A stretch of 38,598 nt of DNA from Chloroflexi bacterium OHK40. GTDB lineage: Bacteria; Chloroflexota; Chloroflexia; Chloroflexales; Chloroflexaceae. How positions within the stretch are numbered: position 1 is the stretch's first letter; every line of letters begins with the position of its first letter. The translations under genes were made by a program, and so were the position numbers. This document shows positions 1 to 38,598 of this stretch, piece after piece. The DNA lies in NCBI GenBank assembly GCA_004367505.1, contig SFCB01000244.1, forward strand, positions 1-38,598, in the 5' to 3' direction. Under the pieces are notes generated by a model. It worked only from the letters and a program-made list of their open reading frames with translations. It was not told the DNA's origin and did not search any database.

Positions 1-87
1 CGTCTCCTCCGGCTCCCGCGTCTCCTCCGGCTCCCGCGTCTCCTCCGGCTCCCGCGTCTCCTCCGGCTCCCGCGTCTCCTCATTCGG
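1..87. repeat. 18-bp tandem repeat, in frame (REPEET units)
   Basis: Four perfect 18-bp units start at positions 1, 19, 37 and 55, with a fifth partial unit from 73. On the minus strand each unit encodes six residues, Arg-Glu-Pro-Glu-Glu-Thr. The array continues beyond the left edge. It forms part of the stalk of the DUF5667-like protein and is a likely site of copy-number change. Confidence 0.9.
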
Positions 88-1047
88 GGTCTCACTCGGT
101 GGCGGCGGCGTCTCACTGGGCAGAGTCGTGGGCGTTGAGGAGGGCAGAAGTGTCGCCGGCGGGGGTAGAACAGGGCGCGCCGTGGGAGCGAGCACAGTTG
201 GAACGGCTGTCGGTTCGGGCTCCACCGTGGCCGACGCCGTCGGGCGCGCCGTGGCCGATGCCGTCGGGCGCGCCGTGGCCGACGCCGTCGGGGCAGGCGT
301 CGGGGCTGGCTCCGCTGTCAAACCGGGCGCACCCCGAGCCTCGTCCAGGATCGCGCGAGCGGCACGCAATCCATCCCGCACCGGTCCAGGAGCTGTCTGC
401 TCCAGGGCGATATCGATAGCGGCCTGCTGCTCCACAATACTGGCGACGTACCGCTCCACCAGATCGGGGCGCTCAGCCACCGGGGCCGTTCCAACGACCG
501 CCGCCGCCATGGCATAACTCTCTCGCAGCTCAGCGAGCAGTTCGGGCGGGGGAGAGTAGCCCTCGCGACTCAGGGTGATCACCTCGGCGGCTCGCCGGCC
601 CCCCAGACGCACGTAGGCCGCAGCAAGCGCCGCCGGCGATCTGGCAAAGCCAAGGCCCACACGCTCGCCAGCCCGCTTAAGGCTGTAGAGAGGCTCACCG
701 GGCAGGCTGTGCTCGGCCAGAGCCACACCACTACCCAGCAGGGCGAAGACCAGGGCAAGCACCACCGCGAGCCGCAGCCCCAGACCACCCCAGCCCCACC
801 GGAAGGTTTGCCGGCGAGAGATTCGTCTGAGCGCTACCCGGGCTCGCGTGCGCGCCGCCTCACGCACGTGGGGCGCAAGCACGGGTGGCTCCCAGGCGCG
901 AAGCGCCCCGGCAACAGCCAGCAGTGGCTCGAGCTCGGCGGCATACTGCGGGTAGTCCCGCAAACACGCCTCGGCCAGCTCACCTGCGGCCATGCGGGCC
1001 AGGCACGCTTCGAGAACGGTTTCGATGTCGGGCTGCGGCTCGCTCAT
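1..1047 (-). CDS. DUF5667-like membrane protein, partial (probable partner of the ECF sigma factor)
   Basis: The frame opens at ATG (complement of 1045-1047) and stays open to the window edge, so the C-terminus is missing (349 codons seen). The N-terminal ~75 residues are soluble (start MSEPQPDIETVLEACL) and include a segment like the short helical N-termini of ECF-linked anti-sigma proteins (RDYPQYAAELEPLL). One membrane helix follows (about residues 90-110, LAVVLALVFALLGSGVAL). The outside part begins AEHSLPGEPLYSLKRAGE, the hallmark of the DUF5667 family. It ends in a long Pro/Thr/Ala and Glu/Arg/Pro stalk made of in-frame repeats. The start lies 66 nt downstream of the sigma-factor stop on the same strand, so co-transcription is likely. 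Regulation of that sigma factor is inferred from position, not shown; no zinc-binding HxxxCxxC motif is visible. Confidence 0.75.
   Translation of the reverse strand, partial: MSEPQPDIETVLEACLARMAAGELAEACLRDYPQYAAELEPLLAVAGALRAWEPPVLAPHVREAARTRARVALRRISRRQTFRWGWGGLGLRLAVVLALVFALLGSGVALAEHSLPGEPLYSLKRAGERVGLGFARSPAALAAAYVRLGGRRAAEVITLSREGYSPPPELLAELRESYAMAAAVVGTAPVAERPDLVERYVASIVEQQAAIDIALEQTAPGPVRDGLRAARAILDEARGAPGLTAEPAPTPAPTASATARPTASATARPTASATVEPEPTAVPTVLAPTARPVLPPPATLLPSSTPTTLPSETPPPPSETPNEETREPEETREPEETREPEETREPEET
227..293. repeat. 24-bp tandem repeat, in frame (PTASATAR units)
   Basis: Units of 24 bp start at 227, 251 and 275; the third is partial. They differ by single substitutions and encode an eight-residue Pro-Thr-Ala-Ser-Ala-Thr-Ala-Arg unit on the minus strand. 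They lie in the low-complexity stalk of the DUF5667-like protein. Confidence 0.85.
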
Positions 1048-1113
1048 GGGTTACGCTAGAAGAGGAACGCTACACTCGTCCATCCGCACCGCACCTGGTG
1101 CGAGACAATCAAG

Positions 1114-1680
1114 CTACACCGTACGCCGCGCGCCTCCGAGCAGACGCGCGAGGGTTCCGAGAGCCCGGTGCTGCATCACCTTCACCGCCCCCTCGCTCCG
1201 ACCGGTGAGTGCAGCTACCTCGGCATTGCTCCGCTCCTCGAAGAAGCGGAGCATCACCACCTCACGCTGGTCCGGTGTCAGCCGCTCGATGGCGGCGCGC
1301 AGGCTCAGCCGCTCCTCGCCGGCTATCGCCTGCTCATCCGGGGTGGGGTCCCGCGACGCGAGTTCCAGATCCAGAGGCAGGCCTGCGCTTCCGCCGCGCC
1401 GCAGGCTATCGATCGCCAGATTGTGAGCAACACGGTAGAGCCAGGCGGTGAAGGCGGGCTCTACACCGCTGACGGGGGGGTGGAAGCGCTCCAGCCGCTC
1501 GACTACCCTCAGCCACAGTTCGCCGAAAAGATCCTCGGCGTAGGCAGCGTCGCCCACCCGCGCGTAGAGATAGCGGTAGAGCCGGTCGGCAAAGCGGCCA
1601 TAGAGTGCGTCGAAGGCGCGCTGGTCGCCCTCCTGCGCATGCAGGATCACCGCGCTGAGATCATCCTCCCAGCTACTCAC
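1114..1680 (-). CDS. ECF-type RNA polymerase sigma factor
   Basis: The protein has 188 residues, the usual size for an ECF sigma factor. Region 2 (about residues 22-65, core DALYGRFADRLYRYLY then AEDLFGELWLRV) contacts RNA polymerase and the -10 element. Region 4 (about 130-182, LTPDQREVVMLRFFEE followed by the helix-turn-helix SNAEVAALTGRSEGAV) would read the -35. Between them, FTAWLYRVAHNLAIDSLRR fits the end of region 2. The start is GTG, preceded by a purine-rich AGGGGG about 4 nt upstream. The permease gene ends 67 nt upstream and the DUF5667-like gene begins 66 nt downstream, all on the minus strand. The regulon cannot be told from the sequence. Confidence 0.92.
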   Translation of the reverse strand: MSSWEDDLSAVILHAQEGDQRAFDALYGRFADRLYRYLYARVGDAAYAEDLFGELWLRVVERLERFHPPVSGVEPAFTAWLYRVAHNLAIDSLRRGGSAGLPLDLELASRDPTPDEQAIAGEERLSLRAAIERLTPDQREVVMLRFFEERSNAEVAALTGRSEGAVKVMQHRALGTLARLLGGARRTV

Positions 1681-1710
1681 AACGCCCCCTGATCTGCCTA
1701 TCCCAGGAAG

Positions 1711-1736
1711 AAACGCTGCCTGAACAGAAAAGTTAC
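1711..1736 (-). promoter_or_regulatory. Possible ECF-type promoter for the sigma gene
   Basis: Read on the minus strand, GTAACTT (complement of 1730-1736) is followed after 14 bases by CGTTT (complement of 1711-1715). This resembles the ECF pattern of an AAC-containing -35 and a CGT-type -10 but with a slightly short spacer. It lies about 30 nt upstream of the sigma start, where an autoregulated promoter would be expected. Weak evidence. Confidence 0.2.
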
Positions 1737-1747
1737 GTGCGCCGCAC

Positions 1748-2536
1748 TCACGCTCCGACAGCGCTGTAGCGGCGCAGGCCCCGCCGCCAGAGCAGCAGCA
1801 TGAGCCCGAAGAGGCTCAGCGCCCAGAACAGCTGGAGCACCAGGCCCTGGCCGATCGCCGCCGGGCTCAAGCGGCCGAGCAACAAGTCGAGTGGAAAGCT
1901 CAGCATCGACCGGAAGGGCAGCAGAACGAGCACACGTGTAACGGGCGGCGGCAGAAGGTCCAGCGGAACCAGGTAGCCACTGGCGAGCGCGTAAAGGCCA
2001 AACCAGAAGTCCTGCACCGCTAGCACCTGCGTCCACCAGAAGCTCAGCAGGCCAATACAACACTGGTTGCAGAAGTAGATGATGAAGGCCAGCACGATTG
2101 CCAGGGGCAGCACAACCAGGCTCAGCGGATCGGGCTGCGGCCAGGCACCGGGCTCGAAGAGCAACGCGACAAGCCAGATCGGTACGATCATCGCCAGCCG
2201 CAGCGGCTTGTCGCTCAGGGCCATGGCCAGGTAGCGCAGCAGCGGGTGGGCCGGCCGCAGCAGGTGCGGGGAGAGCTCGCCCATGCGAATCTCCCGCTCC
2301 ATATCCCATACGATCCACGCCCCCGCAAGCTGGCGGATGCTCAGCGCACCCACATAGTAGGTCACAAATTCTGCGCCGGTATAGCCACCTACGCCACCCG
2401 CGCCGGCCAGCGTGCGCCAGACGGCTAGCATCACCAGGGGCAGGGCACCGGTAAGCACCCAGATCAGCAACTCGGCGCGGTAGGCCAGCGCATCGGCCCA
2501 GGTGATTCGCAGCAGGGCGCCAAACTTGCGTACCAT
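1748..2536 (-). CDS. ABC-2 type transporter permease (COG4587-like)
   Basis: An all-helical inner membrane protein of about 262 residues with roughly six membrane segments, for example LLIWVLTGALPLVMLAVW near residues 23-40 and LSLVVLPLAIVLAFIIYF in the middle. The family pairs with a second permease and a COG4586-type ATPase in exporters of unknown substrate; the ATPase gene lies at 3965 on the other strand, with a glycosyltransferase between. I chose ATG (complement of 2534-2536, MVRKFGALLRITWADALAYR). A GTG five codons earlier is also possible, and the open frame runs further upstream to 2653 through repeat-like DNA that is unlikely to be coding. No good ribosome site precedes either start. 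The second permease usually present is not in the window. Confidence 0.82.
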   Translation of the reverse strand: MVRKFGALLRITWADALAYRAELLIWVLTGALPLVMLAVWRTLAGAGGVGGYTGAEFVTYYVGALSIRQLAGAWIVWDMEREIRMGELSPHLLRPAHPLLRYLAMALSDKPLRLAMIVPIWLVALLFEPGAWPQPDPLSLVVLPLAIVLAFIIYFCNQCCIGLLSFWWTQVLAVQDFWFGLYALASGYLVPLDLLPPPVTRVLVLLPFRSMLSFPLDLLLGRLSPAAIGQGLVLQLFWALSLFGLMLLLWRRGLRRYSAVGA

Positions 2537-2598
2537 CGGATGAGCTTTCACTATCGAGGCTCGCGGAGCTTGCGGTGTGGGCCGCTGAAGCGGCTGTC

Positions 2599-2618
2599 GT
2601 TCCCGCGCAAGCGAGAAC
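2599..2618. repeat. REP-like palindrome
   Basis: GTTCCCGC, GCAA, GCGAGAAC forms an 8-bp stem with one mismatch and a 4-nt loop. It resembles the dispersed TTCCCGCG...CGGGAA palindromes of many bacterial genomes. It sits in the divergent gap between the permease and the glycosyltransferase and overlaps the upstream open frames of both, which argues that neither frame is translated here. Confidence 0.5.
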
Positions 2619-2661
2619 CCGGCGCCCCCCGATCGGCGGTCCTTTCCGCCCAAAACGGGCG

Positions 2662-2667
2662 TATACT
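2662..2667 (+). promoter_or_regulatory. Possible -10 element for the glycosyltransferase
   Basis: TATACT lies 33 nt upstream of the chosen GTG start. No convincing -35 is present at the right distance, so this is a weak call. The start is supported better by GGAG at 2691-2694, six nucleotides before GTG 2701. Confidence 0.35.
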
Positions 2668-2700
2668 ACCACGGGAACGCCCAACGCACAGGAGCTCCAG

Positions 2701-3804
2701 GTGTCGCTCAGGATCGCCTTCCTCGATTCGTGGCTACAGCAGGTGGTCGATGGTAGCGGCACGGCGGCCGCCATCGGTGGGCTCGGCCGGGCCCTGCGCG
2801 CCCGTGGGCACCATGTTGCTCGGATCGGCCCTACCCGTGCCTGGCCGCCAGCCCTGACCCCGCGCCGCCTGCTCTTTAATCTCCAGCTCCCGGCCTTGCT
2901 CCGCTCGCTCGCCTATGATCTGATTGTCGGCTTTGATCTGGACGGCTTCCTCGTTGCTGGCCGCGCCCCTGCCCCTTATGTGTGCAGTGTCAAGGGGGTG
3001 ATCGCCGAAGAGCTGCGGCACGAGCGTGGGTCGGTGCGCCGCCTGCTCTGGCTCCTCTCGCGCCTCGAACGTGCCAACGCGCGCCGCGCGCCGCTTGTGC
3101 TCACCACCAGCGACTACTGCCGCCGCATGATCGGGCAGCACTACGGTGTGCCCACCGCGCGGGTTCGCCTGGTGCCCGAGGGCATTGACCTTGCGCGCTG
3201 GCGTCGGCTCCTGAGTGCCCCCGGTGGCCCGGAGCGCGAGGGCCAGCTGATCCTCTGTGTGGCACGCCAGTATCCGCGCAAGCACGTGGCCGACCTGCTC
3301 CACGCCGTCGCCGCCTTGCGCCCCCACTTCCCGGGTGCGCGCCTGGTGGTGATCGGCGACGGGCCAGAGCACCCCCGCTTGCGCTCCCTCGCCGATCGCC
3401 TGGCCCTCGGCCCTGCCGTCTCGCTCCTGGGCGCCATCCCCGACGATGATGCCGTGGTGCGCTGGTACCGGCGCGCCGGGATCTTCTGCCTGCCGAGTGT
3501 CCAGGAGGGTTTCGGGATCGTCTTCCTTGAGGCCATGGCCGCTGGCCTCCCGATCGTCGCTACTACCGCCGCCGCAGTGCCCGAGGTGGTGCCCCACGGC
3601 CAGGCCGGCACGCTCGTGCCGCCCGGCGACATCCCCGCCCTCACCGCCGCCCTCGCCGAGCTCCTCGCCCGCCCGCAGCTCCGCGCCGAGTACGGCGCCA
3701 CTGGCGCTGCACACGTCGCCCGCTACGATTGGGATCGCGTCGCCGAGCGCTTCCTGGAGGCGATCGCGCCCATGGTAGCGCGCCCCACGCCCTGTGGTGA
3801 ATAG
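2701..3804 (+). CDS. GT4-family glycosyltransferase
   Basis: A retaining GT-B glycosyltransferase of 367 residues that would move a sugar from an activated nucleotide donor to a lipid, glycan or small acceptor. The N-terminal Rossmann domain starts LRIAFLDSWLQQVVDGSG with the usual glycine-rich acceptor loop. The C-terminal donor domain begins near LILCVARQYPRKHV and holds the E-x7-E signature at about residues 269-277 (EGFGIVFLEAMAAGLP), preceded by VIGDGPE. I placed the start at GTG 2701 because GGAG lies 6 nt upstream and the protein begins with a typical family N-terminus; the longer open frame from 2575 runs through a palindrome. It is not clearly co-transcribed with the ABC ATPase 160 nt downstream. 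The substrate cannot be inferred. Confidence 0.9.
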   Translation: MSLRIAFLDSWLQQVVDGSGTAAAIGGLGRALRARGHHVARIGPTRAWPPALTPRRLLFNLQLPALLRSLAYDLIVGFDLDGFLVAGRAPAPYVCSVKGVIAEELRHERGSVRRLLWLLSRLERANARRAPLVLTTSDYCRRMIGQHYGVPTARVRLVPEGIDLARWRRLLSAPGGPEREGQLILCVARQYPRKHVADLLHAVAALRPHFPGARLVVIGDGPEHPRLRSLADRLALGPAVSLLGAIPDDDAVVRWYRRAGIFCLPSVQEGFGIVFLEAMAAGLPIVATTAAAVPEVVPHGQAGTLVPPGDIPALTAALAELLARPQLRAEYGATGAAHVARYDWDRVAERFLEAIAPMVARPTPCGE

Positions 3805-3817
3805 AGCCGACACGCGA

Positions 3818-3836
3818 CCACCGTGCATCACGGTGG
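3818..3836. terminator. Hairpin after the glycosyltransferase
   Basis: CCACCGTG, CAT, CACGGTGG is a perfect 8-bp stem with a 3-nt loop, starting 14 nt after the stop codon. No T-tract follows, so it may be a Rho-independent terminator of the T-poor kind or an mRNA end-stabiliser. Confidence 0.45.
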
Positions 3837-3964
3837 GGCGCCTTCGGCGCATCGGCACCTGATGCCGGATCGCTGCGGTGGATCGGTCCCTACCCGTCCG
3901 CAACGTGCTCCAGCCCTATCGTCTATCGTGTTTTCGCATCAGGCCCCTCACAGCTTGAACTCCT

Positions 3965-4954
3965 ATGTCGATCAGCGTCACCAACCTCAGCAAATACTAC
4001 GAGGTCCACCGGAAGGATGCCGGCCTCCGTGGCTCCCTGGCCGCCTTCGTCCGCCGCCGCTACGAGACGGTCCGGGCTGTGGATGCGATCTCCTTCCAGA
4101 TCGAGCCCGGCGAGATGGTAGGCTTTCTGGGCCCCAACGGTGCCGGCAAGACCACCACCCTCAAGGTGCTCGCCGGTTTGCTCCACCCCACCGCTGGTGA
4201 GGTGCGCGTCCTCGGCTACACCCCCTTCGAGCGCCGCCACAGCTTCCTCAAGGGGATCACGCTGGTGATGGGCCAGAAGCAGCAACTCTTCTGGGATCTG
4301 CCGGCCCTGGAGACCTTCGAGGTCAACCGGGTGATCTACGAGGTGCCCACCGACGAGTACCGGCGTACCCTGGCCGAGCTCACCGAGTTGCTCGATCTCG
4401 GCGATCTGCTCACCCGGCAGGTGCGCAAGCTGAGCCTGGGCGAACGCATGAAATGCGAACTCGCGGCCGCGCTGCTCCACCGCCCCCGGGTACTCTTCCT
4501 CGACGAGCCGACGATCGGCCTCGACGTGACCATGCAGGCCCGCGTGCGCGAGTTCGTCGCCGCCTATAACCGGCGCCACGAGGCGACCGTGCTCCTCACC
4601 AGCCACTACATGGCCGATGTCACCGCGTTGTGCAAGCGCGTGATCGTGATTAACCACGGCCAGCTGCTCTACGACGGCAACCTCCAGGCGCTGATCGAGC
4701 AGGTGGCGCCCCACAAGCTCATCCACGTGACGCTCAGTAGCCCGGTGGAACCCGGCGTCCTGGCCGCCTATGGTGAGGTGCAGCGCCTCGACGGGCTGGA
4801 GGCCGAGCTGCGCGTGGAGCGCAGCGAGACGACGAGAGTCGGCGCGCGGTTGCTCGCCGATCTTCCCGTCGCCGACATCAACATTGCCGAGCCGCCGATC
4901 GAAGCGATCATCGGCGAGGTGTTCGCCGGCAGCCCGTCGCCGGCGCGGCAGTAA
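3965..4954 (+). CDS. ABC transporter ATP-binding protein (COG4586-like)
   Basis: A cytoplasmic ATPase of 329 residues. Walker A GPNGAGKT is at residues 56-63, the Q-loop near Gln104, the signature LSLGERMK at 156-163, Walker B LFLDEPT at 177-183, and the H-loop in TSHYM near 215-219. The N-terminal extension before Walker A (KYYEVHRKDAGLRGSLAAFV) and the phrase GQKQQLFWDLP are typical of COG4586, the ATPase that works with two ABC-2 permeases in exporters of unknown cargo. The likely partner permease is divergent at 1748-2536. About 80 C-terminal residues after the nucleotide-binding fold form the regulatory tail seen in this group. The ATG at 3965 has no obvious ribosome site. Confidence 0.9.
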   Translation: MSISVTNLSKYYEVHRKDAGLRGSLAAFVRRRYETVRAVDAISFQIEPGEMVGFLGPNGAGKTTTLKVLAGLLHPTAGEVRVLGYTPFERRHSFLKGITLVMGQKQQLFWDLPALETFEVNRVIYEVPTDEYRRTLAELTELLDLGDLLTRQVRKLSLGERMKCELAAALLHRPRVLFLDEPTIGLDVTMQARVREFVAAYNRRHEATVLLTSHYMADVTALCKRVIVINHGQLLYDGNLQALIEQVAPHKLIHVTLSSPVEPGVLAAYGEVQRLDGLEAELRVERSETTRVGARLLADLPVADINIAEPPIEAIIGEVFAGSPSPARQ

Positions 4955-5150
4955 GCGCCGCCGCACCTGTCGGCCCCTGCGCCAGGCGCTCCATGCTCGC
5001 CTGGCCCTACGATCGGGCGGCGCCCAGCCCGGGCGCACCAATGTTCGCTAGCGAGTCGCATGCCCATCCTGAGGCTTTCTGATGCCCTGGAAGGCGCCTG
5101 CTCTCGCCTAGCGCTATGGTCGGTGACGGCCATAACACGACATAAAATCC

Positions 5151-5179
5151 TTGACGCGCCCTTGCCCCATTGTTATAAT
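5151..5179 (+). promoter_or_regulatory. Near-consensus sigma-70 promoter of the prkA operon
   Basis: TTGACG (5151-5156), a 17-bp spacer, and a perfect TATAAT (5174-5179). Transcription should start near 5186, giving an untranslated leader of about 284 nt before prkA. The rest of the 4955-5469 gap holds no gene I can support; the small open frame from 5247 has no ribosome site or family features. Confidence 0.85.
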
Positions 5180-5408
5180 GCTTCCACCTGAAGTATCAGG
5201 CACCCTCACGCAGACTCCCTAGAGATCCAAAGCTGTATAGTGTGTCATGGGGGCAGCACTGGCGTCGCCTCCCGACATCGCTATACCCGTCCCGCAGACA
5301 CCGGCCTGCAGCCAGAGGATCGCCGCTCACCTGCACGTTAGCAACACCGCCCCGGCCCACGCCCGCCCGACGCCAGGCCCCCGGCGCGCGCCGCAGGGTG
5401 GCTCAGCC

Positions 5409-5441
5409 GTCCGGATCGCGAGGTACCCCTCGCGGGCGGAC
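5409..5441 (+). promoter_or_regulatory. Hairpin in the prkA leader
   Basis: GTCCG pairs with CGGAC and, inside it, CGCGAGG pairs with CCTCGCG around a TACC loop, with a small internal loop between the two helices. The structure ends 14 nt before the strong ribosome site AGGAGG (5456-5461), which lies 8 nt before the ATG. It could influence ribosome access or transcript stability. No known riboswitch class is recognised. Confidence 0.45.
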
Positions 5442-5469
5442 AGGCGCCCCTCACCAGGAGGAACAGTCC

Positions 5470-7557
5470 ATGACAACCGCCACCGGCACCTCGCTGATGG
5501 AATTTCTCGGCGAGATCCAGGATCGCAGGCAGTTCCAGCACCTTAACTGGCGCGGAACCTTCGCCGAGTACCTGGATCTCGTCGCGCGCGATTCGCGGGT
5601 CACCCGCAACGCCTTTCAGCGCATCTACGACATGATTATGTCGTACGGCACCGAGGAGTTCATCGATGCCAAGAAGCGTCTGATCCGCTACAAGTTTTTC
5701 TCCGACGAGTCCTTCGATGGGGATGACGCCATCTTCGGCCTCGAGATCCCCCTGATGCGCCTGGTGAACTTCTTCAAAGGCGCCGCCCGCGGCTATGGTA
5801 CCGAGAAGCGCGTGCTCCTGCTCCACGGCCCCGTGGGCTCCTCCAAGTCCACGATCGTGCGCCGCCTCAAGAAGGGCCTGGAGCATTACTCCCGCACCGA
5901 TGAGGGCGCTCTCTACACCTACGATTGGTACCTCGGGACGGTTGAGAACCTCTCGACGTTCGACTGGCGCCAGGTGCCTGAGAGCGAGTGGGAGAAGTGC
6001 CCCATGCACGAAGAGCCCCTGCACCTCGTGCCCATGGAGCTCCGCGAGCCCTTCCTCGCCCGCCTCAACGATGGCCGCCCCGACGACGACCAGATCCGTA
6101 TCGCCGGGGACCTCTGCCCCGTCTGTCGCTTCCACTTCCGCGAGCTCATGCGCCGCTATGAGGGCGATTGGACCCAGGTGGTCAAGCACATCCGCGTGCG
6201 CCGCCTGCTCTTCTCCGAGCAGGACCGGGTGGGCATCGGGACGTTCCAGCCCAAGGACGAGAAGAATCAGGACTCCACCGAGCTTACCGGCGATATTAAC
6301 TATCGCAAGATCGCCATCTACGGCTCCGACTCCGACCCGCGCGCGTTCAACTTCGATGGCGAGTTCAATATCGCCAACCGTGGGATCATCGAGTTCGTCG
6401 AGATGCTCAAGCTCGATGTGGCCTTCCTCTACGATCTGCTCGGCGCCTCCCAGGAACACCGCATCAAGTCCAAGAAGTTCGCCCAGACCGATATCGATGA
6501 GGTGATTATCGGGCATACCAACGAGCCCGAGTACCGGCGCCTCGAGAACAATGAGTTCATGGAGGCCCTGAAGGACCGCACCGTTCGCATCGATATCCCC
6601 TACGTCACCAGGCTGCGCGATGAGGAGCGCATCTACCACCGCGACTTCAACCGTCGCCGGGTGCGCGTGCATATCGCCCCCCACACCCTCGAGGTGGCCG
6701 CGATGTGGGCCGTGCTCACCCGCCTCGAAGACCCGAAGAAGCCCAATCTTACCTTGCTGCAGAAGCTGAAGCTCTACAATGGTAAGACTCTGCCGGGCTT
6801 CACTGAGGACAATATTAAGGAGCTCCGCAAGGAGGCGGTGCGCGAGGGGATGGAGGGCATCTCCGCCCGCTACATCCAGGATAAGATCTCCAATGCCCTC
6901 GTCACCAATCAGGAAGAGGGGTATATCAACCCCTTCATGGTGATCAATGAACTGGAGAGTGGCCTCAAGAACCACGCCCTGATCAACTCCGAGGACGACC
7001 GCAAGCGCTTCCGCGATCTGCTGGCCGTGGTTCGCGAGGAGTATACCGAGATCGTGAAGAACGAGGTGCAGCGCGCGATCTCCGCCGATGAGGAGGCGAT
7101 CAAGCGCCTCTGCGGCAACTATATCGATAACATCAAGGCCTACACCCAGCGCGAGAAGGTGCGTAACCGCTATACCGGCCAGTATGAGGAGCCCGATGAG
7201 CGGCTGATGCGCTCGATCGAGGAGAAGATCGATATCCCTGAGAGCCGCAAGGACGACTTCCGCCGCGAGATTATGAACTACATCGGTGCCCTGGCGATCG
7301 AAGGGAAGACCTTCGACTACCGCACGAATGAGCGGCTCCATAAGGCGCTTGAGCTCAAGCTCTTCGAGGACCAGAAGGATAGCATCAAGCTAACCTCGCT
7401 CGTCTCTCGCGTGATCGATAAGGATACGCAGGAGAAGATCGACGTCGTGAAGGCCCGCCTCATCCGCGACTTCGGCTACAATGAGCAGTCGGCCACCGAT
7501 GTGCTCAACTATGTGGCCTCGATCTTCGCCCGCGGCGATACCAGAGGCAACTACTAG
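5470..7557 (+). CDS. prkA: PrkA family AAA+ serine protein kinase
   Basis: A cytoplasmic protein of 695 residues, somewhat longer than E. coli YeaG. An AAA+ core with Walker [10 protein letters not shown] at residues 120-128 is followed by the C-terminal kinase-like PrkA domain. Characteristic PrkA text includes [20 protein letters not shown] before Walker A, a Cys pair in the zinc-ribbon-like insert ([16 protein letters not shown]), and [11 protein letters not shown] after it. PrkA proteins phosphorylate protein substrates and act in stress, stationary phase or sporulation; in proteobacteria the gene travels with the two genes that follow here. I start at ATG 5470 because AGGAGG sits 8 nt upstream; the frame upstream to 5242 is leader. 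The next gene is 83 nt away across a repeat hairpin. Confidence 0.95.
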
Positions 7558-7558
7558 C

Positions 7559-7636
7559 AGGGCACAGGGGGCAGGGAACAGGGAACAGCCGGCCACGCGC
7601 CCTGTCTCTGTCCCCTGTCCCCTGTCCCCGAACGAC
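7559..7636. repeat. G-rich/C-rich heptamer-like repeat forming an inverted arrangement
   Basis: The left half (about 7559-7590) repeats units like CAGGGAA and CAGGGGG. The right half (about 7600-7636) repeats CTGTCCC. The halves are complementary, so the transcript between prkA and the DUF444 gene can fold back on itself. The same motif family occurs at 16866-17125. Confidence 0.7.
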
Positions 7637-7640
7637 GCCT

Positions 7641-8750
7641 ATGTCAATGAAACGCGTCGACCGCGACCTCGGCCGCTTCCGGCAGATCGTTCGCGGCAAG
7701 ATCAAGAAAGACCTGCGCAAGTATATGTCGCACGGCGAGATGATCGGGCGCCAGGGGAAGCGCTTCGTCTCTATTCCCGTGCCGCAGATCGATATTCCCC
7801 AGTTCCGCTACGGCGCGCGCCAGGGTGGTGGCGTAGGCCAGGGCGACGGCGATGTGGGCGACCCGATCGCCCAGGGCGACGGCCAGCCCGGCCAGGGCCA
7901 GGCCGGCTCCGAGCCCGGCAAGCATACCCTTGAGGTCGATGTCTCCCTTGAGGAGCTCGCCGCCATCCTCGGCGAGGAGCTCCAGCTGCCCAATATCCAG
8001 CCCAAGGGCAAGAAGAACATCGTCAGCGAGAAGGATAAGTACTCCGGCATCCGCCGCACCGGCCCCAACTCGCTGCGCCATTTTAAGCGCACCTACCGCG
8101 AGGCCCTGCGCCGCCAGATCTCCGCCGGCGATTACGATAGCGCCGACCCGATCGTGGTGCCCATCCGCGACGATATGCGCTACCGCTCCTGGAAGGAGAC
8201 CATGCTCCCCGAGAGCAATGCCGTCATTATCTATATGATGGATGTCTCCGGATCGATGGGTACCGAGCAGAAGGAGCTCGTCCGGATTACCGCCTTCTGG
8301 ATCGAGACCTGGCTGCGCTCCCAGTATAAGGAGATCGACATTCGCTATATCGTCCACGATGCCGCCGCCAAAGAGGTTGACCAGGAGACGTTCTACCACA
8401 TCCGCGAGGGCGGTGGTACGAAGATCTCTTCGGCCTACAAGCTCTGCAATCGCCTGATCGATGAGCGCTACCCCGCCGCTGAGTGGAATATCTACCCATT
8501 CCACTTCTCCGACGGCGATAACTGGGGCGGCGGCGATACGCGCGAGTGCATCGAGCTCCTGAAGCGCGAGCTGCTGCCGAAGGTCAACCTCTTCTGCTAT
8601 GGCCAGGTGCGCTCGCTCTATGGCTCCGGTCGCTTCGCCCACGATCTCGAGGAGTACCTCGGGAACGATGATCGCATCGTGGTCTCTGAGATCGCCGAGC
8701 GCGATGATATCTACGATACGATTAAGGATTTCCTCGGCAAAGGAAAATGA
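7641..8750 (+). CDS. DUF444 / YeaH-YhbH family protein with VWA domain
   Basis: A cytoplasmic protein of 369 residues. The basic N-terminus ([17 protein letters not shown]) and the conserved [14 protein letters not shown] segment (about 45-58) are typical of the YeaH/YhbH family. A Gly/Gln-rich linker follows at 60-92. The von Willebrand A-like half starts near residue 195 and has the metal-site motif DVSGSMG at 201-207; HDAAAKEV and [10 protein letters not shown] supply the other likely MIDAS loops. The family is tied genetically to PrkA and SpoVR and acts with them in stress and stationary-phase adaptation, but its biochemistry is not settled. A second ATG two codons in is an equally good start; no clear ribosome site precedes either, so translation may depend on the upstream hairpin region. 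Confidence 0.93.
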
Positions 8751-8798
8751 TGCCTGGGTCAGGGCGCAGCACCCCGCGCCCTACCCACGCCTTGCGCT

Positions 8799-10295
8799 AT
8801 GAAAAATACCCGCCTTCCTCCACAGCTCGAGGCCGCCCGCGAGGAGATCGAGCAGATCGCGCGCGACTATAACCTCGACTTTTTTCCGATCATCTATGAG
8901 GTGCTGGATTATCGCACCCTCTACGAGACGGCCGCCTTCGGCGGCTTTCCGACGCGCTATCCTCACTGGCGCTTCGGTATGGAGTTCGACCAACTCCTGA
9001 AGGGCCACGTCTGGGCGGGCAGCACTATCTATGAGATGGTGATTAACACCAACCCCTCCTACGCCTATCTGCTTGAGGGCAATGAAGACGTGACCCAGAA
9101 GATGGTCATGGCCCACGTCACGGGCCATGTCGATTTCTTCAAGAATAATATGTGGTTCGCCCATACGAACCGCAAGATGCTCGATACGATGGCCAACCAC
9201 GCCACTCGTATCCAGCGCATTATCGATCGGATCGGCTTCGATGTGGTTGAGGATTTCATCGACACCTGCCTCTCCCTGGAGAATCTGATCGATTACCACT
9301 CACCCTACATCCGCCGCCCCGAAGCCCAGACCTACCGCCCCGTCGTTGCCGAGGAGGAGCCAATTGAGGTTGAGGGCCTGGTGGTTGAGCGCGACTATAT
9401 GCGCGACTATATCAACCCGCCTGAGTACCTCGAAGAGCGGCGGAAGAAGCTCGAGGCTGAGCGCGCCCGGCAGCGCCGCTTTCCTGAGAACCCCCAGAAG
9501 GATATTCTGCTCTTCCTGATGAACTACGCCCCCCTCGAGCGCTGGCAGCATACGGTGCTGGAAATCGTCCGTGATGAGGCGTACTACTTTGCGCCCCAGG
9601 GGATGACCAAGATCCTGAATGAGGGCTGGGCTTCGTACTGGCACTCGACGATCATGACGCAAAAGGTGGCCTCCGCCGCGGAGATCATCTCCTTTGCCGA
9701 CCTTCACTCCGGTGTCGTCGCCACCGGTGGTGGCCGCCTGAACCCCTATAAACTCGGTCTCGAGCTCCTCCGCGATGTCGAAGACCGCTGGAACAAGGGG
9801 AAGTTTGGGAAAGAGTACGATGAGTGCGAGGACATCCGCGAGAAGAAGCTCTGGGACCGTGGGCTCGGCCTCGGCCGGAAGAAGATCTTCGAGATCCGTC
9901 GCCTCTATAACGATGTCACCTTCATCGACGAGTTTCTCACCCCTGAGTTTGTGCTCGAGAATAAGCTCTTCACCTTTCGCTACAACCGCGACACCGATCT
10001 CTATGAGATCGCCTCACGCGAGTTCCGCGAGATCAAGGAGAAGTTGCTCTTCCGCCTTACAAACTTCGGCCAGCCCTTTATCTACGTCGAAGATGGCAAC
10101 TACAATAATCGCGGCGAGCTCTACCTGCGCCACCGCCACGAGGGCGTGGACCTGAAGATGGATTATGCCCGCGATACGATGCGCAACCTCCATAAGATCT
10201 GGACGCGCCCCATCCACCTTGAGACGATTATTGAGGAGAAGAAGCGCCTGCTCTCGTTCGATGGCAGCGACTTCACCGAGCGCCGGATCGATTGA
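8799..10295 (+). CDS. spoVR: SpoVR family protein
   Basis: A 498-residue cytoplasmic protein close to the length of E. coli YcgB. It opens with [20 protein letters not shown], typical of the family, and contains the conserved segments [27 protein letters not shown] (with His residues spaced as in a metal site) and [14 protein letters not shown], which resembles an HExxH-less metallo fold. SpoVR proteins take part in spore cortex formation in Bacillus and in stress responses elsewhere; the molecular activity is unknown. It lies 48 nt after the DUF444 gene and completes the prkA-DUF444-spoVR trio. Codon use and GC content match its neighbours. There is no sign that this organism sporulates. Confidence 0.95.
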
Positions 10296-10400
10296 GCATC
10301 GAGCACCCGGAACCCGGAACCGGACATCAGCCAGCGCTAAGCAGCGGCGTCTGCCCATAGCTCCGGGATCTTCGTGCTCGTTTCGCAGTCCTTGACTTTC

Positions 10401-11270
10401 ATGAGCCCCACGATCGCCGCGCTCCTCAAGTCCGCCACGGATACGCTACAGGCAACGAGCCCTACCCCGCGCCTCGACGCCGAGCTGCTCCTCGCCCACG
10501 CCCTCTCCTGGCCACGCGCTCGCCTCCTTGCCGAGCGCTCCCACGCCCCGGCGCCTACCGAAGTCGCCACGTTCCTGGCCATGGTCGCCAGGCGGGCCGC
10601 ACAGGAGCCGGTGGCGTATATCGTGGGCCACAAAGAGTTCTTCGGCCTCGACCTCTTCGTGGATCGGCGGGTGCTCGTGCCGCGCCCCGAAACCGAGCTA
10701 CTCGTGGAACTGGCCCTCGCAGAGGCCCAGCGCCTCGACGCGCGGCGCTCGGCTCCCGACGCTCGGCCCTCACCCCTCACGATTGCCGACATCGGTACCG
10801 GGAGCGGCGCGATCGCCGTGGCCCTGGCGCGCCACGCGCCACGGGCACAGCTCTACGCGACCGACCTGTCCACAGCGGCCCTCGCCGTTGCCGCGCGCAA
10901 CGTGGCGGCCCATCACCTCGCCGGGCGCGTGCAATTGCTCCACGGCGACCTGCTCGCCCCGCTCCCCGGGCCGGTGGACATGATCGTGAGCAACCCCCCC
11001 TACACCGTCCTTGCCGAGGTGGCTCCCGGGGTGCGCGCCCACGAGCCATGGCTCGCCCTGGAAGGTGGCCCCGACGGCGCAGCCATCTACCGCCGGCTTG
11101 TCACTCAGCTCCCCGCTTACCTCCGACCCGGTGGCGCCGTCCTGCTTGAGATCGGCGCCTGGCAGGGCGACCTTGTGGCTGGCCTGCTACGCGATACACT
11201 GCCAGCGGCCACCATCAGCCTGCACCAGGATCTCGCGGGCCACGATCGGGTGGTCATCGCACGGGTATAA
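10401..11270 (+). CDS. prmC: Peptide chain release factor N5-glutamine methyltransferase
   Basis: PrmC (HemK) methylates the Gln of the GGQ motif of release factors RF1 and RF2 with S-adenosylmethionine. The 289-residue protein has the N-terminal helical domain ([12 protein letters not shown]), the linker motif RPETE near 95-99, the SAM-binding GTGSGAIA at 132-139, ATDLS as the acidic end of strand 2, and the catalytic NPPY at 198-201 that holds the target glutamine. I use ATG 10401; an in-frame GTG at 10374 is also open but less likely. The 105-nt gap after spoVR has short CCCGGAA repeats and no clear promoter, so read-through from the prkA operon is possible. Confidence 0.95.
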
Positions 11271-11360
11271 CCCGGCGCTCACCGGTGCGCCAGGCCAGGG
11301 TAAAAAATGGTGTAATCCAGCTGTCATCCCACCCTGTGGATGCCGCCATCGCCTCCTTTT

Positions 11361-11386
11361 TATACTACAGAGTAGCACGCAGGAGG
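11361..11386 (+). promoter_or_regulatory. -10 element and ribosome site of the coiled-coil gene
   Basis: TATACT (11361-11366) is followed by AGGAGG (11381-11386), which lies 5 nt before ATG 11392. No good -35 is seen. The ribosome site decides the start within a longer open frame that begins at 11011 and overlaps prmC. Confidence 0.5.
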
Positions 11387-11391
11387 CAGGT

Positions 11392-12021
11392 ATGGCCGCT
11401 CTCTTTGTCGCCCTCGGCATCGCCGTGATTACATTGCTCGCACTGTTGCTCTGGTTCGTGCCGCATCTGCTGCACGAACAAGCGCTGCGCAATGCCCGCG
11501 AGGCTGCTCATCTGCGCGACATGCTGCTCGATATGCTCAATGAGCAGGAGGCCGTCACCCTGCGCCAGTCCCAACTGAGCGCTTCGATCGCCGCCCTGCA
11601 GGATCAGCTTGAGCAACTCGTCGGTGCGCCGCGTGGCCCGGGCGCCCCGTCTGAGCAAGCGGCCCTGCAACAGCTCGAGGCGCGTATCGCCGCGATGCAA
11701 ACACAGATCCAGGGCTGGCTTGAGCTCCGCACACGGGCGCAGCGCAGCGCCCAAGTGCACGACAACGAGGCCTGGGCACACCTGATGAGCCTGCTCGCCG
11801 CGATACAGGAGCGGGTAGGGAAGCTTTCCGTTGAACGAACCCATAGCTCCGTCGGGCTCCAGGCACGGGTGCTGCTCGAAGAGCTCGAGCAGGAGTTGGC
11901 CCAGCTGCGTTCGATCTCCGAGGATATCGCGACCCTCCAGTGGCGCCTGCGCCGCTCGCTCAACGAACGCGAGACGAGTATCTCCGTCATCCGCGCGCGG
12001 GCTAGCAGCAGCGCCGATTAG
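11392..12021 (+). CDS. Membrane-anchored coiled-coil protein of unknown function
   Basis: A 209-residue protein that I cannot place in a named family. An N-terminal membrane helix (about residues 2-24, ALFVALGIAVITLLALLLW) is followed by almost continuous heptad-rich helix rich in Gln, Leu, Glu and Ala to the C-terminus. Helix breaks occur near 83-92 (GAPRGPGAPS). The shape recalls RmuC-like or divisome-associated coiled-coil proteins, but no catalytic motif is present. It has its own -10 element and ribosome site, and a terminator-like hairpin 70 nt downstream, so it is probably transcribed alone. Confidence 0.75.
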   Translation: MAALFVALGIAVITLLALLLWFVPHLLHEQALRNAREAAHLRDMLLDMLNEQEAVTLRQSQLSASIAALQDQLEQLVGAPRGPGAPSEQAALQQLEARIAAMQTQIQGWLELRTRAQRSAQVHDNEAWAHLMSLLAAIQERVGKLSVERTHSSVGLQARVLLEELEQELAQLRSISEDIATLQWRLRRSLNERETSISVIRARASSSAD

Positions 12022-12091
12022 CGCGTTGCTCGGAATGGAGACCCTGGTGGATCGCCACGGTGATGTCGCTGGATCGCCATCCCGCTGAGAC

Positions 12092-12107
12092 GCCCCGATG
12101 GGGCATC
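12092..12107 (+). terminator. Short GC hairpin after the coiled-coil gene
   Basis: GCCCC, GAT, GGGGC forms a 5-bp stem followed by ATCTTT. It is short but GC-only. The rest of the 12022-12413 gap shows GATCGCCA-like short repeats and a TATGAT (12370-12375) about 40 nt before the next gene, with no recognisable gene. Confidence 0.4.
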
Positions 12108-12413
12108 TTTCCCCCCAACGATCAGTGTGGCCGACCACTAGCTGCGGAGCGCTGAAACGCATCAGATCGCCATCCGCTTGCGGTGCTCAGGTGCCTCGTT
12201 CCCGCTTCTTGCTACAAGCCCTTCTCCACAGGCCCGTGACGCCCTCGCTCACAGCAGCGGCGCTGACAAGCGCCGGAGGGACGCCGCCACCGGTGAAACA
12301 CAGCGCGCTTCGTCCGTACCGCGCATGGGCGCCTGATAAGCATATGAAAAAGTGGTCGCGTAAGTGCGTTATGATAGAGGCAAGGCAAGTGTGGAGCAGC
12401 CGGTGAAGTTCGT

Positions 12414-13250
12414 ATGAGCATCGTCGTTATCGACAATCAGGCGATCCACTACGAGGTCCTTGGCCGTGGGCGGCCGGTCCTCTTCTTGCACGGGTGGCTC
12501 GGCAGCTGGCGCTACTGGTTCCCGACGATGGAGGTGGTCGCGGAACATTACCGCACCTACTCGTTTGACTTCTGGGGCTTCGGCGATTCGCGCCGCACGA
12601 GGACCCGGGAGAGCATCCAGGCCTACTCCGACCAGGTGATCCGCTTCATGGACGCCCTCGGCGTGGAGCGGGTGATGCTGGTCGGCCACTCGATGGGTGG
12701 GATGGTCGCGCTGAAGACGGCGCTCTCCTATCCGGACAGGGTCGTTCGGGTGGCCACCGTCGGCGCGCCGATCGACGGCGACTCGCTCTCCTGGCTGCTC
12801 AAACTCACTGACCGCCCCTTCTTCGCCGATGCCTTCGCCCGCATGCCCTGGCTGCGCCGCTCGCTCTTCCGCTTCTTCCTGGGTGCCACAAGCGATCCGG
12901 CTGTCGGTGAGATGATCGCCGATAGCGTGAAGTCGAGTGCCAATACGCTGCGCTACGCCGTAAGCTCGATGTGGCGCACCGACCTGCGCCCGGAGCTCGG
13001 ACGCCTGCGTGTGCCCGCCCTGATTGTCCACGGCGGCCGCGACGATATCGTGAATCCAAATCAGGTTGAGCTCTTCGATCAGGTGGCGCTGTCGGAGGTG
13101 GTGATGATGCCCCGCAGCCGCCACTTCCCCTTCCTCGATGAGCCCGAGCTGTTTAATGATGTGCTCCTGCGATTTTTGAAGGCCGGAACCCTCCCCTACC
13201 CGAGCATGCCTAACATGCTGCGCGAGCGCCAGCCCATCCTCGGCGATTGA
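12414..13250 (+). CDS. Alpha/beta hydrolase fold protein
   Basis: A 278-residue protein of the AB hydrolase-1 group. The oxyanion loop is FLHGWLGSW (His26-Gly27), the nucleophile elbow GHSMGG places the catalytic serine at residue 93, the acid is probably Asp210 in HGGRDDIV, and the base is His237 in SRHFPFLDEPELF. FDFWGFGDSR at 51-60 is the usual loop before the first helix. The cap region (about 125-185) is helical and rich in aromatic residues. The substrate is not deducible; esterase, lipase, dehalogenase-like and peroxidase members all share these motifs. There is no signal peptide, so it should be cytoplasmic. The gene stands alone, over 200 nt from the ccm cluster. Confidence 0.88.
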   Translation: MSIVVIDNQAIHYEVLGRGRPVLFLHGWLGSWRYWFPTMEVVAEHYRTYSFDFWGFGDSRRTRTRESIQAYSDQVIRFMDALGVERVMLVGHSMGGMVALKTALSYPDRVVRVATVGAPIDGDSLSWLLKLTDRPFFADAFARMPWLRRSLFRFFLGATSDPAVGEMIADSVKSSANTLRYAVSSMWRTDLRPELGRLRVPALIVHGGRDDIVNPNQVELFDQVALSEVVMMPRSRHFPFLDEPELFNDVLLRFLKAGTLPYPSMPNMLRERQPILGD

Positions 13251-13445
13251 GCCGGGAGCACATCCATCACAGCGAGCGCTCGTGAGCCGCTCCCCGGCGC
13301 ATGCGGCGCGGCAAGCACTCGTCGCATCGCCCCCCACGCTCATCGCGCGTCCGGCTTGATGAGCGGGCAGCCGGCCCTTTGCAACCCAACGTCGCGCACC
13401 CCGCCAGGAAGGGTCTGTGAGCATCACCCTGGCTTCCAGTTCCTG

Positions 13446-13463
13446 TGCTACAATCGCCAGGTG
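13446..13463 (+). promoter_or_regulatory. Extended -10 promoter placed for leaderless ccmA
   Basis: TGC followed by TACAAT (13449-13454) is an extended -10. The next six bases lead straight into GTG 13461, exactly where transcription should begin, so the ccmA mRNA is probably leaderless. No -35 is evident, which is common with extended -10 promoters. The same CTGTGCTACAAT 12-mer recurs before the J-thioredoxin gene at 20704-20715. Confidence 0.6.
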
Positions 13464-14081
13464 GAGACCAGGCTGACAGTTGAGGGTGTGGCGGCCACCT
13501 ACGGCGCACGTCGCGTCTTCGCCGACGTATCGCTTGAACTGAGCGGCGGCGAGGTGCTGGTGGTGAGCGGGGCTAATGGGAGCGGCAAGAGCACCTTCTT
13601 GCGGCTGCTCGCCGGGCTGCAGCGCCCCGAGGCGGGCCAGATCGTCTATCGCTGTGGTGGCCAGGCGCTCGACCCGCGCGACGCGGCGCGGCTGATCGGC
13701 TGGGTGGCCCCTGATTTGATGCTCTACCGCGAGCTGACGGGCCGTGAGAACCTGCGCTTCTTCGCCGAGGTGCGCCGGCTGCACCTGGACGATGGCGCGA
13801 TCGAGGCCTTGCTGGAGCGCGTGGGGCTCGCCGGACGTGGCGATGAACGGCTAGCCACCTACTCCTCCGGGATGGCGCAGCGGCTCCGCTACGCCTACGC
13901 CCTGCTCCACCATCCGCCCGTGCTTTTGCTCGATGAGCCGGGGCTCACCCTGGACGAACGCGGCACCGCCGTGGTGGAGCGCGTCATCGCTGAGCAGCGC
14001 CGCAGTGGGATCGTGGTTGTTGCCACGAACGACCCGCGCGAACTGCGCTATGGCGACCTGCTGCTGCGACTTGGGACCTGA
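13461..14081 (+). CDS. ccmA: Haem exporter ATP-binding protein CcmA
   Basis: The ATPase of the CcmAB(CD) complex, which works in System I cytochrome c maturation by releasing haem-loaded CcmE from CcmC. At 206 residues it has the small size typical of CcmA. Walker A GANGSGKST is at 37-45, the signature YSSGMAQRL at 134-142, and Walker B LLDEP at about 155-159. The D-loop follows as GLTLD. The start is GTG 13461, chosen because the -10 element fits it exactly and the protein then begins with the standard first beta-strand (VETRLTVEGVAATYG); the frame is open further upstream from 13356. ccmB follows after about 100 nt. Confidence 0.9.
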   Translation: METRLTVEGVAATYGARRVFADVSLELSGGEVLVVSGANGSGKSTFLRLLAGLQRPEAGQIVYRCGGQALDPRDAARLIGWVAPDLMLYRELTGRENLRFFAEVRRLHLDDGAIEALLERVGLAGRGDERLATYSSGMAQRLRYAYALLHHPPVLLLDEPGLTLDERGTAVVERVIAEQRRSGIVVVATNDPRELRYGDLLLRLGT

Positions 14082-14185
14082 TCGCACGAGCTTCCACCCA
14101 CCAGCACCAAGCGTGCGCGCGAGCCCGTGCGCCGCTGCCCCACTGGCTGGTGGCTGGCCCTGACCCACGCGAGACTGCGCCAGAA

Positions 14186-14944
14186 ATGCACAAGGAGCTT
14201 GACCAGAACGTGGCTGGCGTGGAGCGGGAGGAGCTCGAAGCCTCCGGTAGCCTCGGCGTGCGCGCCGTGCTCGGGGCGTCATGGGCCGTCTTCGTGAAGG
14301 ACCTGCGCACTGAGCTGCGCACGCGCTACGCGATCAATGTGCTGGTGCTCTTCGCCGCCTGTGCGGCGGTGGCGGTGAGTCTCGGGGTGGGCTTCATCGG
14401 CCTGCGCCGCACCGACGAGGCCTTGCTGATCCAGGCCACCTTGCTCTGGATCGCGCTGCTCTTCGCGGCGCTCAATGGCCTGTCCCGGGGATTCGTGCAG
14501 GAGGAGGAGACGCGCACCATGGCCGCGCTACGCCTGGCCGCGCCACCGCTAGCCGTCTACCTCGGCAAGTTCCTGCTTAACGTGCTGCTTCTAGCCGTAC
14601 TCGAGGCGATCACCAGCCTGCTCTTCATCGTGCTGGTGCGGGTCCAGGTGGGCAGCCCCCTCGCCTTGATCGGCACGCTCGCCGCTGGCGGGCTGAGCCT
14701 TGCTACCGCCACCACCATCCTCGCCGCCATTATCGCCAGGGCCAGTTTTAAGAGTGCGCTCTTCGCCGTGCTGGCCTTCCCCCTGATCGTGCCACCGCTG
14801 ATTGTCGCGATCCAGAGCACCGCCGCCGCCCTCGGCAGCGGCGGGTTGCCGCAGGCCGTCCCCGCGCTCCAGTTTCTCGGCGCCTATAGCGTGGCCACCT
14901 TCGTTGCCTCTTTGCTGCTCTTCCGCTTCGTGTGGGAGGCGTAG
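14186..14944 (+). CDS. ccmB: Haem exporter permease CcmB
   Basis: An integral membrane protein with six predicted helices, of 252 residues from this start. After a charged N-terminus come the conserved KDLRTELRTRY segment and NGLSRGFVQEEETRTMAALR, the CcmB signature (usually LxxLFxxDYEDGSLE in proteobacteria). The glycine/proline-rich FPLIVPPLIVAIQST near the fifth helix is also typical. With CcmA it forms the ABC module. The start is uncertain: ATG 14186 is used here, GTG 14150 would add 12 residues, and a later GTG is possible; none has a clear ribosome site. It ends 260 nt before ccmC, in a gap with two promoter-like elements. Confidence 0.88.
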   Translation: MHKELDQNVAGVEREELEASGSLGVRAVLGASWAVFVKDLRTELRTRYAINVLVLFAACAAVAVSLGVGFIGLRRTDEALLIQATLLWIALLFAALNGLSRGFVQEEETRTMAALRLAAPPLAVYLGKFLLNVLLLAVLEAITSLLFIVLVRVQVGSPLALIGTLAAGGLSLATATTILAAIIARASFKSALFAVLAFPLIVPPLIVAIQSTAAALGSGGLPQAVPALQFLGAYSVATFVASLLLFRFVWEA

Positions 14945-15012
14945 GGATATACGATTGACATCCAGGGGATCTCACCAGCCACGGCCCGCCTGGCGGCGCC
15001 TGCAGAACTTCG

Positions 15013-15021
15013 TGATACAAT
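15013..15021 (+). promoter_or_regulatory. Extended -10 upstream of ccmC
   Basis: TGATACAAT (TG, one base, TACAAT at 15016-15021) matches the extended -10 form seen before ccmA and the J-thioredoxin gene. No -35 is clear. It would give a leader of about 175 nt for ccmC. Confidence 0.4.
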
Positions 15022-15122
15022 GAGCAAGGGCTGCCCGCACCTGACTCTGCCACCCGCCTGCCAGACACGACCCTGGCAGCAGGCCCGCTCCCATCGATGG
15101 GCCGCGCCTAACCTGGCTCTCA

Positions 15123-15151
15123 TTCACGCTACGCACAAAGCGTAGTATGAT
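15123..15151 (+). promoter_or_regulatory. ccmC promoter with a palindromic spacer (candidate operator)
   Basis: TTCACG (15123-15128) and TATGAT (15146-15151) are separated by 17 bp. The spacer is exactly the dyad CTACGC, ACAAA, GCGTAG (15129-15145). A regulator binding there would sit between the two promoter boxes. Transcription would begin near 15158, about 47 nt before ccmC. Confidence 0.6.
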
Positions 15152-15204
15152 ATGTCAGATTCACCCCCTTTCGAACCGGCATTGGTCTGGAAAGGTTCAA
15201 GCCA

Positions 15205-16170
15205 ATGGTGCAGCGCCTGGCCCGGCTGGGCAAGCTGCTAATCGGGCTCTGGCTCGCCGGTGTGGCCATCGCAATGTTCCTGGTGGTTCCCCAGTATGAG
15301 GGACTGGGCAACGCTGGCCGGATTGTAATCATGCACGTGCCCACCGCGTGGGTCGCCGTGGTCGCATTCACCGTGTCGGCAATCTTTAGCGCCCGCTATC
15401 TCTGGCGCCGGCGCCCCCAGGACGACGACTACGCCCTTGCAGCGGCAGAGAGCGGCTTCCTCTTCACCACCCTCGCGACCGTCACAGGCATGATCTTCTC
15501 CCAGGTCGTCTGGGGTGTCTACTGGAACTGGGACCCGAGGCAGACCTCGATCTTTGTGCTGCTCCTGATCTACGCGGCGCTCTTCGCCCTGCGTGCGGCC
15601 ATCGATGAGCCGCAGCGCCGCCGCCAGTTGAGCGCGGTCTACTCGCTCTTCGCCTTTGTGACGATGCCCTTCCTGGTGTTTGTAGCGCCACGCATCGCCG
15701 ACAGTACGCTGCACCCCAACTGCGCCTTCATCCAGGGCAGCCAGTGCGACGGGCTGACGCTTGAGGTGGGCAAGATCGGGCTGCTGGGCGATCGCAAGGT
15801 GCAACTGCTGGCCCTGGAGCGCAACGGCGATGTAGTGACGGCGCAGGTGAAGGTGAGCGAGCCGGGGCTGACAGCCGAGCGCGTCCTGAGCCCGAGCTTC
15901 GACCTGGTGCACGAGGAGATGGTGGCCCGCCCGGAGTTCCCGGGCCTCCGCTACCAGCTCGGCCTGGAAGCGGTGGATCTGGAGGCGAACAGCGCGCTGC
16001 TGAATATCGAGGCTCCCGGCACCGGGCTGCTGGAGAACCGCCGCACGCTCTTCACGTTCCTGGCGGCGATCATCGGCTTCACCGCGCTCTTCTTCTGGAT
16101 GCTCTCGGTGCGCGCCACCCTGCTGGGTGTGCAGTGGGCCCTGGCCCAACGGGCAGGAGGACGGCTATGA
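15205..16170 (+). CDS. ccmC: Haem lyase/handling protein CcmC, long form
   Basis: CcmC loads haem onto CcmE outside the membrane. The six-helix core is complete: the first His ligand is His44 (IMHVPTAW), the WWD-type haem loop is WGVYWNWDPRQTS (about 103-115), and the second His ligand is His170 (STLHP). Normally the last helix follows within about 25 residues; here about 100 extra residues (171-278) separate it, beta-rich in appearance and with Cys173 and Cys181 close to the ligand. Total length is 321 residues against about 245 for E. coli CcmC. The ATG at 15205 fits; a GTG directly after it is an alternative. The stop overlaps the ccmD start (ATGA). Confidence 0.92.
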   Translation: MVQRLARLGKLLIGLWLAGVAIAMFLVVPQYEGLGNAGRIVIMHVPTAWVAVVAFTVSAIFSARYLWRRRPQDDDYALAAAESGFLFTTLATVTGMIFSQVVWGVYWNWDPRQTSIFVLLLIYAALFALRAAIDEPQRRRQLSAVYSLFAFVTMPFLVFVAPRIADSTLHPNCAFIQGSQCDGLTLEVGKIGLLGDRKVQLLALERNGDVVTAQVKVSEPGLTAERVLSPSFDLVHEEMVARPEFPGLRYQLGLEAVDLEANSALLNIEAPGTGLLENRRTLFTFLAAIIGFTALFFWMLSVRATLLGVQWALAQRAGGRL

Positions 16171-16394
16171 GCGTCGCACTTGAGGCCGGCGTCGCTATCT
16201 ATGTAGCGATGGCCGTGGCCCTCGCGGTCTGGATCGGGATCTTTGTCTACCTCTGGCGTCTGGACGCACAGGCCAGCGCCCTCAAGCGCGAACTGGAGCG
16301 CGAGCAATCGGAAGATCCGGTCGAGCGCGCCCCCGCCCCCCGCGCTACCGTCACCCGGGTGCGCCCGGCGAGCAGCGAGCCGGGCGAGGGGTAG
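16167..16394 (+). CDS. ccmD: CcmD-like small membrane protein
   Basis: A 75-residue protein with one N-terminal membrane helix (about residues 8-28, GVAIYVAMAVALAVWIGIF) and a charged cytoplasmic tail (LKRELEREQSED). CcmD stabilises the CcmABC-CcmE complex. The match rests on size, topology and position between ccmC and ccmE, as CcmD has little sequence conservation. The ATG overlaps the ccmC stop by ATGA and has a strong AGGAGG just upstream, so translation is coupled. The Pro/Ala/Arg-rich C-terminus is longer than in most CcmD proteins. Confidence 0.75.
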   Translation: MSVALEAGVAIYVAMAVALAVWIGIFVYLWRLDAQASALKRELEREQSEDPVERAPAPRATVTRVRPASSEPGEG

Positions 16395-16454
16395 CCGCCG
16401 GCACGGCGTGAGCCCGGCCGGGCCTCCAGAACGATCAAGGTGAGGAAATAGTCT

Positions 16455-16868
16455 ATGGCCAGTATCACTCCTCCGGCACGGCGCGGGCTAACGATCAAGC
16501 CGCTGCACATCGCCGGGCTTGGCATCATCCTGATCGCCGTCATCTATGGCACCTTTGGCCTCCAGAGCGGGTTTCGCTCCTACACCACCAGCGTCGACGA
16601 GGCCGTGGCAGCAACCCGCAGCGTGCAACTCGCAGGTTTCCTTGGCAGCACCGGCGAGTACGACGACCGTGGTCGCTTCACCTTCCTGCTCCAGGACGAG
16701 GACGGCAAGCTGATCAAGGTGATCTCCAACGAGACCCGGCCGCCCAACTTCGAACAGGCGATCAGTATTGTCGCGATCGGTCGCTACGACGCCACGGAAC
16801 AGGCTTTCATGGCCGACGATCTGCTCGTCAAGTGTCCCTCGAAGTACCAGGAGCAGCTCAACGGATAG
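16455..16868 (+). CDS. ccmE: Cytochrome c-type biogenesis haem chaperone CcmE, CxxxY type
   Basis: CcmE carries haem covalently from CcmC to the CcmF/H lyase. The 137-residue protein has an N-terminal signal anchor (about 18-34) and the OB-fold beta barrel, with conserved text such as VQLAGFLG, FLLQDEDGKLIKV and RPPNF. The haem-attachment motif at the end is Cys127-Pro-Ser-Lys-Tyr131, that is CxxxY in place of the HxxxY of E. coli. Cys-type CcmE proteins are known from archaea and some other bacteria. It starts 60 nt after ccmD. After the stop comes a G-rich/C-rich repeat block. Confidence 0.93.
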   Translation: MASITPPARRGLTIKPLHIAGLGIILIAVIYGTFGLQSGFRSYTTSVDEAVAATRSVQLAGFLGSTGEYDDRGRFTFLLQDEDGKLIKVISNETRPPNFEQAISIVAIGRYDATEQAFMADDLLVKCPSKYQEQLNG

Positions 16869-17125
16869 GGGACAGGGACAGGGGACAGGGGAGAGAGGAT
16901 AGCGACAAGAGACAGGGAACAGGGGATAGCGACAGGAATGATGGTGTTCGCTTTGCTCGCGCGAGCGCTGTAAGTACCAGAGCGACCCCACCGATGCACT
17001 GTTCGAACCGCCCTCCACCCTGCACGCTCCATCCTGCACCCTCGATCACGCATTCCCCACCCTTAGCGCTGCACCCTCCACCCTGCACTCTGCCCCTGTG
17101 CCCTGTCCCCTGTACCCTGGAAGGC
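16866..17125. repeat. G-rich then C-rich heptamer-like repeat block between ccmE and ccmF
   Basis: From 16866 to about 16940 there are units such as GGGGACA and AGGGAACA. From about 16985 to 17125 there are CCACCCTGCA, CCATCCTGCA and CCTGTCCC units. The G-rich and C-rich parts are complementary in places, for example GGGGACAGGG with CCCTGTCCCC, so a long-range hairpin is possible. The block fills the whole 262-nt ccmE-ccmF gap and holds no gene. Confidence 0.65.
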
Positions 17126-17130
17126 CTCCT

Positions 17131-19533
17131 ATGTACCTGCTCGGCACCTTCCTGCTCGTTACCGCTGTTGCCATGGCCCTGCTGGCCGTAGGCAGCTACG
17201 TGATGGTCGTGCGCGGCAGCCGGCCGGCCCTGGCCTACGGTCGCTTCGGCGTCTTTGCGGCTCTCGGAGCCATTCTCATGGCCTGGACGCTGCTGATCAC
17301 ACTATTCCTGGCGCGGCGCTTCGACATCGAGTACGTCAACAACTATAGCTCACGCGATCTGGATTTCTTCTTCAGTATTGCGGCGAGCTGGGCCGGGCAG
17401 CCGGGTAGCTTTTTGATCTGGGTGCTGTGGGGCGCGATCGCAACGGCCCTGCTGGTACGCCGAACGCGGCACTTCGAACCGTACGTCCTCGGCGTGATGA
17501 TGCTCGTGCAGGCGGCCCTGCTGATCTTTGTGCTGGTGCTCAACCCCTTCAAGCCGCTGCTCGATGCAACCACTGGCCTGCCGCTGACCCCGGATGACGG
17601 CAGGGGCCTGAACCCGCTGCTGCACAACTTCTGGATGATCATCCACCCGCCCATCCTCTTCGTTGGCTACGCGCTCAGTACGGTGCCCTTCGCCTTCGCC
17701 GTGAGCGCGCTGCTGCGCCGCGACTACGACACCTGGATCACCCGGGCCCTCCCATGGACCCTCGGCGCCTGGTCCTTCCTTGGCCTGGCCTTGCTCCTCG
17801 GCGGCTACTGGGCCTACGAGACGCTCGGCTGGGGCGGCTACTGGGGCTGGGACCCGGTGGAGAACTCATCGCTGGTGCCCTGGATCTTGCTCACCGCCCT
17901 GATCCACGGCATGGTGCTGCAGCGCTCCCAGGGGGCCCTGCGCAAGAGCAACCTCCTGCTGGCCCTGCTCGTCTACGTGCTCGTCTTCTATGCCACCTTC
18001 CTCACGCGCAGCGGCGTCTACGCCAACTTCTCGGTACACTCGTTTGTGGCCGAGGGGATCTTCGAAGGACTGGTGGCCTTCCTGGTGCTGCTCCTGGCCG
18101 GCTCAATCGGGCTCTTCTTCTGGCGCTGGCGCGATATCCCCTCCAGGCCGCTGAGCGACCGCTTCTTCTCCCGCGATAGCTTCTTCGTGCTGGCGATCCT
18201 CTCGATGGTCGTCACCGCCCTGGTGGTAGGGATCGGCACCTCGATGCCGGTGATCTCCGCCATTCCGGGTGTTGGCCATACCCTGCAGGGCTGGCTCGGG
18301 GCCGCCTTCGAGCTCGACGACGGCACACTGATGAACCCCCAGGCCCAGCCGTTCGAGGACGGGCGCTTCAGCCTGGCGCCGAGCTTCTACCAGCAGACCG
18401 CCCCCCCGCTTGGCGCGGTGATCATCGTGCTGATGACACTCGGGCCGCTCCTGGGCTGGCGCGATACGAATATGCGCCACCTCCTGAAGGCCCTGCGCTG
18501 GCCCGCCGTGGCCGCCGTGGCCGCCGCGATTGTGGCGATGCTGATCGACGTGCGCGATCTGCTCTCGCTGGCCTATGTCGCGGGTGGCACCTTCGCCATC
18601 GGTACCAATCTGGTGATGATCGTCAGGACCCTGCGCGGCGGCTGGATGCGCATCGGTGGCTACCTGGCCCACGTCGGCTTCGCGATCATGGTGCTCGGGA
18701 TGGTCGGCTCCAGCGCCTATGCCACTCCCGAGACCCGCCTCACCCTCGCCCCCGGCGAGAGCGCGCGGCTCTTCGGCTACGAGTTCATCTTCAATGGCTA
18801 CCGACTCGACGAGCAGCAGCGCGGGGTGCTCGACTTCTCGGTGAGCGACGGGCGGCAGACCTTCAGCGCCAGGCCCTACCTCTACGAGAACCAGCGCATG
18901 GGCGCCACGATGACCACTCCGTCGATTCACAGCTTCGGCTACCAGGATCTCTACATCGCGCCGGCCGGCTACGATCCGGAGCGCGACGCCGCCCGCCCCG
19001 TGCTCGGCCAGGACGAGAGCACGACGATGGGCCCCTACACGCTCACCTTCCTGGGCTTCAACATCGACCGCGAGGCGATGATGGCGGGCAGTGGCGACCT
19101 GCGGGTGGGCGCGCGCGTGCGGGTGTTGTACGAGGGCCAGGAGCAGGAGCTCGAGCCCTATGTGCAAGTTGTGACCGACTCGGCCAGCGGCGAGCAGCGG
19201 CTCGAGTATGTGCCGGTCGATCTGCCGGGCGAGGGCCAGCAACTCACAGTGATCTCGCTCGACCCGAGCTCGCGCCGCGTGATGCTCCAGGGGAGCGGAC
19301 CCGGCCTCGATGGCCTGCCGGTCATCCCGGCCAAGGGCGTCATCGCGGTGAGCGTCAAGCCGCTGGTGATCCTGGTCTGGGTGGGCGTCGCGATGATTGT
19401 GACCGGCGGCATGATCGCCTTGCTGCGCCGCTCGATCGAGGGACGCGCCGCCCTCGCCGGAGTACGGCCCCGGCTGCCCAGGGGCCTGCCGCTGCCCGGC
19501 CTCGGCCTTGGATCACGCGGCACGGGACGCTGA
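17131..19533 (+). CDS. ccmF: Cytochrome c haem lyase subunit CcmF
   Basis: The large membrane subunit that joins haem from CcmE to the CxxCH of apocytochrome c. The 800-residue protein has about 14-15 membrane helices and a large extracytoplasmic C-terminal domain (about 540-760) before the last helix (VIPAKGVIAVSVKPLVILVW region). Motifs: FSIAASWAGQPGSFLIW near the N-terminus, the WWD haem loop GGYWGWDPVENSSLVPW (about 234-250), and His residues in LLHNFWMIIHPP, IHGMVLQ and FSVHSFV. I start at ATG 17131, where AAGG lies 8 nt upstream; the frame is open a little further. The next gene starts 10 nt after the stop, so the two are co-transcribed. Confidence 0.94.
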   Translation: MYLLGTFLLVTAVAMALLAVGSYVMVVRGSRPALAYGRFGVFAALGAILMAWTLLITLFLARRFDIEYVNNYSSRDLDFFFSIAASWAGQPGSFLIWVLWGAIATALLVRRTRHFEPYVLGVMMLVQAALLIFVLVLNPFKPLLDATTGLPLTPDDGRGLNPLLHNFWMIIHPPILFVGYALSTVPFAFAVSALLRRDYDTWITRALPWTLGAWSFLGLALLLGGYWAYETLGWGGYWGWDPVENSSLVPWILLTALIHGMVLQRSQGALRKSNLLLALLVYVLVFYATFLTRSGVYANFSVHSFVAEGIFEGLVAFLVLLLAGSIGLFFWRWRDIPSRPLSDRFFSRDSFFVLAILSMVVTALVVGIGTSMPVISAIPGVGHTLQGWLGAAFELDDGTLMNPQAQPFEDGRFSLAPSFYQQTAPPLGAVIIVLMTLGPLLGWRDTNMRHLLKALRWPAVAAVAAAIVAMLIDVRDLLSLAYVAGGTFAIGTNLVMIVRTLRGGWMRIGGYLAHVGFAIMVLGMVGSSAYATPETRLTLAPGESARLFGYEFIFNGYRLDEQQRGVLDFSVSDGRQTFSARPYLYENQRMGATMTTPSIHSFGYQDLYIAPAGYDPERDAARPVLGQDESTTMGPYTLTFLGFNIDREAMMAGSGDLRVGARVRVLYEGQEQELEPYVQVVTDSASGEQRLEYVPVDLPGEGQQLTVISLDPSSRRVMLQGSGPGLDGLPVIPAKGVIAVSVKPLVILVWVGVAMIVTGGMIALLRRSIEGRAALAGVRPRLPRGLPLPGLGLGSRGTGR

Positions 19534-19543
19534 CTGAGCGACG

Positions 19544-20647
19544 ATGCAAGACTACTACGAGACGTTGCAAGTTCACCCCCGCGCCGACGCGGAGGCGATC
19601 AAGGCCGCCTATGCTCGGCTCCGGGAGCGCTACGACCCGGTCAAGCTGGAGGGTGCCGCCGAGGAGCTCCAGGAGCTGGCCCGCCGCCGGCGAGATGAGA
19701 TTGAGCGCGCCTACACCGTGCTCAGCGACCCGGAGCGGCGCCGCCGCTACGATGCCGAACTCGCCACCAGCGTGGCAGAACCCGCTCCAGAGCCTGCTGC
19801 TCCGGATGATGACGAGGCGCTGATCGATTACCGCCCGCTGCCACCCGCCAGGCGCCAGGAGCGCCCCGCCGGCTTCAACGCTCAGCCCACCCTCTCGCCA
19901 GCCCAGGCCACCCGGCGCAGCGCCGGTCGCCGCGCCACCCACGGAGGCGCGCCGCTGTGGGTCGCCCCGGCGCTGATCGTCGCCGCCGCCACCTTCGCCA
20001 TCGTCCTGGTAACACTGATCACTACCGTGCTCGGCAGCCCGCCACCGGCCACCTCCCAGCAGGACGGCCCGCAGATCCTCGACCCGAACGCGCCCACGGC
20101 AACTGCACCCACACCCACCACCGCGCAGGTGATCAACCAGTTCGAAGGCCAGATCGTGGCGGCACGCCAGGTGGCCAACCAGGTACCCGATAACTACAAC
20201 GCCTGGATCGAGCTCGGCAACGCCCTCTATGATAGCCTGGTGGTGGTGCGCGAGCGGCTCGCCAGCGGCGACCCGGCCCTCCAGAGCACCTACGTTGAGC
20301 GCCTGCCGCGCTGGCTTGAGGCGGCCGAGGCCTACCGCAAGGCCGCCGAACTCCAGCCCGCCGATCCGGTAGCCCGCGCCGACCTGGCGGCGAGCCTCTG
20401 TTTCTACGGCGAGGACATCAACGACGTGAGTTTTGTGCAGCAGGGCCTCGCCGAAGCTGAACAGGCCCTGGCCCTGGGGCCCCAGGAGCCACGAGCCTTG
20501 CTGAGCAAGGGGCTCTGCCTGGCCTTCGCTGACCCGCCCCAGACTCAGGCAGCGCTCGAGACATGGCAGCGGCTGATTGTGCTCCCCGACGCCGATCCCG
20601 GCCTCGTCTTCCAGGCCCGCCAGCTGATCGCCGAGTACGGCAGCTAA
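19544..20647 (+). CDS. J-like domain, membrane helix and TPR protein
   Basis: A 367-residue membrane protein. Residues 1-70 match the J-domain fold, with YYETLQVHPRADAEAIKAAY at the start and AYTVLSDPERRRRYD at the end, but the loop that should carry His-Pro-Asp reads RYDPVKL, so stimulation of DnaK is not expected. After a Pro-rich linker, one membrane helix (about 138-163) follows a cluster of Arg residues, which predicts the J-like part inside and the rest outside. The outside part (about 190-367) has TPR-type repeats (YNAWIELGNALYDS, WLEAAEAYRKAAELQPADP, AEQALALGPQEPRALLSKGL). A TPR protein at this spot of a ccm cluster suggests a CcmI/NrfG-like apocytochrome c chaperone. Confidence 0.85.
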   Translation: MQDYYETLQVHPRADAEAIKAAYARLRERYDPVKLEGAAEELQELARRRRDEIERAYTVLSDPERRRRYDAELATSVAEPAPEPAAPDDDEALIDYRPLPPARRQERPAGFNAQPTLSPAQATRRSAGRRATHGGAPLWVAPALIVAAATFAIVLVTLITTVLGSPPPATSQQDGPQILDPNAPTATAPTPTTAQVINQFEGQIVAARQVANQVPDNYNAWIELGNALYDSLVVVRERLASGDPALQSTYVERLPRWLEAAEAYRKAAELQPADPVARADLAASLCFYGEDINDVSFVQQGLAEAEQALALGPQEPRALLSKGLCLAFADPPQTQAALETWQRLIVLPDADPGLVFQARQLIAEYGS

Positions 20648-20686
20648 CGTGCTGTCATCACCCTTTAACTTTTAACCATTCCGGGG

Positions 20687-20715
20687 TTCAAAAAGTTAAA
20701 AAGCTGTGCTACAAT
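20687..20715 (+). promoter_or_regulatory. Promoter of the J-like thioredoxin gene
   Basis: TTCAAA (20687-20692), a 17-bp spacer and an extended -10 TGC-TACAAT (20710-20715). The expected start near 20722 gives a leader of about 15 nt. The -10 region is identical over 12 bases to the one at ccmA. Confidence 0.65.
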
Positions 20716-20736
20716 GGGCTGAGGCCTGAATACACC

Positions 20737-21573
20737 ATGGGAACGTACTACACAACCCTGGGGGTGAGCCCCGGCGCGAGCCAGGAGGAGATCGCCGCCG
20801 CCTACGAGCGCCAGCGTCAGCGCTACGACCCGGAGCGCGTAGCCGGGCTTGACCCGGAGCTGCAACGGCTTGCAGCCGAGCGCAGCGCCGAACTGCAGCG
20901 GGCCTACGCCGTGCTCGGCCAGCCTGAGCGGCGCCGGGCCTACGATGCAAGCCTGAGTGGCACACCCGGGCCTGTGGCGGCCCGCCAGCGCGGCCTGACC
21001 CCTCGTGAGCGGCGCTACACCCTGGCCGGCGTGGTCATCGCCCTGGCCCTCGTTGGAGCGATCTGGGTGCTCACCGGCCGCGACGGGGTGCCCCGGGGCC
21101 AGGCCATGAGCGAGGTGAACCGCCCCGCACCAGCCTTCGAGGCGCCTGCCCTTGACGGTGGCACGATTAGCCTGGCCAGCTATAGCGGCGACGTCGTGCT
21201 GCTGAACTTCTGGGCCACCTGGTGCGAGCCCTGTAAGCGCGAAATGCCCGCGCTTCAGGAAGCCCACCAGCGCCTCGGCGACCAGGGGCTTGCGATTATC
21301 GGCGTGAACCTGACCGACGACGAGCAGGCCCAGGGCGGCGATACCGCGAAGATTCGCGCCTTCCTCGACCAGTTCGGAGTAACTTACCCCAACGTTCTCG
21401 ATATCGAGGGCGAGGTGACCAACGCCTACCGTGTTTTCCCCCTGCCCACGAGCTTCTTCATCGACCCGCAGGGCCGCATCCGCTATGTGCATATCGGCGA
21501 GTTGACGCTTGAGGATGTGACAGCCCGGTTCAGCGAACTGAGCCGTGAGGCGACCGCCACGAGCGCCAGGTAG
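20737..21573 (+). CDS. J-like domain, membrane helix and thioredoxin fusion (CcmG/TlpA-like)
   Basis: A 278-residue membrane protein with the same plan as its upstream neighbour. Residues 1-72 form a J-like domain (YYTTLGVSPGASQEEIAAAY and AYAVLGQPERRRAYD), again with the HPD site changed to RYDPER. One helix at 94-113 predicts the J-like part inside. The outside part (about 125-270) is a TlpA/CcmG-type thioredoxin with active site WCEPCK (Cys163, Cys166) and cis-proline Pro237 (PLPTSF). CcmG keeps the CxxCH of apocytochrome c reduced for haem attachment. The start ATG 20737 follows its promoter closely; the open frame upstream to 20563 overlaps the previous gene and is not supported. Confidence 0.9.
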   Translation: MGTYYTTLGVSPGASQEEIAAAYERQRQRYDPERVAGLDPELQRLAAERSAELQRAYAVLGQPERRRAYDASLSGTPGPVAARQRGLTPRERRYTLAGVVIALALVGAIWVLTGRDGVPRGQAMSEVNRPAPAFEAPALDGGTISLASYSGDVVLLNFWATWCEPCKREMPALQEAHQRLGDQGLAIIGVNLTDDEQAQGGDTAKIRAFLDQFGVTYPNVLDIEGEVTNAYRVFPLPTSFFIDPQGRIRYVHIGELTLEDVTARFSELSREATATSAR

Positions 21574-21587
21574 CCCAGAGGAAACCG

Positions 21588-22286
21588 ATGGAGCCGCGTA
21601 CCATCCTGGTGGTTGATGACGATCACGGCCTCCGCGAGCTGATCCGCATCAACCTCGAGCACGAAGGCTACAGCGTCATCCAGGCTGCCAACGGGGTGCA
21701 GTGTGTCCAGGCGGTGCGCGAGCAGCGCCCCGACATGGTGATCCTCGATGTGATGATGCCCGAGATGGATGGCCTGGAGGCTTGTGGCAAGGTGCGCGAG
21801 TTCTCCCAGGTGCCCATCCTGATGCTCACCGCCAAGGTGCAGAGCGAGGATGTGATTACCGGCCTCGACCGGGGCGCCGATGATTATCTGATCAAGCCGT
21901 TTAATATGGACGAGCTCTCGGCACGCATCCGCGCCCTGCTGCGCCGCGTGCCGCCGGCCTATCGCCCCCTCACTGCCGGCGATGGCCAGATCACCATCGA
22001 CCAGCAGAAGCGCGAGGTGCGTGTGCGCGGCGAGCCGGTGGACCTCACCCCCACCGAGTATCATCTGTTGCTCATCCTCACCGAGAATGCCGGGAAGGTC
22101 GTTGAGCACGAAACGTTGCTGCGGGCTGTCTGGGGCCAGGAGTACACCAAGGACAACGACTACCTCAAGGTGTACATCTGGCACCTGCGCCGGAAGATTG
22201 AGGTCGATCCGCGCAATCCCAAGCTGCTGCTGACCGAGTGGGGCGTTGGCTACCGCATGGTTCCCACACCCCCGGCTACAAATTGA
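21588..22286 (+). CDS. OmpR/PhoB-family response regulator
   Basis: A 232-residue DNA-binding regulator. The receiver domain (1-120) has the acidic pocket VVDDDH (Asp10-Asp12), the phosphoacceptor Asp54 in VILDVMMPEMDG, the Thr in MLTAK and the Lys in LIKPF. The winged-helix domain (about 130-228) has the usual DLTPTEYHLLLIL and RRKIEVDP. No histidine kinase gene is next to it, so its partner is elsewhere. It starts 15 nt after the thioredoxin gene, with GAGGAAA upstream, and is probably co-transcribed with it. Its stop codon overlaps the -35 of the tRNA promoter. Whether it controls the ccm genes is not shown. Confidence 0.93.
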   Translation: MEPRTILVVDDDHGLRELIRINLEHEGYSVIQAANGVQCVQAVREQRPDMVILDVMMPEMDGLEACGKVREFSQVPILMLTAKVQSEDVITGLDRGADDYLIKPFNMDELSARIRALLRRVPPAYRPLTAGDGQITIDQQKREVRVRGEPVDLTPTEYHLLLILTENAGKVVEHETLLRAVWGQEYTKDNDYLKVYIWHLRRKIEVDPRNPKLLLTEWGVGYRMVPTPPATN

Positions 22287-22311
22287 CAGCGCAGGCTCAC
22301 GGTGCTATACT
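22283..22311 (+). promoter_or_regulatory. Consensus promoter of the tRNA-Gly gene
   Basis: Perfect TTGACA (22283-22288), a 17-bp spacer and TATACT (22306-22311). The -35 overlaps the last codons of the response-regulator gene. Transcription should start near 22318, a few bases before the mature tRNA. Confidence 0.85.
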
Positions 22312-22323
22312 GGCAGCCGTGAT

Positions 22324-22399
22324 GCGGGAGTAGCTCAGTTGGTAGAGCATCTGCTTCCCAAGCAGATGGTCGCGAGTTCGAGTCTCGTCTCCCGCTCCA
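22324..22399 (+). tRNA. tRNA-Gly (anticodon CCC)
   Basis: The acceptor stem GCGGGAG pairs perfectly with CTCCCGC (22389-22395). The D-arm has GCTCAGTTGGTAGAGC. The anticodon arm CTGCTTCCCAAGCAG gives anticodon CCC, and the T-arm has GTTCGAGTC. The discriminator is T, as usual for glycine, and CCA is encoded (22397-22399). A tyrosine recombinase remnant lies downstream, as is common for tRNA genes used as integration sites. Confidence 0.97.
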
Positions 22400-22403
22400 T
22401 CCC

Positions 22404-22441
22404 GAGCGCGGAATCTCTCTCAGAGGTTCCGCGTTCTTTTT
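22404..22441 (+). terminator. Rho-independent terminator after tRNA-Gly
   Basis: GAGCGCGGAA pairs with TTCCGCGTTC (one G-T wobble), followed directly by TTTTT. It lies 5 nt after the tRNA CCA end. Confidence 0.9.
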
Positions 22442-22457
22442 GCCCATTTTTGAGGGG

Positions 22458-22480
22458 TGAGTACCATTCTGAGTACCATT
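22458..22480. repeat. Two direct copies of TGAGTACCATT
   Basis: The 11-bp sequence occurs at 22458-22468 and 22470-22480 with one base between. It lies between the tRNA terminator and the 3' end of the recombinase gene. This is where arm-type binding sites of a phage-like integrase often are; function is inferred only from position. Confidence 0.5.
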
Positions 22481-22516
22481 TGGCTTCATTTGCCCTTCAG
22501 ACCGCCGCAGTCCACA

Positions 22517-23404
22517 TCAGTCTGCCGCAGTCAACTCCTGATACAGCCCCTCCAGCGCCTCACGCATCTGGCTCAGCGTCACCTTTGTGTACCGCGCCGT
22601 CACCGTGCCCGGCGTGTGGCCGAGGATAGCCGCGATCAGCCGGTCACTTGTGCGCTCGCCGAGCAGGGTGGCGCAGGTGTGGCGCAGGTCGTGCAGGCGC
22701 AGCGGCCCCTGCCCGGCGCACGCCAGCAGCATCCGGTAGTGACGGAGCAAGTTAGGCGGGCTGACCGGCGTGCCGTTCTTGGTGACAAAGATCAGCCCGC
22801 GCTCATTCCACCCCGACCCCATCAGTGCGCGTTCTTCGTCCTGATTGCGCCGGTACGCACGCAGCCGCTCCAGGAGTGGGGGCGCGATCGGCAAGATGCG
22901 CCGGCCGGCGTCGGTTTTGGTGTATTCACTGACAACCACCTTCAGCGTGACCACCTGCACCTGGCGACGCACCTGTACGGTGCTTGCCTCCCAATCCACA
23001 TCGTCCCAGCTCAGCCCAAGCCCCTCGCCGCGACGCAGTCCGAGCGCAAGCAACAGGTGGTAGACCAATGCGTAGCGCGTGCCCAGCTTCGGTAGGTTCT
23101 TCGTTCGGTTGTTCTTCGTCGTGTAGGGCTTGCGCAGATCGATTGTGCCATCGGCGGCACGGAGCAGGACACGGGCTTCAGCGAGGCTGAGCACGCGCGG
23201 GCGGTCATTGGTAAGTTGGGGCAAGTCAACGTCCTTGGCCGGATTGGCGGTGATCAGCCGATAGCGCACCGCCACGTCGAGCATCCCGCGTAGGCGCAGG
23301 TAGGTGTTGCGCACCGTCGCGGCACTCTGGCCCACATCGACGAGTGTATTGATCCAGCCCTGGACGCGGGCGGCGGTGAGCTTGTCGAGGCGAATCTTGC
23401 CGGC
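22517..23404 (-). pseudogene. Tyrosine recombinase (phage integrase family), 5'-truncated
   Basis: The catalytic half is complete: Arg in LALGLRRGE, Lys in YTKTDAGRR, HDLRHT box, the second His in ILGHTPG and the nucleophile Tyr in TARYTK (codon at 22589-22591). Part of the SAM-like core-binding domain remains from KIRLDKLTAARVQGWINTL. The family-like sequence ends near 23404; the open frame goes on to 23509 but there it is antisense to a plausible coding fragment on the other strand and no longer looks like an integrase N-terminus. The enzyme integrates or excises mobile DNA, and its place directly after tRNA-Gly, pointing toward it, is the classic island layout. It may still be expressed but probably lacks the arm-binding domain. 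Confidence 0.75.
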
Positions 23405-23596
23405 ACGTACCAGCCCTTCTGGGTGGCCTTGTGGCACATGCATACGATGCGCGGTGACACCACGCTGGCGCGCAGCTGCTTGGTGCACGCGCTCAGCTTG
23501 ACCACGCATCCGCGATTACAGGCCTACCTCCGCACGTGCCTGCGCCTGTATGACCACGCGGTGGCGGGCGAAGAGCCTGGGAATGGCGCGCGCTGA
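23402..23596 (+). pseudogene. C-terminal fragment of an unrecognised gene
   Basis: In this frame an uninterrupted stretch of about 64 codons ends at TGA 23594-23596. It has protein-like composition: GTYQPFWVALWHMHTMRGD, then LARSCLVHALSLTTHPRLQ and AYLRTCLRLYDHAVAGEE. It begins exactly where integrase-like sequence stops on the other strand. I do not recognise the family. It reads as the tail of a gene cut by the event that truncated the recombinase. The 239 nt after it hold nothing I can support. Confidence 0.45.
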
Positions 23597-23835
23597 TGCC
23601 GAGAACGGCTGAGCTGTCAGAACGCGCATTCTTGATCGTCAGACCCTTTCCCAGATACATCGCCCATGTCGGTTGGCCAGTGTGCGGCTCGTGTCAGGGG
23701 GTGTTTTCGAACGCTATGTGGAAGACCAGGCAGCGGTAATGGCCGACGGGGCGCTGCGGAACTACCCTCCAGGCCGCCGGCGCCGACCTCCCCCACACTT
23801 GTTTCACCACGGGATGTCCTTCACACGCAGTAGAG

Positions 23836-24363
23836 CTAACGTTCGGACACCTCTGGCGCGGTGCTGAGCAGCTCGGCAAGCGACTTCTCCAGGCACCACT
23901 CGTCCTCGCGATCGCGCTGCGGCATGCGATGAAAGCCCTGGCGAGCGTAGAACTGCTGGCCGCGCTGGTTCGCGCAATGCACAAAGCAGTGGTAGGTGGT
24001 GAAGCCCTGGGTGCGCAAGAAGACCTCGCCGCGCGCGAGCAGCGCCGCACCGATGCCCTTTCTCACGTAGGCCGGCAGCAGGTAGATGCGGTACAGCTCC
24101 GCCCCTGCTGCCGACGGGCCAAGGTTACAGAAGCCGACCACCGTTTCATCGTCCAGCGCGAGGTCGAAGACGAGCCGGCTCGCGGCCACCGCCGGAGCGA
24201 GAGCCCGAAGCCGCTCCGGCGCATAGTGGGTGGCGACGAACTGCGCGCTGGTCGCTGGCGCGAAGATACCGGCGTATGTCCAGGCCCAGGCCGCGCGGGC
24301 GACGACCGCGACAGCCTCGGCGTCCTCGGCGATGAAGGGGCGACAGGTGATGTTCTGGCTCAT
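23836..24363 (-). CDS. GNAT-family N-acetyltransferase
   Basis: A 175-residue cytoplasmic acetyltransferase. The N-terminal strand and helix CRPFIAEDAEAVAVVARAAW are typical, and the acetyl-CoA pyrophosphate loop is RKGIGA at residues 101-106 after the strand ELYRIYLLPAYV. The next helix is ALLARGEVFL, and HCANQRGQQFYARQGF gives the late GNAT motif B with the usual Asn and Tyr. The substrate is unknown; similar genes modify ribosomal protein N-termini, antibiotics or small amines. It is a single gene with no ribosome site visible before the ATG. Confidence 0.88.
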   Translation of the reverse strand: MSQNITCRPFIAEDAEAVAVVARAAWAWTYAGIFAPATSAQFVATHYAPERLRALAPAVAASRLVFDLALDDETVVGFCNLGPSAAGAELYRIYLLPAYVRKGIGAALLARGEVFLRTQGFTTYHCFVHCANQRGQQFYARQGFHRMPQRDREDEWCLEKSLAELLSTAPEVSER

Positions 24364-24438
24364 TTCAGCCTGCGCGCTCCATATGTGGGCAAACCAGCAT
24401 ACCCTAGAAGCATCAGCTCTACAGCTGCACCTGAGCGG

Positions 24439-24918
24439 TCATCTCACGCTTGGAACCCGGTTTGCCCTTGAGCGACGCCCGTGGCGCACCAGAACGATCA
24501 GCTGGAGGGCGACCGAGAGCAGCGCCGAGGCACTGCCGACGATCAGCATCGCCGCGACGTCAGGGCTGAACGCCCACATCGCCCACAGCGGTGTGCCCTC
24601 CAGCCTGGGTAGACCAAGCAGCAGCACCAGGCCCATCCCCAGGCTCACAAGCGGGCTCAGTGCTAGCTTGCCGATCGACACTCCGCTCGCCGCGCGCCGG
24701 GTGATTCGTCGGATGTCCAGAGGTACGCTCACCAGTCCCCACAGGGTCAGGGCCAGCACCGTCAGCTTGGCCACCAGGGCGGTGCGCAGCCCGGCGAACC
24801 CGGACGCCTGCGGCTCGGCTCCGACCAGCAGGGCCAGGATGCCGTTGGCAATCTGCTCGGTGGGCAGCGGCCCGAACAAGGGCGCTGCGGCGATGTTGCT
24901 GAGCACCACGACCCCTAT
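24439..24918 (-). pseudogene. C-terminal membrane fragment, probably of a serine hydrolase
   Basis: The frame begins at a junction near 24918 with IGVVVLSNIAAAPLFGPLP and TEQIANGILALLVG. Such a segment (VVVLSN, then IANGI..LLLG) usually closes the penicillin-binding-protein/class C beta-lactamase-like domain of membrane-linked serine hydrolases. Three membrane helices follow (around AKLTVLALTLWGLVSV, LSLGMGLVLLLGL and SASALLSVALQLIVLV). The catalytic domain is absent, and a TAG stands in frame a few codons upstream. The family assignment is a moderate-confidence reading of the pattern. Confidence 0.5.
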
Positions 24919-25595
24919 GTTTTTGCTAGTCTAATAGTCGACCACCAGCAGAGATCGTGTGCCGTCGCCGGGCCGTGACTCCGGACATAGCGCCGGGCGA
25001 GGGCGGAGAGCGCCGTATCGCGAGGGAGCGCCGGTGTCGCGGGAACCCACTCGTCGAGGAGGGTGAAGTTCGGCTGCTTGCCGGCGGGAGCGCCGCAGCA
25101 GATCAGCCCGGCCATGGCGTGCTGCACGAGGATATGATACCCGCGCTGTCCGGTGGTGGGGATGCCGGCCTCCGTGAGCCGGGCAAAGAGCTCCTCGCGC
25201 GTCAGGTGGCGGCCGCCGGCGAGGGCGGCCGTGAGCACCTGCGCGCTGGCGGTGAGGGCCGCGCGATCCAGCTCGAGCTGGTTGAGCCGGCGCTGGCTAC
25301 GCTGCACGACCTACGGCGTGAGGAGCGCGAGCATCCAGCGGACGTCCTCCGGGGCCACCAGGTGGAGGGTGCCGCGCATCGGCCATGTCCGCACGATGCG
25401 GCCTGAAGCCAGGGCCTCGCTTATCAGCAGCTCGCGCACGCCGGTGGTGCGCACGGCCACCGCCCAGTGCGCCCCCAGGAGATCCTGGGCCTGCATCGCA
25501 CCCATCCAGCGCACCACCGCGGCCGGGTCTACGCCGGGCGGGTGCGCGACTCGCTGTGCGGCCAGGCGCCGCAGGCCAATCTCGGGGCCTTGCAT
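24915..25595 (-). pseudogene. Winged-helix DNA-binding domain protein (HTH_42-like), interrupted
   Basis: The first part, from ATG (complement of 25593-25595, with GGAGG 4 nt upstream), ends in LLTP and an in-frame TAG at 25311-25313. The second part continues in the same frame as VVQRSQRRLNQLELD. Conserved text spans both: VVRWMGAMQAQDLLGAHWA, IVRTWPMRGTLHLVAPEDV, then TTGQRGYHILVQHAMAGLIC, NFTLLDEWVP and SHGPATAHDLCWWS. The C-terminal third is missing: after CWWS the frame reads TIRLAKT and stops at the join with the hydrolase remnant. Family members are presumed DNA-binding or nucleic-acid repair proteins. This copy has an internal stop and a 3' deletion. It lies 43 nt after the DJ-1/PfpI gene. 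Confidence 0.7.
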
Positions 25596-25637
25596 GGCAC
25601 CTCCACGCTGCAGCTCGCGCTGGGTTGGCGCGGCCGC

Positions 25638-26273
25638 TCACTCCTCGACGGCGGCACGTGCTGCCACCATCAGCCGCGCGACGTGGGCCGGGTCGCCGGT
25701 CTTGAAAAGCTGGTACCAGCTCTCGGTGACGGCCTCCGGGTAGAGGTCGAGGCGCCGGAAGATCTGCGCGGCGAACTCCAGCGCTCCGGTCGCGCCGGCG
25801 GTGATGATCCCGCCGTCCTCGACCACGCCAGCTTCTTGATACAGCGCCGCCCCGGCGTAGCCGGTAGCCTGGAGATACGCCGCGGCGTTGCTTGTGTGGC
25901 GCACACGGTCGAGCAACCCGGCCCGCGCGAGCCCGGCGGTCGCCCCACAGATCGCCGCGACGGGCACCCCGGCGGCCAGGAAGCGCGCCACCACGGGCAT
26001 CACCTCGCTCAGCTCACCGGCATCCCAGCGCGTGCCGCCTGGCACGATGAGCAACGCGCTGGCTGCCGGTTCCAGCTCCTCAAGGGCCAGATCGGGGAGG
26101 ATGCGCACCCCGCCCATCGTCGTCACTGGCGCGTGCGAAAGGCCCACCGTCTGTACCTGATACCGACCAGCAGCAGCAGGCATGGCCGGGCTATTAATCC
26201 CCGCGATGGCGTAGCTGGCCTCCCAGTCGGCGAGGCTGTCGAACACAAAAAGATGCACGGTCTGCGGGCGCAT
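25638..26273 (-). CDS. DJ-1/PfpI family protein
   Basis: A 211-residue cytoplasmic protein of the class I glutamine amidotransferase-like fold. The nucleophile elbow AAICGATAGLA has the reactive cysteine at about residue 109, and Glu18 in LADWE is the residue that normally contacts it. LLIVPGGTRWD precedes the elbow as in other members. The group includes chaperone- or hydratase-like enzymes and isonitrile hydratases; TVHLFVFDSLADWE resembles the YdeA/ThiJ-like set. I use ATG at complement 26271-26273 because GGAGGG lies a few bases upstream; an ATG four codons earlier is unlikely. The broken winged-helix gene follows on the same strand, and a GNAT gene precedes it by 87 nt. Confidence 0.88.
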   Translation of the reverse strand: MRPQTVHLFVFDSLADWEASYAIAGINSPAMPAAAGRYQVQTVGLSHAPVTTMGGVRILPDLALEELEPAASALLIVPGGTRWDAGELSEVMPVVARFLAAGVPVAAICGATAGLARAGLLDRVRHTSNAAAYLQATGYAGAALYQEAGVVEDGGIITAGATGALEFAAQIFRRLDLYPEAVTESWYQLFKTGDPAHVARLMVAARAAVEE

Positions 26274-26360
26274 GATACCCTCCATTCACTCTTGCGCATC
26301 GTGCGCCGGGTCTGTTCGTCACTGTCTCTATGCTAGTAGGCGAATAGGGTACCATTGGCC

Positions 26361-26930
26361 CTATTCCGCTGCTGCGTCTGGTAGTTCCTGGCTCAGTCGG
26401 AGCACGACGTGGATGGTGCCCGCGTCGAAGACGGTCTCGACCGGGACCGGAAGTCGTCGCAGCAGACGCAACGCGGCGCGATTCTCCGGGAGCAGGTCGC
26501 CATGGAGTTCGGCGATACCCCGCGCCTGCGCCTCCTTCACCACCTGGCGCAGGAGGGCTGTGCCAATGCCGTGCCCCTGCTGGTCGTCACGCACAGTGAC
26601 CGCAAGCTCGCCCCGCGTTGGCGCCCGTGGGTCAACGGCCAGCTCCGCTACACCGACGGCCTCGGCGCGCTCGCCGGGCTGGACGGTTGCGATCAGGGTT
26701 AGCCCGTGCACCACCGATCGCCTGGCCATCCGGCGTCCTTCGACCCAGGCGTTGTGGAGCGAGAGCGGCACGGGCTGGAAGTAGCGCAGGTAGCGGGTCT
26801 GCGCCGACAGGTGATAGAACAGGTCGGCGAGCAACCATGTGTCATCAGGTCGAGCCGGGCGTACCCTGAAGGGAGCGCCGAGATTGGTGATACGTTCACT
26901 CGTGACAGCAAGAGCGGTGTGCTGAACCAT
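26361..26930 (-). CDS. GNAT-family N-acetyltransferase
   Basis: A 189-residue protein from ATG at complement 26928-26930. The N-terminal FRVRPARPDDTWLLADLFYHLS and SAQTRYLRYFQP resemble GNAT domains of the Pat/AcuA-like kind, where the recognition helix reads SxxTRYxRF. The acetyl-CoA loop is QGHGIG at about 118-123, followed by TALLRQVVKEAQARG. LPENRAALRLLRRL is the late motif with Asn. In larger homologues this domain is fused to an acyl-CoA synthetase-like region; here it stands alone. The frame is open upstream to 27047 but that part overlaps a hairpin. The substrate is unknown. Confidence 0.87.
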   Translation of the reverse strand: MVQHTALAVTSERITNLGAPFRVRPARPDDTWLLADLFYHLSAQTRYLRYFQPVPLSLHNAWVEGRRMARRSVVHGLTLIATVQPGERAEAVGVAELAVDPRAPTRGELAVTVRDDQQGHGIGTALLRQVVKEAQARGIAELHGDLLPENRAALRLLRRLPVPVETVFDAGTIHVVLRLSQELPDAAAE

Positions 26931-26991
26931 TGGTCGTACCGCATCATCGCGAGCATCAGCGCAGCCTCCGCGGCGCCGATCGCTAGTGCGA

Positions 26992-27043
26992 GGGATGCAG
27001 GATGGGCGCTGGGATACGTGCTCCGGGCGGCATCCTGCATCCC
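26992..27043 (-). terminator. 13-bp perfect hairpin between the oxidase and GNAT genes
   Basis: GGGATGCAGGATG (26992-27004) is perfectly complementary to CATCCTGCATCCC (27031-27043) with a 26-nt loop. It begins 8 nt past the stop of the FAD-linked oxidase on the minus strand, so a terminator or 3'-end stabiliser is likely. The arm sequence belongs to the same C-rich family as CCATCCTGCA at 17025. No T-tract is seen. Confidence 0.6.
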
Positions 27044-27050
27044 CCATCCG

Positions 27051-28472
27051 TTATCCTTCAGGCTGGATGTTCTGGTTCACGCGAAAGAGGTTCGTCGGGT
27101 CGTACTGCGCCTTCAGCGCGGCCAGCCGGGCGTACTGCGTGCCGAACGCCGCGCGGATCCCCGCCGTGCCCTCCTCCTGGAACCCGGCGAAGTTCAAGTA
27201 GCGGCTGCCGTCCGAGTGCGGCGCCATCGCGGCGATCAGCTCCCGCGCCCAGCTGATGTTGGCCTCGTCATCGGCCGGGTTGTCCCAGTTCGCCTCGACG
27301 TTCAGCAGGAAGGCCGCCTCGCGTCCGAAGAAGGCACCGGCATCGTCGTCGGCGTGACACACCGCCCCGCCCACATGCCAGAGGATCGTTGTGCTCAGGA
27401 GCGAGGGCTGCGCCTGGGCGTGCGCGACCATGGTGGCGATGGCGTCGTCGTCGAGCCGCAGGAGGTTGAGCGACTTCCAGTAGTAGCGCCGGCCGTCGGG
27501 GAACTTCTTGTCCAGAGCCTGCTGCGCCGCAATGTAGGGCATCACGCCGCTGGCGTCGATCAGCGGGGGGGCGAAGTCGCGCAAGGGCTGGAGGGCCTGC
27601 CGGCCCGCCTCAACCGGGCCGGCGTACATCCCGATGCAGACGACGAAGGGGCGGCCGTGGAGTGCCTCGGGGATGGCGGGGTCGGGCGCGAAGGCGCCGC
27701 ACGCCAGCAGGGTGCTGACGGCGTCGGGTGCCGTCCGCACATACTCGCGGTAGAAGCGGATCGCCGCCGCCATCTTGTCGCCCGAGCCGTCGTGGTACAC
27801 GAACGTGCACATCACCTCCGGCCCGACGGGGTGCAGCTGGAAGTCGAAGCGGGTCACCACGCCGAAGTTGCCGCCGCCGCCCCGCAGGCCCCACAGCAGC
27901 TCGGCGTGGCTGGTCGCGCTCACCTCGATCACCTCGCCCGAAGCAAGCACCACCTCGGCGCCAATGAGGTTGTCGCAGCTGAGGCCAAAGGCGTTGCGCA
28001 GATGCCCGTAGCCGCCGCCCAGGGTCAACCCGGCCACCCCCGTGCCCGAGAAGACGCCACCCGGGGTGGCAAGCCCATACAGCTGGGTCGCCGCGTCCAC
28101 CTGCTTCCAGATGGCGCCGCCGCCCACCCGGGCTACCCGTGCGACCGGGTCGACCGCGACCTGGCACAGCGCTTCCAGAATCAGCACCAGGCCGCCATCC
28201 ACGGTGCCGTGGCCGGCGACGTTGTGGCCGCCGCCTCGCACCGCCAGCGGCAGGTCGTGGTCGCGGGCGAAGCCGACCGCGGCGATCACATCGGCGGTCG
28301 TCGCCGCGCGCACGATCAGGGCTGGGTAGCGGTCGATCATGCCATTCCAGACCTTGCGGTCCTGGTCGTAGATCGCGTCGCCAGGTCGGATCAGCGTTCC
28401 CTGGAGCTGAGCGGCGAGGGCGTCGATCGCGCCCGCCGTGAGCGTGGTATGGGTGTGGTTCCGTACCGTCAT
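27051..28472 (-). CDS. FAD-linked oxidase (BBE-like)
   Basis: A 473-residue flavoenzyme of the berberine bridge enzyme/oligosaccharide oxidase superfamily. The FAD-binding PCMH domain spans about 45-225: RGGGHN carries His83, the expected covalent 8-alpha histidine; GVAGLTLGGGYGHL and LWGLRGGGGNFGVV are the other FAD-binding loops. The usual second, cysteinyl link (a Cys in the CPTV-type segment) is not seen: the matching region reads LATPGGVFSG. The C-terminal BBE segment is present (YDPTNLFRVNQNI near the end). Such enzymes oxidise sugars, alcohols or alkaloid-like compounds. GGAGG lies 6 nt before the ATG. There is no signal peptide. Divergent from the BTAD regulator gene 221 nt away. Confidence 0.92.
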   Translation of the reverse strand: MTVRNHTHTTLTAGAIDALAAQLQGTLIRPGDAIYDQDRKVWNGMIDRYPALIVRAATTADVIAAVGFARDHDLPLAVRGGGHNVAGHGTVDGGLVLILEALCQVAVDPVARVARVGGGAIWKQVDAATQLYGLATPGGVFSGTGVAGLTLGGGYGHLRNAFGLSCDNLIGAEVVLASGEVIEVSATSHAELLWGLRGGGGNFGVVTRFDFQLHPVGPEVMCTFVYHDGSGDKMAAAIRFYREYVRTAPDAVSTLLACGAFAPDPAIPEALHGRPFVVCIGMYAGPVEAGRQALQPLRDFAPPLIDASGVMPYIAAQQALDKKFPDGRRYYWKSLNLLRLDDDAIATMVAHAQAQPSLLSTTILWHVGGAVCHADDDAGAFFGREAAFLLNVEANWDNPADDEANISWARELIAAMAPHSDGSRYLNFAGFQEEGTAGIRAAFGTQYARLAALKAQYDPTNLFRVNQNIQPEG

Positions 28473-28546
28473 CGTGTTCCTCCATGAGTGTGGTTGCGTG
28501 TTCCCGTCACACCGCTACCCTAGCGCGGCCCCGCTCCTGGCTCGCT

Positions 28547-28576
28547 CGCCGGATCGTTCGCCGGATCGTTCGCCGG
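28547..28576. repeat. Tandem CGCCGGATCGTT in a divergent promoter region
   Basis: Two perfect 12-bp copies (28547-28558, 28559-28570) and half a third. They sit between the divergent oxidase and BTAD-regulator genes, a position suited to a regulator-binding site. Function is not shown. Confidence 0.6.
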
Positions 28577-28693
28577 GGGTTAGTCGTGCGGAAGGCCGAT
28601 GGTGCGACAGCGAGGGGCCGGTATCATGCACGCCATGCGTGCGCCGCTATCCTCGGCGGGGCGCGCCTCCACCCTGGCAGAGCGAGGTGATCC

Positions 28694-31600
28694 ATGGTTC
28701 GGCTGTACCTTTTCGGGGCCCCGCAGCTCGAGCGGGACGGAACAGCGCTGCCGCTGCGCCGGGGCAAAGGGCTGGCCCTGCTCGCCTACCTGGCGACTAC
28801 GGCGCGCCCGCACAGCCGCGAAGCGCTGATCGCTCTGCTCTGGCCCGAGTTCCCGGAAGTTAATGGGCGCAACAACTTGCGACGCGAGCTTTCGCAGCTG
28901 CGCGCACTGCTTGGCGAGGACCTGCTCGTCGCCGACCGGCGCCAGGTGGCCTGGTGCGCCTCCCCCGCGCACTGGGTGGATGTCGCCGCCTTCAGCGCCC
29001 AGGTTGCCGCCGCGCGGAGCCGTATGCAGGGCGAACTGCTCGACCCGCAGGGCGCCAGCGCGCTGTCCAGCGCCGTGCAGCTCGCCCCGGCCGAGTTCCT
29101 GGAGGGCGTCCATCTCGCCGACAGCCCCACCTTCGAAGAGTGGCTCTTCTTCCAGCGCGAGGAGCTGCGCCAGCAGCTGGGCTGGGCCCTGGAGGCCCTG
29201 GTTGGTTGGCACGACGAACGCGGCGAGCTTTCCGCAGCGCAGCAGTTTGCCCGGCGCTGGCTGAGCCTCGACCCGCTCAACGAGCCGCCGCGCCGGGCGC
29301 TGATGCGGCTCACCGCCGAGCTCGGCCAGTACGCCGCCGCCCTGCGCGTCTACGAGGAGGGCGCCCGGCTGCTTGACGCCGAGCTGGGTGCGACCCCCGA
29401 GGCCGCAACCACGGCCCTGTACGCCGCGATCAAGGACCGCGAGCTCGCCCCGGCGTCGCCACGACCAGCGGCTGCACCGCCGGCAAGCGCTCCGTCGCTC
29501 AGCCCACGCGCCCCTGGTGGCGCCCAGGTTCCCCCGCAGCCATTGACCAGTTTTGTCGGGCGGCAGCGCGACATCGAGACGCTGGTGCAGCAGCTGAACG
29601 ATCCGGCCTGCCGCCTGCTCACCCTCGTCGGTCCCGGCGGGATCGGCAAAACCCGGCTGGCCCTCGAGCTGGCCACCCACTGCCGCGCCACCTTCACCGA
29701 TGGGGTCGCCATCATCGCGCTCGACTCGCTCACCGTGCCGGCCCACGTCCCGGGGGCAATCGCCGCCGCGCTGGGGCTGGTACTCCCGGGGTCGGGTGAC
29801 GGCTGGCAGGCCCTGGCCGCTGCGCTCCGCGGCCGCGCGCAGCTACTGGTGCTGGACAACCTCGAACAGCTGGCGGGAGCGGCGGCCGCAGCCCTTGCGA
29901 CGCTGCTCCGGAGCGCTCCTGGGCTCACGCTCCTGGTCACGTCACGGGAGGCACTGCGGCTCCCCGAGGAGTGGCTGTGGACGGTTGGCGGCCTGGAAAT
30001 GCCCGCGGTGGATGACCCGGCGGTGGTGGCCGCGTCTGATGCGGTGCAGCTGTTCGTCGCCCGTGCCCACCAGCGCGGCGGTGCGCGCACGCTCAGCGGC
30101 GAGCTGGACAGGATTGCCGCCATCTGCCGGCTGGTCGGCGGGATGCCGCTGGCGATCGAGCTCGCCGCCGCCTGGACGCAGACCCTCTCGTGCGCCGAGA
30201 TCGCCGCCGAGCTTGCCGCCGGGATGGCGTTGCTGGCCACGGATCTGCAGGGCGTGCCGGAGCGGCACCGGAGCATCCAGACGGTGTTGGATCAGACCTG
30301 GAAGGGGCTCGCTCCGGCGCTGCAGCTGGCCCTGGCGCGGCTGGCGCTGCTGCCGGCCGGTGCCACCCGCGAGCTCGCCGCCGCCGTGGCCGCAGCGGCG
30401 CCGCCCGTCCTGGCCCAGCTCGTCGAGCGGGCGCTGGTCGCGCGGGGCGTCGACGACCGCTATCAGATCCATCCCCTCGTCCGCCAGTACGCCCGGCAGC
30501 GGCTCCGCGAGCTGCCGGCGGAAGAGCGTGCGGCGGCGGCGGCGGGCGGGCGCTTTTTCGTGCAGTTCCTCAGCGAACAGTTCGTGCGCTCGAAGGCGGG
30601 AGCGTCCGCGGAGGCGTCGGCGACGATCCGCCCCGAGCTGGAAAACATTCGCAGCCTGTTGCCGGCGATGCTCGCGCAGGCAACCGGGGAGCCCCTGCGC
30701 CAGGCGCTCCAGATCCTGCAAGACGTCTACTTTCACCGTGGCCCCTACCAGGAGGGGGCGGAGCTCCAGGCAATGGCTGAGGCATCCCTGCGAGAGCGGG
30801 GCGATGATGCTGAGGATGTCATCGTCCGCGCCCACGTATTGACGAGCATGGGGCTCTTCGCGGTGCGCCAGGGCAAGCTCGGAGCAGCGCGTGAGCACTT
30901 TACGGCGAGCCAGGCGCTCTTCGCAGCGCTTGGGGCGACGCCACGGCTCGGCGATGCGACCGACCCGGAGATCGGGATAGGCCTGCTGGCCCTGATCGCC
31001 GGCGACTACCAGGCCGCGAGCCACGCTGCCGAGCGGGTGCGACTGCGCAACACGGCGAGCGGGCAGCCCCGCAATGTGATGTACAGCTGGTACCTGCGCA
31101 CCGAGGCGGCCCAGGCGCAGGGGCTGCTGGCTGCCGCACGCACGGCCGCGCGCAACGGGCTGGCGCTTGCCCACACGACCCGCGCCGTCTGGTTCGGCGC
31201 CTACATCCGCAATCAGCTTGGCCAGATCGCCGTGGCGCTCGGGCGCTACGACGAGGCCGAGGGCCACTTCGCGGCGAGTCACACCACGCGTGCGGCCTTC
31301 GACGATCGTGAGGGCATGGCGCTGGCCCTCCTGGGCCTGGGCGCGTGCGCCACTCACCAGGGCGATGCCACGCTGGCGGCCGAACGCTACGCCGAGAGTC
31401 TGCGGCTGTACCAACAGACGGGTGACCGGGGCGGGACGGCGCGCGCCCAGCTCGGGCTGGCTGCGGCTTACACCAGGTTGGGGCAGTACGGGCGGGCCTG
31501 GGCGCTGGTGCAGGCCGCCCTCGACGGCGCCCGTGTGATCGCCTATCAACACGTGCTGCTTGATGGCCTGGTGCACGCGGCAGCCATATTGCATGCGACG

Positions 31601-31915
31601 GGCGAGGGAGCGGAGGCGGCTCCACTGTTGGCCCAGGCGCTGACGCATCCCGCAAGCCGCACCGAGACGATGACCCAGGCCCAGGGGCTACTCGCCCGCT
31701 GTGAGGAGCAGCTCACGCCCCAGGCGTTTGCGGCGGCCGTCACGCGGGGGCGCGGAACCATCCTCGAGACGCTCGTGGACGAGATCCTGACCCTGCCAGC
31801 GGTCGTCGGGGGGTGCGGCGCCCTAACTCGGGCGTCTCCTCGTTCCGACAGATCGGTCAATAGCCAGTGCAGGCGGCCGGAAAGACACCCCCGAGCCGCC
31901 CGTGGAGGCGGATGA
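28694..31915 (+). CDS. BTAD/NB-ARC/TPR transcriptional regulator (AfsR/SARP-like)
   Basis: A 1073-residue signal-transducing regulator. Residues 1-90 form an OmpR-like winged helix (RLYLFGAPQLERDGTALP, then NNLRRELSQLRALLG). A bacterial transcriptional activation domain follows (about 95-250, including ARRWLSLDPLNEPPRRALM and GATPEAAT). After a Pro/Ala linker comes an NB-ARC ATPase: TSFVGRQRDIETL, Walker A GPGGIGKT (about 313-320), Walker B LLVLDNLEQL, TSREALRLPEEW and GGMPLAIELAAAW. The C-terminal half is a TPR array that probably senses a ligand or partner. AGGTGA precedes the ATG. The last ~30 residues are Arg-rich and unlike the rest, so the 3' end may be altered; the family-like sequence ends near TILETLVDEILTLP. 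Possible target: the divergent oxidase gene. Confidence 0.9.
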   Translation: MVRLYLFGAPQLERDGTALPLRRGKGLALLAYLATTARPHSREALIALLWPEFPEVNGRNNLRRELSQLRALLGEDLLVADRRQVAWCASPAHWVDVAAFSAQVAAARSRMQGELLDPQGASALSSAVQLAPAEFLEGVHLADSPTFEEWLFFQREELRQQLGWALEALVGWHDERGELSAAQQFARRWLSLDPLNEPPRRALMRLTAELGQYAAALRVYEEGARLLDAELGATPEAATTALYAAIKDRELAPASPRPAAAPPASAPSLSPRAPGGAQVPPQPLTSFVGRQRDIETLVQQLNDPACRLLTLVGPGGIGKTRLALELATHCRATFTDGVAIIALDSLTVPAHVPGAIAAALGLVLPGSGDGWQALAAALRGRAQLLVLDNLEQLAGAAAAALATLLRSAPGLTLLVTSREALRLPEEWLWTVGGLEMPAVDDPAVVAASDAVQLFVARAHQRGGARTLSGELDRIAAICRLVGGMPLAIELAAAWTQTLSCAEIAAELAAGMALLATDLQGVPERHRSIQTVLDQTWKGLAPALQLALARLALLPAGATRELAAAVAAAAPPVLAQLVERALVARGVDDRYQIHPLVRQYARQRLRELPAEERAAAAAGGRFFVQFLSEQFVRSKAGASAEASATIRPELENIRSLLPAMLAQATGEPLRQALQILQDVYFHRGPYQEGAELQAMAEASLRERGDDAEDVIVRAHVLTSMGLFAVRQGKLGAAREHFTASQALFAALGATPRLGDATDPEIGIGLLALIAGDYQAASHAAERVRLRNTASGQPRNVMYSWYLRTEAAQAQGLLAAARTAARNGLALAHTTRAVWFGAYIRNQLGQIAVALGRYDEAEGHFAASHTTRAAFDDREGMALALLGLGACATHQGDATLAAERYAESLRLYQQTGDRGGTARAQLGLAAAYTRLGQYGRAWALVQAALDGARVIAYQHVLLDGLVHAAAILHATGEGAEAAPLLAQALTHPASRTETMTQAQGLLARCEEQLTPQAFAAAVTRGRGTILETLVDEILTLPAVVGGCGALTRASPRSDRSVNSQCRRPERHPRAARGGG

Positions 31916-31933
31916 CGTCCTCAGCCGACGGAG

Positions 31934-32140
31934 CTACGACACCAGCTCCCAATCATAGGCCACCTCATAGATACCGCCGTAGCCCTTGAACGTGATCGTC
32001 GTGGCGGGGCTGGTCAGCTGCAGCACCGACGGCGCGAAGATGTCGTCGCGCTGCACCGAGCGCCACCAGGCCATCACTGCGGGCTTGACCAGCTGCTCCC
32101 ACGCCTCGCGCCACAGGTTCTCGCCCTCGCTGGCGCTTGG
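31934..32140 (-). pseudogene. C-terminal fragment of an unrecognised gene
   Basis: On the minus strand 68 codons are open and end at TAG (complement of 31934-31936). The text is protein-like: ENLWREAWEQLVKPAVMAWW, DDIFAPSVLQLTSPATTITF, then GYGGIYEVAYDWELVS. I cannot name the family; the aromatic beta-strand-like end recalls the closing strands of a secreted enzyme or binding module. The fragment is wedged between the two BTAD/TPR genes and stops where homology of the second copy begins. Confidence 0.45.
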
Positions 32141-32144
32141 CTCT

Positions 32145-33530
32145 CGGTATCAACTCCATCCGCTCCTGCGCCAGTACGCCGCCGAGCGGCTGCGCGAGAT
32201 GCCGGCGGAGGCCGAGGCGGCAACCGTGGCCGGCGGGCGCTACTACACCGACTGGCTCTGTGCCGCGTTCGCGGCCAACGTTGCGGGCAACGCTGCCGAG
32301 ACGTTAGCTGCGATACAGGCCGAGCGCGACAACCTCCGCGGTCTGTTTCCAGCCATCCTGGCCCACGCCACGGGCGAGCAGCTGCGACAGGCGCTCCACC
32401 TGATCCAGAATGTATATTTTGCCAGCGGCCCGGATCAAAGGGACGTCGCGTTGCTGGAGGCGGCCGAGGCCCATCTGCGCAGCGGCGCCGCAACGCCAGA
32501 GCGCGAGCTGGTTCGCGCTCATGTGCTCACGAGTCTCGGGTTCTTCGCGCTTCGCCAGGGCCAGATCGCGGCGGCGCAGGCCCACTTCAAGGCAAGCAGC
32601 ACGCTCTTTGCGCAACTCGGTGAGTCGCCGCGTGCGGGTGATGCGACCGATCCCGAGCTTGGCCTAGGCATGTTGGCCATGGTGGCCGGTGAGTATCAGG
32701 CGGCCGGGCGCTACGCGGAGCGGGTACGGGCGCGGAATGAGACCAGCGGGCAACGGCGCAACCAGGCCTACGCCTGGTACCTCCGGGCTGAGGTGGCACT
32801 CGCCCAGGGGCTGCTGCCGTCCGCGCACACGGCTGCACGCAACGCCCTGGCGCTGGCCCAGGCAAGCGGGGGAGTCTGGTTCTCCCCTCTGGTACGCAAC
32901 CAGCTTGGTCAAATCGCGCTGGCCCTCGGCCGCTACGACGAGGCGGAGGGGCATTACGAGGCGAGCTACACGACCCGGGCGACCTTCCACGACGCGGAGG
33001 GCATGGCGGCAGCCCTGCTCGGGTTGGGGGCGGTTGCGGCCCGCCGCGGCGAGCACGAGCGCGCCATGCAGCAATATGCGAAGAGCCTGGCGCTGTATGC
33101 GAAGACGGGTGATCGGGGTGGGACGGCGCGGGCGCGCCTCGATCTGGGCCGATCGCTGGCAGCCTGCGGCGACGACCTGGCGGCCTGGCGCGAGATCCAG
33201 GCCGCCCTGGCCCAGGCGCGAGCGATTGACTTCCAACACCTCATGCTGGAGGCCCTGGTGCAAGCCGCTGGGGTATTGGTGGCGAGCAGCTGCCTGGCCG
33301 AGGCAACCGCTCACCTAAGCCAGGTGCTCGCCCATCCGGGGAGCCGCGCCGATACCATACAGCAGGCTGAGGTGCTGCTCACGCACTGCGAAGCGTTGCT
33401 GCCGACATCCAGCTTCACAGCTGCAGTCGCGCGTGGACGAGAAGCGCCGCTCGAGACCCTCGTGGACGAACTGCTTGCGGCGAGTACTCCAGGTGCCACC
33501 GACCCGAGCGGTGAACGATTCGCCGAATGA
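32145..33530 (+). pseudogene. 5'-truncated tandem copy of the BTAD/TPR regulator
   Basis: From RYQLHPLLRQYAAERLREMP onward this 461-codon stretch is a clear paralogue of the C-terminal part of the upstream gene (there RYQIHPLVRQYARQRLRELP), through the whole TPR array to LETLVDELL. The DNA-binding, BTAD and NB-ARC parts are absent. The open frame reaches back to 31986, but that part is antisense to another gene fragment and shows no homology. Sequence divergence from the intact copy is substantial, so the duplication is not recent. It could still be translated as a lone TPR protein if it gained a start; otherwise it is a remnant. Its frame is undamaged. Confidence 0.75.
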
Positions 33531-33616
33531 GCGGAGCGGCGAATAATCGCCTAGTAGGCTGTCCCCAGGCTCCCCGCATCGTCGAGCGGCGGGCCAGAAC
33601 GAAAGGGGACACACCG

Positions 33617-36091
33617 ATGATCAACTTGTTCATCACGGAAGAGCTGGCCCGCCAACGCCGGCACGAGCTGTCTGAAGTGCTCCGCCGCGAGCAGACCGCG
33701 CACACGCTCGAAGCACAGCGACGTGGACGAAGCTCTCTTCGCCATATGCGGCTGCGTGGCTGGGTGCGATGGAGTCTGATGTTGCTACTGATCCTGCTGA
33801 CGATCATGGCTATGGTGCCGTCAGCCTGGGCGCATCAGACCGAGCTGGTCACGCTCATGGGCGGGGGCCGGAACGATGCCGGCAACGGGGTGGTCGTGGA
33901 CACTGCCGGGAACCGCTATCTCACCGGCACGTTTCAGGACACGGCAACGTTTGGCACCAGACGGATTACCAGCCGGGGCGCCGACGACGCATTTGTGGCA
34001 AAGGTCGATGCCACCGGAAACCTGGCCTGGGCGCAGCCGATCGGCGGACAGCTCGTTGACATTGGTCGGAGCGTGGCCCTTGGGCCAGAGAACAGTCTGT
34101 TCGTGACCGGCCAGTTCGGCGCCAACGCGAGCTTCGGCCCTGGAGTGGGGCTGAACAGCGCAGGCCAGGGGGACGCGTTTCTGGCCCGTTATACGCGCGA
34201 CGGCGCTATTCAGTGGGCCGTTCGCATTGGCGGTGTCACTGGCGATGCCGGATTCGCCGTGGCTCCCATTGGCTCTGGTCTGGTCATGGTGGGCTTCTTC
34301 TCCGGCACAGCCACGCTCACCCAGGCCGACAGCAGTGTTGGCGCCACGCTCACTAGCGCTGGCGGCAACGACATCTTTGTAGCCCGCTACACCGCAGCGG
34401 GCCGCCTGGTCTGGGCGCAGCGGGCGGGCGGTAGCGGCAGCGACGTGGCGCGCAGCGTGGCCGTGGACGGGGCCGGAGAGCTGTATGTGACGGGCAGTTT
34501 CAGTGCCGTAGCGATGTTCGGGGTCCAGGGCGTCAGTCAGCAACTCACCAGCGTCGGGCTCGACGACCTGTTTGTCGCCCGCTATGGTCCGAATGGCGAG
34601 CTCCGCTGGGCGACGGCGGCCGGTGGGGGGAAAAGCGACCGCGGGCTGGGCATCGACCTCGACCAGGCAGGCAACAGCTACGTCACCGGCTTCTTTACCG
34701 ATGAGGCTCGCTTCGGCGAGCGCGAGTTGGTGGGGACGGGCTCTGAGATCCTGCTCACCAGGCTCGGCAGTGACGGCCGCTTCCTCCAGACGGCCAGCGC
34801 GGGCGGAGCCGGGATCGACGAGGGGCGTGGGATCGCCGTGGCATCAAACGGCACGATCGTCGTGACCGGCCGGTTTCAGGACAGCGCCCTGTTCGGCGAG
34901 GGCGCGAACCTGCGCGAGCTGCGCCAGCGCGATCGGGCTTCGATCACCAACATCGGCGCCTTCGTCGCGGCGTTCGACTCGAACTTCAAGCCGGTCTTTC
35001 TTGAAGGCGCCGGTCTTGAAGACGACGGCGGCGAGCAGAGTGGCAACGCCGTCACCACCGATAGCGCCAACCGGTTCCACATTACTGGCATCGTGCAAAG
35101 GCGGAGCAACTTCGGCATCGGGAGCGCCATTCATAGCGAGCCGACCGCAGGCGTCGGCGATATCTTTCTCGTGACCTACACCACGGGGACGCCACGCGAG
35201 GTGTTCTACGTCAGCTCCAGCAGCGGCGGGACGGTGGACGGCATTGGCTTCGCCGACGAGGACGTACTGGCCTACGACCCCGCCAACAACCGCTGGTCGG
35301 TGCTGATCGACGGCTCGGATCTCGGCCTGGCGGCAACCGACATCGATGGCTTCGAGTGGCGCCCCGATGGCACACTGCTATTCAGCTTCGACACACCGAT
35401 CCAGCTACCGGGCATCCCCTTCCCCGTGGACGACTCCGACATCGTGCGCTTCATCCCATCGCGCCTTGGGGCGACCACTGCGGGTCGCTTCGAGTTTTTC
35501 TTCGACGGCTCGGACGTGGGGCTAGACACCGACGGCGAAGATATCGACGCGATCGGCATACGTGCTGACGGCAAACTGGTGGTCAGTGTTGAGGGCACGG
35601 CGCGTGTGCCGGGCACCCGCGGAGAGTTTGTGGTACAGGAGGTAGATCTGTTGCTCTTTAGCGGCGATGGAATTGGCGAGACGACCCGCGGCAGCTGGAC
35701 CCGGCTGCTCGACGGGGCGCAGAGCCACCTGGGCGACCAGGCGGGCGAGGGGCTCAAGGCGCTCTGGTTTCTGCCTGACGACGCCTTCGTGATTGGATCG
35801 GGTGGCGTGATGGCTCCACTTGCGGCTGGCCGCCCAGCGGGTGACGGCGCGGAGACCTGGCGCTGCGCGCCCTTCAATGGCGACGCCGGTCTCGTGCGTG
35901 GCTTCGGTCCCTTCTTCGAGGGCGCTGCAACCGGCATGCGGGGTGAGAGCATCGACGGCTTCGGCATCGGCGAGTCGGGCGTGCTCGGAGATATCGGCGA
36001 CGGGGACGACACCGAGCCTGGCCCCAATGAGGACCCGGCTGAACTGCCGGGCGAGCTGGAGCGCGTGTTCCTGCCTCTGCTCCAACGGTAA
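33617..36091 (+). CDS. Secreted SBBP-repeat beta-propeller protein
   Basis: An 824-residue exported protein. A long charged N-terminus (about 45 residues, beginning MINLFITEELARQRRHELSE) precedes a membrane/signal segment (about 55-71, SLMLLLILLTIMAMVPSAWA) with a possible cleavage after SAWA. Residues about 75-530 hold SBBP-type propeller repeats, each with GGxxxDxGxxVAVD-GN-YVTG-F-like text: VTGQFGANASFG, VARYTAAGRLVWAQRAGG, YVTGSFSAVAMFG. The last 290 residues form a different module with DGSDLG and DGSDVG repeats and GLKALWFLPDDAFV. The function is unknown; such proteins are usually extracellular or surface-attached. ATG 33617 follows AAAGGGG. The end carries Pro-Gly-Glu-rich spacer and LPLLQR, a short sorting-like tail common in this group. 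Confidence 0.88.
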   Translation: MINLFITEELARQRRHELSEVLRREQTAHTLEAQRRGRSSLRHMRLRGWVRWSLMLLLILLTIMAMVPSAWAHQTELVTLMGGGRNDAGNGVVVDTAGNRYLTGTFQDTATFGTRRITSRGADDAFVAKVDATGNLAWAQPIGGQLVDIGRSVALGPENSLFVTGQFGANASFGPGVGLNSAGQGDAFLARYTRDGAIQWAVRIGGVTGDAGFAVAPIGSGLVMVGFFSGTATLTQADSSVGATLTSAGGNDIFVARYTAAGRLVWAQRAGGSGSDVARSVAVDGAGELYVTGSFSAVAMFGVQGVSQQLTSVGLDDLFVARYGPNGELRWATAAGGGKSDRGLGIDLDQAGNSYVTGFFTDEARFGERELVGTGSEILLTRLGSDGRFLQTASAGGAGIDEGRGIAVASNGTIVVTGRFQDSALFGEGANLRELRQRDRASITNIGAFVAAFDSNFKPVFLEGAGLEDDGGEQSGNAVTTDSANRFHITGIVQRRSNFGIGSAIHSEPTAGVGDIFLVTYTTGTPREVFYVSSSSGGTVDGIGFADEDVLAYDPANNRWSVLIDGSDLGLAATDIDGFEWRPDGTLLFSFDTPIQLPGIPFPVDDSDIVRFIPSRLGATTAGRFEFFFDGSDVGLDTDGEDIDAIGIRADGKLVVSVEGTARVPGTRGEFVVQEVDLLLFSGDGIGETTRGSWTRLLDGAQSHLGDQAGEGLKALWFLPDDAFVIGSGGVMAPLAAGRPAGDGAETWRCAPFNGDAGLVRGFGPFFEGAATGMRGESIDGFGIGESGVLGDIGDGDDTEPGPNEDPAELPGELERVFLPLLQR

Positions 36092-36123
36092 CCACAATGT
36101 ACACGCGTCGGATCAGGCATCCC

Positions 36124-36162
36124 CGAGCGGTGTGAACGCGGATCATGGCTCCACACCGCTCG
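36124..36162 (+). terminator. Hairpin after the SBBP gene
   Basis: CGAGCGGTGTG pairs with CACACCGCTCG over 11 bp with a 17-nt loop, 32 nt after the stop codon. No T-tract follows. The 36092-36431 gap otherwise contains the CRISPR-like repeat pair and no gene. Confidence 0.5.
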
Positions 36163-36236
36163 TGCGGAGTAGCCGGCTGGCCCTCCGTACGGGTAGTCCT
36201 TTGACGATACCCTAGGTGGAGGCGCTGCTTGTGCCC

Positions 36237-36347
36237 CTGATAAGGAGTTTCAAGCCACCACCATCGCTGTCATACCAGCGGTCCAGTCTGCACGATGCCG
36301 CCCGGCCCGCTGATAAGGAGTTTCAAGCCACCACCATCGCTGTCATA
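36237..36347. CRISPR. Two-copy CRISPR-like direct repeat (38 bp) with one 35-bp spacer
   Basis: A 38-bp sequence starting CTGATAAGGAG and ending CGCTGTCATA is present without mismatch at 36237-36274 and 36310-36347. The 35 bp between (36275-36309) are unique. Repeat and spacer lengths match a minimal CRISPR unit. The flanking bases diverge at once on both sides. No cas gene is in the window, and the repeat has little internal palindrome, so an orphan or decayed array, or another kind of dispersed repeat, is possible. On the minus strand both repeats are open and would encode YDSDGGGLKLLI, giving a spurious small open frame. Confidence 0.45.
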
Positions 36348-36431
36348 GCTCTGGCATGACTGCCAGTACCTGATCAGTGTGGTGACCAGCGAATGATCGC
36401 GCGAATGGTTCGAGAATGACGATGCCCTAGA

Positions 36432-37266
36432 GTGTCTCTGTGCCCGATGCGCAAGCGGGCTGCTTGGCGTCAGCATCCATTTGGGCGCATTGCGGAACCA
36501 GCCCTTGGGGCAGCGTTGTTAGCTCTGGGTGGTGCAACGTTGAACTTCACGGTAGCTGGGCTACTCTTGCTCGGCGCGGCAGGCGTGTTGATGCCCCTTG
36601 CACGCCGCCGCCGGATACCAGCGCCTGAGGCGCCACAGAGTGAGGGCGTCCTGGCGAGTCTCCGAGCCGGCTTCGACACGGTGCGCATAACGCCCTGGCT
36701 CTGGCGCCCCATCCTCGTCTTTGGGGTGAGCAATATCACCCTTGGATGCTCCTATGGCGTCGCACTCCCGCTGGTGACACGCAACTACCATCAGGAGGAG
36801 GCCGCCGATCTGGGCTTGCTCTACAGTTGTTTCGTCGCCGGCTACCTGGGGGCAGCCTATGGAAGACGCGCGCGAGCCGGATTCTGAACCACAACCGGTT
36901 TATTGCCGGCGGATTAGCCATCGCGGGCGTCACTCTTGATTGCTGAGCTTGCCGCTCCCACTGTTGGTGCTGGCCCTCGCTGCGCTGGCGAATGGGGCGG
37001 CGCTGGAAGTCGCCAGCCAGGCCTGGACTTACGCGCTCCAGCAGTACGTGCTCCGCGAGCAGTTAGGCCGTGTGACCAGTATTGATGCTTTCGGCTCATA
37101 TGCGTTGATCCTGGCCGGCTACGCGCTCGCAGCATGGGCAACTGATCGACTTGGTACACCAGCGATCCTCGCGCTGGGTGGCGGTATAACCCTGCTGGTT
37201 GCCCTCACGATGCTGATCGGCCAGGCTACAATACGTACAGCTGATCCACAGAGAAAGGAAGTGTGA
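36432..37266 (+). pseudogene. MFS transporter, N-terminally truncated and frameshifted
   Basis: The first open part (to 36887) contains EPALGAALLALGGATLNFTV, an LLLLGAAGVLMPLARRRR loop, and the middle helices to LLYSCFVAGYLGAAYG; then the frame fails. The next frame continues the protein with IAGGLAIAGVTLDC (near 36900-36943), and a third frame resumes at LSLPLPLLVLALAALANGAA (36940 on) and runs to the end through RVTSIDAFGSYALILAGYAL. Two frameshifts are therefore needed to read one major-facilitator protein, and its first half is missing. Such proteins export drugs or siderophores. The 3' end overlaps the next gene (GTGTGATG), so the remnant once led a coupled operon. Confidence 0.72.
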
Positions 37267-37607
37267 TGCGTACGCGCGTTGGACGGTTATTCGAAACCTT
37301 TGTCGCCGCCTGCTCCGATGAAGTGGCCAAGGAACTGGCGGCGTACGATCATCACTATGTCTGGGCGGAAGGTCGAGCAGGAGTGATTCTCACATACCAC
37401 TGGCTTACGGACGAGGCCCCGACGACGCCACGGCTTCTGAAGATAGTTTTCGGGGGGCCGGCCTTGCAGCATCCGCCGGCGCCGCCCCATATCCAGGCGC
37501 TCGTCACCCAACTTCAGTTCGCTCCTGAGGAGCGCAACGACGACGGAAGCTCGCCGCAGCTCGCGCCAAGGCAGCGGAAGAAGCAAGGAGGCTCAGGTGA
37601 GCAGTGA
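37266..37607 (+). CDS. Small protein of unknown function
   Basis: A 113-residue soluble protein that I do not recognise. It has no membrane helix and no known catalytic motif. The first ~65 residues look folded (VGRLFETFVAACSDEVAKEL, then HHYVWAEGRAGVILTYHW), and the tail is Lys/Arg/Gln-rich. Its ATG overlaps the stop of the broken MFS gene in TGATG, with GGAAG about 5 nt upstream; a GTG one codon earlier is also possible. Its own stop lies inside the next gene, so the two small genes are translationally coupled. The role is probably accessory to the former transporter, by position only. Confidence 0.6.
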   Translation: MRTRVGRLFETFVAACSDEVAKELAAYDHHYVWAEGRAGVILTYHWLTDEAPTTPRLLKIVFGGPALQHPPAPPHIQALVTQLQFAPEERNDDGSSPQLAPRQRKKQGGSGEQ

Positions 37608-37833
37608 CCGCGTAACAACAACGCGGCGCGTCGATGAACTAGAGCGTTGGGAATACCGTGTAGCACTCATTGGTGTCGGTGGATTCCTCGGACCGGCCCT
37701 CGATGGCGACGCGTTAACCACCTACCTGAATGAGGCTGGTGACGACGGGTGGGAGTTCGTGAGCCTGGTTGACCTGAACCTCACGCAGGGGCGCACAGCA
37801 GGGCTCTTAGTGATCTTAAAGCGCCGCAAGTAG
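37597..37833 (+). CDS. DUF4177-like small protein
   Basis: A 78-residue protein. The pattern WEYRVALIGVGG, then LTTYLNEAGDDGWEFVSLVD and GLLVILKRRK matches the DUF4177 family, which has a conserved W-x-Y near the start and LN-G-DGWE-VS followed by a closing Lys/Arg strand. The function of the family is unknown. GTG 37597 is chosen because AAGGAGG lies 5 nt upstream; the gene overlaps the previous one by 11 nt. The 147 nt that separate it from the convergent EamA gene hold no recognisable feature. Confidence 0.72.
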   Translation: MSSDRVTTTRRVDELERWEYRVALIGVGGFLGPALDGDALTTYLNEAGDDGWEFVSLVDLNLTQGRTAGLLVILKRRK

Positions 37834-37980
37834 CGATGGCAGCAGTGGATCAGCTCCCCTGGCAAGATGTGAGTTGGGAAGTGCTGCACCGTGGAAGATT
37901 TTTGTCCCACCGCATGAAGCAAAGCTCGACATCAGCTTCACCTCACAGCCCCTGCCCTTCAGCTGGGGTGATCTGAAGCG

Positions 37981-38598
37981 CTACGCGGCTCCCTCGGTGG
38001 GTTTCCCTCGCGGCTCGGCGATCGGCCTCCAGGCCAGCAGGCCGAGTGCGAGCAGGAGGAGGGCCGCACCGACGAGGCTGAGCGGGGCGAGCCGCTCGCC
38101 GAGGAGCGCCCAGGCGAGCAGCGCGCCGGTCAGCGGCTCAAGCAGCGTGATCAGGGTGGCGACCGTCGCCGTCGTGCGACGCATGCCGCTCAGAAAGAGC
38201 AGGTAGGCGAGTGCCGTAGGCACCAGGCCCATGTAGAGCAGCAGCCCCCAGCTCAGCGGCGTGTAGCTCGTTACCAGGCCCGCCGGCAGCCTCCCCGCCA
38301 GCAGCAGCACCGCCCCGGCACTGAAGGCCACCGCATTCGCCTCCAGCGGTCGCGCCTGTGGGCTCAGCAGCCGCCCGCAGACGGTGATTGCGGCGTAGCC
38401 CAGAGCTGAGGCCAGGGCGAACAGCACGCCGACAACAAGCCGGCCGCCTTCCGCACCGTCTGGACGCACGCCCACCAGCAGAGCGGTACCCAGCAGGGTG
38501 CCCGCAAGGGCCAGCGCCACCACGCCGGTCAGGCGCTCGCCAAGGAGCAGGCCGCCGAGCAGCGCGGCGATCACCGGGGCGGTGCACAGCGTGACGAG
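37981..38598 (-). CDS. EamA/DMT-family transporter, partial
   Basis: The frame is open to the window edge, so the N-terminus is missing; about 205 codons are seen. The end of the first EamA repeat (APVIAALLGGLLLGERLTG) and the whole second repeat are present, including SALGYAAITVCGRLLS and LEPLTGALLAWALLGERLA, the duplicated signature of ten-helix DMT exporters. Each half ends in the typical P-AALLG..LLGERL motif. The family exports amino acids, metabolites or drugs; the substrate is not deducible. It converges on the DUF4177-like gene. Confidence 0.9.
   Translation of the reverse strand, partial: LVTLCTAPVIAALLGGLLLGERLTGVVALALAGTLLGTALLVGVRPDGAEGGRLVVGVLFALASALGYAAITVCGRLLSPQARPLEANAVAFSAGAVLLLAGRLPAGLVTSYTPLSWGLLLYMGLVPTALAYLLFLSGMRRTTATVATLITLLEPLTGALLAWALLGERLAPLSLVGAALLLLALGLLAWRPIAEPRGKPTEGAA

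Follow-up and report, generated by a model that had tools for sequence, protein, structure and literature searches.

HPD-less J domains on the putative TPR and thioredoxin arms of a System I*-type cytochrome c maturation operon in Chloroflexales

The window, i.e., the whole 38,598-nucleotide stretch of DNA analyzed here, belongs to Chloroflexi bacterium OHK40, a member of the order Chloroflexales with a 6.9 Mb genome, and contains a cytochrome c maturation operon arranged on the forward strand as ccmA, ccmB, ccmC, a ccmD-like gene, ccmE, ccmF, gene A, gene B and a gene for an OmpR-type response regulator. The ABC ATPase encoded by ccmA (13356-14081) matched Pfam ABC_tran and, with 127.9 bits, slightly less than the cut-off of 131.6, the NCBIfam ccmA model TIGR01189. 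The product of ccmB (14150-14944) matched Pfam CcmB (71.4 bits), and that of ccmC (15205-16170) matched Pfam Cytochrom_C_asm, with the ccmC model as its top NCBIfam match, below cut-off. A small ccmD-like membrane protein (16134-16394) was recognized by Pfam CcmD_alt (24.3 bits; cut-off, 23.5), followed by a cysteine-type ccmE (16455-16868; Pfam CcmE, 41.2 bits), whose sequence contains the haem-binding motif CPSKY at approximately 16833-16847, and by a divergent ccmF (17098-19533; Pfam Cytochrom_C_asm and CcmF_C). The OmpR-family response regulator gene (21588-22286) lies downstream of gene B in nearly all relatives.

The CPSKY motif was present in the CcmE of the window and in every CcmE encoded in the operons of relatives. 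CcmH (PF03918) gave no matches in the OHK40 genome, in a search that was validated by matches in four control genomes, and DsbD/CcdA-type reductant carriers are present. By sequence, a CPSKY-type CcmE and a genome in which CcmH was not found are features of System I*, where the absence of CcmH is frequent and not obligatory; the ccmABCDEF operon is a further likeness to that system. Chloroflexi have been named among the carriers of a cysteine-type CcmE, and no CcmG was found in sulfate reducers with System I* (PMC3601427). This is in contrast with the present locus, in which a CcmG/ResA-like and a TPR arm, each with a predicted inside HPD-less J domain, accompany the operon. The architecture is real, conserved and unusual, and we regard it as a System I* variant.

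Gene A (19544-20647, forward strand, 367 aa) starts 10 bases after the end of ccmF and encodes a putative CcmI-like arm composed of a J domain, a membrane helix and a TPR domain. The J domain (aa 1-74, 19544-19765), in which DPV takes the place of HPD, matched Pfam DnaJ (PF00226; curated cut-off, 27.8 bits) with 48.4 bits over aa 3-70 (E = 1e-12) and, by sequence comparison, solved J domains with an E value of 3e-8. The AlphaFold2 model placed helices at aa 4-8, 16-29, 40-61 and 63-78 and the single membrane helix at aa 140-164 (19961-20035). The outer domain (aa 193-366, 20120-20641) has a clear and confidently modeled TPR fold; a fold search with A returned TPR matches only and thus did not address the J portion. 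The match to TPR_CcmH_CycH was weak (19.7 bits vs. a cut-off of 42), and this model was matched at E ≤ 0.001 by 21 of the 44 A homologues. On the basis of operon place and TPR fold, A is a candidate CcmI equivalent. Like CcmI/NrfG, it is a membrane-anchored protein with an outer TPR domain, encoded beside ccmF in a ccm operon, and CcmI has an inner segment too, in Rhodobacter a loop with a leucine zipper that connects its two membrane helices (PMC3884852). It differs in having one membrane helix, an N-terminal J domain and the motif DYRPLPPA, and in its TPR_CcmH_CycH score below cut-off.

This cytosolic motif, DYRPLPPARRQER (aa 95-107, 19826-19864; DYRPLPPA..ER in what follows), is situated between the J domain and the membrane helix of A, occurs once in the OHK40 genome and is the most conserved inside element of the protein. 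D95, P98 and L99 were invariant in 44 sequences, J-less ones included, and the motif was retained in Herpetosiphon-type genomes lacking both J domains (Herpetosiphon, Roseiflexus and Chloroflexus are the names that we presume for coded genera). Its dN/dS was 0.00-0.10 in the five best-sampled genera, the exception being a value of 0.44 from two genomes.

Gene B (20737-21573, forward strand, 278 aa) starts 89 bases after the end of A and encodes a J domain, a membrane helix and a thioredoxin domain, as a putative CcmG/ResA-like arm. A start at 20563 was rejected, as the longer reading frame is merely a mechanical extension and J-bearing homologues begin at the ATG at 20737. The J domain of B (aa 1-74, 20737-20958; DPE in place of HPD) matched Pfam DnaJ with 48.0 bits over aa 3-70 (E = 1e-12) and solved J domains with an E value of 2e-9, and its modeled helices span aa 4-8, 16-29, 40-60 and 63-73. 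At its single membrane helix (aa 89-114) lies a juxtamembrane GL(S/T)xRE motif (20995-21018), which was retained where the J domain was lost and in which R90 and E91 are nearly invariant. The confidently modeled thioredoxin domain carries the active site CEPC (21223-21234) within the motif WCEPCK, and C163, P165 and C166 do not vary among 45 sequences; the domain matched Pfam AhpC-TSA with 110.6 bits, and its nearest solved fold was ResA (1st9; 34% identity, TM-score 0.94), with Pseudomonas aeruginosa CcmG ranking lower. Both NCBIfam scores were below their cut-offs (ResA, 128.3 vs. 170 bits; DsbE, 73 vs. 123), and B can be classed as ResA/CcmG-like and assigned to neither equivalog. It shares with CcmG, DsbE and ResA the membrane-anchored outer thioredoxin domain with CEPC, as well as ResA as nearest fold, and is set apart from them by its cytosolic N-terminal J domain and the scores mentioned above. 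Directly upstream of B, a promoter-like site (TTCAAA-17-TACAAT, 20687-20715, forward strand) was identified by consensus match alone (one found vs. 0.1 expected), and B may also be transcribed separately from the operon.

Coordinates, Pfam matches and AlphaFold2 models agree with the initial sequence-only reading that two adjacent genes after ccmF share the plan of a J-type N-terminus, one membrane helix and an outside domain. In System I, CcmI/NrfG (TPR) holds the apocytochrome and CcmG (thioredoxin) reduces it, and neither normally has a J domain. The TPR nature of the outside domain of A and the WCEPCK thioredoxin of B were borne out by fold and family matches, and family and operon support the proposal that they represent the corresponding arms of a System I machine.

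With regard to the J domains, DnaJ matches at E ≤ 0.001 were obtained for 41 of the 44 A homologues and 34 of the 45 B homologues. The AlphaFold2 models, which rest on these 44 and 45 natural homologues, respectively, predicted helices at the J positions of both proteins with a pLDDT of 93-98 across the J blocks; the four-helix J fold of the N-termini is thus given by the models and the sequence matches to solved J domains, and a prediction devoid of J fold was not encountered. Judged by sequence, with Pfam E values too low for chance matches, both N-termini are bona fide J domains that are J-like solely in the loss of HPD. Hence, the earlier term "J-like" was right about the fold and too cautious in its wording, since both domains score above the curated Pfam cut-off. 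The single membrane helix of each protein shows a positive-inside bias, from which a cytosolic J domain and an outer TPR or thioredoxin domain are predicted.

At the HPD site, both proteins read RYDP, as noticed at the outset (YDPV in A, YDPE in B). None of the 92 homologous domains inspected (48 from A, 41 from B and 3 paralogous) has HPD; frequent forms are DPA, APE and NPE, and the A protein of one relative (L181) retains H, with PD absent. No homologue with HPD away from ccm genes was seen among these 92 domains, and the operon was kept across 61 genomes. In ordinary J domains, the positive charge of helix II binds DnaK. The mean charge of this helix (aa 19-29) was +4.1 in the HPD-bearing J domains of the phylum vs. 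+1.6 in A and +1.1 in B. Residues conserved in a type-specific manner have appeared instead (Q9, H11, P12, E41 and R50 in A; Q26 and R27 in B), a pattern that new binding surfaces would be expected to leave. In the rest of the phylum, the best J matches, some of which share the long loop, all have HPD, and ccmF was found beside none of them. That the J domains recruit DnaK even without HPD would fit the retention of fold and overall sequence; this is nevertheless very improbable, in view of the complete lack of HPD, the largely lost helix II charge and the HPD-bearing J proteins that coexist in the OHK40 genome (contigs C6, C32, C86 and C262).

Within genera, dN/dS was 0.03-0.19 for the J domain of A and 0.08-0.16 for that of B, near the values of the TPR and thioredoxin domains, and that of the linkers was 0.3-0.66 in most genera, well above the J domains in most of them. 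Purifying selection thus acts on both J domains, although most of the positive charge of helix II is gone. Taken together, these findings make a role independent of DnaK likely, a claim of the first reading with which the HPD count and the neutralized helix II agree. The same values bear on the idea that the J domains are relics, which came along with an N-terminal membrane anchor when A and B arose and are now drifting. Although the J domain of B was repeatedly lost or decayed, with its whole loop region deleted in one family (f2), a dN/dS of 0.03-0.19 over long times, close to that of the functional outer domains, and the single loss of the J domain of A make drift improbable.

The J domains of A and B share 53% identity (63.7 bits) and are closer to each other than to other J domains of the genome. 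In a J-domain tree, the HPD-bearing domains formed one group, and those of A and B formed largely separate groups, indicating that they were not homogenized within each genome; this tree is based on 81 columns only and its deeper forks are uncertain. Among 49 scored genomes, both J domains were present in 34, that of A only in nine, neither in six and that of B only in none. When mapped on the CcmF tree, the J domain of A was lost once, in the Herpetosiphon-type lineage and along with that of B, and the J domain of B was lost at least five times while that of A stayed intact. In the Roseiflexus-type genus, where B lacks the J domain, that of A is still constrained (dN/dS 0.16), and no stand-alone J gene was found in the A-B gaps of Roseiflexus-type genomes. 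The nested pattern is compatible with a dependence of the J domain of B on that of A, and not with the reverse. Given the five or more losses from B and the absence of both domains in the Herpetosiphon-type lineage, the J domains are dispensable and not an essential part of the reaction. In family f2 (L190, L192, L193 and L194), where the J domain of A is full, that of B has decayed via deletion of the loop between helices II and III, and the B proteins represent graded intermediates on the way to J loss.

These data weigh on the earlier proposal that the two J domains tether the arms to each other, namely that a heterodimer on the inner face keeps the TPR and thioredoxin arms adjacent. Tim14 and Tim16 pair in this way via their J and J-like domains. 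As in the Tim16/Pam16-Tim14/Pam18 pair, where HPD is missing in Tim16, two J-type, membrane-associated proteins are involved here; however, Tim14 keeps HPD and drives Hsp70, whereas both A and B are without HPD. The neighboring genes, the common plan, the identity between the J domains and their joint presence in 34 of the 49 genomes, with none having it in B alone, would suit such a tether. A tether predicts joint loss, though, and the losses were separate, which disfavors it in its strict form; moreover, the J domain of A stayed full and constrained where that of B was gone, and the two evolve as separate orthologous groups. We consider arm-to-arm tethering rather unlikely, and CcmF or another Ccm part is now preferred as the inner-face docking site.

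Homologues of A and B were present in all 61 relatives examined, with the arrangement ccmABCDEF-A-B-response regulator kept in nearly every case, and the two genes were on the same strand in 50 of 50 pairs. Among the matches listed from 301 genomes of the phylum, a full-length A (J plus TPR) and a full-length J-thioredoxin were confined to Chloroflexales. At 20 ccmF loci in other Chloroflexota, the J-domain model, which was positive inside the order and so served as its own control, found no J domain, and thioredoxins without J were often encoded there. The J domains, found at the A/B loci of the order and at none of the 20 outside loci, therefore look like acquisitions made at or before the base of Chloroflexales. 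A search for J/thioredoxin fusions beside ccmF across the phylum thus detected them in the order and at none of these outside loci, which supports the view that a J domain is abnormal on ccm arms.

The response regulator followed B at 58 of the 63 loci with B. It is MtrA/RpaB-like, and it was found after gene B even where the J domains were lost. That the J domains touch this co-located regulator and so report the state of cytochrome assembly would account for the linkage; nonetheless, the regulator's presence in Herpetosiphon-type genomes without any J domain and the general role of MtrA/RpaB-like regulators make this reading extremely improbable.

The CcmF_C match had E values of 1e-13 to 1e-23 in Chloroflexales, compared with 1e-45 to 1e-67 as the typical range for Chloroflexota outside the order, and the C-terminal half of the CcmF of the order is divergent. 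Comparison among relatives delimited a basic cytosolic C-terminal tail in the CcmF of the window (aa 777-811, 19426-19530, forward strand). This tail, LAGxRxRLP[KR]GLP, occurred in most Chloroflexaceae- and Roseiflexus-type genomes and was missing in the Herpetosiphon-type and f2 lineages. A link between the tail motif and an intact J domain in B, suggested by a 23/7/5/14 table, was discarded, as there were only two to three independent pairs and no signal was left after accounting for relatedness. The pattern also overlooked two obvious tails (L162 and L172), and tail co-distribution was not counted as evidence.

Building on the domains, predicted folds, missing HPD motif, operon linkage, sequence conservation, selection and loss pattern observed or computed here, we infer that the HPD-less J domains and the adjacent cytosolic segments anchor the two arms to the core at its inner face, with CcmF as the most likely partner, a proposal to which we give slightly better than an even chance. 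From family and operon, A would be the apocytochrome-holding arm (CcmI/NrfG-like TPR) and B the apocytochrome-reducing arm (CcmG/ResA-like thioredoxin) of a System I* machine, each with a cytosolic N-terminus and a working domain on the outer side of the membrane. The former J-protein domains, no longer acting with DnaK, would serve as protein-protein docking modules and, together with DYRPLPPA..ER in A and GLSxRE in B, would fix both arms to the core, probably to CcmF, which is divergent here and has a basic tail in the cytosol, so that capture, reduction and haem ligation would be brought to one place. On the outside, A would hold the apocytochrome and B would reduce its CXXCH. Because DYRPLPPA..ER and GL(S/T)xRE were kept where J domains were lost, these segments may be the universal inside contacts and the J domain a strengthening module.

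Client binding that does not involve Hsp70 occurs in some J proteins. The J domains might thus act as inner-face holdases that capture preapocytochromes prior to export, or contact the Sec exit, and pass the substrate to the outer arms, both of which would handle the same substrate outside. The predicted plain four-helix J folds are devoid of a client-binding domain and the operon shows no sign of a link to Sec, and we regard a holdase role as unlikely.

For docking on CcmF, NdhU provides a close parallel to the J domain and motif of A, as it docks on the chloroplast NDH complex via contacts made by its J-like domain and by the loop that leads to its membrane helix (PMC12170339). NdhU and NdhT (CRRL and CRRJ) resemble the present case as a J-type pair and in the combination of J-like domain, loop and membrane helix in a protein with a structural role in a membrane-bound redox complex. 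They differ in the complex concerned, in the lack of an outer catalytic domain past the helix and in that NdhT, a J-protein, has a possible HPD-dependent role (PMC9407819). The bitopic plastid and cyanobacterial division proteins ARC6, PARC6 and ZipN likewise have an inside J-like N-terminus and a membrane helix, and ZipN tethers its inside partner FtsZ to the membrane (PMC6391411, PMC9407819), although partners and process are other ones and the inner region is long. Tentatively, and with less than even confidence, the two HPD-less J domains, in partner subunits whose outside functions are separate, can be viewed as a dedicated inner-face docking platform that places the apocytochrome holder and the reductant on CcmF. 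In that case, and with the same guarded confidence, the J fold would have become a structural component of a cytochrome c synthase, similar to NdhU/NdhT and of independent origin in Chloroflexales.

In cytochrome c biogenesis, it has long been asked how CcmF is arranged with partners of the CcmG and CcmI types, since the contacts outside the membrane are transient. The natural fusions described here point to contacts at the inner face and offer a specific, testable motif, and the natural loss of one or both J domains (Roseiflexus- and Herpetosiphon-type, respectively) constitutes a ready comparison series. The HPD-less J domains suggest that the J fold has been reused as a docking part of a cytochrome-assembly machine, adding a bacterial example to the few J folds outside the Hsp70 cycle. 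A literature search of limited reach, combining J domain, thioredoxin and cytochrome c maturation or Chloroflexus aurantiacus and ccmF, returned nothing, which is weak evidence of novelty, and no experiments on A- or B-type proteins were found in the literature searched.

The same genome also encodes J-thioredoxin proteins of a second type, in which the J domain is shortened and likewise HPD-less (YDPA), in near copies on two contigs (C23, positions 1-4380, locus L003; C196, positions 6813-8734, locus L004). The copy at L003 sits between two further CcmF-type genes, and in one relative (L207, genome G046) a J-thioredoxin of this second type adjoins an extra ccmF of its own.
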